Shown here: positions 1 to 64,000 of the stretch, piece by piece | Layout: each line of letters opens with the position of its first letter | Position numbering within the stretch: position 1 is the first letter of the stretch | Assembly: GCF_964204645.1 (NCBI RefSeq) | Contig: NC_134031.1 | Span: forward strand, 12,004,501-12,068,500 | Length of the DNA: 64,000 bases | Direction of reading: 5' to 3' | Origin: Tubulanus polymorphus | Lineage: Eukaryota; Nemertea; Palaeonemertea; Tubulaniformes; Tubulanidae | Program-made: the position numbers and the translations under genes | Notes under the pieces: generated by a model | What the model saw: the letters and a program-made list of their open reading frames with translations, nothing else | Databases searched by the model: none | What the model was told of the DNA's origin: nothing

Positions 1-135
1 ATCTTTGCTAGTCTTGCGCTTACTAAATTCTGTTAATGATTTATCTAATTCACATTTAGAACACTTTTTGTAATATATGTTTATAACGCCAGTGTTATTT
101 GTAATATTGATAATTTGTGGTTGTTCTGGTTCCAT
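1..135 (-). CDS. Partial ORF with Cys-x2-Cys motif, virus- or mobile-element-like
   Basis: The ATG lies at 133-135 and the frame stays open for 45 codons to the window edge, so only the N-terminus is visible. After a hydrophobic/Asn-rich start comes KKCSKCELDKSLTEFSKRKT, matching the common pattern of a CxxC knuckle followed by K.L.EF.KR, which in phage and giant-virus proteins precedes a second CxxC and often an HNH nuclease or other DNA-binding domain. The second Cys pair would lie outside the window. The gene is intronless so far, AT-rich, and shares its strand with the two reading frames at 708 and 1928. The tandem repeat at 277-625 lies upstream and may hold its promoter. Function is inferred from one motif only. 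Confidence 0.5.
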   Translation of the reverse strand, partial: MEPEQPQIINITNNTGVINIYYKKCSKCELDKSLTEFSKRKTSKD

Positions 136-276
136 TTATTATACGTATTTTTTTACTAAATTGGTTAATATTTTATAATCCTCTTCCATTTCTTCGACCA
201 ACATCATCCTTTTTCATTCCTCGCTGCTTTTGATAAGTCAGTTTCAATTCCTTGATATCTAAATAATACCACTGGG

Positions 277-625
277 CAAAACCGCTCTTATAGGAGCGCT
301 TTTGCTTAATGCGCATGCGTTAATCATAATTATATATTCATTCTGTAAATTCTGTAAAATAGAAACGACCGACATAAAATATCAAAACGTGTTCGCACTA
401 AGCAAAACCGCTCTTATTGGAGCGTTTTTACTTAATACGCATGCGCTAATCATAATTATATATTCATTCTGTAAAATAGAAACAACTGAACATAGAAAAT
501 TCAAACGCATGTGCACTAGGCAAAACCGCTCTTATAGGAGCGTTTTTGATCAATGCGCATGCGCTAATCATAATTATATATTCATTCTGTAAAATAGAAA
601 CGACCGAACATAAAAATTCACCAAT
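277..625. repeat. Three tandem ~120-bp units, each with a hairpin and a GCGCATGCG box
   Basis: Units begin at 277, 403 and 521 (spacings 126 and 118 bp). Each starts with CAAAACCGCTCTTATAGGAGCG, whose CGCTC...GAGCG arms pair around a TATA-like loop, then a GCGCATGCG palindrome, then TAATCATAATTATATATTC. The third unit carries TGCGCATGCGC, an exact NRF1-type site; the first two carry near matches. The array lies between two leftward reading frames and upstream of the one ending at 135, so a promoter or replication role is possible. Small frames open inside it look incidental. Confidence 0.75.
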
Positions 626-707
626 CAGATTTACACAATACATTATACAAGTATGTTCGATCGTTGTATTGACAAAATTTATAGTTTCAACTAATACATT
701 ATTTTAT

Positions 708-1436
708 TTATAATTCCAACCAGAACTTTTCAATTTCTGGATCATTGTCAAACATTTTTTCAATATCGTTTAAGTATTTTACTATATCAGAAAATGACAA
801 ACTTAAAAATTGGAATCTTTTATATGTAATTAATCTCCCTACACTTCTTAATTTTCTTTCATACCCAGCACTAATACCTATATATTTTTTAACCCAAGAA
901 GTCCAAGAAATCCCCGCAGTTTGTTTATTAAACATTAAAAATCCCCTATTTAAACAATCCCCGAAAATGATATAATCCCATAAATGCTTTGCTTTTTTAA
1001 ATAACAAGGTTCTATAATTTTTTTTCAATAAAACAGTTATTTCATTAAATGATGTTACACCTTCTATTTCTTTAAAACTTACATCTTTTTCATTTGATAA
1101 TTTTGATTTTAAAAACTTATTTAACTCATTTCCGCTCATTTTCTTTTTAGTTTTTGTTCCTTTTAGTCTTAACAATATTTCTACATTGGTTGTTGGTCTT
1201 TTCGGTAATGATGTTACGCTTGATTGCTGGTTTTCTATTATTTTTTCTAAAATTAATGTCATTTCTTGATGGTAATATAAATGTTTTTTAACTTCTTCTA
1301 ACGTTTCATCTTCTATATCGAAAGATTCTTTTACTTCAGTACCCATTTCGGTTGGTTCATCTTCCATTTCGGTTGGTTCATCTTCCATCTCGGTTGTCCT
1401 CTGAGAATCAAGAGTACTTCTTGATACACACGACAT
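708..1436 (-). CDS. Unknown 242-residue intronless ORF with acidic repeats
   Basis: I do not recognise this protein. The ATG is at 1434-1436; the frame is open a few codons further up, but only from a TTG. Residues 15-40 repeat EMEDEPT, followed by an acidic, helical segment (DETLEEVKKHLYYHQ), a basic patch (GTKTKKKM) near residue 105, and a compact aromatic C-terminal half (ISWTSWVKKYIGISAGYERK). Codon use is AT-rich, like its neighbours at 1-135 and 1928-2164 on the same strand, and no introns are apparent. The context suggests a virus-like or large mobile element, but nothing proves it. A full-length frame with a stop just before the repeat array makes coding likely. Confidence 0.55.
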   Translation of the reverse strand: MSCVSRSTLDSQRTTEMEDEPTEMEDEPTEMGTEVKESFDIEDETLEEVKKHLYYHQEMTLILEKIIENQQSSVTSLPKRPTTNVEILLRLKGTKTKKKMSGNELNKFLKSKLSNEKDVSFKEIEGVTSFNEITVLLKKNYRTLLFKKAKHLWDYIIFGDCLNRGFLMFNKQTAGISWTSWVKKYIGISAGYERKLRSVGRLITYKRFQFLSLSFSDIVKYLNDIEKMFDNDPEIEKFWLEL

Positions 1437-1927
1437 TTTATTCAACTAAAAGATATCAGCGGTAGAACAGGAACCGCGATATTATATGATATAAATATTT
1501 TCAAGTCTATCGTTTCTAATTATTATAACTTATTATAGTTCAAGTTATTATCTATCTAACGTAAAATAGAATTAACTGTATGAAGTTGTAGTTGTCAAAA
1601 GCACTTAAAGGTTTCATATTTAATAGCCCCAATAACTACAAAAAACAGTACTTACATTTAGATTTATAATTGTAAACTATAAACTCCTAATTTCGTTTCG
1701 AAAGATAGAATATCCTGAGCACAATGTTACAGCGTATGTCCATTTCCGGGGCGATTTCTAGAATGACACGTCGTTGATTATGCCACGTCATCTAGTTCCG
1801 GTTCTAGAATTTTCTCTACACGTTTGTAATATTATGTGTCATAATGTCTCGTCGTCATAGTAACAACTGTAACGGCTGTGAATTTATAGATTTATTCCAT
1901 AGCTCTGTACATTGAATGTATATAGGT
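1437..1927. other. Spacer between two leftward ORFs
   Basis: AT-rich, with no reading frame of note and no repeat that I could match elsewhere in the window. It would contain the promoter of the 708-1436 frame. Confidence 0.5.
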
Positions 1928-2164
1928 TCAAATAGAATCATGTTCTAGTATAAACATCGGATCCTCAACATATTGTTCATTATTTGGATCATTATTCCAT
2001 AATTCAATAAATTTCTTTCCTTTTGTTAACTGTTCTGAATATAACTGAAAATATTCTAGTTTCAATTTATTCTCTAAATGTGTTTTAGTTTTATTGTGTC
2101 TTGCTTTTTGAGACTTATCTATATTTATCTTACATGTTGGGCAGTAGTACTTATTTGCTTCCAT
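1928..2164 (-). CDS. Small U1-type (C2H2) zinc finger protein, 78 aa
   Basis: The ATG is at 2162-2164. Residues 7-28 read YYCPTCKINIDKSQKARH followed by KTKTH: a C-x2-C-x12-H-x5-H finger of the U1/matrin style, which usually binds RNA or DNA. The rest is a helical, charged tail (LEYFQLYSEQL) and an acidic end, with a stop at 1928. One-finger proteins of this size are frequent in large DNA viruses and virus-like transposons of invertebrates; the two intronless frames downstream fit that setting. A host origin cannot be excluded. The hairpin at 2245-2513 lies just upstream. Confidence 0.55.
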   Translation of the reverse strand: MEANKYYCPTCKINIDKSQKARHNKTKTHLENKLKLEYFQLYSEQLTKGKKFIELWNNDPNNEQYVEDPMFILEHDSI

Positions 2165-2244
2165 TCTAATACTATATTTTTTATTAAAATTGATTTTAGA
2201 AGTTCAATGATTTAAATGTTATTCATATATATATGAATATTTTA

Positions 2245-2513
2245 AGAGTAATAGGGGTAATAGGCTTTCGGGTTAAAGGTTGAACGGGCGGGTGAGTAAA
2301 AATGAAAAACATAAAAATAATTACAATTTCTACTTGAATTAGGAGTGAAACTCATAAAATGAAAAATAAATTCGAGCGTGTGAGAATTTATTTTTCATTT
2401 TTATGAGTTTCGCGAGTAATTCAAGTAGAAATTGTAATTATTTTTATGTTTTTCATTTTTTACGAGCTCGACCGTTCGACCTTTGATCTGAAAGCCTATT
2501 ACCCCTATTACTC
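2245..2513. repeat. Long inverted repeat (hairpin), arms ~125 bp
   Basis: The left arm opens AGTAATAGGGGTAATAGGC and the right arm closes GCCTATTACCCCTATTACT; both contain AATTACAATTTCTACTTGAA or its complement near the middle. Only about 15 bp at the centre (around AATTCGAGCGTGTGAGAATT) is unpaired. It sits immediately upstream of the zinc finger ORF. It may be a foldback element or the end structure of the virus-like unit on its left. Confidence 0.8.
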
Positions 2514-2834
2514 ACAAGCACAAGCAACAGAAAGCAAAGCGTGTCACACTTCCTAGTGCAACTTCTCAGTAGCACCGAATTAACTAAACTAAACTACGTG
2601 GCATCAAGCGCAACAAAATATATTTGAAGCATGCAGGATCATAAACGTACCGTTGGGTGAACTTCGACTCGATTATTTGAAGTATTCGACTTCTTCGGTC
2701 AAATTCTGACGCATTCGACGTATTTTCCCCGTCGGCTTCACGCGATGATCCACGAATATGCGGTTAAGCGCTGAGGTGATGCTCCAACTTATCGTAGAAA
2801 TCTTCCTCGCTGCTTATCTTCCAAGACGCCGTGG
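2514..2834 (-). other. Internal 5' region of an LTR retrotransposon fragment
   Basis: Read on the minus strand this follows the primer-binding site at 2835-2852. No gag-like frame could be read, and the inner boundary is not visible. The plus-strand frame at 2758-2985 runs across the LTR edge and is not a gene. Confidence 0.4.
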
Positions 2835-2852
2835 CCCCACGTTGGGCGCCAA
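2835..2852 (-). other. Retroelement primer-binding site
   Basis: On the minus strand the 18 bases TTGGCGCCCAACGTGGGG follow directly after the LTR end ...TTACGACA. TGGCGCC plus a short GC-rich stretch right after an LTR is the usual layout for tRNA-primed Ty3/gypsy-type elements. Confidence 0.65.
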
Positions 2853-3196
2853 TGTCGTAACCGCAAAAAAAAGCATGCGCGGGTTACTGATTAAAGCGGC
2901 CTCGACGACTGGATTTTTCGAAGAAACAGCGACAAAATCCTCACAGTTGACTGCTCACCATCCGGGACAACAACCTGAATATTAAATAACAAAACGAGCA
3001 TGAACCATATGATCATGAAGTTTATTACATCAGGGAAGTGTCTCATCACACTTCCCTGATTACATCAACCTGATTCTCACAATGACCCGGCAAAACTGAT
3101 CTGGTCAGCTCATATCAGGTGTTCCTCAGAGGGCAGCACAATACAACCATGAAGCAAGTTGAGCTAATAGCTGCAATGAAAATACTGGCTACCACA
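2853..3196 (-). mobile_element. LTR of a Ty3/gypsy-type retrotransposon (fragment)
   Basis: On the minus strand this 344-bp segment begins TGTGGTAGCC and ends GGTTACGACA, the expected TG...CA ends, and is followed by the primer-binding site. It contains a 13-bp hairpin at 3030-3062 (ATCAGGGAAGTGT / ACACTTCCCTGAT). No second LTR is present, so this is a 5'-end remnant. It lies within 200 bp of the start codon of the CCDC50-like gene. Confidence 0.6.
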
Positions 3197-3348
3197 TCGT
3201 ATTGAATTGAATTGAATTGAATTGGCGAACCTGATAGATCTGAAATAGGCCTATCCCAGACCATCATTGATTTATGTTTAGTGGATTTCGGATTTTCAGG
3301 ATAGGCCTAGGCCCTAATTGTCATCAAATTACACATTAGGCCTAGGTG
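3197..3348 (+). other. 5' flank/UTR of the CCDC50-like gene
   Basis: Begins with a short (ATTGA)n tract at about 3200-3222, then TAGGCCTA-rich sequence up to the ATG at 3349. The transcription start cannot be placed. Confidence 0.4.
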
Positions 3349-3439
3349 ATGGCAGCTTCTTCCTACCGATTTGAGGATGGAGTTGAGAGTGCTAGCGGTG
3401 AAGAACATAATACTCCAACCCCTGGAAAGGTCAATCAAG
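3349..3439 (+). CDS. CCDC50-like exon 1 (start codon)
   Basis: ATG at 3349; encodes MAASSYRFEDGVESASGEE then HNTPTPGKVNQ and ends phase 1 at CAAG|GTAAGA. The end aligns with the LPG-x-V-x-x-V-C-R stretch that opens the CCDC50 domain, completed by the next exon. Confidence 0.65.
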
Positions 3440-6400
3440 GTAAGAAACTAATAAATGTTGTTTTCAAAAATCATGGTCATATTTAGCCTACTTCCAGGCT
3501 GGTGCGGTACAGTCGGATTTTGCCGATTTTTTCGGATTAATCGAACGATTTAACAATCTCAAAGGCACTCAAATCTTTCTCAAACCACCCAGTCCAACGC
3601 AGAAATTCGTTAGGCTATCTTTAAGATCAATTTTACGAAGCGGATTGGATTAGGCCTATCATTAACGAAGTTACGAACTGTTGAAGTGACATAGGCCTAC
3701 CTATCGACCGATCTGACGGAAAGTTGGCCCCCTTGTCTTTTTATAGGCCTATATAGTACCTAGTCTATTTCAACCTGACTTGAGAGCATTTCGGGTGGCC
3801 TAGCTCGCTCATTTTTGGTAGTACATACTTCACCCAGTCCTGAGAATGGCCGGTTCGCGGAGCTCCGTATACTGCCTATACTAAAGATCTCGCGTTAACC
3901 ACCCACCCAGTCACGTAGTCGTTATTTTACGTCGAAATTGCGGACTGGCGCTCAGTCAGCACTTTTACCACTCAGTACTGGGCAACTACTCATCCGATTT
4001 CAATAAATAAACTAACTACACTGACCTTATGTTGTTATCTTTTCATTGTTTACACTCTAAAGAATATATTTGAAGTTCAAGTGGCTGGAAATTGCCTCTA
4101 TAAATATTTTAGTACCGCTTTTGTTGTACTAAAAAACGGTTCCTCGCGAGACTCACCCGCATGAAAAAATCAATATCTTACCAACACAACAATAGATACC
4201 GCTCTGCGCGACTCGTGGATATTTGACAAGTCATGGAAAATCGTTTCATACACAAAATACGATGATAAAATGACTAAATAAACACAACAGTAAGAACAAG
4301 AAAGATCAGAGGTTTGCAATGATGGTTTATTTTTTGAAATCGGTTGAATGAGAGCTGAGAAGTGATGATATAATTAGAGTTGAATTCAAAAGAATTTAAA
4401 ATCGCCGCGCATATGGCTTCCGCGACTTAGTGTCAGGGGTCGCGTTAGCGATATACCACTGACACTAAGGTTCTCAGTGAAGTACATACCTGATAAAGGT
4501 CTAATTAGGACCAGAAAGGACAGGCAGTCAACCTAAATCATCATTTTTTAATCCATTTGAAACTGTATTGAAGGATATCCGAAAAGTCTTCATTGAGTTC
4601 CTGAGAGAAAAGAGACTCCATGATTTGAAAGTTTAACAATATGTCTCCATGCCTACCAACTGAAGTTTGATACGTAGGCATGGAACCAAATTGTTAAACT
4701 TTCAAATCATGGAGTCACTTCTCTTCATTTAACCCCTTTCAGTGAAGACTTTTTGGATATCCTTCAATACAGTTTCAAATGGATTAAAAAATGATGATTG
4801 AGGTTGACTGCCTATCCTTTCTGGTCCTAATAAGACCTTTATCAGGTATGTACCACCAAAAATTAGCGAGCTAGGCCACCGGGAATGCTCTCAAGTCAGG
4901 TTGAAATAGACATTAGGATACTGGGGTCAAAATTTTTTTTGTCAGGTCCCTGTGATTCAGACCCAAACTGTCATCAGCAATTCAGTACACTGGTTTATTT
5001 GGCGCTATTGCACTGTCGTACCCCCCTCATAAATATTTTTATTTCAGCATATTTATTATCAGGGAGGTCTAGGGATTCAAAATCAGTAACTTTTGACCAA
5101 AAAAACTTACTTTTTCTAGGTTAAAATTTTGTCATTTTTGGCCCTAAATCGCGTGTATATTCGCCGATTCGCAACGTCAACAACGCCATATTGGGTGTCA
5201 ATCAAAGTATCTAACACTCCACTGAAATGTCATCACATTAAAACTTTGCAAAAACCATGTTATCAAACATAACCATCTCTGAAAATGAAGCGTATGTTTG
5301 CATTTTCATACTTAGCTATTGATTTAAAGATGTTCTGATGAAGAAAAGTTATTAAAAAAATTTTGTCAATTCAATTAAATTTATTGAGATATATTTATTT
5401 ATATGTTTTTGGGTGGTAAATAATACGGAAACATGCCCGACCGTCGGTTTGAATCGAGAAAATCGGCCCCAAATTATCAGAATTTTGGCTTGGAAAAAAT
5501 TATTTTTTTTGGTCAAAAGTAATTTATTTTGACTCTACAGACCTCCCTGATTAATAATATACAGAAATAAACATTTTTGGGAGGGGGGTATGAAAGTGCA
5601 ATAGCGCCGTTTATTTTATGGTATCTACACTAGAAAGTACATTTTAGCCTGGATTTTGTCTCGAGATCGTCACTATTTTTGAACCGGACGCCATATTGGA
5701 TGGGTCAATCTAAAGTGAAGATTTATTTAGAATATTTGCTGAAACAATGTTTCATGACCCACTCATTTTGAGGAAGAAAAATATAAATTTCTTGTCTATT
5801 TCAACGATGATATCTAGCATTAATAACCCCAGTGACAGTTGACAAAAATTTGATTAGTTTTATGTACTGATTACCCTCACATCGTTTCAGTAATAACTTA
5901 AGACACAAATCTTCACTTTAAATTTCAAATATGGCGTCCTATCGAAAGATCGTCACGATTCTGAGATAAAAACCGGGCCAAAAATCTGCTTTCAAGAAGA
6001 CTATATCACAAAATAAATCACTGCATTGGATTCTGTGAGACATTCTGAAGTTAGAACAGTAATTTGTAATTCAGTAGATTGCGTCAATCACGAGAGGGTG
6101 CGGATCTGCACTTTTACCCTCTGTTGATAATTATTATGGAAGTGGTTATTTTACTGGTTCCGGTAACCCACTTCTGAAGGATATTTTGCTGGATATCGTC
6201 CTCGCTAATTGGCTGATTAACTGCGCGCATGCGCAGAGAGGTGTGCGACTTAGATAGGTATGTTCATGTCCACGCGGGGCGGCACTATCGATTGTGACGA
6301 CCATTATTGATTCGGAAAAGTGTGATGCGCGTTTTTACTACGCGTTTTGACATCGCTTAGTAAAATCATTCATAAAACCTGTCAATCAATGCAAATGAGC

Positions 6401-9400
6401 TAAAAACTTTTGGAATCAACCAATAAGATGGTTCTTTATCACTTGGGGGTTGGTTTAGTGTAGGCCTATAAATCTGCATTTTAGTCGGAAGAAAATAGAA
6501 ATAAAAAAATACCCTTTTTCAAGAGCAAAATTGGTCGGCTCAGGACCCGGAATAAGCGACGAATCATCAGGAATCGGAAGGTTTAGGATCTTAAAAATTC
6601 AAATAGGCCTACTGAAGACCGCATGATTTTATTTCGTGTCGGGGCTGAGCGATCGCTGCCAGAAAAGTCGCTGTCTAAGTTTTGCGTTGAAGCGAGCGAT
6701 ACCAAATGGCGGCCGGCACTTGTTATTGAATGGCGACACGCGCCGCGCTGCTCGTGATGAGATCAATATTTATTCATCGGTCTAGCAGTGAATTTTTGTA
6801 TTTATTTTCCGATTCATAATTATTCATCACTTTATTTCTGAATATAAGGACAGATTTAGCGAAATGATCGGTAAAAAAAAATTTTGCGCGCGCGGACCAC
6901 CACTACGCTCCCGTCAGTAAAGCAGCTGTTGAAAGAGGGAGGCGTCTAATGGGATGAATTGAGGCTTGTGATGGGCAAAAATAGAGGCGCGAGATGGGAC
7001 AGTGAGGCACCCAAGGGGATTTTCCAAAAGCAGCAAAATTGAAATTTATATGAAATATTGTTGAAATTTAGCTCAAAACAAAACAAATGGATTATTATTT
7101 AGTTAGGCATATAATTGGTAGTATTATTACTATTGCTTGGTTTATGTTTCTAAACTGATTGATTTTATTGTCATATCATAAATATATTTCAAATTTCAGC
7201 GTTTTGAGCTAGGCCAAGCATGATTTTCTGCTATTCTTTACTTAAGGCCTAAATTCATTTAGCAAATAATTGGCTATAATTGGTATATTTAAATCAATTT
7301 GCAATAGGAGCTCATAGACCTGACTGACAGGCCTTGATAATCATGTTTGATTCATTTCAAAAATTATGTAGTGAAAAAATTAATTTCACCTGAATCATAT
7401 CAATATTTCACAATTTTTCTTGCCGTTAGGTTACCATGGAAACCAAATAATAAAAATAATCTATATAATAATAGATTTTCCTAGTTAAACTTAGGGCAAA
7501 CATAAACTATTGATAACTAGTTATTCTATCACCTTTATACATCATAACTTTTGATCTAACATCGATATTTTCATTATTTTACCATTTTTCGGCTGGTTTC
7601 CATGGAAACCATAGGCATTTGGGATCAGATAAAAATTTTGGGTCTTTCAATTGTCACCTGAAAGTGCTATGAGTGTATTGCTCATTAAATTTCTAGTCTA
7701 TCTCATTCAGTTTAAGAGATATTGAAGTTTGTTTAGGCCTACATGAAATATTGCCTTCTTACCGTATTTTCCGGCCAATAAGCCGACTCGGCCAATAAGC
7801 CGAGGGCAGTTTTTTAGCCTAAAATACATGGATTTCATAAAGCTTCGCCCAATAAGCCGAGGCCCTTCATCAGAGATTTTAATTCACTGATTTGTCAATT
7901 AGTTCGTCTTAATTGACGATTTAAGAGGCTGACAGTAGCGCCCGCCGATGTGTGAGAGTGCTGTGTATATACTATCATCGCCAAGTGACTGTGCTATATA
8001 TAGACTCACTCAGCTGATTACTATACACACAGCCATACACGCAGTACGCGGCTCACTGCTGATTTGCCTATATACTAATGTATGAACTGACACGTGGTAG
8101 TACGATGAACTCGCGCGTTATATAAATGTATACCATTGCCGCTGTGCGGTGATGGAACAATCAAAGTAAAAATAAAATAGTTCAAAATAGATTATAATTG
8201 GTAGTAAATAATGACCTCAAATAAATATCGACCACTTTTCTTGATTTTGACGATCATTGAAAGCATTAGAGTAGCATAGATCAGGAAGTGATTTTTTATG
8301 TCAGATCGTATCCGCCCAATAAGCCGATCACGATATTTTGGGTAAAAATCTGAGGCTAGAAAATCGGCTTATTGGCCGGAAAATACGGTAGATCACAGTT
8401 TTTGTGTATTGAAACATGAAGACACTTACTTTTCACTCAAATTTTCAAACTTCAATTTGCGATATTTCGAAAACTACTGAAGATCATTCAAATATTTAAA
8501 AAGCATATTGTTATTTGAGCCCTCCCCATTCCAACAAGCTTTCTTTCAGTAAGATTGGAGCTATTTGAATTTTTTATGGATATAGCTAACTTAGAAAATT
8601 CGAAGGAAGTGTGGAGAACAGAGTTTGAGAAAAAAGAGCGCATAGAGCGAGACTCAAACTCAGGCCAGTAAATTACTAGCCAGCGTCTTCCCACTAGATC
8701 ACAGAGCTTGCTATAAACCACCTGAATGTTTTAACTACCTATATATAGCCTCACCTTACCCTTACCATATCCCTCGTGAAATGTAACCCTCTGGACCCTC
8801 TTCTCACGTCTTGACACTAACCCTATCCAAACCCTAACCATAAACCCAATTAAATGATTTATGGTTATATAATATAGGCCTATGGATCCGGCAAAATATC
8901 TTTTACAAGTCGGTATCCGGATCCAGAAAAATAACCACTTCCTTTTATTATTAGGCCTATAAATTTTCCACTTTCCAGCCAAAAATTTTTCATAGGCCTA
9001 AAATGTAACTCCTCTCAGATTCGACTAATAACAGCTAATAAACGTAATTTTCAATTTTTTCAGAAATATAACTCAGCGCCTGACCATTTTGAATTTGCGT
9101 ATAATAATATAGGCCTATTATGAATTAATCCCGTGTAATTACTGGGTCTAAACAGCGACAAGAATAACGCAAAGATCCGTCATCCATTGATAAAAGTGCA
9201 CCCCGAAAAGCCTAAAATTTTCCGGATGACCTAGTCAGTCACCTGACTGGTTTAGTTTCACAATCGGATATTTTCACAAACCACAGTCAGAAATGGGAAG
9301 GTCATTTTTAGGGTTTTCTGTTTCTTCACAGAAAACTCTATTGAGATTCGTGTGATTATTTTTGGTTTACCTTTATCAGCGATATGAAGTTGGCATTGAG

Positions 9401-12400
9401 CCAATTCCTGTAAAATCGCGGTACGTTTTTTAGCCCACTTGGGACTTTAGTCCCAGCGGGCTATTGCGTTCACTTTTCGTTCGTCCATCCGTCTGTAGAT
9501 GGAATCCAGCTATTTTGGGAAGTTTTGAAGACGCCTCAATGTAATGTCTTGATATTTGGCTTACACATGTATCTACCCTAGACACATCTTCAGCCCAAAA
9601 ACTGGCCCTGTCAGAATCAAGATGGCCGACTGGCCACTCTTTGAGGGAAATTTTGAAGATGCTTCGATCAATTACCTTGATCTTTCGTATATATTTGAAT
9701 CCCCCAAGGGCCTATCAGTTTAAGAAAAATTGAGTCGATCGGACTCAAGATGGCTGCCCTATGACCTTTTTAGTGCCCAAAAATGTCAATTTTGGCACGA
9801 ATTCTGAGTCCTGTAGCTTCCTACTGGTTTGCCATTTCTCATTGCAATTAGTGATGGGTATTCTTTGGAAAGGGAAGTTTTATACCTGAGACAGGTATTT
9901 TTGATCAGCCAATTATGGCGCAATTGGCGGCCATCTTGGTGTCATCAGTACTCATTCGTAGGTGGGAAAAAGTTTTTCCACATAATGTTGATACCTAAGC
10001 ATAATTAGTTACCACAATCAATTAGAAAGTTGTAGCCCATAACGTGTTCTATGATTTTGGTGAGTTTCAAGGTCATTGGTTTTTGTATATGGCCACCAGG
10101 GGGCGATGAATAATACAATAACTTAGTATTTCTATATGTTCGTACCTATGCATATTTTGTTACCACAATCGATTGCAAAGTTGTAGCTCATGACATTGTC
10201 TATGATTGTGGTGAGTTTTAAGGACATAAGTTATTCTGTGTGGTCACCAGGGGACGTTGAATAGTACAATAACTTAGTATTTCTTTATTAGACTGGTACC
10301 TAGGCATATTTTTGTTACCATGATCAATTGCAAAGTTGTAGTTCATGACATGGGATATACGGGGAATTCCGGCGCTACTATAATAACCATGGGAAACTAT
10401 AAATGGCGAACGTTTGATAGGACTAGGTGCCGTAAAGGTGCGTATTCCAAATGCTCATTGCTGGTGAGAATATAATTATTTCACATATCCGCCATAGGTA
10501 TCGTTTCATTTTAATCTTTGGGGATTGTTTTGATTGTCATTGAAGTGTAAGAGAACATTCACTAACAGATAAGGCCTCCACGTGCGTACGGAGTGCATTA
10601 GACTGTTACGTACACACTTGTACAGTATGTTCTATGAATGTGGTGAGTTTCAAGGTCATCGCTTATTAGGCCAGCCGTAGGCTGAGCCTATTACTATACA
10701 AATGGAGCGAATTTAAATGACATGGTTTCCACACAAAAGGCTCTTTTGCTTGCCAAGTGAGGGCATATTCGAACAAATCACGTATTTAAGCGTAATCCAT
10801 TCTCGGAATTGTAGCGAGCAGAATTTTGAAATAGGGTCTCATAAAAATGTTTTCTGCATTTTTCACGAAAGTTAAATCGGGAAAATTTCAATTTTTATCA
10901 GCCAATCAGGAAGTTGTGTCTTCCCTGTGATTGGTTTATCTGAAAATATCAGCAGATGTTCACGTGAATTATCGCGATTTCATTACTGGCGCTTTTGCGC
11001 ATGACGTCATGTATCAACACGCGACAATACTTCCGCGTTCGCTACGTGTTCGCTGATTGGCCCATTTACTGGGAAATTCCACAGAAGCCTAATGTGGTTT
11101 GTTACAAGCGCTGTGATTGGCCCGACCCGATTCTGGCATGGCTTTAGCTTAGTGGGTTCGAATCCCTTGACGGGTGAAGATGATGTATCCTATCAATATC
11201 TATTGAAACAAATAAGTTTCCCGGTTGGGCAGCCGCGGATATCTACCGGAAGTGTTCCGGTTCGATATTTCGAGGTTTCTTTGAATTTTGGAGTGATATT
11301 GAAATCCGGTAAATACCAGCGGTAGATTGTGAAAACCCATTGCATGATATTTGTATTAGGCCTACTTAATCAACGAAAAGCGTCGGGGCCGCGCCAGGAG
11401 TTTTCGTGATTCAAGTAGCGCAATAGCCTACTTCTTCGTGTTCGTCCACCTCAATTTTCACTCCGCCGATCTCTGACACGGCTCTGTCCCCGTCGGCGCT
11501 GTGATTGCACTTTCGTACCACCAAAATTTTTTATTTCTATATCAGGGAGGTCTGGAGAATAAAAAAGTCAAAATTTGGATATCACATAGGCCTGATTTCA
11601 TCGAATAAGTCGACCATGGTCGTTACGTTTCCGTACTTATTACCACCTAAAACCGTCTGAACAATTTTGTCACAACCAACATTTCGTTTACAGAAATCAG
11701 GTGTTCACGTGAATCCGCGGTATCGTCTACTGTTTTACTTCCGGGTTTTATTTTAAGATTTAAAATTGTATTTCAAGATCGATTTCTATGAAATCTTTAG
11801 TTGATTTGGTGTTTGGGAGGAATTTTTATTTGCTCTACAGAAAATTCATCCTTGACAATTGCGCAAGGTTCGCGAAAAAAAGGTTTTACCAAATCGGGTG
11901 TATGACCTTGATATGCTAATTAGCCATGTGCCCGAATTGCAAATTCAATCAAATTTTATTCTGCCAAAAAATGTTAAATACAATTCGCTTTCCGAGAGTT
12001 AATGGTATGCTGCATAGAACTAAGTTGTTTTGAGATGGGTCTTGAAGCTATTGAGGTCGAGAGATAACCATCTAGATAGTTCGTGAGAGTTCCAAAGTTT
12101 TGAAGACGCTTCAAGGTAATGTCTTGATATTTGTTTTATACGTGTATTTACCCTAGACACATCTTCAGGCCAAAAACTGGCCCTGTCAGATTCAAGATGG
12201 CCGACTGGCAGCCATTGTTGTTCGCCAAAATCAGCACTTTTTACACATTTTTGAAGTTTTCGAGGGAAATTTTGAAGACACTTTTATCAATAACCTTGAT
12301 CATTCGTATATATTTGTATCCCCCGAGGGCCCATCGGCATGAGAAAAATTGAGTCGATCGGACTCAAGATGGCCGTACGGTGACCTTTTTTGTTCCCAAA

Positions 12401-15400
12401 AATGTCAATTTTAGCCTGAATTCTGAGTACTGTAGCTTTCTAATGGTGCGCCATGTTTCATTGCAATTTGTAATGGGTATTCTTTGGAAAGGGATCTTTT
12501 ATATCCGAGAGGGTATTTTTGACCAGGCAATTATGACGCAGCCATCTTGGGGTCATCAGTACTCATTCGTAGGTGGAAAAAAAGTTTTTCCACATCATAA
12601 TTGATACTTAAGCATATTTTGCTACTATAATCAATTGGAAAGTTGTAGCTCATGACATGTTCTATGATCGAGGTGAGTTTCAAGCTCATTGGTTTTTTAT
12701 GGCCACCAGGGGGCGTTGAACAATACAATAACTTAGTATTTCTATATTAGGCCTACATTCGTTCCTGCTGTCTGTGTTAACACACGATTTTACTATGTAA
12801 ATGATATTGAGCAGGGAGTGTATATTGATAAATATAACCCACAGATTACATCATTTATAAAAAGCAAATCTGACAGGCTGGCCATTGTGCCCCTTGGGGC
12901 TCTTGTTGTATATGGTCACCAGGGGCGTTGAATATTGAAATTGTTGGATTTTTGAGCATTTTAAACCACTTTCCAAATGGTCGATAGGAATCTAGGTGCA
13001 ATTGTATCCTGAATACAGTAGCATGTTACATAATGTGACCAATCAGCAAGCTGAGTTTTTTTCAATGTGTTCCTCATTCATGAGCAAGTAGTTATTGTGT
13101 TGATTGATATGATGAGTCACTGTCATAAGTTTTTAGTTTGCAGACAGTGGATGGTACATGAAGATGCAGTTGTAGCTCATCGCTTACAGAATGAAGAAAG
13201 TATGGAAAATTTATAATCATAAGTAGCTATTCTTCCAGTCCGAAAATGTTGCATTTTATTAGAAATGGTCAATTCTAGATAACTCCTTTTTTAGTTTCAT
13301 ATAAGTCGACAGAGATCCTCTTGTAGGTTTATAGGCCGATATTTAAAAATTGTTCTCATTTCAGATAATTACCATTACGACTATAACCGGGAGAATCGAA
13401 GAACCATTCGGCAAGATATAATAGATGCCAAAATAGCTCAACATGAAGAGGAACTTAAGGAACAAGAAGAAGCAATGCGACAACTTGAAGAAAAAAGAAG
13501 ACAGTACGCTTTTTCAACCTATGAATATGTTAGTAGCAGGCTCTCAGTTAATAACATTAATGAAAAATGTATCTTTAGAGCTGAAGAAGATGAGATGATT
13601 GCTAAACAAGTTATGGAAGATTTGGAAAGAAAAGAAAGAGAAGAACAACACAATATGAAATTAATTGCAAATCAAGATGAGGTCAGTCCATTCAGTTTCT
13701 CTTTTTTGTTAAGATAATTGTTTGCATCCTAGGTCCCAGCCAATATTGTGTTCATATTTCATCCGTTCGGTTGTTTATCTTGTCTGTCCATATATGGAAT
13801 CCAAGTATTTTGGGAGGTTTAACTCTTTCACTGTCCAATAGTGTATATTGTAACTAGGCAACGTAATTATTTAAATTCTCGATATAAAGGTGTTCTTCTA
13901 AACACGCCTTTTAAACTATTTCTTATCATACTCGACCCCATAAACTTAAAATATTTATGACCCTTATAGATAATTCCATCAAAAAATCTTGATTATTGCA
14001 TCAAATCATATCTATCGGTGGGCTGGACCCCAAATTATTGTTACTACAAGGTCAAATATGAACGTAATACACTAATGAATGTACTATAATTTTCCAAAAT
14101 ATAAATGAAAGTCACAAACAATTACTTTTTAGCGAACCTATGGTTTGCTTTTGCTATCACTAGCTGATGACGTAATGCTTCCAATGCATTTGCCTATTGT
14201 GAAAAAATTTCAGTAAAACGGGTGGCACACTTTTTATCTAGATGGTCGAGGGGTCTGATTTTTTTATCAGATGTGTCATATAGTATCTATTTTACGATCT
14301 GAAAATTTCATATCATTCCGAACTCGTGTTTTAGTGAAATAATCGAAAATATGCCAACATCAAAGCAAATTGCCGTTCTTTTTGTATACATGCATTTCTG
14401 TAAAATAGACCCGGACTGCTAGTACTATAAAGTTTTGGGTGTTGTTCAAAGATTTTCACATAATTTTCGCTGAAAAACGTCTAGATTTACTCCCAGGCCG
14501 GGAGTCCCACTCGCGCCTAGCTCTCAATAATGTGGCTCGACCTATGAACTATTGTTTCTTGGATAGATCAAGAAATATGGTAGCCTATAAGCACATTTTC
14601 AAATTTCAAGGATGGACAGAATGCGCCGAATGGTGGATTTCAATTTCAAATTTGAATCAATCGAGATTAAGGTTAAATTTCATTTCATAATATTTCAGTA
14701 TTACATTATTCGATATTTTACACAAGGCCTCCAAGTGCGCGCGGAAATCATTAGATTGGACTGTTACAAACACACCCGCGTACAGTACACTACTATAGTG
14801 ATACTGTAACGCTGCTTGCTGGCGCATTTGACATTTCATCAGCAGAAGAGCGCTGTGTTTTCTGTTTGATAGAATTTGTAATAAATTGTAATTTCTTGTG
14901 GCCTGAAAATACTAAGCAGCAAACTATAGGTATAGGTCGAGGTCTGAATATTGTAGTGGTAAATTCCAGGATTTAAAACGATCTAATACGCCTATTTCTT
15001 ACTGCACCAGTATTTTAGCTTCCCGACCATACATTCAGCCACCCTCTGATATGTGACATCATATGAATTTTATTTGAATATTTTTTCATATTATGAAAAT
15101 ATTTCTTTGAAAATATAAGATAGTTTCCATGCCGCGCCTACCTGTATCCTACGAAATTTTGGATGTGGACCGTAAACAAATGTATATCTTTAGTCTTATT
15201 TGACTACAAAATAATCCTTTAAGAAAGATAATATACAATATTTAAACTTGTAAAACTTTGAAGTCACGAATTAAAAAGATTTTTCAAGCAAATGCCCTTA
15301 CCCCAAACAACCTCTAGCTTTCAAGGTAAACCACACTTTGCCCATGGGCAATTTATCTAGATAGTCCTGAGATCTGATTTTTTTATCGGAGGTGTCATAT

Positions 15401-18400
15401 AGTATCTATTTTAAAATCTGAAAATTTCACAGAATTCTGAACTCGTGTTTTTGTGAAATAATCGAAAATATACCAAAATTGAAGCAAATTGCCGTTCTTT
15501 TTGTATACATGCGTTTCTGTGAAATCAAAGTAGACCCAGACTGCTAGTTCTATAAAGTTTTGGGTGTTGTTCAAACATTTTCACATAATTTTAGCTGGAA
15601 AAACGTCTAGATTTACTTCCAGGGCTGTCTAAACGAAGGGGTCTGACTCGCACCTAACTCTCTTATAACGTGGCTCGACCTATGAACTATCGTTTCTTGG
15701 ATAGATCCAAGAAATATGGTAGCCTTTTAGGAACATTTTTGAAATTCAAATGTGGACAGAATTCGCCGAAGGGTGGATTTTTATTTTAAATTCGAATCAA
15801 TCGAGATCAAGGTTAAATTTTATTTCATAATATTTCAGTCGCAATGTTGACATTTTGTTTCTACAGATCTAAGTTTCAGTTTCTTTAATTATATATGTGA
15901 ATGACCCCGATGTGTCTCCATACACTAGACACCGCGCACTACCGCATTTCCTGGTTTATTCACACGTGTATTTACACGGTATTTCTGCTCATTGAAGGTT
16001 AGTATATATGAATAATGATTGTCATTGGTCCTTAGTGCCCTGAAAATGTCTACTACAGCAAGATGTTAGTACGGGACCGACGGACAGGATATCAATCTCT
16101 TGTCTAGTTTTACGCTCTGATTGCAATTCAATTCAATGCAATTTAATTTTCACTTTATATCTATTGATCTTATTACGCATTGTTTTACAGATACCGGTAC
16201 GCCAAGAATGAATCAACACTTCGACTCATTGAAGCAGAGATTGTTATCCTTTAAGAAAGATAAAATACAATATTTAAACTTGTAGAACTTTGAAGTCACG
16301 AATTAAAAAGATTTTTCAAGCAAGATTTTTGAATTATAGATTTTTTCAAGAAACACGTTTCAACCAACATTCTACTGATATGATTAGGCCTAGCTCCTAT
16401 CCTATCTTTTGATATAAATATTATTATCTGAAAATAAATATGGTTCAGCCCACTTGGGACTTAAGTCCCAGCGGGCAATTGCGTTCAATTTTCGTTGTGT
16501 GTCCGTCCGTCCGTCTGCTCGTTTGTAGACGGAATCCAGTTATTTTGGGAAATTTTGTAGACGCTTCAAGATAATGATTGATATTTGGGTTACACATGTA
16601 TCTACCCTAGACACATCTTCAGCCCAAAAAATGGCCCTGTCAGATTCAAGATGGCCGACTGGCAGCCATTGTTGTTCGCCAAAATCAGCACTTTTAACAC
16701 ATATTTCAAGTTTTGGAGGTAAATTTTGAAGACGCTTTGAACAATTATCTTGATTTTTTGTAGGTATTTATATCCCCCGTAGGCCCATGGGCATAAGAAA
16801 AATTGGGTCGATCAGACTCAGATGGCCGTCTTGTGACCTTTTTTGTGCCCAAAAATGTCAATTTTGGCCTGAATTCTGAGTCCTGTAGCTTCCTAATGGT
16901 TTGCTATTTTCCATCAAAATCTGTGGTGGCTATTCTATGGAAAGGGATCTTCAATAGCTGAGACAGGGATTTTAGATCGGCCAATTATCACAATTGGCAA
17001 CCATCTTGGTGTCATCAGTACTCATTCGTAGGTGGAAAAAAGTTTTTCGACATTATATTGATACCTAAGCATATTTTGTTATCACAATGAATTAGAAAGT
17101 TGTAGCTTATAACGTCTTCTATATTGTGGTGATTTCAAGGTCATTGGTTTTTGTATATGGCCACCAGGGGGCGTTGAATAATACAATATCTTAGTATTTA
17201 ATAATAATAATAATAATAATGGATAATAGTAATATATTTTCTTATATAGCGCACCCCTACATGGTAATCGGTGCGCTTTACATAGATATAAATCATTTTA
17301 ACCGTATTAAAACATAATATGAAAGATCAGTTATACATTTTTCTAAAAAAGTATGTTTTTAAATTTGATTTAAAACATTCAACAGACGGACTTAGTTGAA
17401 TGCTCATGGGAATTTCATTCCATAAGGCAGGAGCTGCAAATTGAAAAGCCCGGTTTCCAATTGCACGTTTGGAGACTAGACGACCTAGACGACGAGGTTT
17501 TACTAGACGACTGGTATCATGACTAGAACGAAGTGACCTGGTTGGTGTATAAATTGACAGCAGGTTCTGGAGATATTCCGGACCTTGGTCATGAAGACAT
17601 TTATATGTGATCACCAACAATTTAAATTCTATTCTGATGGACACTGGTAACCAGTGCAATGACTTTAAAATTGGTGTTATGTGCTGTGATTTTCTAACTT
17701 TACTAATCAGTCGAGCAGCATTATTCTGAACTAATTGCAGACGTTTGACCAAAGTAGCATTAGATGCAACTAGTAATGAATTAGCATAATCAAGTCGGGA
17801 GGTAACTAACGATCAAATAGCTGCCTTACATGATGCATCATCGAGTAGATGCCGAATTTTGCTGATTGAATAAAGATGATAGTTAGCTATTCTGCAAGTA
17901 TTGTTAACATGGCTAACAAAAGAAAGGTTATCGTCAAAAGTTACACCAAGGTTTTTCATCTGACTTGAAGGAGAGATAACCTTGTCATCTATAATAAGAT
18001 TGAGATCACTAGGCAAAAGCCCCTAGGCATGTGATGATCCCATAATTATAAATTCAGTTTTCTCACCATTTGCCTTCACCTTGTTGATGGTCATCCAATT
18101 GAACAATACACTAACGAGACAATTAATTTGCTGCAATGTAGACATGACATCAGCAAGGACTTTAGGATTCACTACTTTGTATAACTGGTCGTCATCTGCA
18201 TAAATATGGTATCGTGTAGAAAATGACCTTATTATTGCACCTATAGGCTGCACATATAAAGTAAAAAGTATAGGACCTAAAACCGATCCTTGTGGAACGC
18301 CACATTTGAGTGGCTTACTAGTAGAGCTTGATCCCTTGACGACAACAGTTTGAGTCCGTCCCTTAAGGTAAAAACCAATGACAGACAAAACATCGGCCTC

Positions 18401-21400
18401 GAAGCCATAAGTTACCCGAAGACGTTCGAGAAGAATCAGTGCTATGTCTCAGGGCTATGTAGAGCGCGATAAGCCGATTGAAAAGGCTCATAGAGATCAT
18501 GGACTTTGAGATGTTCAGTTATTCTGCAAACAATTACCTTTTCAATGACTTTCGAAAGAAAAGGAATGTTAGATACGGGGCAGTAATTTTTAAGTATTTG
18601 ATGATCAAGGGATGACTTCTTTAAAATTGGGTGAATAATTGCATCCTTGAGAGCATCTGGAAAAACTCCAGAAGTGATACACCTGTTTACTATATTGACC
18701 AAAACATGCAACATTCCAGACTCCTCAAAATTAGATTTCAGCAATATCGTAGGAACCGGATCCAAATTACAAGATTTGGCCGGCATAGAACCTATGAGTT
18801 TGCTAAGCTCAGCACAATTAGTCTCAGCGAAAATAGATAATTTTGGTGCCATGGTTTGATCAAGTTCATACATAGGATGACATACATTCGAATCCAGATC
18901 ATCACGAATCTTTATGAGTTTATCAGTATAATAGGTGCTGAACTTCTCAGCCACCTCTGTCACCTGCTGGTAAAATCTTAATGTCCCTATTTTAAAAGTT
19001 CATGATTAATTACTCTAAAAGTTTGTTTTACATTAGTCATTTTACACTGATAGTATAAAGCTTTTGCCTCTTTAATCATGAGGACAACACAATCTCTTTG
19101 TGAAACAAACATTTGCTTGTGAACCTTAAGTCCGCTTTTCTGCCACTGCTGCTCTAGTTTTCGCCTGAGTTGTCGTGCCTCATGTATTTCGGCGGTGTAC
19201 CATTTTGACGTAGTATTTTAGTATTTCTATATTATATTTCTACCAATGCATGTTTTGTTACCACAATCAATTGCAAAGTTGTACTTCATGACATCTATGA
19301 TTGTGGTGAGTTTCAAGGTCATTAGTTATTCCATTAAGACACCAGGGGGCGGGGAAAAGTAGAATAGCTGAGTATACCCTTATTATATTGGTAATTAGAC
19401 ATATTTTGTTACCATGATCAATTGCAAAGTTATAGCTCATGACATGTTCAATGAGTGTGGTGAGTTTCAAGGACATTGGGTTTTGAATATGGTCGCCAGG
19501 GGGCGTTAAATAGTAGAATAACTTAGTATTTCCATATTTAATTGGTAACAAGGCATATTTTTTATTTTACAAAATCGTAGCTGCTGACATGTTCTTTGAT
19601 TGTGGTTAGTTTCAAGGTCATTGGTTTTTGTATATGGTCACCAGGGGGCGTTGAATATTGAAATTGTTAGATTGTTGAGCATTTGAAACCACTTCCCAAG
19701 TGGGCATGGTGTCCCTGGACCCCTAGTTTTACTAAAGGGCGAATTGAATGGATTAAGCAAAAATATATTTTGTAATTGGTTTTTCACTAAAGTTGAAAGC
19801 CGTTGGTTTCATATTTTATTAGAAATTGATAGCATCGAGTCTGATATATACACGACTGGAATACTTGTTTTATCATCATAAGTTGAAGCATAAACTATGC
19901 AGTCTAGACAAACCAGTGTTTGTATCCCTTTTACACTGATTTTGCACTTATTGAAGGATTGCTTTAACGTCTTCTGTAACTTATTTGAATCAAAGAAAGA
20001 GAGAATTCGAAACATTAATAAAGATGCTTAAAAAAATCAATATCAGATGAAAATGAATATACATAAGTCTGAAATCAAATCCCACAATCACGAGATCGTA
20101 AAAGTTTTATAATATGGAAACTATTAGAATTTATTAAGAACCTGAATTTTCGGTTTTACACTAAAAACCATTTGAAGGAAGAAAAATGAAAATGGTTTTC
20201 AGACAGTTTGATTCTTTATTTTGTCAATTAGTGTTTTTCATTCTCAAAATGGCCTGAAGTTTGCTTTTCAAATGGCCTGGAATGGCCTGAAATGAAGCCT
20301 GGCCTGGAGGCTATGAACCCTGTCAGTAGTTTCTAAGTAATGCTAAGTTAACATTAACATTGTCTTATGACTTCCAACCATTTTACCGGGTGGTCCACAG
20401 TTAACCAATGCCGATTGAATATTGAAATCGGCAGAATGTTGAGCATTTTCAACCATTGCCCTAATGAGCATGATGTTCCTTGACCCCTAGGTCAGGCTTA
20501 TGACAACAAAAAGATTTCTATTTTTAGCAATTTGCGAAACAACTACAAGAAAAAGAGCGACGTCGATATGAGCATTACCTTGAAAAGAGAAAAGCAAGAG
20601 AATTAGCGAGGGAGAGACGTAGATTAGAACGATCATTAGTTAAACAACACAAGGAAATTCAAGGACTGTCTAGTGGCATAAACATTAGGAGTCATTCAGG
20701 TTTGGATTTATTTTATTAATTCGTATACATCCAGTTTGCAATCATGTAAAATGGGCGCCTCAAAATGTGAAATCACATTCACCTATATTAAAATCATAAT
20801 TGTACTGTCAAAGTTCCCATATAGTTCACGTATTTCAAATGTTATATGTTTCAAACTTGGTACGTAGGTAAGACATGGTCTGAGAAACATTCCTTATACA
20901 TTCCTTACATTCCATTATACCCCCACCTGGGCTGTAGTCTACCTGGTTTAAATGCACTGACACTGCAAATTATACTAATAGGGGAACTGCAGTGAAAAAC
21001 TAATTGGCCATTCATCTCTACTCATGTTGCTTAGCATAATACTAGTTGAAATTTCTAATTCTCCCTAATTAAATCATATACAACGATTTTCATACTGTTA
21101 TCACCAGAATTTATGGCAGATGAGAGCCGCCATATTTAAATTCTTAAGTGAGGTATGTAACATTGTTGATGTAGTCCTGACCCATCACATACATGAGTGT
21201 GTACACAAATGGATACACTCATCAAAGATCTCCGTTGAAAATTGCTATTAAAATACTCCTGGGCTGTCAGTGGGGTCTCTCATATTATTTATCCGTCCAC
21301 TCAGTGAAACATATCCAAATAATTGCTGATGTGGCATTATCAGTGGTGCTAGTTTTCCGGAAATATCCTTCTGGAAATTTAAGATCGCCTCCATGGCACA

Positions 21401-24400
21401 CTGATACAGTCACTCTCTATTTAGTACAGTCTTGAATGGTCTTGAATAAAATTTTGAGCAGCAATGAAATAATTGCCTAATATTGGCAGTGGAATGCTGT
21501 CATCTATTCATCTTATCAAATGTCCATTGTGTTCATTAGTTCGTCAGTATTGCTTTGTCTTACAACACGTGTTTATTAAGCCAGCCATAGGCTGAGCCTA
21601 TTACTATACAAATGGAGCGAATTTAAACGACATGGTTTCCAGAGTAAAGGCTCTTTGACTGTGCAACTGAGCATATATTCAAACAAATCATTCATGAGAG
21701 CATTATCCATTCTCCAACCAATTTTGAAAGAGGGCTTCATTTTATGTGTGTGAATTCCTCCTTATAGCAAAGTATAAACCCTTTCAATACCACTACCGTA
21801 TGGCATACGGTACAAATTGACAAGCTAGCATACCCGTACCGTATGTGATACAGTATCACTTAACCCTTCTTCTAGAAGGGCATATCTATCAGTATCAGCC
21901 GGTGCTGCCATCTGCATAAAATCCAAGATGGCAACAGCCAGGAAAAAATAATTTGGCTGGATGAAATGGTTCAGCAGCTCGTATAGGCCTATGATGCTGA
22001 CAGTGATGTTGGTGACTGGAAATTTGGTAGTGAACAAATTGAGAGTGACAACGAATATGACAGCAGCAGTTCAGATGATGAGACTTAGTCAAAAAATAGG
22101 TTTATAGTGCCGGCTATGATTTTGATGATGAAAATGAAATCAGTGACAATTTTTTAGACCCTGTTGATACGGTTGTCATGGCAACGGACACCAATAACAA
22201 AAATGAATAACCAGAAACTGTCCATCCTCAAGGTCACATATATCCAAATAATTTGTCTTATTTGTAAGCCCAATGGTCATCAACACCATGGTATACAATG
22301 TATCAGTCTCAAACACATATACGTAACAATTTTCTGAGGCCTGAAATTATACCCCAATGAAACCCCTTACATCTGGCCTTCTGACATATCATGGTAAATA
22401 AGTGGAAAAATAAACTTTTTAGTTGTTCTATTGCTTTGAAATTTTAACTACATAAAGTAAGGATATATGGCATACAATTTCAGTTGGAATTGAATAGATC
22501 AGTGCATTTTGCTGGGAGACAGAGCACTTTATCTGAAACTTAATCATTAATTTTTTTCATGGCGGCCATCGTGGAGTATGTGACCTTGACCTCAAGTTCA
22601 CTTATATCCAAATTATTTATGTCTACATTGTTGCCCCAAAAGTTATCAACAACATGCTATATAAATTTTCTGTGTCAGATACCTTGGTAACTATTTATGA
22701 AGTTTCAAATATACCCCTATAAACCCCTAAATTCCCTCCGGTACAGCAGCGGAGACACTATGTGGTATGGAAAGGGTTAAATTGACAAAGAGTAAGCGAT
22801 CAGAACCGCGACGAGCATTCCATAAATAAACCAATCGGATTTCAGGACTGTACTAATACATTGTGACAACAGTCGCGACAATATGAGCTTTTGGGTGGAA
22901 TATTCTTATTTGCGCCACAGAAAATATCACTGACAATTGTGCAAAGTCCACGAAAAATAGCTTTTTCTCAAATCGGATGGATGACCTTGATATGCTAATT
23001 AGCCATGTGCTCAAATTGCAAATTCAATTTTATTCTGCAACAAATATCAAATCCAATTCAATTTGAAAAGCCTTGAATTCAGCACCTTGGTCTTGAATAT
23101 TGATTTTAGGGCCCTAAATTTCGAAAATGTTGGAAATCTGTAGATTTATGATTGTTTTTTGTAATGATGGAAATTTTGATTACACCGTGACGATGTCTGA
23201 TGCACGGTAAATAAATTGTATTGATTTCTTTTTTTATCCTTGGAGATCTATGTTGTACAGTAGGTATCTATTTGAGTCATTGGGGAAAACCCACTACTAT
23301 ATATATATATGATGAATCATCATTCAGTCGTGTGTGATTACTGCATGCATAGCGCTTTTCATGGAGATGATGTCAATTTACTTTGACCATGGATCCTCTC
23401 TGAAATCCTGCCAAAAACATCTGGTTGAAAAAAGTTGTGTTTTCATCAGATTTAATTAACTCTTATCAGACCAGGCTTCCTAATTTCAACAATACCCTCT
23501 CAGACCAGGTTTTCAATAGACTAATTACAATAAAACAAAGGCCCTTTTTTAAAGTCCTGTAGCTCCTAAAATATGGTGACCCTCAATACGCAAAAAAAGT
23601 TTATGAATGCATTCATTTGTGGTGGAAAATCATCATAAATCGTGATAAAACATGCGATTTTTGATGATTTTTGAAAACAAAAATTACTACTGGTTACCTA
23701 GCAAATATGATGTCTAATGTATGGTATATAAATCGTTTTAATTTCTTTTTTATCCTTGGAGACCTATGTTGTACAGTAGGTTTCAACAAATACTTAAAAC
23801 AAAGTTGCCTACGGAGCTCTGCGTGAAATATCAAAATTGTCCTACCTTACTGCTGGTAATTTGCATCAAAGTAGCAGTACAGTTTTTACACCGGAATGAT
23901 GTCTGTTTTCGTTAAACATATATATTATCAACCCTCTTTGTGCACACAACACAATCAGTTTTCCCACCATCAGATCTTTAAATAAAATGGCGTTCTGTGA
24001 GACGAAACTCATTGTCAACGAGGCTCGGTTTTCTGCCTTTCCTTTTTTCGACGTTTGGAGTATATCCTTCTCGCAACTGATGGGCAATTTTAAGTCTTAA
24101 TGTTCTATCCATCGGTTTTTCAGTGACGCTCTCGTAAAGAATGAACAAATTAGTAATTGACGATACAACGATATGCATATGCATTTTAGAGCTTGGTGTT
24201 CATCACAAAAATACAAATTCATCTGATCGTTTCGATCAACGCCACTCATGAAGTGGTTATAGTATCTATTGCACTATGTTTTCGACAGTTCTATGCCCTT
24301 CTTGTGCAGTTCTATCTCACACACATTTTTCAACATTTGTTTTGTCATGGATAGACAATAAAAGACAAACCAAATGCTTATCTACCCAGTCGATGGCTAG

Positions 24401-27400
24401 AATATTCACATTGTGCATAAACATTGGTGAAATAGCAACTGACCTCTGGGAATATAGTCATCATTATTCACTATGTGAAGGAAGCGCATAATAGCAATAA
24501 ACCTACTACGGCTCATGATTTTCTGTACAGCTGGTGTTTCTATCAGTTTGTCGGTTGACCAATAGTTCTTGAATTCCCCTTTTCTACGCAGATGCTGAAT
24601 TTTGAAAAAGGGCCTCGTTAGGATTTATATGAGCTTTTTCACAAAAATCTGAACGCAAATATACCTGTTTTAAAAAGCCAATCAGATAGCAAAGACTCCT
24701 CTATGATTTGCATAGCCACAGAGATCAGCAGGTGTTCACTTGAACCCGCGGTATCGTCAACTGTTTTACTTTATTTTACTTCGGGTTTTATTTTAAGATA
24801 AAAAATCGTATTTCAAGATCGATTTATCTTTAGTTGATTTGGTATTTGGGAGGAATATGTTTACATGCACTTCAGAAATATCATCGACAATTATGCAAAG
24901 TTAGAAAATTAGCTTTTCCTCAAATCGAATGGATGACCTTGATATGCTAATTAGCCATGTGCCCAAACTGCAAAGTAAATTTCTAATGATCCTGCATGTG
25001 CTGCCATTTTCAGCCAATTCAACGATCTAAAAATCAGTATCCTGCACAGGATTGAGACTGATCCAATGCTAGAGAACACTCATAAAACACTGCAAGTCCC
25101 AATTCCTCAATACAAGTGACTTGCAGAACAACTGAAAGGAATTTAAAATTGAACAAAAAATAAAAAAGAGCCTCTATGACACACATTGGAAACAAATCCA
25201 ATAAACAGTGTCAATCCTTAGCCACAATCCTTTGAACACAAAAACCATCCATGAATTGGAACACAATTCAATAACGTAGAATCAATAATCTCATTTATTG
25301 TATTGGCGAGTCAGCTCCGAATACAAAAATCACCAGATGTGACTACATCGCTATGACTAAATGTGAAATGCGGAAAAAATTCCCAATGCCTTGAATGTAT
25401 ATATTTATACTCATGTACAATATATGTGCTCTCTATTAGGATGCTGCACCTATAAACTCAAGTATGCATGCCAATATATTTGCAGTATGCTATGTCTCTC
25501 TATATTAACTACTGTTAACCTGTTGGTATGACTCATTGGCACAACTTAAAAGACTACAAATTGATTAACAAACACACACGTAACACGTAACACAACATAT
25601 GCACATATACACGTAAGTAAAGATCCCTCACATAAATCCCAGTAAAAACCCGTGAAGGATTTATTCCCTGAAATCCAAATATGGAATCAGGCAAAACCAT
25701 AGAATAAATATATGCAACTCGGAAACTCTAAAGACGGTTTTCCATGTCTCATGCTGGAACTGCTGCTAAAGCCATCCATCCAACAAAATCTGCAGTAATC
25801 CATAGCACCAGATAATGGCTATCCGGCTCTGTCATGAGTTATACTGTCTAACTTCCAAACGCTACTACAATCACCTGCAATACATTAAAATGTGAGTTTG
25901 CAATAACTAACAGGAGCGGGCAGGGTGGGCGTTATTATACCTCTTCCATTCACTCATAAAATTATAATTTACACTGATACATTACACTGATAAAATTAGG
26001 AAATTTTATTTCATTCACTCCATACATAGGTATAATAACGTATGTTCAACGCTAAAAATCCAGTGACGGAATAGATAACTAATGTTAAGCTAACACACTC
26101 CAAGTACTTCCATTAACTGGTACTATCCTACTGCAAGCCTAGCAGTAGTCGCAGCTTTTCCAAAAAGTTCATACAATAATTCTCTGCAATTTTGCCTTAT
26201 AAAAATCTGAACCACTTGTTAGGTGATAGAGAACTCCACCACTGGTGCGTGGATACCTAGAGACACAGACTTGAAATTGTTATGACTCCAATTTCCTCAG
26301 CTCAGGATGAGTGACCAACTCGACTCCTATGACCTGTCCCAATGATGCCGGTATTCATAAAATATTGGCTGATCCGTCAGCCTCGACATTAACCAACCCT
26401 GACCAATGCTCTGTGGCTGGCGCCTCAAGGTAACACTTCTATTATGCCAGTCTATTATGCCCGCAAAATCCAGGCCCATGCTGGAAACAAGCATTTTGTT
26501 AAAATCATGCTAACATGGTTAAGGCCTTTTAATATTACATAATTCAGTGTCCATGCAACTCTAGCAGACCTGTTAGATATCTATAGAAATGCTTCAGGTC
26601 GTATATGACCCCACTGATCGAATTCATATCCTTAAGGAAAATTCTGATTAACGACCTATAGGAGCCCTGTACCTCTATTGGGGCTACCCGAGAGGATGGT
26701 ATTGAAACCAGTAGCACTCACAGGCATGTGACGCCTAATCCAAAGGACTACATTTACTGGGCACTGAACCCAGCCCTTTGTGGGAAAATTAAATTTCCCT
26801 TCCGTCACCAGCCCTAGGATGAACCATGGCCTAGCAGAAGCTTCTCCACGATTCAACTGCTTAAGGTGCATTTGTTTTGCAGTGACATTCACCGACAAAT
26901 TCATAAATATTAGATTATTATTCATTTGAGAAAATCAAAATGATCTTCATATCTGATTCACCTTGTTCCTAGAACCTGATCATGGACAGGTCGATGTATT
27001 GAGTCACCCTTGAGTCAACAGGCTCAGCATAAATGCCCATACTCTATGGTCAGTTCCTTAGAGGCCTATACATACTCAAGGCTAGGTGTTATAGGAATCA
27101 ATTTCCATGTAGGCCCAATCACCTTACACTTATGAAATCCACAGTTGCGTAGAATGCCTATAACCCCATAACGGCATTGTATTGTCTACTTTTGCTATGT
27201 AGGGAGTCTATGCACCCTTGTCAATGCATTCTGCACATTGTAACGAGTGGGAAAAACCCCGCAAAGGGATCCCTGTGTAACTATTTGACTAGTCCCCTGT
27301 CTCCGATCAACATTAATCAGCATCCAGCCCGGTTGACCAGAACAGTCTCACGACTGTCACTCATCAGTCAACTGATACTGAGAATCACCATTGTATGAAG

Positions 27401-30400
27401 TCATCAGAATGTGACATCTTACTCCAGCCAGAAACCATAGATGTTTCCGGCGACCAACCGTAACGCTGAACTGTCAGTGGAGGACTCTGCAGATTCCATG
27501 ACCTACAGTGCCCAGAAAGGGATCATCCAATATCTTCACATAGGTCCTCAGTGGCTGATTCGCAAAGCTCTGTATTTCAGCACCTGAGGAGCCGAGATAG
27601 TTATAATGTATATACATGTATACATACACACAGGGTATATAGGTTCTCAACAAGGAACATGTATCCCACATTCTCTCCTCCCACATTCTCTTCTCAAGTG
27701 AGATCAATAGACGACAACTTTCTTTACCCCTGCAGCCTGACTAACGGGTCTATGCCCATCATTACTTCCTGGGTAATTTGTCCCAGAGGTTAATTGAGGA
27801 GGAATTGTGTCTTTTTTGCCCGTGCCGTGGGCTAAGGGTCTAGATCGCCCGCATATGGGCTCAGGGTTTGCTAAGTCTGAATGCCTGACAATACATGGGG
27901 TGGGGCCTTTGTAGCCCCACTGTATGGCTTGGAATCTTCATCGTCTGAAAAGCAGACAATGTGCAGCTCAGTTAGGAGACGATATGTTTATGCTAATACC
28001 CTGTGGGTCTTTCTCGCTCCTGCCCTGTGGCCTTTTCTGAATTCCCTCTAGGCTGCCATATGGCTTGGGTTATTTGTATGTCAGTGGTCCAACAGTTGGA
28101 AGTTTGAATCAGTTCATCTTCAATGAGTCAAGAGACTTCATTGACTCGAGGGTCTCAATGAGAACTGCGGAACCGGATCTGAGTACCAGACAATGTACGA
28201 AAATTCCCCTTAAGGATGAATGTCTGTTAATAGGCTGCCCCTCAAGGGGTGGTCACTCACACCAAAATAGGCTGGGTCTTCGACCCCTTTTGGGCGAGAT
28301 TGCCGCTGCCAAACAGGCCGGTTTGCTCTCGGGCCCTTTATGGGCGAGATTGTCCCTTAATGGATGAGATTGTTCAAGCCAGAGAAAGCTTGGTGTTTGT
28401 CGCCATGGACAAGAATGCCCATGTCAATAGGCTGGGCCTAATTCGGTTTTCGTATCTAGTCGACTAGTGGTCGGAACCAATAACCGCATGTGCTCGATTT
28501 CCGAACTATTTGCGGGATATAGATTTGACTAACTGACATTCATAGTTTGACTATAGTCGACTAACTCAGAGAACCGAAGTTGACCCTGGGTGTATATCCC
28601 CTGTGGACGAGAATGTCCATGTCAATAGGGCCTTTCCTCCCTTAGGCTTATGGGTGAGATTGCCCACCAGTAGGCTGGGTCTTTTGTCCCTCATGGACGA
28701 GAATGCCCATGTGAAGCTGGGTCTTGAATCCCTTATGGACAAGATTACCCCAAGCTTATAGGCTGGGTCTATGGGTCCTGGTCTTTGCCCGAACTTGTAA
28801 GGAGACGGAAGTGACTCCCAGTCCATGTGGGATCCACCGTCTTTTATAGTTTATAAAGTTGGCGAAAAGGATAATCACCCACTAGACCAGTGCACAATAC
28901 TTACCGTTCGGTTAAGAGTGATTATCGTACTAATACCTGGTTATAAGTGGCTGAAATTAAATGTTGGCGAGGCTCGAAAAACGCAAAATAATGTCGCCGT
29001 GAAAACGAAGACGTGCGATCATTCGAAAGCCAAGCTGGATATTGATTTTTAGAGCGTTGAATTGGCTGAAGATGGCAGCACTTGCTGGATAATACGTTAT
29101 TATACCTATGGAATGAATGAAATAAATGAAAGTTAATTCTTTAAAAAAATATGAAATCAAGTTCAATTTTACTTTATTGAACAAATAAATCAAGTCCAAT
29201 TCAATTTTGTTTTATTGAATAAATTTCAGAAAAATTCAATTCTATTCCCCATTCAAATCACAAGGCCAAGGGAAAGATTTATCTAAAGGATTTGTTCCTG
29301 CCAGCTCCAGTCGCTGTCTGCTACTTATGAAAGCACAATTGTATTGTGTAAATGATAGGTATTGACTCTGAGCTGTGAGTGAATTTTGATAAGTATAACC
29401 TACAAAATGCATCATTTGGCATTTTAGGGGGCTCTTGTTGTTGGATTAGACCTAGGCCTACCTTTTTGGATGTTAATATGTTGTCGGATTACCTGATTAC
29501 TGTTTTTGACGAATTAAAGCAGATTATTGCATTTAATTGCAAAAATATCAGCTCCCACCTGGAACACTCTAGAATACATCTCCAGCGATGTATAAACGCA
29601 TAATTCTTTGGGGGGAGTGTCCCTGACCCCTACTTTTTTCCTGAAATTCACTCATCGGGAACTTGCATCTCTGCATTATGCTGCATTTAAGAACTGGGGG
29701 ACTTGGAATCTGTCTCCCTCCGTCCATCTGCCATCCGCATCTGCTTGTGAATGGGATTCAAGAAGAACCATTGATAGCAGGACTATGATATTACATAGCA
29801 ATATTACCCCTAGGGACAGGATGTGTACTATTGATTTTGGGGTTCAAGGATCAAAGGTCAAGGTCACTAGAGGTCATTCATGTGAAACCTTGTGAATGCA
29901 ATTCAGGAAGAAGCATTGATAGCAGGACTATAGCTGCGTTCACACTAGGATTTCAGTATGGTACTAAGCGTTCACACTAGGAAATTATTCGAGGCCTATT
30001 CGCGGCTTATTCAGTTCCGTACTGAAATACGTGGCTTATTAAGCGTGGAATGCGTTTCTGCGCCGAAAACCCGATCTCAGTACGGCAGCTGGCCGCGTAT
30101 TTTCCGTGGTGTGAGAGCAGATTCGGCGCTAAGCTAGCCGCGTATTTACATCCAAACACTAAACACTTATTACACTCCCCTCTATTGGCACACTGGGTGA
30201 CTACCATACTGGGCTTACTAAGTGCCAAATTGCCAACTACGTGTGGATGTAAATGGCTGTGTAAGCCTCGTATTTTGGTGAATTCGGCACCAACGAAGTA
30301 TAGTACTTCATAAGCGCCGAATCTAGTGTGAATGTGGCTTATGATATTACATATTATGATTACTTCTAAGGTAGAGGATGTGCTCTATTGATTTTAGGGT

Positions 30401-31361
30401 TCAAGGATCAGAGGTCAAGGTCACTACACGTCATTCATGTGAAACCTTCTGAATGCGATTTAAGACGAACCATTGATAGCAGGACAATGAAATTACATAG
30501 CTGTGTCTTCATTAATTGCCGGGTGTCGGATCCCGGACCCGTCTGTCAGTCCCTTTGGACCAGACTAATTTTTTTCAACCCGAATGGCTTTTGTTGGCTA
30601 TCAGCACGACTGTATTTTCTGGTCAGAAGTATTTGTGAATATATATGCTTCACACACGCGACTTCTGCCGCCTGGTTTGACTACTCACTATTGCTAGTTA
30701 TGAAAAAAATGCGCCTCGACGCGCGTGGCCTAGTTAAAGTTTTCCAAGAAATTGGCAATGTGCCAATCAGCTGTCAGGGAAGCTGGAAGTGCCACGCATG
30801 TTGGCTGTTGACTCACAATCATTGACTTATTAAAAGGGAAATTCAAAGCCTTGAATTCAGCAACGGTCTTCAAAATCGATTCAGGGCCTTCAATTTGAAA
30901 AATGTTGCAAATCTATAGATTTACGATTGTAAATCTTGGCAAGGCCTTATCTATGGGATTTACGTGGTAGACTTTAGTGGTAGCAGGCATTCACATTCAT
31001 TTGTCACCCATCTATTGTCTGTAGACAGAATGTAATCATTTTGGGGTGTTTATAAGATGCTAATCTTGATATTTGGTTTAAACATGTATCTATCGTAGAC
31101 ACATAATTTTGATGAAAAATAAAATGATTATCATAACACATCTGCAGCCCAAAAACTGACGTGTTTAGAATAAAGATCACCAACTAATGAAAGAGACATT
31201 TTTAAGAAGCTTCAATCAATTAAAGATCAGATAACTATCATAGACCTATCAGTACATCATAGATCTCTTGCTTCAAAATTGAAGTGCATTTGCATATCAG
31301 TGCTTTCTTTTTCAATTTCAGATGGATCCTGTGAACCTGGTGGCATTGACGCTGGCGTTAG
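3349..31361 (+). CDS. CCDC50-like: CCDC50-like coiled-coil protein, five exons seen, 3' end missing
   Basis: Exons 3349-3439, 13137-13199, 13365-13681, 20528-20699 and 31322-31361 join with matching phases (1, 1, 0, 1, then 2) into one open frame of about 227 codons. The protein starts MAASSYRFEDG, continues VCRQWMVHEDAVVAHRLQNEE and RRTIRQDIIDAKIAQHEEEL, then EDEMIAKQVMEDLE and QFAKQLQEKERRRYEHYLEK. This follows the N-terminal domain of CCDC50, a cytoplasmic ubiquitin-binding coiled-coil adaptor in vertebrates (C-R-x-F-x-V-x-E-D-x-x-L-A-x-x-L-Q, then helices with repeated I/F-A-K-Q-L-Q). Later exons are not found before the convergent gene at 41 kb. Introns reach about 10 kb and are full of transposons. 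Family assignment rests on remembered similarity. Confidence 0.75.
3440..3762. other. Start of intron 1
   Basis: TAGGCCTA-rich intron sequence; nothing else recognised. Confidence 0.4.
3763..4911. mobile_element. Foldback element, ~240-bp inverted arms, interrupted
   Basis: The left end GTCTATTTCAACCTGACTTG is the reverse complement of the right end CAAGTCAGGTTGAAATAGAC. The arms continue inward through TACATACCTGATAAAGG, AATCCATTTGAAACTG and ATGATTTGAAAGTTTAACAA, with a loop near 4660. The left arm is broken at 3829-4481 by a second element. No coding sequence is visible, so it is non-autonomous. Confidence 0.8.
3829..4481. mobile_element. 653-bp non-autonomous DNA transposon with 8-bp target duplication
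   Basis: GTACATAC flanks it on both sides (3821-3828 and 4482-4489). Removing it restores the left arm of the surrounding foldback element to match the right arm. Ends are short inverted repeats (TTCAC...GAGAA / TTCTCAGTGAA). The 8-bp duplication fits hAT-like insertion. No transposase. Confidence 0.75.
4970..6045. mobile_element. Inverted-repeat element carrying a nested MITE
   Basis: Arms at about 5613-5735 and 5895-6035 are inverted copies (GACGCCATATTGGAT with ATCTAAAGTGAAGATT, against AATCTTCACTTT with ATATGGCGTC). The left arm is split by the MITE at 5001-5608. Outer limits are approximate. Confidence 0.6.
5001..5608. mobile_element. 608-bp MITE, TIR GGCGCTATTGCAC, 8-bp target duplication
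   Basis: Ends GGCGCTATTGCACTGTCGTA and TATGAAAGTGCAATAGCGCC are inverted repeats continuing over about 110 bp (CCTCCCTGAT and its complement, GGTCAAAAGT and its complement). GTTTATTT is duplicated at 4993-5000 and 5609-5616. A related end fragment lies at 11500-11560. Non-coding; hAT-like by duplication length. Confidence 0.85.
6046..7759. other. Intron 1 sequence without a gene
   Basis: Holds a CpG-richer patch near 6200-6300 and 6640-6740 with GCGCATGCGC at about 6225, and two palindromic X-box-like words at 7430-7443 and 7595-7610. I see no supported reading frame. Confidence 0.4.
7430..7610. promoter_or_regulatory. Pair of RFX (X-box)-like palindromes
   Basis: GTTACCATGGAAAC at 7430-7443 and GGTTTCCATGGAAACC at 7595-7610 resemble the RFX consensus GTTRCCATGGYAAC. 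A third, GTTGTCATGGCAAC, lies at 22172-22185. Motif match only; binding is unknown. Confidence 0.3.
7760..8390. mobile_element. 631-bp MITE with TIR TACCGTATTTTCCGGCCAAT
   Basis: Left end TACCGTATTTTCCGGCCAAT and right end ATTGGCCGGAAAATACGGTA are perfect inverted repeats. The word CCAATAAGCCGA recurs several times just inside both ends. There is no transposase and no clear target duplication. Confidence 0.85.
8641..8712 (-). repeat. tRNA-like SINE head
   Basis: On the minus strand GTGATCTAGTGGGAAGACGC resembles a pol III A box and GAGTTTGAGTCTC a B box, about 35 bp apart. No intact cloverleaf was seen, so this is a tRNA-derived SINE or decayed tRNA, not a functional tRNA. Confidence 0.4.
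8713..9432. other. Intron 1 sequence
   Basis: AT-rich with TAGGCCTA words; no gene seen. The leftward frame at 8731-8982 has no recognisable feature. Confidence 0.35.
9433..10352 (+). mobile_element. Dispersed repeat R2, copy 1 (left part)
   Basis: Begins GCCCACTTGGGACTTTAGTC and contains the ATGGCCGACTGGC and GACACATCTTCAGCCC blocks that recur throughout the window. Its second half is built of about 150-bp subunits, each with TTACCACAATC, GTGGTGAGTTT and CCACCAGGGGGCG. Complete copies end CCCAAGTGGGC, the inverse of the start, suggesting short terminal inverted repeats. Other copies: 12085-12960, 16443-19718 (split by a LINE), 54190-54780 and 54838-56167 (minus). Confidence 0.75.
10353..10625. 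mobile_element. ~270-bp insertion inside repeat R2
   Basis: Repeat R2 breaks after GTTCATGACATG and resumes at ATGTTCTATGAATGTGG; other copies read continuously across this point. Its right-hand words (AAGGCCTCCACGTGCG, TTAGACTGTTAC) recur around 14725-14775. Confidence 0.6.
10671..12010 (+). repeat. Dispersed repeat R1, copy 1
   Basis: Starts CCAGCCGTAGGCTGAGCCTA and ends near GCTAATTAGCCATGTGCCC. The same blocks recur at 21580-23100 (interrupted by a piggyBac element) and 24600-25015, with a tail fragment at 30835-30935. A fragment of the 5001-5608 MITE family lies inside (11500-11560). At 11143-11167 an A-box-like TAGCTTAGTGG abuts GGTTCGAATCC, a tRNA-like relic. Confidence 0.65.
12085..12960 (+). 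mobile_element. Repeat R2, copy 2
   Basis: Matches copy 1 from the TTTTGAAGACGCTTCAAGG block through CCACCAGGGGGCG (12703-12715). A 135-bp insertion at about 12771-12905 (GATTACATCATTTATAAAAA to GGGGCTCTTGTTG) resembles 29345-29450. Confidence 0.65.
13137..13199 (+). CDS. CCDC50-like exon 2
   Basis: Acceptor TTTTTAG|TT and donor GAAGAAA|GTATGG. It completes the split Val codon and encodes CRQWMVHEDAVVAHRLQNEE, the signature start of the CCDC50 N-terminal domain. A later AG (TTTGCAG) would break the frame, so I chose the first. Confidence 0.75.
13365..13681 (+). CDS. CCDC50-like exon 3
   Basis: Acceptor TTTCAG|AT, donor GATGAG|GTCAGT; 105 codons. Charged coiled coil: NRENRRTIRQDIIDAKIAQH, EELKEQEEAMRQLEEKRRQY, then EDEMIAKQVMEDLERKEREE. 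Matches the helical middle of CCDC50 (N-x-x-R-N-R-x-x-x-x-D-x-x-x-A-K). Ends in phase 0. Confidence 0.8.
13682..14199. other. Start of intron 3
   Basis: AT-rich intron; a scrap at about 13740-13830 (CATCCGTTCGG, CCAAGTATTTTGGGAGG) resembles the start of repeat R2. No gene. Confidence 0.4.
14200..16330. repeat. Tandemly duplicated ~1.1-kb segment
   Basis: Block A at about 14205-14697 (ACTTTTTATCTAGATGGTC, TGCCGTTCTTTTTGTATACA, TGGGTGTTGTTCAAAGATT) recurs at 15345-15838. Block B at about 15210-15300 (CTTTAAGAAAGATAATATAC, TTTGAAGTCACGAATTAAAA) recurs at 16240-16325. The order A-B-A'-B' indicates tandem duplication, followed by separate decay. No coding sequence. Confidence 0.75.
16443..17199 (+). 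mobile_element. Repeat R2, copy 3, 5' part
   Basis: Starts GCCCACTTGGGACTTAAGTC and runs to the LINE insertion point after TTAGTATTT. A CTCF-like CCACCAGGGGGCG lies at 17161-17173. The copy resumes at 19218. Confidence 0.8.
17200..19217 (-). mobile_element. 5'-truncated non-LTR retrotransposon (CR1/L2-like) with 9-bp target duplication
   Basis: About 2 kb on the minus strand. TTAGTATTT is duplicated at 17191-17199 and 19218-19226, inside repeat R2. The 3' end (low coordinate) has the GCGCTATATAAG-type tail of L2/CR1 LINEs followed by an (ATT)n tract at about 17200-17220. Only the C-terminal part of ORF2 remains, starting near WYTAEIHEARQLRRKLEQQW. Confidence 0.9.
17327..19212 (-). pseudogene. 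Reverse transcriptase ORF2 remnant of the LINE
   Basis: In order: the linker RQLRRKLEQQWQKSGLKVHK, LKNYCPVSNIPFLSKVIEKV, FQSAYRALHSPET, then GVPQGSVLGPILFTLYV and YADDDQLYK (catalytic YADD), DDNLSFVSHV, and the C-terminal LVQNNAARLISK, HITPILKSLHWLPVSIRIEF and PALWNEIP. It is dead: a one-base frameshift after HSPET, loss of roughly 35 residues that should hold the first catalytic Asp motif (LDLSAAFDT type), and stops near 18017 and 17810. The last frame ends at 17327. No endonuclease domain is left. Confidence 0.9.
19218..19718 (+). mobile_element. Repeat R2, copy 3, 3' part
   Basis: Continuation of copy 3 beyond the LINE: three subunits with the CTCF-like core (about 19340, 19494 and 19639) and the terminal CCCAAGTGGGC near 19695-19705. 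Confidence 0.8.
19719..20527. other. Intron 3, 3' part
   Basis: Mostly AT-rich. At 20385-20490 another scrap of the R2 end (GTTGAGCATTTTCAACC, GACCCCTAG). No gene. Confidence 0.4.
20528..20699 (+). CDS. CCDC50-like exon 4
   Basis: Acceptor TTTTTAG|CAA, donor CATTCAG|GTTTGG. Encodes QFAKQLQEKERRRYEHYLEK, then RKARELARERRRLERSLVKQ and HKEIQGLSSGINIRSHS, ending phase 1. Very basic coiled coil continuing exon 3 in phase 0; the A-K-Q-L-Q repeat is typical of the family. Confidence 0.75.
20700..21574. other. Start of intron 4
   Basis: AT-rich, no repeat family recognised. The 80-codon plus-strand frame at 21193-21435 shows no domain. Confidence 0.35.
21580..23100 (+). repeat. Repeat R1, copy 2, interrupted by a piggyBac element
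   Basis: Starts CCAGCCATAGGCTGAGCCTA; runs to 21778, resumes at 22777 and ends after CTAATTAGCCATGTGCTC. Confidence 0.65.
21779..22776 (+). mobile_element. piggyBac-type element, ~1 kb, TTAA target
   Basis: The left end CCCTTTCAATACCACTA and right end TATGTGGTATGGAAAGGG are inverted repeats. TTAA follows the right end (22777-22780); the left copy has decayed to ATAA. The CCC...GGG ends and TTAA are hallmarks of piggyBac. Inside, on the plus strand, is a remnant of an acidic N-terminus (DADSDVGDWKFGSEQIESDN at about 21990-22090, then DFDDENEISDNFLDP), with the catalytic region absent. Confidence 0.75.
23101..23870. repeat. Direct duplication within intron 4
   Basis: About 23200-23275 (TATCCTTGGAGATCTATGTT, GTACAGTAGGTATC) is repeated at about 23700-23785 with few changes. 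AT-rich spacer between; no gene. Confidence 0.6.
23872..24600 (-). pseudogene. piggyBac transposase pseudogene (C-terminal two thirds)
   Basis: Minus-strand fragments in changing frames: FKNYWSTDKLIETPAVQKIM with SRSRFIAIMRFLH, HFMSGVDRNDQMN, RKGRKPSLVDNEFRLTERHF, and a Cys-rich end (DCVVCTKR ... FRCKNCTATLM). These follow DDE_Tnp_1_7: the MSR-x-RF block, YN-x-x-M-x-GVDR-x-DQ, and the C-terminal zinc-binding domain. Many stops, frameshifts and a large gap in the catalytic core make it non-functional. Orientation is opposite to the element at 21779-22776, so it is a separate insertion. Confidence 0.8.
24601..25015 (+). repeat. Repeat R1, copy 3
   Basis: Shares TTTTGAAAAAGGGCCTC, TCAGCAGGTGTTCACTTGAA, CCGCGGTATCGTC and GATATGCTAATTAGCCATGT with copies 1 and 2. 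Confidence 0.6.
25016..25959. other. Intron 4, no gene seen
   Basis: AT-rich. TTGGCGAGTCAGCTCCG at about 25301-25317 is faintly like a retroelement primer-binding site, but no LTR pair was found. Confidence 0.3.
25960..29130. mobile_element. ~3-kb element of unknown class bounded by inverted repeats
   Basis: TTTATTTCATTCACTCC with AGGTATAATAACGTA (about 26005-26045) is inverted at 29087-29128 (ACGTTATTATACCT with GAATGAATGAAATAAATG). The interior is richer in GC than its surroundings and has no recognisable protein. The right third (28225-28790) is a degenerate tandem repeat. Confidence 0.45.
28225..28790. repeat. Degenerate minisatellite, ~40-60-bp units
   Basis: The words TAGGCTGGGTCTT, CCCTTATGGGCGAGATTG and GGACGAGAATGCCCATGT recur at least eight times with variation. 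Long frames here (28065-28367, 28566-28826) follow from the repeat and are not genes. Confidence 0.65.
29131..29600. other. Intron 4, AT-rich
   Basis: Nothing supported except a scrap (29345-29450) resembling the insertion in R2 copy 2. Confidence 0.35.
29610..30510. repeat. ~150-bp subrepeats interrupted by a MITE
   Basis: ACCATTGATAGCAGGAC, GATATTACATA, GGTTCAAGGATCA and AGGTCAAGGTCACTA recur in two to three units from about 29740. The block is cut at 29932-30339 by an insertion, after which the interrupted unit resumes. Confidence 0.65.
29932..30339. mobile_element. 408-bp MITE with TIR AGC(T)GCGTTCACACTAG
   Basis: Left end AGCTGCGTTCACACTAGGAT; right end ATCTAGTGTGAATGTGGCT is its imperfect inverse. 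Flanked by TAT on both sides (29929-29931 and 30340-30342). Removing it restores the GACTATGATATTAC word of the host repeat. No transposase. Confidence 0.8.
30511..31321. other. End of intron 4
   Basis: Contains a tail of repeat R1 (30835-30935) and a diverged start of repeat R2 (about 31005-31200). The 145-codon frame at 30388-30825 has no recognisable domain and overlaps repeats. Confidence 0.4.
31322..31361 (+). CDS. CCDC50-like exon 5 (small)
   Basis: Polypyrimidine CTTTCTTTTTCAATTTCAG precedes; donor GTTAG|GTAATG. Completes the Asp codon of exon 4 and encodes GSCEPGGIDAGV, ending phase 2. Phase and splice sites fit, but the exon is too short for homology. Confidence 0.55.
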
Positions 31362-31394
31362 GTAATGTCTGAATGTCTTCTCATTTATAGACCC

Positions 31395-31965
31395 CTACTA
31401 AGGCCATCCCAAAATAATGGGCTGTTTGCCGTAACTTAACCGACCCAACTTCAAAAGTACCTGATGAAAACTTTTTTCTAAGATTCATTGAAATGGATTT
31501 TATTTTTTGACAAAAATGGCGGACTGACTGACCAACTGCTGATGTATGTGCTGCGTGTGTTTGGAGTCAAGTGTGCATCATATGGAAACGTTCATTGATA
31601 TCTGGCCTAGTTTGAGATTTCCAGGAAACTGGCGGTCATCCAATAAGTTGTCAATCATTCTTGTGACTATATTAAAGCTGGTTATGTTTTAGCTCACTGA
31701 TATATTCAATGTATTGTTACATTTTAAACACTGAGATGTCACACCGGACAAAGTAAATCTTTAAAATTATTCTTAAAAACTAGACTATTAGACAAATTTC
31801 CTGTGCACAACACCGATTTGTGATATTATTTTTCATATAGAAAGGTGATAAAGTTGTTTTTTGCCCTAAAATATTACCAAAAGTTTTCTACCTTCCTACC
31901 AACTCATCCTGAAAACTTGTGTCGGTGTTACGGCAAACAGATAATTAATTTTGTATGGCCTAATG
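31395..31965. mobile_element. MITE family M1, copy 1
   Basis: Left AAGGCCATCCCAAAATAAT with TGTTTGCCGTAAC is inverted at the right end as GTTACGGCAAACAG with TGGCCTAAT. The interior shares TTCATTGAAATGGATTTTAT, AAATGGCGGACTGACTGACC and TTTCCAGGAAACTGGC with copy 2 at 36988-38375. Confidence 0.75.
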
Positions 31966-32168
31966 AAAGCACAGGGGTTACATCAATTCACAATGAAATG
32001 AGTTAGCCTAAGATTTAATACAAGTCTTAAATGATTATCATTGACATTTGTAAATTTGTTAACGAACTCCGCTATGAGTTCGGTGACCAATTAGCTCTGT
32101 TTTCTAACAAAATTTTTTGTAGAATTTTAGAATTCATCTTCTTATAAATTGGCATTTGTTGTTTGCTT

Positions 32169-33379
32169 CTAAATGGCGATGAGCTGCCTAATAAGGATTA
32201 TCAATATTAGCAACAGCTGACTGGAGAATTCATCAAACAATTGTCGCACAGTACCACTTTTAGTTTTCTTAACTGTTACCTTGTATTCTACATTTTCCTT
32301 TTGTTTTTTCGAATATGTCATGGTCATTTCAGTCTCCCATGATAGCCAGCTGGTTAAGGCATTTTCATCTATATGGACAGCTTGAAGTTTCTTTGATTCG
32401 CACTCTTTACATCTCCCATTTACACAATCTATACTCAAGTCATCTTTGCAGAGAATAGTATAAGCAAGCTCCTCAACGTTCATGTCTTTTGGTACAAGAC
32501 CCAGACAGGTTAACTTATCGTACATGAATCCCATATTTTCATGTATTTTGCAAAGGCACAACATTCTGTTCTGTACTGTTGGTTTCAGGACCCAAAACAG
32601 CCTGAAAACCGTGAAACTGGTGTACGATATCTTGATGCCCAGGTTTTCTGCAAGGAATTTGATGTGAAGGTTTCTTAATGTATCTTTTAAGTATCCTCTC
32701 TGTTTTTTATCTTTTTTTCTGGTGATGGTTTCTTTTTTTCCTGCAGTCATGCGACTGTTATCATTGCGTTCAAGAAAGGTCCGTACTCTTTGCTCCATGT
32801 CTTCTGCATACCTTGTCTTTTTATAATTCTTATGTTTGGATATTTTGGTAGCATTCAATCGACGAATCCCCATGGCTTTTTCAAATCTCCCCTTACATCG
32901 GTATTTCTTTAGAAAATGAGGGGCTTCCATGGATTTTAGGATCCATTTTTCTCGTTTGGATTTTATACTAGAGTATCTTTCCTTGAGACCTTTTAATAGA
33001 GCAAAGTGAAAAGTAAGTTGCCTTGCAACTATTTGTGACCGTTTTTTCATAACTGTCCTAGTCTTGGTACGAGGTGATGATTCGTTGGCTGCTTCACTCC
33101 TCTTTACAGAGCGACACAGCTTCACCCGCAGCTTGTTGATTGCTAATTCCTGTTTTTGAACCCTTTTTTTTCAGTGAAGCAACACTCAGTTGTTTTTAGC
33201 TTTATTGGCCAGCCGTGGCGTTCACCTGATTTCAATCTTCCATCTGTTTTTGTTTCCACAAGATTCTCTTGGTGTTCAACGTTATGTTTTTCGCGTTTTT
33301 TTTTGTTGGGCTTTTCTCCAGTATTTACACTTGGTTCTTTTTTCACGGTCTGATAGATGATCGATGAGTTTGATTTCAC
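32169..33379 (-). pseudogene. Decayed transposon-type gene, N-terminal half, frameshifted
   Basis: Two adjoining minus-strand frames: 33379-33143 (78 codons, ending CCFTEKKGFKNRN) and a frame open from 33170 to 32169 (about 320 codons). They meet at an A8 run at 33164-33171, where one extra A would join them. The second frame begins QELAINKLRVKLCRS (leucine-spaced coiled coil), then the basic KKRSQIVARQLTFHFALLKG, FLERNDNSRMTAGKKETITR, a hydrophobic SYTSFTVFRLFWVLKPT, and CLCKIHENMGF with DCVNGRCKECESKK, Cys/His pairs typical of zinc binding. I recall multi-copy invertebrate families with this order followed by a DDE-like core, which is missing here. No ATG starts the second frame. Confidence 0.5.
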
Positions 33380-34040
33380 CTAAAGATTTTAAGTTTATAA
33401 TACCGCTCTCAATCTTTCCGCTTTTTTTGACGCCTTATAAAACGTTACCATTATGAAACCTAAACAATGTTAACCATTCAGCGTCATTTTACAAACGACA
33501 GCCGTAAATCGATGTGCAAAACGTCACAGGTCTATGCGTACACAAACAAGCTATCTGGCAAAATATTATTGACATAGATGTAGAATGGCTTCCTGTGATT
33601 ATATAATGACCTATATTTGAACGTCGAAATGTTATATTGCATTGAATATCATTAGAAGACGTATTGTAATAGTAAAGGATATATGATTATATCAGAAGCT
33701 GCAGGCATAAATAGAAATGATAATGATAATAAAATCGGATTATTCGGTTAAATGGCGGATGTATACACGATTTGGAAGTCTGATATAAAAGTCAGACCCT
33801 GACGTGGGCATGCCGGTGGAATGACGAAGCTATCTACGATGTGTGTAGGGCCGGCGTGAATTTCATCAGCGGCTACAAGCGGTAAATATGAAAATGTGTA
33901 AACATATAATTTCAATATTCAAACGTTTTAGAAAATATGTTTGATATTAGGAGTATGCAGGTTTCGTGAGATTAGCAATTTATAATAGCATAGCTGTCAT
34001 ATACGGCTCCGCATCCTCTGATGGCATGTGTATTAGGTGA
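33380..34040. other. No gene seen
   Basis: AT-rich single-copy-looking sequence. It could hold the 5' end of the 32169-33379 gene or 3' exons of the CCDC50-like gene, but no splice-consistent exon was found. Confidence 0.35.
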
Positions 34041-34200
34041 CAATTCAATTCAATTCTTTATTGATCCTTATTACTTTGAAATTCCGGGATAAAATTCCCA
34101 AATTCAATAAATACAAATTTTAAAATAAATTAATACAACATACATGACACATGGGTAATTCATCATACAGAACAACATAAGCATGTTATTTTAAATGACA
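34041..34200 (-). repeat. LINE-like 3' tail
   Basis: CAATTCAATTCAATTC followed by TTTATTGATCCTTATTAC, with AAATTCC repeats, is the usual reverse-complemented 3' end of an invertebrate LINE with an (AATTG)n tail. No ORF2 remnant is attached. Confidence 0.4.
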
Positions 34201-34373
34201 ATGTCTACTTCAACCCACCCAGACTCAAGACTCTAGGATATCGAGTGACAGCCAAACCTGTCGGCCGGCTGGCTAGGCCACACGATATGCTCGAAGTCAT
34301 GATGAAGCAGACATCAGAAGAGCTCTCTTCAACCATGGAGGCAATGAAGTTGCAGACCAGCTTAGAGGCATAA
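34155..34373 (+). other. Open frame of 72 codons, unrecognised
   Basis: Reads YFNPPRLKTLGYRVTAKPVG, then RLARPHDMLEVMMKQTSEEL and ends MKLQTSLEA. Composition looks protein-like, but there is no ATG near its start, and it follows a LINE-like tail. Possibly a broken mobile-element gene. Confidence 0.2.
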
Positions 34374-34461
34374 GTAAATGAAGTCGGTCGCAAGTTCGCG
34401 ATCAATTATTGAGAATTTTCAATAAAAAAATTTAAACCACTACTAGAGTCGAAGACCTGTA

Positions 34462-34686
34462 TCATCTACCCAATCGCCAAATCTCATCATTCCCCAAATT
34501 TCTTAAAACTTCGATTTCAAATTTGCAATTCCACATTAGCTTAGCCCAGAAATTATACATTTTTTTCGCAGGCGTCAAATAATTTTCTAAAATTAATTTT
34601 CTTGTTTCTTCATACTTAGCTGGATCCTCTTTTAGTTTTTGAAAATGTCTTTTCAATCGTTCTTTCATTGACAGTGGAGGTGCCAT
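34462..34686 (-). CDS. Small basic ORF, 74 aa, mobile-element-like
   Basis: ATG at 34684-34686; an upstream in-frame ATG at about 34734 is possible. Encodes MAPPLSMKERLKRHFQKLKE, then DPAKYEETRKLI, then a Trp-rich end (FWAKLMWNCKFEIEVL). The pattern S-x-x-E-R-x-x-R-x-x-x-K-L-K-x-D-P-x-K-Y-E-E is a short basic helix seen at the start of many transposon-encoded proteins. No partner genes are adjacent. Possibly a relic. Confidence 0.35.
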   Translation of the reverse strand: MAPPLSMKERLKRHFQKLKEDPAKYEETRKLILENYLTPAKKMYNFWAKLMWNCKFEIEVLRNLGNDEIWRLGR

Positions 34687-34689
34687 TTT

Positions 34690-36092
34690 ATAATACAAAA
34701 AAAACTTCAAAAATGGATGGCGTATGTACGACATATAACACCCTTGTGTATACTTAATTAAACTTATCAATAGGTAGAATCAGAAAAAAGTATCTTTCAC
34801 ATTGCCTCAACGTCATTTTTGAAATACTGATAATGGATCTATACTTCATTACTGTCATTTTCAAGAACATTTTGTCAATTCTGTCACGCAGAGTCAATTC
34901 TGCAACAAAGTCTATTGTGACCAATGTTGCAGAATAGAATGTTGCAGAATTGATATTTCATTGATTTAACCTTAAACATTGCCATTTCTCATGAAATTGT
35001 GACAATTTGAAGATACTATTTTCTTTATATCACCATAATGATGGGTTTTATTTTACGTCGCATATCACATGAAGTGTGTTGAGGTTTGAAGGATCGTTGG
35101 AGAATCGACAATTCTGAGTGATACGGCCTAGAAACTATTTTAAGTCAAATATAGAGTGAACTTACCTCCCTGGAGTGAATGGGAATCACGTAACCAATCT
35201 CATTGTTGCAATCAATTTTGGTGGGAGACCTCACTAATTGGACAGATGTCACCACTTGCTGGTAGTGGACAAAAAGGGGACTGTTGCAGAATTGACAAAT
35301 AAACGCATTACAATGATAAATGTAAATATTTCTCAAAAAGTGATTTAGGTATCATAAAATATTAATCTAAGTTAAAAAGTTTTAATCATTATAAAACCAA
35401 CTTCATGGAATAATACCAAAATTGATCTTCTATGTAAAATTATCAGCCCATAAACCTATGTAAACTCAGCCCATTACATGAATATTTTTAAGAGGGTTAG
35501 TGGTTTCGGATAATTGTTTTCCCTAAATATGCCTCTCTTATTTCACTGGTTATAATACATATCAAATTCTCTACAACATTGAGGTTTCCGTTAATATAGA
35601 TTTTCAAATTTAGTGTAGGCCTGGTCACAGAGCAAAATCAATTACATAGATCTGGCCACATTTTGTGAATATACCCGTATACCATACACGTATGACGACG
35701 TAAAATACAGTGAAACCCTAAGGGTTAGTACAGGGTTCGTGGCGGTGCTTGAAAAGCTTGAAATGGCTTGAATTTGATAAATGCTATTCAAGCGCTTGAA
35801 AACGGCTTGAAAATAGATTGAAAGCTGGAAATAATTAGTTCTGACTTGAAATGAAAAGAAAAATGGCTAGAAATACTTGATTCAGACAAATTTCCTTCTT
35901 CCATAATTTTTTTCGATGAGATCGCAGACAGAATACATTCTTGAGTGGTTTCGTCGCATGCATCATGTCTTAGGCATCCATAAAGAAATTTAATGAATTG
36001 CATTGAATCACGAGACTCGCATGCACCTCGACGTAGTGAAACTCTCCGGTGTCTGGAGACTTGAAAATAGGGGGAAATTTCAGTCATGCATG
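34690..36092. other. No gene; AT-rich with recurring short words
   Basis: TGTTGCAGAATTGA or close variants occur at about 34870, 34900, 34925 and 35283. GCTTGAAAATGGCTTGAA-type words recur at 35750-35880. Leftward frames at 35145-35336 and 35788-36087 show nothing recognisable. Confidence 0.35.
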
Positions 36093-36873
36093 CAGGGGCG
36101 GATACAGGGGGTGCACGAGGTGGCTAGCCCCCCAAAAAAAAATTTTTAAACACCTATATTTTCTTGATTCATGCGTGAGAATGGCCCTGAACGCGTCTCT
36201 GTACAAATTATTTTTCAAAATTGTCTTGTCTGGAAACCAGACAGTAGCCTATTCACACCCACACCTCAAAATTCCCAATTGTCACAATCGAGTCGACAGT
36301 TATACTTAGTAGGTCTACCCATTACGGACTGTATACAGTTTTGAGGCCACGGTGTGGGGATCGCTCCGCCCGCTGATGGCCGTCAACTGACATAGCTATC
36401 AGCCCTGTTCACACTGCACGCGCGATTCGCATGCGATGCCCAACGCATGCGAATTTTCGCGAATTCCCATTGTTTAAAGTTGACATTTGGGCCCATGGGT
36501 CAACTTTAAACAATTGAAATTCGCGAAAATTCGCATGTGTTGGGCATCGCATGCGAATCGCGCGTGCAGTGTGGACAGGGCCTAACGGTGTGGGGATTGC
36601 TCCGCCCGCTGATACGCCACTAAGTAATTGTCCGTATTTTGATGTGTACATTATACTAGTAATACATGGTTTAATATTGTCTCACTGTGTAATTGTGGGT
36701 TTGAGAATGGCCCAGAACGAGTGTTATCTTATTTTTCTGGCTGCCCAAATGTTTTTTTCATTTGCCACCGAGAGGAGTTTTAGAATGCTTCTGAGAGCCT
36801 CTGAGCACTTAATTTTTCAAAAACTAAACCTACAACAGCCACCTCCCTTTATAAAATCCTGTATCCGCCCCTG
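36093..36873. mobile_element. hAT-like MITE, TIR CAGGGGCGGATACAGG
   Basis: Left CAGGGGCGGATACAGG and right CCTGTATCCGCCCCTG are perfect 16-bp inverted repeats; this terminus is typical of animal hAT MITEs. Flanks share GCATG, so the 8-bp target duplication is imperfect. Further inverted matches follow (GAGGTGG / CCACCTC). A palindromic element is nested at 36378-36583. Confidence 0.85.
36378..36583. repeat. Near-perfect ~190-bp palindrome nested in a MITE
   Basis: AGCCCTGTTCACACTGCACG on the left is inverted as CGTGCAGTGTGGACAGGGCC on the right; the arms continue through GCGATTCGCATGCGATGCCC and AATTTTCGCGAATT to a centre near GGGCCCATGG. It is flanked by a direct repeat of about 29 bp, ACGGTGTGGGGATCGCTCC with GCCCGCTGAT (36349-36377 and 36584-36612). 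Confidence 0.85.
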
Positions 36874-36987
36874 GCATGTCGTCGAGCATTGAAAAATAGA
36901 TGGCATTGAAATCCCACACCAGGTGTGAGAGCCAGGTTGAAGGCACCGGGGCCTCGTCAATGTCATCGAACATTACAAATTTCGTAT

Positions 36988-38375
36988 TATCAGGCAATCC
37001 CAAAATATCAATGGTCTGTTTGCCACAACCCGACCGACCCGACTTCAAAGGTACTGAGTGGAAACTTTTTTCTGGGATTCATTGAAATAAATTTTATTTT
37101 TGATAAAAATGGCCGACCGACCGACCCACTGAAATTTGACATGCAGCACCTGATATATAGGCATATTTTAATTAGCATCCCCTAAACTAATTGTGAGTAG
37201 AAGACAAACTAACATTGTTGTCTTCCTAGGGGTACGGTGAATGTAATTTATACGTCAATTTTTCCCCCAATTCATCGTTAAATTAGATGCTGATAATTCT
37301 TCCCCTAATAACACTACACTAAACCTGTAAAATTGTATATACAATGCCAATACATGGAATATCTATATCAAATTTTTAGCTTCGCTTACATTTGGTACTA
37401 ATAATCTAAATAGACATTATAATGATGAACTGATGAATTATCAACATTAGAAAGAAAATAATTTCGTGGATGATCTTTGCTTTTGCAAATGTTTATAGGC
37501 CATTTGTCATTAATTTTTATTGAAAACTGGATGAAATCCCGAAATTTCTATATAAAGATCATTAATGGATTCTTGTATTTTCATGTTGTGCACATTCAGC
37601 GATAGACAGTAGGATGCTGAAAATGAACAACATGAAAATACAAGAACTAGAAAAAGCATGACATGAAAATATAAGAATGTGCACATCAATAATGAACAAG
37701 AACTGGAAAGTACAAGAACTGGAAAATGCCGGAAAAACATGCATCACACTTTGCAGGAACTGGAATATTCAGGAAATTCCTACATTTTCAATTTCCTGTA
37801 TTTTCCAGTAAGGGGTATTTCTTGTATATTCCACTATTGGATTTTTATTTTATAATCCAGTGTGTACGTTCCTACATTGTCCAGTTCTTGTTTTATCAGG
37901 TTGTGCCATTTCTAGTATTTTCTAATTGTGGATTATTCCCATGTTTTCATTGTAGGTATATTCCGTTACAGTCATTTTCATGTCGTGCATTTTCAGCGTC
38001 CCCCTAGTTTAAGTTTTCCAGGAAACTGGCAGTGTTCCAATAAGCTGCCATTCATTCTTAGTGACTATATTATAGCTGGTAATGTTATAGCGCGCATATA
38101 TTCAACCTACTGTTTCATTTTGAACACAGAGATGATGCTCAGGACGAAGTTAGAATTTTAGAATTTATTCTTGAAATCTTAAATTATTCTTAAAATACAA
38201 ATTTCCCTTGCACAACGCAGATTTGGGATATTGTTTCCACTAAAAGAGGTGATAAATTTGTTGTTTTTCTTTGCCCTAAAATTTTGCAAAAAACGATTCT
38301 ACCTACCTACTGACTTATTCCAAAAATTTGAGCCGGTGTAACGGCAAATAGACAATTAATTTGGGATGGCCTTAT
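36988..38375. mobile_element. MITE family M1, copy 2, with internal insertion
   Basis: The left part (36988-37140) and right part (38015-38375) match copy 1 at 31395-31965 (CCGACTTCAAAGGTACTGA, TTTCCAGGAAACTGGCAG, TTGGGATGGCCTTA). The 875 bp between are an insertion with internal inverted words (37570-37590 TTCTTGTATTTTCATGTTGT against 37632-37650). Confidence 0.6.
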
Positions 38376-39244
38376 CCAAATATTAATTGATATAAATATC
38401 TAAGCTAGGAAATGCTGGAAAACATTGTGATAAACAGGTTTCATCTCTAACAGAATCGTATCAATGAGGTTCCACTGTAAAATGAATCAAAATTTTACCT
38501 CTTTTTTAGCATTTTTATATGAACCTGTTAAAAATAGGCAAGTTGGCTGCGACTATCGGAAATTGCTTCCAACGTGCCTGAAAAAACAGCTTGAAAATGG
38601 TATTATCTAGGTTGAAATGGCTTGAATTTCACCTGAGCTTGAGACAATGAACCGTGTAGCAGGTTTGGGCATTATAAGGGCTATTTCTATTCATAGCTAA
38701 TGAAATACGATGGTTTAGCTTTATTCAAAACTACTTATATACCTGAAAATTCTCAAAAAGTTCACCGCGACTGCCTTCTTCCTCGACTTGAATGAACTTA
38801 AATGGCCGCGACGTCGATCGATTGGTGGATTCGAAATTCGATTTAGGTATGTTAATTACATATTTTTAATGCGACGTTTGCATTACCATTGTATTTTCCA
38901 ATATATATTAGATGGTTATTTCATCGATATAGAGGATATGTTACATTGATGTCTGCCCCGAAAGTCCATCAAAAAGTTATTTGAGGAGTATCATGGTGAT
39001 TGGTTTTAACTAAGGACCGTTTGAGCTCATGGGTTTTCAAAATGAAGAAATATTAAATATATGAAATATGAAAAAATATTGTCAATAATGATTCAGGGAG
39101 TTTCTAAAAGAATGCTGGTTTAAGTCCACGTTGATATAACGTAGAAATCAACTCGTAAAGCGACGTCAGCTTACAACTAGGAAAACCATCGACGTAATCC
39201 ATGTTAGTATTTCGACGTTGCGGTCTTCAATATATGGTCTACAC
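38376..39244. other. No gene seen
   Basis: AT-rich; nothing supported. Confidence 0.35.
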
Positions 39245-39469
<225 letters not shown>

Positions 39470-39533
39470 TGAAAACATACTATTAACGGGGTTTGTGGGC
39501 TCAAACCCAATTGTGTGGTGCTATTTTAATACC

Positions 39534-39706
39534 CGTTTCTGGGGCATATATGTATAATTATATGCTAATGATATGCAAACCTCACAATTTATATAGGCCT
39601 ATATGCCCCATGAATTATATACGTTTCTGGGGCATATATGTATAATTATATGCTAATGATATGCAAACCTCACAATTTATATAGGCCTATATGCCCCATG
39701 AATTAA
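39534..39706. repeat. Two tandem 88-bp units with palindromic ends
   Basis: CGTTTCTGGGGCATATATGT begins at 39534 and at 39622. Each unit contains GGGGCATATA and, inverted, TATATGCCCC. The copies are nearly identical, indicating recent duplication. Confidence 0.9.
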
Positions 39707-41218
39707 ATACATGCACCTATACATGTAACATAACTGAAACTATGCCCTTCGTGTGGAATACCTGAGGCCAAACGCTTAGACATTACTAAACAGCGAATTA
39801 TCTCACTGCCTATTCTATTGTAAGCGACCGGGCAACAGTCGGTTCTAACAGGTCTGGGTCGATTCATAACAATTGCGATAGGCTTTCCTACAGAGCTTCG
39901 TCCAAGTAAGGTATACAACTTCCATATTTCTCCTTGCTTTGTCGGAATATTCTCTACTCTTCACTTCTATTCACATTTTTGAAATATGGCTCTAATTGAG
40001 GGAATGAAAGTCCTTTCAAAGCTTTCAATATCCAGATACATCTGACAACAGAAACAAAACAAAATTTTCAATGAAAATTGGAAATCTCTTTATTAGGAAA
40101 AAAGCATTAGCAAATTTACAAACTCTACAAGATAATTCTGATATATTTATCAACCCTAGAATTGTAAACCACGAGGAAGTTGGATATTCTGCCAATGGAA
40201 TATTTTAATATTATTCATGTCATACATTCAAAATACAGTCGATACCTTCTGACTCAAATCATTTAGGACCAGTGATTTTCGTTATTTCAGTTAGGCGATA
40301 ATTCAAGTTCCAATATGGAAATTCATGCTATGTTTCATAAGAATTGTGTAAAGATTAGCTGACCTGGAACTCGATGCGTTTACTATCCCAAATCAAATAT
40401 GTTATACCGGTAGTCATTGGATTGTATGATATTTTGTCAACTGCAGATAAAACAGAAACTAATCACATTTTTTAATCATTATGTTCTCAACCTGAAATCA
40501 ATGGCCTACAACAAATATACCTGATAGGAATGAGATTAGTCTACAAAAATACACCATTTACTTATGTTCACATCATTAAAAAAAAAACCTTCTCCACATT
40601 TTCTCCTGTAATCTAGTTCATTACATTTCTATAACAGGTGTAAGACTGGCATGAGGGAAATTCTAACATTTATTCAGATCGGTCATTTTTCATTTACTGC
40701 TTTAACAATTTATATACCGGTAATATATTTGATTTTGTTTAAACATTTTCTTCTAAACAGTAATCATTGCGCTTTAATAAAAGGAGAAATCGATCAGAAC
40801 AAAAACAAGCAATCATTGAAAGAAAACTCCACATACGGAATATCAATATATAGATATTATTTACATTGGGCACAGTGCTTAGTGGCAAAAACAAAGTTTC
40901 ACATATCTTTAATTAGGACCATGGGTCCAGTACGACCAAATGAGTAAATTTTAGTTTTGAGCGAAAAAATGTATTTTTCTCGGATTTACGATCGCTATCT
41001 TGGTGCATTATATATGCATGTCCAACTTTCTCCAAAACTCACTCGCATGGCAAAACAATCAATACTATGTTCTATATGTACGTTCTTGCTACAGCTAAAC
41101 AATAACGTAATTATTACAAAACATAAATAAAGTGAATTTGACGCATCGATTGACGCGTCAAAAATGCTATTTTAATTTTGACAGTATATTTACGCCATAC
41201 ATTTAGAGGTTCCCTATA
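39707..41218. other. 3' flank of the SET-recombinase gene
   Basis: No gene recognised. A minus-strand AATAAA lies at about 40669-40674 (TTTATT on the plus strand) and could serve the gene ending at 41219. Confidence 0.35.
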
Positions 41219-41427
41219 TTATTTCGTTTTCTGCTTCTTCGAGATAATATTATGTAGCCTCGTTCGAACCTGAGGCAAAGTTCGGCTACCACCAAGTTCT
41301 TCAACTACTTTTCTCAAGTCTACTGCTGGTGCCATTCGCTTATTATTCAAATAGTTATGCAATATCTTAAAAAAAATATCTGTTTCTCCCTTTGTCCAGG
41401 GTGCCCTCTTAATACGTGACTTCTCAT
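41219..41427 (-). CDS. Last exon: Myb/SANT-like domain and stop
   Basis: Acceptor TTTGTTTCAG|AT. Encodes SRIKRAPWTKGETDIFFKIL, then HNYLNNKRMAPAVDLRKVVE and VRTRLHNIISKKQKTK with stop TAA. The W-x-x-x-E spacing and three helices with R-x-x-x-x-x-R-x-x-x-N look like a divergent Myb/SANT DNA-binding fold. A similar basic domain commonly ends animal proteins with this recombinase type, from memory. Confidence 0.75.
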
Positions 41428-44400
41428 CTGAAACAAAATCATATAAAAATGCTACACAAACCATTGCATCAAGACTACTGATAGGTTCTCACAATAGGCC
41501 CCATTTCCCCTAGGATTGTTATACCGTCCATAAGGTGGTTTAATCACTATGGACCCTATCCATGAACTTACTTTGCGCTTCAGATTGGTTAGTTTCCATC
41601 TTTGGCGGAACTTCTGCATCGACCATGTCATTGTCATCACTGTCATCACTGTTTTCACTGTCTTCACACTCAGTCCACTTATCGGCATAATCCAAGGATA
41701 ATGGGAGTGCTAAAACGTTATCAATGAATAAATGCACATGTACACATACACACACACGGGTGACTGCTGTCATAGCAGAGAATACTAAAATATTTAATCT
41801 ATCAGTAAAGTCAGACTTACCATCGGGATCAATATCCTCCAATGACTTTCCTTTGAATCTTGCCATAATGCCATTTTCGGCAGCCAATAGCACCTTCGCT
41901 ACCTTCGCTTTTTCAACGAGTGAAGATTGGAGGCAATATACATCTGCGTGAATTTTCACATCGTGCCCCATATGATCAGCCACCATCTTCAACTCGTTGG
42001 GCTTCATAGACAAAATCTGAAGTTATAAACCCAAATACTGGCTTTAGGGCTTTCATCCATTTCAAATCACTTCACAATATAATTTCCATTCACAAGTATC
42101 ATTATAGCCGATCATTGATTTATTATAATCATTGCTTGTTATGTCTTTCGAAGACCAGAGCTTTACCTTCTTTATAGATATTCTTGATGAATGAAGGTTC
42201 TATTTTATATTCTTAAAAATTTCATTCACTAATACATACAGGGCTGGAAATTAGGCTTGTATGATAGTACATGTAAAAGCACTTCATGATAAGGTATGTC
42301 CTGATACGGATGTTTTAGGCCTATACAGGATCCGATATCAGCACTTGTCTATTATCACTTGTCATCCTTTTATGATAGGTTTTATATACTGGTTAACTGA
42401 ATGTAGAATTGTGGGACATACATAAATAGGAAAAATCACTTCATGGTCAGGTAGTGTCTTGATATGATGGGTTTTATATGTCACTTAACTGGATGTAGAA
42501 TTGTGGGACATACATAAATAGACACTTCATAAATAGGTAGTGTTCTGATATGATGGGTTTAATATGCTATTTTACTGCATGTAGAATTGTAGGATATATA
42601 TATAATGGGAAAATCCTTTCATGATCAAGTACTGTCTAGATGATTACATGACCTTAACGGTCACATGCCCTCTAAATTTCAGTAAGTAATTAACCTAATG
42701 ATTCTTTTGAATATAGATAACACCTGATATCAGGAAGACAGAAAAAAATCCCCCATATACATGTAGTCTTAAATTGTCAGGTTATTAATCAGGTAATATA
42801 AATATACAACATTTATAATTGTAATACTGTGGTTTGTATTTTAAAGAGGTTTGTAATGCTTGCAATAAGACTAATCCTAGTTCATTGGTAAATGATAAAC
42901 CTACTTGTAGTGTAGTTGCAAAGAAAGATCGGAGCTTCGTCGATCTAATTCGTTCAGGTGCATTCAGTCCGGGACACAATTTTGTCATTTCACGCATTGC
43001 AGTACAACCGTCAAGTGGTGTGTCAGCACGTTTCCTAAAATGAATGATGGATTTGCAATGCTTGCACAAAACCTGTCACGATATGAACTAAAAAAGGTTC
43101 AGATTGTATTGCTTTGTAAAGTATATACTGTATACAAAGACATTTTTCTAAAAAATGGCTGCATGGCCTGGTAAGCACTAACTTATTTGATTATTCAGCA
43201 TGTAGATGCCCACGAACAAAACTATATCAGTTGTGATGAGAGATTAAGATTTTTATCAGGACTATTAATCAATTGACATTCAAAAAGGGAATGATTGTAC
43301 CTTAATAATAATAAAATAAACCTTGCAATAATCGAATCCATTCAAGAAACATTCAAAATCCGTATTGCAATTGTTAATGGGTTAATGTTATTTGAATAGG
43401 AAAGTGCAAACACTGTATAAATCAGAAAATAGCATTCTTCCTAGAAAGACCCACATAGCTTTATCTGTGAAACTTTACACTGACATTTCAGATAGACTTC
43501 TATCCATCTTCAGAGTTATATAAAAACTCTTCTAAATCGCTGAAGATGGATAGAAGTAAAATCTATCCAAATTGTCAATGTCAACAGATATACGTTGTTG
43601 AATGTTCTTATTATACACGCTATATACACGTCTTTTATACACGTCTTTTATACATGCTAAATAGAATGCCACAAGTCTAATTGATTTCAGAATTGATGTT
43701 ACCTAGCAAAAATGAAGTCACTTGTACTTTGTCTGGTATCGAGGATATGTTCGATAGCTTTAACCATCTTCTCAGTAAGCAGAATGTATACACCTCGAAT
43801 ACTGCGAGTGCTCTTCCCTCGGATTTCTATTACACGCATTCTACAAAAAACTCTCCAAAATCAACCCAACATATCTTGTAAATTAGATAAGAGCATATGA
43901 CTAAGACAATTTTAAAACAACAATTACCGTTTGACCAAAAGCTGCTCAGCTAGAGACAGTGATTGCAGGATCTCTTGATTCTGATCGGCATCCGGCACAA
44001 TATTTTCGAAATCGCTCATGATCATTTCTTCCACTTCTGATATCCGCCTTTGGTTGAAAAGGACTATACGGACAAGAACAGCATAAGCAAGATGTTTCCA
44101 CTGTTTTGAAGTAGGCTCATGTATCATCAACGCTTTATCAATTTCAGAGTCGAGCCAATCTTTAAAGACTACTAAGTCATCTGCCACTGGATGTGTATTG
44201 CCTTGATTGAGTTTCCTAAGTTTAATCCTTCGATTAGCAACACACGAAACAGTATTGTTCCAATGGGCCCGATAAACTACTTCGAAATCTCTTCCCTCTT
44301 CTTGCATAATTTTGTCTCCTTCAAAAATCCCCATGCTCATTTTGAGGACAATGCAATGTTTGATGTAAATCCCCAAATTTATTGCCACACTCGGGGAATC

Positions 44401-47400
44401 TTTTTCCAAAGCTAACTTCTTAACACATTTGACTATCTGATGGAAATGTGGCCCTCTCAGGTACGAGGAAAGCGATATCCAGTTTTCTTCGCCATTGTTC
44501 TCGTTCAGGGCTTTCAGTAGCATACCGAGTAAACGGACCTTTGTTCTCAAGTTTGCTAGGTCTTTTCGGCGCTGCTCCTTTGCAGTGCCTAAACGCGAGT
44601 ACAATGACAAAGCAAATTCACCAATTAATTCGTCTTTTTCGCAAATGCCAGGAATGCCAGGGTTTGCAACTGTTTCTCGCATTCTGCTGAATATCAAGTT
44701 TAATGCAACCATATCCTCATCGATTCTTGGTACAAATGGTGATAGCATGTTTCGAGAGGTTCTTATGTAATTGATGTCTGGTTGTTTTGCCATTGGTTTG
44801 AAGTGGCAACGTGTCGCATGCTCGGAAAGGCATCCCTTGTAGAAAAAACCCTTACAAAATTCGCATGGTACGTAGTCCACTGCATTTGGTGGTTTATCCG
44901 TTTTATTGGGTCTACGGACAACGACCAACGTACCATGTCCTTCTTTTATCACTTTACAATTGTGCCGAAAGTTTCCTTCATTCTGAAGTAAGCGCATATG
45001 TTTTTTTTTTTCATTTGGATCGCGTATCAGATGGTACTTTATAATTTCTGGTTCAGACGCGTGAATACTGCACAAATGCGAGGATATTTTCGAAGTAAAC
45101 ACACGCTTACAATACAAACAATAATCTGCCTTTCGGTAGTCCCGCTTGCCATCTACTGACTGGTATGTCGGAACAGTAACATGTTTCAAATGAGCCGACA
45201 GTCTTGACAGATAATCTCCAAAGTCTTCTTCCTCAATATCGTTATCATTTGGATCAATTTCATGGAGATTATCATCATCACTATCACATAGATCGTCATC
45301 AGGAATGTAATCATCTTCAGAATCTGATATACATTTTCTTTTTTTCCGCTTTTTTGGAATGTCAACATCAATTGACTGATCTTCAGAGTCAGATGAGTCA
45401 ATTTGCCTTTTTTTCTTTATAATTGCATCCTGTTGTGAAGAGGTTCCAGCTTTCGGTTCAAATACATCTTTTGGCAGTAAAGGGGCAAAATGATCCGGAT
45501 TCCAGTGTCCAGGTTTAAGTTCTGAATGTGTAGTCCACATTACGAGTAAAGGTGCTTGCCTCAATGTGCCAGTCAAATTTTTTCTTGGATTTAATATATG
45601 GTTCATTATAGGCACACGATTATCCAATAACCCATTAACCGAGGGGTATACTGATCTTATCCTCCTATCAATAACTGTTGCGAGTGCCTGTATTGTCAGC
45701 ATCGAAGAATAACTGTTGTGTATTGCACAAGCAATACATGCATCTGCGAAGGATGGTGAAATCAAATCGAATCCAAATTCGATACTTCGAGTTTGATAGA
45801 AGTCAGAATTCTCAACCATTTCGATACAAGTGCGAACACGAAGTTCAGTTGCTAGATCTTCACACCCACAAAGACCGACTGATACTGCATTGAACAAACA
45901 GTTACCATCACCAGATACATCTGCAGGCATGAGCACCCCATTTACCATATCACCACATTTCTGCATAATTTCTAATGACCTGCCATGTACCATCAGTTTT
46001 CTGTCCAAACACTTATACTCAAGTTCCCGTATCCTACTTGCAAAATAGCCAACAGTAGTTTTCAGATTCTCATAGCTTTTCTGTGCACTCAGAGTGAGCA
46101 TCTTCAGAATGTTTGAGTAATCAATAGTGGTAGTAGCTGAAGATAAAATAAAAGACATCTATCAAGTGTTAATGAATACCTAGGAAACTACCACCAAAAT
46201 TTAACATGTTTGGTGTTGCAGATCTATTCTTATGAATTTAAATCAAATCTGGTAGACCTAGCCATTTTACATGTACCCAATTCAATACAATCAAAAGTCA
46301 ATTTTCCGGCTTCTCAATAAAAATCTTGTCAAAGTTGTATCTAAATCCAATATCTAAAAAACAAATATCCTACTGAACTGAATTTTTGACTTTTTGACCT
46401 CGTAGAAACTGTTGAATTAATATTCACATACATTGATAACATCTTTGCGTTATTTCATGTTATTTTTGAAGGCATCATTGGACTACAAGTTTTTATCACT
46501 CTAACCTCTGTCTAACAATACTTCAATGTTCAATTCCTGCTGGTGCGAATACACAAACTATTTTCCATGAAAATCAATGAAATGACAGAAAATTTCATGT
46601 GCTTTTTCACTTTGCAATAGATAATAGGTACAAAACTGAATGGTTCCAAAGTAAATTTCAAATTTCCAAAGTAAATTTCAATGTTCAAATTAATCCTAGT
46701 GGGGAGAACAATATCGGATAATTTCTATTCAACAAAACAAATTCAACATAAATAACAACAACATAAATAACAAGTTAAAATTGTTGGTACCCTCCTTAAA
46801 AAAAAAACCATTCCAACCATGAGCGAGGACTGGTGAGACTAAGATGACTCAAAATTTGCCTGATCCAAACATATCTAAAGATCTAGAAATTGAGACTACA
46901 GATTACAGAGACTACTACAGAGACTACGCCATTTTCCTCTGATTGATCCAATTTTTCCAGTAGTAATAGGCTCTGGGCAGAGATACATATATTATATATA
47001 CCAAACATCAAACAAGTTCTCCATGAAAACTTTTGTTGAACAAATGCTGTTGGTCACATATCTTGAATCTGATAAGACCAGTTTTTGAGCTGCAGTTGTC
47101 TCAAAAGTACTAGATACATGTATTAAGACAATCCTTTAAAATATCTCCAAAGCTTCCTAAAATGCTTTGATTCTACCTATGGATGGACAATTGACACTAG
47201 AACGCAATATGCCTAATACAACTTTAGAACAAGATTTTTCAGTTAATGTGTAAGATTTTTCAGTTAATATGCACCTTTTTAAGGTAGATAAGATCATAAC
47301 GTTCACTTACCGCAGGTTCCCTCCTTGTTTTCATAAAAAAATGGTAATTCTTCATCGCTATCATAGTCATGTGGCAGAAAACCTAAATAGATTAGTTTCA

Positions 47401-50400
47401 ATTATTTCAATTATCCATACTGGCATAATTTTTCGGCATTGACCCTCCCCCTTAGTATCTACGTGTTAATGACACAAGCTATGCTCAACACTTTCAACGA
47501 CCGAAGGATATTTTTTATGAAATAGGGAGTGTAAAGTAATATGGATTGCAATTTATTTTTATATCACAGTTTTTGATGCATTTTAGGACATGTCTTGTCC
47601 ACAAAGTATGTGCTCCTTGAAAGACAAAAGTTCGTACAATGTGCTCTAATCCCCACCCACAAAAGAAGGGAAACCACTTTTACATGATTTCACTCTCTGA
47701 AGACCGATTGCATTTTGACTTTCTTCTCGCAAGGCATTATCTTGCAAGTCGATCGTTTTCCTTACACTCACAAAATATGAATGTTTAGGATGAACAAAAA
47801 CCAGGTTTAAAGGTATAGTACACTTCAAATGTAACGTACTTATTATAGCTTGAGATATCGAAGATTCAAGTAATTCCTCGCCATCTGAAAATTCTAAAAG
47901 TAGAGAAAAGCCAAAACATCTCAAAAACTATTTGAAGAAAATATATATTTCAATTATCAGTGGGTAAGTAGTGTTAGCTAGTCCAATTTTGGGAATAAAA
48001 CAAATTCCAAAGATAACTATATTGGCAGCTCATTGATGTTCAATCATTCAAATAGCTGATTATTGGAAATGTGCATCTTGTGAATAATAAAGCTATGTAA
48101 CTATCAGTAACTGCATAAATACGGTAGATATCATCGATACAGCTATTAAATTGTGAACAACTATAACTGCTTATGCAAACAAGTGTTATCTTACCAGAAC
48201 AGGTGGATTCAGAATCATTGTCAACATCACCAGAAGGGCCACATGTCAATGCATCATCTTGAAAAATAAATGATATGGTGACAATTATTGCTGCATGTTA
48301 CAAGTTAAAGAATTATGCAATACGTTAATTTACCAGAGCAGGTAAATTCAGAAACTTTCTTTATATCATCACATCAATACATTATCTTGAAAATCAAATG
48401 ACAGATATAATGATACAGCAACCTGACAATTATTGCAACATAACATAAGTAAAGCATGCAATGGTGATATAATGTATTAGATTATAATGTAACATAGAAT
48501 TGTGATGCATAAAATTGTTCAAATTCTTCATGAACAGGAAAGGTCTATTTCAACTTGTTTGAAAAGGATATTGGGTTTGGGATAGTGTCCTGATATGGGA
48601 TTTATATGCTGAATGTAGAATTGTAAGATATGCATAGGTAGTAAAATCACTTCATCATTAGGCAGTATCCAGATATTGTGGGTTTTATATGCCACCTAAC
48701 TGAATGTAGAATTGTAGGACATATATGAATAGTAAAATCACTTCATCATTAGAGAGTGTCCCAATATGAAGGGTTTTATATGCCACCTAACTGAATGTAG
48801 AATTGTAGGACATATATAGACAGTAAAATCACTTCACAATTAGGTAGTGACCAGATATGATGGGTTATATATACTACTTAACCAAGTACAGAATTGTAGG
48901 ACATACATAAATAGTAAAATTATTTAATGATTAGATAGTGTCCTGATGTGAATGGTTTTATATGCCACTTAAGTAAATGGAGAATTGTAGGACATATGGT
49001 GAATCTTTTCTCATTAAGGTAGGATAGGTTTTATATGCCCCTTTACTAAATATAGAACTTTTAACACATATGAATAGAGAAATAGAGTTTATTTACCAGA
49101 AACTGTGAATTCAGAAATTTTCTTTTCACCAGAACACTCACGAATCAATGAAATATCTGTAAAATAAAATGACAGATACAATGATACAGCAACCTGTTGA
49201 CCACTATTACTGCATTATACAAGCTAAAAAGTTACATAATGAGTAAACTTACCAGAACACGTGAATTCAGAAACTTGTTTTGAATCATCACTGGAACATT
49301 TACTCGTCAATACATTATCTAGAAAATCAAATGACGGATACAATGATACAGCAACCTGTTGACCACTATTACTGCATTATACAAGCTAAAAAGTTACATA
49401 ATGAGTAAACTTACCAGAACACGTGAATTCAGAAACTTGTTTTGAATCATCACTGGAACATTTACTCGTCAATTCATTATCTAGAAAATCTAATGACGGA
49501 TACAATGATACAGCAACCTGATGACCACTTTTACTGCATTATTCAAGCTAAAACGTTACATAATGAGTAAACTTACCAGAACACGTGAATTCAGAAACTT
49601 GTTTTGAATCATCACTGGAACATTTACTCGTCAATACATTATCTAGAAAATCAAATGACGGATACAATGATACAGCAACCTGCTGACCACTATTACTGCA
49701 TTATACAAGCTAAAAAGTTACATAATGAGTAAACTTACCAGAACACGTGAATTCAGAAACTTGTTTTGAATCATCACTGGAACATTTACTCGTCAATACA
49801 TTATCTAGAAAATCAAATGACGGATACAATGATACAGCAACCTGTTGACCACTATTACTGCATTATACAAGCTAAAAAGTTACATAATGAGTAAACTTAC
49901 CAGAACACGTGAATTCAGAAACTTGTTTTGAATCATCACTGGAACATTTACTCGTCAATTCATTATCTAGAAAATCTAATGACGGATACAATGATACAGC
50001 AACCTGTTGACCACTTTTACTGCATTATTCAAGCTAAAACGTTACATAATGAGTAAACTTACCAGAACACGTGAATTCAGAAACTTGTTTTGAATCATCA
50101 CTGGAACATTTACTCGTCAATACATTATCTAGAAAATCAAATGACGGATACAATGATACAGCAACCTGCTGACCACTATTACTGCATTATACAAGCTAAA
50201 AAGTTACATAATGAGTAAACTTACCAGAACACGTGAATTCAGAAACTTGTTTTGAATCATCACTGGAACATTTACTCGTCAATACATTATCTAGAAAATC
50301 AAATGACGGATACAATGATACAGCAACCTGCTGACCACTATTACTGCATTATACAAGCTAAAAAGTTACATAATGAGTAAACTTACCAGAACACGTGAAT

Positions 50401-53400
50401 TCAGAAACTTGTTTTGAATCATCACTGGAACATTTACTCGTCAATACATTATCTAGAAAATCAAATGACGGATACAATGATACAGCAACCTGTTGACCAC
50501 TATTACTGCATTATACAAGCTAAAACGTTACATAATGAGTAAACTTACCAGAACACGTGAATTCAGAAACTTGTTTTGAATCATCACTGGAACATTTACT
50601 CGTCAATACATTATCTAGAAAATCAAATGACGGATACAATGATACAGCAACCTGTTGACCACTATTACTGCATTATACAAGCTAAAAAGTTACATAATGA
50701 GTAAACTTACCAGAACACGTGAATTCAGAAACTTGTTTTGAATCATCACTGGAACATTTACTCGTCAATACATTATCTAGAAAATCAAATGACGGATACA
50801 ATGATACAGCAACCTGTTGACCACTATTACTGCATTATACAAGCTAAAAAGTTACATAATGAGTAAACTTACCAGAACACGTGAATTCAGAAACTTGTTT
50901 TGAATCATCACTGGAACATTTACTCGTCAATACATTATCTAGAAAATCAAATGACGGATACAATGATACAGCAACCTGTTGACCACTATTACTGCATTAT
51001 ACAAGCTAAAAATTTACATAATGAGTAAACTTACCAGAACACGTGAATTCAGAAACTTGTTTTGAATCATCACTGGAACATTTACTCGTCAATACATTAT
51101 CTAGAAAATCAAATGACAGATACAATGATACAGCAATCTGCTGCCAATTATTACTGCATTATACAAGCTTAAGTTATTTCATGAGTTTACTTACCAGAAC
51201 AAGAATCATGATTTTTTTTTTCACCAGATTTGTGTTGACGAAAAGACTTGGAAGTCAATACATTATCTTGAAAATGAAATTACAGGGTGTTAATACAATA
51301 CCTAGAGTAGGTAATTTCCCAAAATATAGGCTTACATGTTGCCAGTAGACCATCTTGAATGTGATCCATGAAAATTACATGGTTTTATATCAACCTCATT
51401 TTGAGTGTGTCAAGAGAAAGTAAAAAATCGACAAAACATGTATGCCTGGTTACTGTCTTTTTTCCAATCCTACCGTTCAATTTGTAGGGAAAGAAATCAA
51501 ATTACCTGCCAAGGGTAGAAATAGGAAAATTGCAAGGCGGGTTCAAAAAGTAAATACGAGGCATTTTCGGTTAAAGCAGCCATATCAAATTCGTTAAGGG
51601 GGGTCCCTCCATCTAGGGTTAGATACACTTTTGAATAAATCAACCCTTAAAGATGAAATTTCTGAGATGTTAAATTTATAGGTTTAAGTTATCTCTGTAC
51701 GAAGGGCAACTTCAAAGGGAAGGCACGAGTCTAGACCTTCGAGACCACCCGCTTGATACGCCCCTGCATGCATTTCAAAGATCATGTTTACTTCATGAGA
51801 ATGGATTATTTCTAACATAAATAATAACCAATTTCATTGATGTTAAAAATATATTTTTATCAAACGATACATACTTAGACCATCAGGAAATTATAGCACT
51901 GTATAGTATTCACCTTAAAACAAAACATTTATCATGGTGGGTGGCCAATAGGACTGAACCTAAGTTTTTTTACACAAAGAATACATGCTTAACATTGCTC
52001 ATTATCTAAAATATGCATTATGAGATAATTCAATGAAACAAAAGGGAACCATAAAAATTGAAAAGCATACAACAGATATATATATATAGAATATATATAA
52101 GGTTAGAATATATATAAGGTTAGGCCTATCACATGCAAAATGATTCAAATTCGTCTATTTCTGCTGTTCTGGTGGACGGCTCAACAAAGTATACCGGTAA
52201 ATGTATAAACTGAGTTTATGGACATACAAATCTTATAGAGAAAAAGAGCAACATTTCTGAGGGGTGGATGCAAGCTGGATTTATATGTGCATAATAAAAG
52301 GCATAATTCAACTACCCGCCCTTGGTTGTGTTCCAACCTAATGCTTCTAAGCCAATACTGTATCATTCACTTATACAAATTGGGTAATGATAGTTTATGG
52401 TCGTTGGTGTATCAAAATGAATCATCTACCATCATAGGGCATACCTATAAGAAGCAAGTTGCATCTAACATAACCTATCTTATCTTCAAAGTCCAATGAT
52501 ATTTATTAACCGCAGAATTAACACATATTCCTGATAGACACCCTCAATTCAGATTCATGCACAGTTATCACACACAGTACATGAAGAAAATCTCATGGCG
52601 CAAATGTAGCCTGTATACAGCAAGTTTTTATGTAAGCCATGAAATGCAAGGCAAATCTGAAATTTACATTTGAATATGATAGACTCATTTTGCTTTTATT
52701 CTCCATGCTTAAACCAAATTCCATCTACATAGGCCTAATGACAATCGCAAGCTTCAGCATGCTGGGTGTACTTTGCAAGTTTGACTCAATCTAGAAAATT
52801 TTAATCCCAACAGGTTAACAAGCTTACCTGAGGCATTAAGTTCTTTTTTGTTAGAAGCCTATTTATATGTTGAATACAAAAATAATTTTCCAGAATGGCA
52901 TAATGGAAGCAGTGAAGAAATCAGCAAATAAGCAAATGTAGCTCATTCATGCAGCACAGAAATACAATATGGTACCCAAATGCATCAGTAGAAACAAAGA
53001 TACTACACGGCGTATCTATAGTACAATGATTAGTTGTAGAGGAACTTTTATCGTGATTAAGAAATTGATCAGTCGATGTTCTTAGGATCAGTACATACAC
53101 ACAGAGTAGGGTGAGGGGGTTTGAAAATTTGTATTAAAATGTCTATGGTTGTGTATGGGAGGGGGTTTGCATTTATAAACTGCTGTATGCACCATACTCC
53201 ATGTAGTATGATCATTGATGTTGGACCATCGTAACTCATAACCAAAGTTTAATTTTTTCAACACCAGCATAAATCATTTACTGATAATTCATTAATAAAG
53301 ACAAGCGTTACGAATCATAAACTGCTTTCTTCTCGGGACCCGCTGTCAAGGATAATTGGAGATATTGAGGTTATGTTCACGATACTTTTTTTTCAATTGA

Positions 53401-56400
53401 CAACCTCAGTCGTCATTCTGATAAAAATTACAAGCTTTGAACTTAGGGCTAATTCTTTGATGCACAAATGCTTGCATTAGAGGTTGTTACTATAAGGCAC
53501 TAAAGCGTATACAAAAAGTATGGATGTATGGTGAAGGGGAGGGTAAGGTTCTAACTGAATGAGAGCTTCGCTGCAACAAAATTGGATGAAAATAAATCAT
53601 CATAATTTACCTGTCTCCACCAATAATCAGTCACCCCGTAATCATACCGCAATTCTGTTTTGGGGGGTATGTCCTTAATAGCAAAAAATGCAATATGGGG
53701 CCTTCCTTCAGATATGACGGTTTTGGCTTTACAGTTTTCTTTGCCACCCCACCCATCATTGATGAGCCGTCCCAAACTACCATCATCAATTGAGGCATCA
53801 ATGCTGAAATGGTAAAAGTCATATTTAGAGTATTCAATTAGGCCTAATATACTTTAAGAAGATGGGTGGTATCAAATTATGATACAGGCCTACAGGTAAC
53901 AGTTAGGCTTTGAATGACTTATTTTAGTTAAAGTGTAAACTAAGTAGCCTGATGGGCAATATCTGGTTAGAAAATCAATAGACCTACATACCACAGAGAA
54001 CTGAACTTTTTGTCTTGAAATTCAAAGACATATGTATCGTCATCCCCGATTTCCTTCACATCACGGAGTAGCCCACGATATTCCACCAAAAAATCCCCTC
54101 TACAAACTGCTTTCTTTGTGAATAATCCATATCCTTAATCAGAAAAAAGTATTATCTTTGATTAAAAACCATTCCTTCAGGTCCTACATTAAAACCTAGG
54201 GTCCAGGGACACCATGCCCAGATGAGAAAAGGTTTGAAATGCTCAACCATCTGGAAATGTTAATATTCAACGTCTGGTGAACTACAGAAACCATGACATA
54301 AATTTTGCATTGATTGTTTATTTATGTCTTTACTATGTATTGTGGTAACAAAATATGCCAATGTATTAATAGGTATGATATGGAAATACTCAGTTTCTGC
54401 TATTAAGTCAAGGAAGCTACCGATATAGGTTTTTGAGGATTTCAGACTGAGATTTTTGAGCTATATGGGCACCAAAAAGGTCACAGGACGGACTTCTTGT
54501 GTCTGATCAACTCAATTGTTTTAATGCTGATGGGCCCCTGGGCATTAAAAATATTATTTGAAAGATCAAGATAATTGAAGCGTCTTAAAAGATTTCCCTT
54601 GAAAACATCAAAATCTGTAAAAATGCTGATTTCGGCAAACAGAAATCTGCCATCTTGATTCTGACAGGACCAGTCTTTGGGCTGTAGGTGTTTCAGGGTA
54701 ATATATGTATAAACCAAACATCAATCCATGTGTTTTCTAACTTCCCAAAATAACTGGATTCTGTCTACGGACTGACACAACAGATATTCTATAAAAAAGT
54801 GGATATCATACAGATGCAGCAGTAATTTAGTAAACTAGTGGTCCAGGGACACCACGCCCACTTGGGAAGTGGTTAGAAATGCTTAACAAACGGAATATTC
54901 AACGCCCCCTGGTGAACATATTAAGAAAGCAATGACCTTACAACTCACCACAATCAATGATGGAACATGTCATGAGCTACAATTTTGTAATTGATTGTGG
55001 TTACAAAATATCCTTAGAGACCAATACAATATGAAAATACTAATATAATATAATAAAAGTTATTTAGCTCTTCAATGCCCCTGGTGGCCTAGGGCCGATT
55101 CTTTTATGCAGTACGGATAATCCGGACGCTCCATTTCCATTCTTTTATTGATCAGGTGACTATTTCTGGAGAGTTCGGAGAGTCCATTCTCTCCAATCTG
55201 TCGACCGGTGTGATTGCGGAGAGACCACGTGACAAAATGGCGACGCATGAATTTTGCCTCCTAAAACTCAGAAAAGTTACGGAAGCCGCCATTTTGATTC
55301 TCAACAACTATTCCATTATGCACAAATCAGGATATTCAATCCGGAGAATACGGACTGCATAAAAGAATCGGCCCCATAATCATAGAATATGTCACAAGAT
55401 ACAATTTTGCCATTCATTGTGGTTACCATACCAATGACCTTGAAACTCATACAAAATATCAATAGGTACCAATTCTGTAATTCTGTATGTAATTCTATAT
55501 TCAACTCTCCCTGGTGGTGAGAACAAAAACCCGGGTAACCCCAATTCCACGTGAGGAGATGAATACTATGACAGCGATACTATAGGCCTATATCAAATAT
55601 CAAGACTATAAGTCAAAACTTGTCCATAGTTTCCTTCAAAAACCTTTTTCTGAGGACTGATGACACGAAGATGGTCACTGATTGCATCACGCTTGACTGA
55701 TCAAAGTATCTGTCTGATAGGCCTGTGTAAGAGCCCTTCTCATAGTATAACCAGATCTCGGAATTCAGGCCAAAAATGACCTTGGGCATAAAAAAGGTCA
55801 CATGATGGCCATGTTAAGTCTGATCTACACAATTTTTCTTATGCTGATGCACCGGGGATACAAACAGATGTGAATGATCAAGATAATTGATCAAAGGGTT
55901 TCAAAATTTCCCTTAATAACATCAAAAATATGTAAAAAGTGCTGATTTTGCTGAACAACAATGGCAACCAGTCGGCCATCTTGATTCTGATCAGGCCAGT
56001 TTTCGGGCAGAAGATGTATCTAGATACATGTAAAAACTAAAGATCAAGACAATCCATTGAAGCGACTTCAAAACTTCCCAAAAGAACTTGATTCCGTCTA
56101 TGGACAAACGGACGACAGATGAAAAGTGAACGCAATAGTCCACTGGGACTTAAGTCCCAAGTGGGCTAAAGATTATGTTGTCCTCATTATATATCAAAAA
56201 CACTTCTCGGCCTATAGGCCTCATTAGGTTTAGGATAGGGTTGGGGTCTAGAAGGTCAGGAGGGTTAGGGTTTGATAGGGTTAAAACATTCCATTTAGGT
56301 ATAATTTAGCCTACCTATTTCGCTATTGACAACTTTTTTTTCGAATGCCTCTTCTGGATCTTTGCCAAATTTAATAAATTCAAGAGCCACCTGACTTGGT

Positions 56401-56417
56401 GTCATGCGTCTCGGCAT
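41219..56417 (-). CDS. SET - micro-exon linker - OTU - zinc finger - tyrosine recombinase - Myb-like fusion gene, 27 exons
   Basis: Exons joined by GT-AG sites with matching phases: 56417-56315, 54133-53992, 53803-53611, 52858-52828, 51266-51195, twelve 66-bp exons at 162-bp steps (51100-51035 down to 49318-49253), 49156-49097, 48257-48195, 47884-47840, 47382-47311, 46136-43928, 43840-43703, 43034-42905, 42016-41821, 41709-41572, 41427-41219. The total is 4593 nt, exactly 1531 codons with stop. Domains: KMT5A-like SET (1-146), Ser/Asp/Cys repeats (about 147-524), OTU-like DGNC...PDHF (about 600-745), zinc fingers (about 864 and 948), Crypton-like recombinase (about 1000-1430), Myb/SANT-like end. 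Probably nuclear. It may be a domesticated or multi-copy Crypton-derived gene. Exons are my reading of the sequence; transcripts would be needed to confirm them. Confidence 0.8.
41572..41709 (-). CDS. Acidic linker exon
   Basis: Acceptor CGTTTTAG|CA, donor CAAA|GTAAGT, phase 1-1, 46 codons. Encodes a Ser/Asp run (EDSENSDDSDDNDMV), probably unstructured and a CK2-type target, between recombinase and Myb-like domain. Confidence 0.75.
41821..42016 (-). CDS. Recombinase exon with HMGH motif and Tyr nucleophile
   Basis: Acceptor ACTTCAG|ATT, donor GATG|GTAAGT. Encodes MKPNELKMVADHMGHDVKIH, then ADVYCLQ. The H-x-G-H box followed nine residues later by Tyr matches the C-terminal catalytic box of tyrosine recombinases (LGH...Y). 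Then KAKVAKVLLAAENG and KFKGKSLEDID-like sequence (here RFKGKSLEDID), typical of Crypton-like animal proteins. Confidence 0.85.
42290..42640 (-). repeat. 91-bp satellite family, intronic tract 1 (~3-4 units)
   Basis: GATGGGTTTTATATG...GAATGTAGAATTGTGGGACA recurs at about 90-bp steps (42400, 42489, 42575). Reverse complement of the 58.6-61.7 kb array. Confidence 0.8.
42905..43034 (-). CDS. Recombinase exon with K-x-R (HxxR-equivalent) box
   Basis: Acceptor TTCATTTTAG|G, donor CTACAA|GTAGGT. Encodes KRADTPLDGCTAMREMTKLC, then PGLNAPERIRSTKLRSFFAT and TLQ. S-T-K-L-R-x-x-x-A-T corresponds to the H-x-L-R-H-x-x-A-T box of tyrosine recombinases; the Arg is kept, and the usual His position is Thr. 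Confidence 0.8.
43035..43702. other. Intron with an 18-bp perfect inverted repeat
   Basis: ACTTCTATCCATCTTCAG (about 43495-43512) and CTGAAGATGGATAGAAGT (about 43541-43558) can form a hairpin with a 28-base loop. The rest is AT-rich. Confidence 0.7.
43703..43840 (-). CDS. Recombinase exon, beta-hairpin region
   Basis: Acceptor TTTTTTGTAG|A, donor GCTAG|GTAACA, phases 2 and 2. Encodes MRVIEIRGKSTRSIRGVYIL, then LTEKMVKAIEHILDTRQ and FIFAR. The I-x-x-R-G-K segment fits the strand pair that carries the recombinase catalytic Lys, followed by the helix and FA end of this domain. Confidence 0.8.
43928..46136 (-). CDS. Main exon: OTU-like protease, two zinc fingers, recombinase N-terminal half
   Basis: Acceptor ATTTTATCTTCAG|CT, donor AAACG|GTAATT, 735 full codons. 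The frame is open up to an ATG at 46158, but the acceptor at 46137-46138 and matching phase 1 argue that this ATG is intronic. Order: coiled start, VSGDGNCLFNAVS (OTU catalytic Asp/Cys) with WNPDHFAPLL (likely catalytic His); a nuclear-localisation-like KKRKKRK between acidic tracts; finger 1 CLYCKRVFTSKISSHLCSIH; NEGNFRHNCKVI; finger 2 CEFCKGFFYKGCLSEH; helical core-binding domain; then LVRIVLFNQRRISEVEEM with the first catalytic Arg (R-x-S-E). All four domain types are readable without frame breaks. Confidence 0.88.
46159..47310. other. Intron
   Basis: AT-rich, with a short duplication at about 46650-46690 (CCAAAGTAAATTTCAA twice). No gene. Confidence 0.5.
47311..47382 (-). CDS. Acidic exon upstream of the OTU exon
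   Basis: Acceptor CTATTTAG|GT, donor TGCG|GTAAGT, phase 1-1, 24 codons: FLPHDYDSDEELPFFYENKE then GTC. It joins the OTU exon in frame (G+CT = Ala). Confidence 0.7.
47840..47884 (-). CDS. 15-codon exon
   Basis: Acceptor AATTTTCAG|AT, donor AATAA|GTACGT, phase 1-1. Encodes DGEELLESSISQAII. It has the same DG/DN start as the repeated exons, so probably an older member of that series. Confidence 0.65.
48195..48257 (-). CDS. Divergent repeat exon, 21 codons
   Basis: Acceptor TTTTTCAAG|AT, donor TTCTG|GTAAGA, phase 1-1. Encodes DDALTCGPSGDVDNDSESTC plus S; it aligns with the array unit at both ends (D-[DN]-x-L-T ... T-C-S). Confidence 0.75.
48334..48385 (-). pseudogene. Dead repeat exon (52 bp, out of frame)
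   Basis: Still flanked by AAG and GTAAAT and still begins ATAATGTATTGA like the array exons, but has lost 14 bp. Its length is not a multiple of three and in-frame stops appear at once. If spliced in, it would break the protein, so it must be skipped. Confidence 0.75.
48560..49080 (-). repeat. 91-bp satellite family, intronic tract 2 (~5-6 units)
   Basis: GGTTTTATATGCCACCTAAC with GAATGTAGAATTGTAGGACA recurs at about 91-bp steps from 48611 to 48990. Same orientation as tract 1, inverse of the 58.6-61.7 kb array. Confidence 0.85.
49097..49156 (-). CDS. Divergent repeat exon, 20 codons
   Basis: Acceptor TTTTACAG|AT, donor TTTCTG|GTAAAT, phase 1-1. Encodes DISLIRECSGEKKISEFTVS; the ISEFTxS end is shared with the array unit. 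Confidence 0.75.
49169..51135 (-). repeat. 162-bp tandem repeat array (exon plus 96-bp intron per unit)
   Basis: ACCAGAACACGTGAATTCAG recurs at 49251, 49413, 49575, 49737, 49899, 50061, 50223, 50385, 50547, 50709, 50871 and 51033, an exact 162-bp step each time. Shared variants (TTATTCAAGC, AAAACGTTAC, CAATTCATTA) 486 bp apart show a three-unit block duplicated within the array. Confidence 0.97.
49253..51100 (-). CDS. Twelve tandem 66-bp micro-exons, 22-residue repeat
   Basis: Exons occupy 49253-49318 plus multiples of 162 up to 51035-51100. Each has acceptor TTTTCTAG|AT and donor TTCTG|GTAAGT, is phase 1-1, and encodes a unit starting DNVLTSKCSSDD and ending SKQVSEFTCS. Ten copies have Val at position 3; those at 49415-49480 and 49901-49966 have Glu. 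Exons and introns are equally conserved, indicating recent spread or homogenisation by unequal exchange. The resulting linker of about 264 residues is rich in Ser, Asp and paired Cys, with S-x-x-D (CK2-like) sites, and probably spaces the SET domain from the OTU/recombinase half. Confidence 0.85.
51195..51266 (-). CDS. Divergent repeat exon, 24 codons
   Basis: Acceptor TTTTCAAG|AT, donor TTCTG|GTAAGT, phase 1-1. Starts DNVLTSKSFRQHKSGEKK and ends HDSCS. An A10 run inside is in frame. First member of the series in transcript order. Confidence 0.78.
51267..52827. other. Intron
   Basis: AT-rich; ATATATAAGGTTAG is duplicated near 52090-52125. No exon with fitting phase seen. Confidence 0.45.
52828..52858 (-). 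CDS. 31-bp exon linking SET domain to the repeat exons
   Basis: Acceptor CATATAAATAG|GC, donor CCTCAG|GTAAGC. Phase 0 in, phase 1 out: ASNKKELNAS, the only step that connects the SET exon to the array in frame. Its polypyrimidine tract is weak, so this is the least certain exon. Confidence 0.55.
53611..53803 (-). CDS. SET domain exon 3 (C-terminal half)
   Basis: Acceptor TACCATTTCAG|C, donor GACAG|GTAAAT. Encodes IDASIDDGSLGRLINDGWGG, then KENCKAKTVI, GRPHIAFFAIKDIPPKTELR and YDYGVTDYWWRQ. GRLIN...NC-x-x-K and ELRYDYG are the cofactor and Tyr motifs of KMT5A-type SET domains. The usual Asn-His-Ser is Asn-Asp-Gly, an unusual change. Lacks the typical final W-L end of KMT5A and continues into the linker. 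Confidence 0.85.
53992..54133 (-). CDS. SET domain exon 2 (N-terminal half)
   Basis: Acceptor TGATTAAG|GA, donor CTGTG|GTATGT. Encodes YGLFTKKAVCRGDFLVEYRG, then LLRDVKEIGDDDTYVFEFQD and KKFSSL. G-x-G-[LV]-F-T-x-x-x-[IV]-x-x-G-x-F-x-V-E-Y-x-G is the classic SET opening. Phases join both neighbours. Confidence 0.85.
54190..54780 (-). mobile_element. Repeat R2, partial copy 4 (inverted)
   Basis: Reverse-orientation blocks of R2 (GGTCCAGGGACACCATGCCC at one end, ATGTGTTTTCTAACTTCCC at the other). Confidence 0.65.
54838..56167 (-). mobile_element. Repeat R2, copy 5, end to end (inverted)
   Basis: Runs from GTCCAGGGACACCACGCCCA to CTTAAGTCCCAAGTGGGC, the two termini seen in plus copies, so this defines the element at about 1.05 kb plus a MITE at 55092-55375. 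CTCF-like cores on the minus strand at 54903-54914 and 55077-55089. Confidence 0.7.
55092..55375. mobile_element. 284-bp MITE with TIR GGGCCGATTCTTTTATGCAG
   Basis: Left GGGCCGATTCTTTTATGCAG and right CTGCATAAAAGAATCGGCCC are perfect 20-bp inverted repeats, continuing imperfectly to TCCGG. Inserted in R2 copy 5. Non-coding. Confidence 0.85.
56315..56417 (-). CDS. First coding exon of the SET-recombinase gene
   Basis: Begins MPRRMTPSQVALEFIKFGKD, then PEEAFEKKVVNSEI; donor AATAG|GTAGGC, phase 1. The M-P-x-x-x-T-P-x-Q helix resembles the N-terminus of multi-copy KMT5A-like proteins. An acceptor (GTATTTTTCAG|GTGAG) lies 5 bp upstream of the ATG, so a 5' UTR exon further up is expected; a donor-like CAAG|GTGAGG at about 56537 is a candidate. 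Confidence 0.75.
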
Positions 56418-58600
56418 CTCACCTGAAAAATACAACCAAGAATAAGGTGCTATGATAATGGGCAGGCTTATTTGTATCTTTGCCCTATTAACCGAGATAT
56501 TAATACTGCAAATTGGGCAGAACACAAATCCTCACCTTGAAACATAAAAAAAATAAAAAAGAATTAAGCGATTGATTTTTGCAAAAAAAAAACCATTTAG
56601 ACCAACGGCCACGTCACTGCATATCATATCAATAGCAGTAGCACTTGATATAAATTACAAAAATTGGCTGTCAAAAATATACAATAAAGAAAAAATTCAT
56701 TGTGCAACACCGGTGCTTAGTTCCAAGCTTCAAGGCCTAAATATGCTAGAATTCTGTATCACTATAGGCCTACTACTAGGGGGCCTAAATAAGTGAAACT
56801 AATTAGTAAGCAGGCATGGCTATAGGCCGGTCCATGTCCTACAATGAACCTGTAACAATGACAGGTTGGTACCGGTATTTGGATTATAATCTAGGCTGAT
56901 TCAGCAGGTTAGCTGTAGCCTACTGTGCAGTGGTAAAAGTATCAGCCTGTAGCGCGGAATATCAGTCAGCACATCAGGTTTGGTTTCTATGATGATCGGA
57001 CTGTTTTACAAACCACGACAATTCCTATACCGGTAGGTATTTGTAGGCCTATTTGTATATACTCTAGGGCCTCTCTAAGTTCTGGATATTATCAACGTTA
57101 GCAGTAAAAGTACAAATTACAAGCCTATCTGAGATGACTCGGTCAAGACTAGAGATAGGGCCTAATACTACTAGTAAGGTCAGATGTAGTCTAGTACCTA
57201 GCCGTTGTTTTCCAAACAGGTTGTAGGTAGGGAACCGTAACAACAACTGTTGAACAGCAGTTGTTACAGTCTGTTCAGACTAGTACTAGGTCAGATGGTA
57301 TTCAGGCCATCAGGGATTAGCTGGGAGGAGGCCTTTATTTTATTAGATAATAGCTTACCACCAACCGATTACTAAATACTAACAAGGACAGGTTACTCAC
57401 ATCCAATGTGCTAGTGCTGGTGTACTATAGGCCTATAAGTATAGTTGAATGTGTGTGTAAATGAATTTAGCGTTTTCTGCAATCCTGATTAGAAATGCGG
57501 TACAATGTATGTCAATATAAGAAATTTTGTAGCCAGAATTTTAATGAAACGGGCGTAAATGTAGTAATGAAAATATTGCACGTCCACCGGTTGTTTACAA
57601 CGCAGCAACGACCTTCAACGTAGTCTGAATACCGGTCGTTGTTACCGGTTCCCTAGAACGACGGCTAGGTACAAGACTACCTTCAACGCAGCAACGAACT
57701 AACCGGTAGCCCTAAATACCGAACAAAACCGTTAAATACCGACTTTATGTCACTAATCAATTTTAGATGCGGGCATAAGGCTAATTTATTTTCGTGTGAA
57801 ATCGATCTTTTTGGGATATTTCGCTTAACTTTTTGAACACATACCCTAAATTGGTCTTAACGACCAGTGTACGGTAACTGTGCAGCCTGAATAAATCCTC
57901 GTTTTATAGCCATTTTAGACTGTATTGAATTATTGCCAAAGGGTTTTCATTTTCTCGTGTCGAAAACAGAAAAGATCAGCCATTTTTTGAAATTCTAAGA
58001 TGTTTCTTGTGTTTCCGTGCCTACGAACCATGATTTTCTTTGAATAATTTGCAAACATTTTCAAATGGCAAGGGCCTAGGCATAGAAAAATATTGTTAAA
58101 ATTGATTTACGTAACGGTAGTTCATTAAATGGGGTCTATTTTCTCTAATTGAAATGAGTTAAAGAAGACTTTTTTTTAGTAATCCTCCAATGCAAAACAG
58201 TTTAAAATGGATAAAACGATGATTTACTTACAGTTTCACTGGTCGTATTAAGACCTAATTGAGGTACCCGGTATGTGTTGAAAAGTTTAGTTTATAGGGA
58301 ACTCAAAAAATCGATGTCAGACCAAAAAAAAATTAGAATTTAGGAACGGACATGCAGATATGTCAGGCATACACTGCTAGTCTATTCACTTTTGTGTTTC
58401 ATCAGTTTTCTCGAGATAATTTGTAACTTTTGTGAGCAAATACTTCAAACTAATGCCATTCAAGCCAGAACTGTGCAGTCGGACATCGTTTTTGTATTCA
58501 TCTTAAACACTGTATTGAAGGATTGTTAAAAAGTCTTCTTAAACTTATTTATGACAGAGAAAAGAGACTTCACGAATCGCACCGGTTCTTGAAAGATCAT
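56418..58600. other. Presumed 5' flank of the SET-recombinase gene
   Basis: No coding sequence recognised. Contains an imperfect palindrome GTAACAACAACTGTTG / AACAGCAGTTGTTAC at about 57237-57268, ACCGGT-rich sequence at 57590-57720, and TAGGCCTA words. Promoter not located. Confidence 0.4.
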
Positions 58601-58609
58601 AATTACATC

Positions 58610-61600
58610 AGGGCAATATCTAATCTTGCATTGATTGTACTAGTCATGTCCTACAATTCTACATTCAGTTATGTGGCATATAAAACCCATCATATCTGGA
58701 CACTACCTAATCATAAAATGATTTTACTATTTATGTCTATTACTACATATGTCCTACAATTCTATATATACAATTCTATATCGCTGGCATATAAAACCCT
58801 TCATATTGGCACATTTCGTAATGATGAAGTGATTTTACTATTTTTATATGTCCTACAAATCTATAATTAGTTAGGCAGCATAGAAAACTCGACTCGTAAG
58901 AAACTACCTACGGTAATCATAAAGCATTTTACTATTTATATATGTCTTACAATACTGCATCAGCTAAGTGCAGTACAAATTTATATTCAGTTAGGTGGCA
59001 TATAAAACTATCATATCAGGGCGCTATTTGTGGATGTCTTACAATTCTACATTCAGTTGCGTGGCATATAAACCCACGGCATCAGGACACTGCCTGATAA
59101 TTTTACTATTCGTATATTTCCTACAAATCTACATACATTTTAAGTGGCGTATAAAACCATTCATATTAGGACAATGGACACTCTCTAATTATGAAGTGAT
59201 TTTACTATTTATATATGTCCTACAATTCTACCTTCAGTTAAGTGGCATATAAAACCCTTTATATTGGGACACTCTCTAATGATGAAGTGATTTTACTATT
59301 TATATATGTCCTACAATTCTACCTTCAGTTAAGTGGAATATAAAACCGTTTATATTGGGACACTCTCTAATTATGAAGTGATTTTACTATTTATATATGT
59401 CCTACAATTCTACCTTCAGTTAAGTGGAATATAAAACCCTTTATATTGGGACACTCTCTAATTATGAAGTGATTTTACTATTTATATATGTCCTACAATT
59501 CTACCTTCAGTTAAGTGGCATATAAAACCCTTTATATTGGGACACTCTCTAATGATGAAGTGATTTTACTATTTATATATGTCCTACAATTCTACCTTCA
59601 GTTAAGTGGAATATAAAACCCTTTATATTGGGACACTCTCTAATTATGAAGTGATTTTACTATTCATATATGTCCTACAATTCTACATTCAGTTAAGTGG
59701 CATATAAAACCCTTTATATTGGGACACTCTCTAATGATGAAGTGATTTTACTATTTATATATGTCCTACAATTCTACATTCAGTTAAGTGGAATATAAAA
59801 CCCTTTATATTGGGACACTCTCTAATGATGAAGTGATTTTACTATTTATATATGTCCTACAATTCTACCTTCAGTTAAGTGGAATATAAAACCCTTTATA
59901 TTGGGACACTCTAATTATGAAGTGATTTTACTATTTATGTATGCCCTACAATTCTTTAATCAGTTTCGCAACATATAGAACTCATCATCAAATTTATATT
60001 CATTTAGGGGGTATTTAAAACTATTCATGTCAGGACACTACCGAATCCTGAAATGATTTTACTATTTGTGTAGGTCCTACAATTGTACATGATCAGTTGC
60101 GTGGCATATAAAACCTACGGCATCAGGACACTGCCTAATGATTTTACTATTCGTACATGTCCTACAAATCTACATACATTTTAAGTGGCGTATAAAACCA
60201 TTCATATTAGGACAATGGATAATCATGCCATTATTTTACTATTTGATTATGTCCTGCAATTCTACATCCAATTAAGTGGCACATATATCGGGACACTGCC
60301 TAATCGTGAAGTGATTTCACTATTTATATATGTCTTACAATTCTACATCCAGTTAAATGTCATATGAAAAAAATCGTTCATACCTATTGGGACACTCTCT
60401 AATTATGAAGTGATTTTACTATTCGTATATGTCCTACAATTCTACATACATTTAAGTTGCGTATAAAACCATTAGTGTCAGGACACTAGATAATCATGGC
60501 GTTATTTCACTATTTAAATATGCCCTGCAATTCTACATTCAAGTAAGTGGCATATAAAAACATTAAAATCCGGACACTACCCAATCATGCAGTAATATTA
60601 TTTATCAAAAATCCATAGGAGCAAAAACAATACAAATCTCATTTTCTAATGAGTAATATATATTTATTATAGTAAACGTTTTCGGGAGTTACATTATCCC
60701 CTCTTCAGGCATAGCGCGCAAGTGATTAAATTTTCATATAATACGTTTTTAGATAATTAACTACTAGTCAAATATATTCACTCAGTAATTTAGATTGTGT
60801 ATAATTAATTATCTTTATATTGTAATCATCTTGTCACTCAGTTAATTGAAATTGTTTGTAATTAGCTTCGTCCTATTCTATATAAATACCAGTATGATAT
60901 GAACATTTAATCACTTGCGCGCTATGCCTGAAGAGGGGATAATGTTACTCCGGAAAACGTTCGCTACAATAAATATATATTACTCATTACAAAATGCGAT
61001 TTGTATGGTTTTTGCTCCTATGGATTTTTAATTATCTTGACCCTCTACCTAAGAACTAATATTATTTATATATGTCCTGTAATTCTACATTACGCTGCGT
61101 GGCATACAAAAGCATATCAGGACACTGCCTAATCATGAAATGATTTTACTATTCATATATGTCCTACAAATTTACATACATTTAAGTGGCGTATAAAAAC
61201 CCTTCGTATCAGCCCACTAGATAATCGCGACGTTATTTTACTATTCATTATGTCCCGCAATTCTACATTCAGTAAAGTGGCATATAAAACCCACCATATC
61301 TGGACACTCCCTAATGATGAAGTGATTTTACTATTTATATATGTCCTACAATTCTACATGCAGTAAAATAGCATATAAAACCCATCATATCACACACTAC
61401 CTAATTATGAAGTGATTTTACTAATTGTATCTACACATCTACATTCAGTTTATTGGCATATAAAACTATTCATATCTGGACACTACCTAATCATAGAGTT
61501 ATTATAATATTCATATTACACACTACCTAATTATGAAGTGATTTTACTAATTGTATCTACACATCTACATTCAGTTTATTGGCATATAAAACTATTCATA

Positions 61601-61730
61601 TCTGGACACTACCTAGTCACAGAGTTATTATAATATTCATGTCCCCCAATTATGCATTCATTTAAGTGGCATATAAAATCAATTATATCAAGACACTACG
61701 TAATCATGACGTGATTTTACTACAGTCAAT
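58610..61730 (+). repeat. 91-bp satellite array (main block, ~30 units)
   Basis: GTCCTACAATTCTAC starts at 59217, 59308, 59399, 59490, 59581, 59672, 59763 and 59854 (exact 91-bp step) with AAGTGGCATATAAAACCC and GATGAAGTGATTTTACTA in each. Flanking units are more diverged. 61390-61500 is duplicated at 61515-61625. Interrupted by an inverted-repeat element at 60607-61029. The frames at 58523-59252 and 60185-60367 follow from the repeat. Confidence 0.92.
60607..61029. mobile_element. 423-bp inverted-repeat element, arms ~125 bp
   Basis: AAAAATCCATAGGAGCAAAA on the left is inverted as TTTTGCTCCTATGGATTTTT on the right; arms include GGCATAGCGCGCAAGTGATT and its complement. A spacer of about 175 bp lies between. 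TAATATTATTTAT flanks on both sides, possibly the duplicated target plus extra sequence on the right. Confidence 0.85.
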
Positions 61731-63386
61731 CTTGGTGTTTGCCTATCACTCAGGACTCGGCTTTTTAGTATAGATTAGGTGATGTACGGATACAAGATAA
61801 CCCATAGTTCTACTAATGAATTATCAACCATATAAACTGATTTAAGTGCATAACCAGTACAATAGCCGGTTTACAGATGTTTAGATTGTCTACGTAAACT
61901 CTTGAACTTAAACTACTATCACACTTGAAAGCAATACGAAATACCAGCCATCATTAAATGGAGAAGCTTTAGACTTAGACATTGAGCGATTACTTCTAAG
62001 TTACTCATATTTCCCACTGACCTCAATTACTAAATTAGTTGTTAATATTCTTTTCACTACAGATGTAGGTCTACGTTCCCGACAACTGATACGGGTTACA
62101 TACATAGTCTAACATAGAAATGGAGAATGGGTCTACGAATTATTGAGTACAAATTAGACACACAGGGAATGGAAGCAATATATTGTAAGAACAAGCACTT
62201 ATAATGATAAAGCGGGGATGGCATAGCCGAGGTTGACTGTATTCTATTTGTTCCCTGGTACTAACTACAGATAAGGAAAAAACCTTCCTATCTGAATACT
62301 GCCTGATAACAAAATGATTTTCATGATTATGCAATATGGCCTACAATTCTATTAAGCATATCAAGCGTATTTGTTTGTATCATTAAATATCCCATAAATG
62401 GTTTCTGACAATGACAACTACTTTTGAGTTTATCAAGTCGGCAAACCATGGTTTTGATGATTTCAAAATATCAATGCAATACATACTTCGGACAATAAAC
62501 AGTAATGATACACTTGTATTGATCTAATCAAAGAATGAAGTCCATCTCTATTCGATTTACATAAAAAAGAATTCCTTCAATGCAGTGTATGTAAAACGAA
62601 TAAAGAATCGACGGTTAAGTTCAAAGCACGTGCTGGTCGTTTTAAGGCATGTACCTCTAAAGCAGAGTACATAATGGTACCCTTCGTCCATTTAAAAAAG
62701 TTGAAATATACTGCATTTGGCCTATGGATAAATGTCTCCAATGATGTTACATGTAAAAAGGACATGCAAGATCGGCAAACTAATAAAGAAAGCTTACCTT
62801 TTTCCTTTTTGGCTAGGCTTAGACTCAATGTTCTCGCATCACCGCGAATAGTAACTGGACATGCGCATTGACCTATCGGTCGGGTTCATTGTTTGCTGTA
62901 GGAGATGAACCCTACCGAACCTCGAAGCAAAGGATTATTTTAATTGCCCAATGAATTTCATATGAACAATGTGTTGAGAACACGCGTTTTTGGAAAAAAA
63001 TATATCTTAATGTTCTTGAAGATTCTTGCAGTTTGTAAGTGTAAATCATATACACACTACACAGCCGTACACCCTGCTCTGCTCTGTATGGGCTCTCCCG
63101 AACTTCCGGAGTTCTGCCAGGTGATGGTTTCTCCTAACTTCTGACGTAGAAAAAGGGGCGGAGCTTATCTGTTCTAACCGTCAGATGGGGCTGCTGTATT
63201 GCTTTATATATAAATATCTTTGTCAGACCCGATTACGCCTACGACTGCAAGTGGGTGATTGAACAATTTTCTGAGCGTTTGCAAGGTGTAACAATTACGG
63301 GACACTTTGTATGCCCCGTAATTTTTCACCACCCCGCAACAAGGAAATTAAAAAGACAAACGCCCCGTTAATCGTACATTATCTTA
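61731..63386. other. No gene seen
   Basis: Mixed composition. Around 63190-63330 are a TATATATAAATA stretch and a hairpin ATTACGGG...CCCGTAAT, without recognised RNA gene or frame. Confidence 0.35.
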
Positions 63387-63440
<54 letters not shown>

Positions 63441-63460
63441 ATATATATATATTGATATAT
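63387..63460. repeat. (TA)n microsatellite
   Basis: About 70 bp of TA repeats with two TTGA interruptions at the right end. Confidence 0.95.
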
Positions 63461-64000
63461 TGTTATGCGAGTGGATGTACAGTCAGACGTCGTTTTTGTG
63501 TCGATAATCAATAAAGAATCGATAAAGAAAATTTAACATTCTCTTAGTTTAGAAGACTCTTGAGAATTGGTATCATGTGCGTATCATATGTATGCTACGG
63601 ACGATTCTGAAGCCGCGGGCGGCCTGAGTTCAGCGTTCTTTACGTTTTAGAACATCATAAATGTCTTGTAGTATGTGGAAATATCAGAGATATCATTACT
63701 ACTATCACACCTGGAAGGTGGGAGAGATAGAACCTAGGATTTATGCGTTAAGGTGGGACAGGCTTTCCTTGTTTTTAAGTACTTTCTGTCCTGTCTGTAC
63801 AGGGTCCATGTGTGTTGCAGGGTTGTGACCGCTCCCTTCAAATCGGCCTTCAGCGTCAACTGTACATTTATATCCTGTAGTCAAAAGACTGCGATGGGTT
63901 CTGACCGATTCGGTGTGGGCCCCGTGGTTGGGGGTCTTGGATATCGAGTAAATGTTGAGAAAATGACACACAGGGACTGTATAGACTGCCCTTAGCATCA
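63461..64000. other. No gene seen
   Basis: Nothing recognised; the overlapping frames on both strands at 63741-63998 have no features. Confidence 0.3.

What the first reader, a model, noticed from the sequence alone, without database searches (positions are those of the whole stretch)
49097..51266. Exon-intron unit amplified into a tandem array of phase-symmetric micro-exons
Twelve 66-bp exons recur at exactly 162 bp, each with its own acceptor and donor and each phase 1-1, so any number can be spliced in without changing frame. Introns are as similar as exons, and a three-unit block (486 bp) is itself duplicated, pointing to recent unequal exchange. The result is a length-variable Ser/Asp/Cys linker of 22-residue repeats between two enzyme modules. 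A coding minisatellite in which each unit is a complete splicing cassette is unusual.
Basis: seen in the sequence. Interest (0 to 1): 0.9.

Follow-up and report, generated by a model that had tools for sequence, protein, structure and literature searches.

The report
Transposon gene with expandable exon array
A row of twelve nearly identical tiny exons, each with its own splice sites, lies inside the single recognised gene of a young 24-kb jumping element of a ribbon worm; the number of exons differs between otherwise almost identical copies, and fish relatives carry comparable repeats in the same place.

Summary
Confirmed and enlarged. On the minus strand twelve 66-bp exons recur at exactly 162 bp, all phase 1-1, with older relatives on both sides. 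NCBI's model of a sister copy joins such exons as predicted. Window 39469-63387 is a 23.9-kb mobile element found five times, on five contigs, at 0.08-0.17% divergence, with the same ends, (TA)n on both sides and different flanks. Its only recognised gene encodes SET, the array, OTU protease, zinc motifs and a tyrosine recombinase. The copies carry 12, 12, 12, 11 and 16 array exons. A diverged relative in the same genome has an unrelated array (three 153-bp phase 1-1 exons) between SET and OTU; another has none. In vertebrate relatives 70 of 80 models have repeat linkers; in the loci compared, isoforms differ by whole units. Best reading: an expandable, skippable linker in a Crypton-like transposon protein, changed by unequal exchange. 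Unresolved: how SET (ends phase 0) joins the array (phase 1), real transcripts, and function.

The parts
39469..63387 (-). mobile element, 23,919 bp, given on the strand of its gene; left end CTGAAAACATACTATTAACGGGG, right end CCCCGTTAATCGTACATTATCTTAG; flanked on both sides by (TA)n
   Evidence: five copies 23,452-24,559 bp, 0.08-0.17% divergence, same ends, different outer flanks
39245..39468 (.). (TA)n on the left flank
63388..63460 (.). (TA)n on the right flank
56315..56417 (-). predicted first coding exon (MPRRMTPSQV...)
   Evidence: aligns near the N-termini of vertebrate SET-recombinase proteins
53992..54133 (-). SET exon, N-terminal half
53611..53803 (-). SET exon, C-terminal half, ends DYWWRQ in phase 0
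   Evidence: Pfam SET 4.1e-7; KMT5A chains E 8e-13 for the joined exons
52828..52858 (-). best candidate for an adapter exon (31 bp, phase 0 to 1); unproven, strong donor, weak acceptor
51195..51266 (-). diverged array exon, 72 bp, phase 1-1
49253..51100 (-). core array: twelve 66-bp exons with eleven 96-bp introns, period 162 bp, phase 1-1 (DNVLTSKCSSDDSKQVSEFTCS)
49253..50224 (-). two 486-bp three-unit blocks, 1 difference
49097..49156 (-). diverged array exon, 60 bp, phase 1-1
48334..48385 (-). dead array exon, 52 bp with in-frame stop; skipped in the NCBI model
   Evidence: one search had it one base off
48195..48257 (-). diverged array exon, 63 bp, phase 1-1
47840..47893 (-). linker exon, 54 bp, phase 1-1
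47311..47382 (-). linker exon, 72 bp, phase 1-1, DYDSDEE motif
43928..46136 (-). large exon: OTU protease, acidic DDYIP motif, two zinc motifs, start of recombinase
   Evidence: Pfam OTU 6.9e-6
43703..43840 (-). recombinase exon
42905..43034 (-). recombinase exon
41821..42016 (-). recombinase exon with GH and the presumed catalytic Tyr
   Evidence: Phage_integrase 1.1e-6 in the sister copy's protein
41572..41709 (-). acidic C-terminal exon
41222..41427 (-). last coding exon

Best explanation
The array is the expandable linker of the one recognised gene of a 24-kb tyrosine-recombinase DNA transposon of the nemertean Tubulanus polymorphus. SHOWN: anatomy, five near-identical copies with common ends next to (TA)n, exon numbers 12/12/12/11/16, an unrelated exon array at the same place in a diverged relative, and repeat linkers in vertebrate protein models. 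INFERRED: misaligned exchange or copying between 162-bp units adds or removes whole splicing cassettes; because each exon is a multiple of 3 and phase 1-1, any number, or any exons skipped in splicing, keeps the frame, so only the length and repeat valency of a probably disordered tether between the SET methyltransferase and the OTU/recombinase part change. The element probably moves as DNA by its recombinase, since all introns travel with it.
For: Exon/intron anatomy and phases. NCBI protein P0001 equals the C6 copy over 1089 of 1089 compared residues and shows three 66-bp exons joined, then the 60-, 63-, 54- and 72-bp exons, without the dead one. Five copies on C7, C1, C2, C6 and C12: 19-40 mismatches per 23.2-23.9 kb aligned, identical ends, different flanks, (TA)n on both sides; the 77-nt left end has 5 hits in 268 Mb (the tool calls its counts lower bounds for repeats). 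Array unit strings ABBCDDEBDFB in C7, C1 and C2; C6 has one unit fewer; C12 four more and one variant unit. Diverged relative on C2 with three 153-bp phase 1-1 exons at 434/442 bp spacing between SET and OTU. Vertebrates: 70 of 80 models with SET, linker and Zn have tandem repeats in the linker, 0 of 80 in the Zn-recombinase core; of 14 listed isoforms of one shad locus, 3 have the full 16-unit string and 11 read as that string with whole 32- or 42-residue units left out (compared by eye); five shad loci on five contigs with at most 1 of 152 SET and 2 of 720 Zn-recombinase differences but different arrays. Recombinase residues kept: R 125, K 127, R 122, H 127, Y 128 of 134 aligned, 5 of them gaps.
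Against: No transcript was read by me; NCBI models probably rest on short reads that cannot place identical exons (recalled). The SET-array junction is phase-incompatible without an adapter exon, and the candidates are weak; P0001 has no SET and begins MILVLIIN, which I could not fully derive from the DNA. A second diverged relative, sampled from its SET to its zinc part, has no long tandem repeat (L027), nor has an 8-kb stretch beside a third (L025). 10 of 80 vertebrate models, a frog's among them, show no linker repeat. The box II His of tyrosine recombinases is Thr in 124 of 134, so activity is not assured. Identity of flanking units to the core, exon against adjoining intron: 75/96, 70/87, 84/84, 73/77%, but 70/61 for the intron upstream of 51195-51266; selection on the repeat sequence is not shown. 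No empty site was examined.
Confidence: 0.78

Rival explanations
1. Neutral minisatellite that happens to carry an exon: unit number drifts by replication or recombination error and is tolerated only because the exon is frame-neutral; the linker has no tuned function.
For: In four of five comparisons flanking exons are no better conserved than the adjoining intron, and one old unit is dead; intron and exon of the core are about equally homogenised; the element also carries 91-bp minisatellites outside the exons.
Against: Repeat linkers recur at the same place with unrelated units in two nemertean elements and many fish, while none was detected in the Zn-recombinase core (0 of 80). The live linker exons keep multiples of 3 and phase 1-1 (72, 60, 63, 54, 72 bp).
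Confidence: 0.35
2. Two genes: a SET gene upstream, and an array-OTU-recombinase gene whose transcript starts at or just before the array; the array is then an N-terminal or partly untranslated repeat, not an inter-domain linker.
For: SET exon ends in phase 0, array in phase 1; no strong adapter exon; P0001 lacks SET and starts in the exon at 51195-51266; polyA signals lie between; no Tubulanus protein with both parts among the 17 hits (8000 candidates scored).
Against: Same order and strand in all five copies and in a diverged relative; vertebrate models hold SET, linker and zinc part in one protein (80 of 132 by my pattern); the window SET aligns nearly end to end with those of six fish and one frog at 35-41%; acidic DYDSDE and DDYIP linker motifs shared with fish.
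Confidence: 0.3
3. Domesticated host gene copied by segmental duplication rather than a transposon.
For: The compared reading frames are open in four of five copies and the SET translation is the same in all five.
Against: The shared segment ends at the same base in every copy, next to (TA)n, with different flanks and a 10-bp inverted subterminal match ATTAACGGGG; five left ends; near-identical loci on several contigs also in shad, and several near-identical loach models.
Confidence: 0.05
4. Assembly artefact in the array.
For: Near-identical 162-bp units are hard to assemble; raw reads not available.
Against: Arrays are only about 1.8-2.6 kb; unit-type order is shared by three copies and altered by simple unit changes in the other two.
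Confidence: 0.04

Closest known systems
Crypton tyrosine-recombinase DNA transposons (PMC3212892, passages read)
   Same: Tyrosine-type recombinase, dispersed near-identical DNA copies, no long terminal repeats
   Different: 24 kb, one many-exon gene with SET and OTU domains and an exon array; box II His replaced by Thr. A passage read says that YR is the only recognisable domain encoded by animal Cryptons
EBV IR1 (BamHI-W) repeats encoding EBNA-LP (PMC5834210, passages read)
   Same: Tandem unit containing whole exons; variable unit number; [quoted passage not shown] a 66-residue repeat encoded by exons W1 and W2
   Different: 3-kb unit with two exons and a promoter, in a herpesvirus; here a 162-bp unit with one exon (promoters not searched for)
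Schistosome micro-exon genes (PMC4350168, passages read)
   Same: Very small symmetrical exons allowing in-frame skipping
   Different: There most of the coding region is micro-exons; here only the linker, and the exons are near-identical tandem copies
Internal tandem repeats that modify human gene structure (PMC2812944, outline and passages)
   Same: Tandem repeat number changes coding sequence and splicing in recent duplicates
   Different: There repeats lie in exons or at exon-intron borders; here each unit is a complete acceptor-exon-donor cassette
Ginger1 DNA transposons (PMC2836005, passages read)
   Same: DNA transposon proteins of animals carrying an OTU protease; genes with introns
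   Different: DDE transposase and terminal inverted repeats; no SET or exon array mentioned in the passages
KMT5A/SETD8 methyltransferase (PDB hits)
   Same: Closest solved SET domain by sequence, E about 1e-12
   Different: No recombinase or array; substrate and activity here unknown

Membership tests
Crypton | tyrosine recombinase with catalytic R-H-R-Y | tested here: not met
   R, R and Y kept (125, 122, 128 of 134) but H is T in 124 of 134, P0001 included; so Crypton-like, not filed as Crypton
Crypton | multiple dispersed copies without long terminal repeats | tested here: met
   five copies; by eye the ends share only a 10-bp inverted ATTAACGGGG
Mobile DNA element | same ends at different sites | tested here: met
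Mobile DNA element | empty site or observed movement | not tested
   no second individual or empty allele fetched
Exon-bearing tandem repeat (EBV IR1 type) | each unit carries a complete spliced exon and unit number varies | tested here: met
   splicing itself only through the NCBI model of the sister copy
Micro-exon gene (MEG) | most of the coding region in very small symmetrical exons | tested here: not met
   linker exons of 54-72 bp sum to 1,113 of about 4,568 predicted coding bases (lengths)
OTU cysteine protease | Pfam OTU above cut-off | tested here: met
   27 bits against 23.3
SET methyltransferase | Pfam SET above cut-off | tested here: met
   30.8 bits against 22.4
SET methyltransferase | methylates a histone or other protein | not testable with these tools
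   needs an enzyme assay

The most novel reading that the evidence does not exclude
A broad animal lineage of SET-bearing, Crypton-like tyrosine-recombinase transposons (nemertean, fish, possibly a clam; a frog member lacks repeats) keeps re-inventing, at one fixed place between SET and recombinase, a tandem array of frame-neutral exon cassettes, so that length and valency of the linker evolve faster than any other coding part and are further varied by splicing: a built-in hypervariable region of a mobile element's protein, perhaps to escape host control or to retune the tether.
Probability: 0.5. Interest if true: 0.88.

Novelty: new variant of a known kind. Interest (0 to 1): 0.76.

Why it matters
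It gives a natural experiment: five 24-kb copies about 0.1% apart whose exon arrays already differ (11, 12, 16), so the rate and mechanism of exon-number change can be measured directly. It also points to an apparently undescribed group of animal transposons joining a histone-methyltransferase-type domain to a tyrosine recombinase. The full-text search for both 'tyrosine recombinase' and 'SET domain' listed 8 of 8 papers, none of them on such a fusion by title and start of abstract; three wider searches listed 3 of 3, 20 of 197 and 15 of 51 papers with the same outcome. The library holds open-licence papers only.

Tried and rejected
Rejected: (1) P0001 as another haplotype of the window locus: it is the C6 copy, 0 differences in 1089 compared residues, and its contig length equals that of C6. 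(2) Faster evolution of exons as positive selection: the exon/intron contrast is explained as well by the edge of homogenisation, and one of five comparisons goes the other way. (3) Pfam hits inside six-frame translations of the array (SDH_protease, Zn_ribbon_Brz, PspAA, Sec31, MAP2_projctn): sums over identical repeats, no stretch passing alone. (4) A PDZ hit in a fish array: the same effect. (5) An adapter exon: two weak candidates in the window at the thresholds, none at those. (6) The start MILVLIIN of P0001: only MILVL found, in the exon at 51195-51266. (7) Homology of nemertean and fish repeat units: none above my threshold; several fish units are related to each other.
Full report
OBSERVATION. 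The array reads on the minus strand. Twelve exons of 66 bp, exactly 162 bp apart, run from 51100 down to 49253; each is bounded by TTTTCTAG and GTAAGT and begins and ends in phase 1 with the junction codon G|AT, giving DNVLTSKCSSDDSKQVSEFTCS. Ten of 12 exons are identical; two carry V to E. Eleven units (exon plus 96-bp upstream intron; the edge unit left out) differ pairwise by 0-7 bases; of 28 non-overlapping 486-bp block pairs the best differs by 1 base, the others by 2-35. Tandem Repeats Finder gives 12.7 copies, 97% matches; the exon-end motif occurs 15 times, at most 0 times in 100 shuffles. Beyond the twelve lie older units: 51195-51266 (72 bp), 49097-49156 (60), 48195-48257 (63) and a dead one, 48334-48385 (52 bp, stop) (the script had the last two one base off). 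Against the core, exon and adjoining intron are 75/96% (49097), 70/87 (51195, downstream), 84/84 (48334) and 73/77 (48195) alike; the intron upstream of 51195 is only 61% alike, less than its exon.

GENE. The large ORF found one strong database match, P0001, 'uncharacterized protein LOC141907100 [Tubulanus polymorphus]' (its cluster has 7 member sequences, which I did not see singly). A spliced alignment of P0001 to the window gives ten exons from 49156 to 41222 with GT-AG borders (that was a condition of the script); the linker exons of 60, 63, 54 and 72 bp are all phase 1-1 and the dead unit is skipped. P0001 itself contains three 66-bp exons in a row. Pfam: SET, OTU, and in P0001 Phage_integrase at 1.1e-6. 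The window SET is closest among solved structures to KMT5A and aligns nearly end to end with the SETs of six fish and one frog relative at 35-41% identity.

THE ELEMENT. After thirteen unanswered tries, a search of the window's own genome (268 Mb, 77 contigs) placed the window at C7:12004501-12068500 and showed the ORF in full on C1, C2 and C6 and, frameshifted, on C12, besides many diverged relatives (58 matches in all, a lower bound). I fetched about 34 kb around each of the four others. Collinear homology to the window stops at about 39.4 and 63.4-63.5 kb in every case; shorter matches outside (for example to window 1-665, 9636-9976, 14800-15366) are scattered and not collinear; matches under 250 bp were not listed. 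The ends are shared by all five: (TA)n, then CTGAAAACATACTATTAACGGGG ... CCCCGTTAATCGTACATTATCTTAG, then (TA)n (short in C2's right flank), then sequence that differs by eye in each copy. Lengths are 23,919 (C7), 23,808 (C1), 23,703 (C2), 23,452 (C6) and 24,559 bp (C12); pairwise mismatches 19-40 per 23.2-23.9 kb aligned, i.e. 0.08-0.17%, gaps not counted. The 77-nt left end has 5 hits; SET exons of this type lie at the same five places, with ten weaker matches elsewhere. P0001 is the C6 copy (0 differences of 1089); C7 differs at 4, C1 at 2, C2 at 1 residue; C12 is frameshifted in the large exon. Pfam scans of six-frame translations found no other credible domain; not covered were the minus strand of 39469-40000 and one minus-strand frame of 47800-52000, and domains cut by introns could be missed. 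So the array sits in the single recognised gene of a young mobile element. Whether (TA)n is the target or partly the element's own end was not settled, as no empty site was seen.

ARRAY CHANGE. Core exon numbers are 12 (C7), 12 (C1), 12 (C2), 11 (C6) and 16 (C12). Coding the units by sequence, C7, C1 and C2 are ABBCDDEBDFB, C6 ABBCDDBDFB, C12 ABBCDGEBDFBBDFB (the edge unit is left out). C6 has one unit fewer; C12 has four more and one variant unit (G), while only tens of point changes separate whole elements. At least two length events in so small a divergence support unequal exchange or slippage of whole cassettes; which of them cannot be told.

RECURRENCE. A diverged relative on C2 (SET 9614172-9614384, 41% identity; OTU match 9609224-9609877, 51%) has between them a 434-bp unit in 2.8 copies at 90%, with three 153-bp exons, phase 1-1, encoding ENVTATSAALIEKPSEKQDFCNDDREPTFIGVTASPAASNDDRESTTIIGE or close to it; the middle one has GTCTTT where the others have the GTAATT donor. 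A second relative (L027, C2:15.37 Mb), sampled from SET to zinc part, has no long tandem repeat, nor has an 8-kb stretch beside a third, where the SET may lie outside (L025): one of three sampled has an array. In vertebrates, 653 proteins match the Zn-recombinase part of a minnow relative at E up to 1e-10; 120 were listed. Of 132 proteins examined (isoforms and paralogues, not independent), 80 had SET, linker and zinc motif by my pattern; 70 of the 80 have a tandem repeat in the linker, 58 with about three or more copies; the Zn-recombinase core had none (0 of 80); a first, stricter pattern gave 57 of 67. Of the 52 others, 16 showed repeats before the zinc motif; some of these do have SET. The frog model P0053 has no repeat. 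Of fourteen isoforms of one shad locus, X1, X2 and X13 have the full unit string and the other eleven read, by eye, as that string with whole 32- or 42-residue units missing; sea bream and sea bass isoforms differ by exactly 2 and by 1-3 units. These are annotation models, and short reads could misplace identical exons. Five shad loci on five contigs share SET (at most 1 of 152 differences from the first) and Zn-recombinase (at most 2 of 720 in any pair) yet the longest isoforms examined list 8, 15, 16, 17 and 17 units. A sixth shad locus is only 53% alike. Fish units are related within some groups, not to the nemertean unit at my threshold. A clam relative has an N-terminal repeat with a period of 127 residues. 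Acidic motifs (DYDSDE and DDYIP in the worm; NYTDSDE and EEYIP in fish) place the arrays in the same stretch of the linker; by my patterns the second is in 85 and the first in 22 of 119 proteins with a zinc motif (15 more had none).

MECHANISM. Frame-neutral cassettes make the array free to expand, shrink and be skipped. The product is a Ser/Asp-rich tether whose length and repeat number vary between copies and, in fish models, between isoforms. What this does is not shown: a tunable distance between SET and recombinase, multivalent binding, or tolerated drift are all open; disorder is inferred from composition. The recombinase keeps R, K, R, H and Y in 122-128 of 134 aligned sequences but has T for the box II H in 124; hence 'Crypton-like', not 'a Crypton'.

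OPEN PROBLEM. The SET exon ends in phase 0 in this element and, as I read it, in the C2 relative; the arrays are phase 1. An adapter exon of 3n+1 bases is needed; the best in the window is 52828-52858 with a strong donor and a poor acceptor, and a first scan with stricter thresholds found none. P0001 holds no SET. So the fused protein is likely from vertebrate models and from shared order, not proven.

LITERATURE. Seen as passages: PMC3212892, PMC2836005, PMC4350168, PMC2812944 (outline 67, passages 68), PMC5834210. Everything else was seen as search listings only. The recombinase box names, the splice-site weights, and the remark on short reads are recalled.

Noticed in passing
window 58641-61722, 48609-49005, 42340-42607: A 91-bp minisatellite family inside the element: 18 copies listed upstream of the gene in one orientation and two small clusters in gene introns with the opposite consensus.
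   Followed up: partly
G000:C12:9376891-9379123: The C12 copy, which has the longest array (16 exons), has a frameshift in the large exon.
   Followed up: partly
proteins P0036-P0041, P0112, P0124: The Zn-recombinase tree of 33 chosen rows conflicts with species: a goldfish protein falls among percomorphs (69-77% identity over 700-1000 residues) and an icefish protein with minnows (70% over 748); horizontal transfer or old paralogy. Quick tree, no bootstrap.
   Followed up: partly
window 39534-39710: An 88-bp unit duplicated at 98% just inside the left end of the element.
   Followed up: no
L026 1363-1947: A 34-bp minisatellite, 17 copies, between array and OTU of the diverged relative.
   Followed up: no
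window 32169-33170: A 333-residue ORF on the minus strand outside the element, Lys-rich, unidentified.
   Followed up: no
P0008, P0009: Two of the OTU-type matches to the query carry transposase domains as well (PF10551, PF00872), suggesting that this OTU type is shuttled among transposons.
   Followed up: no
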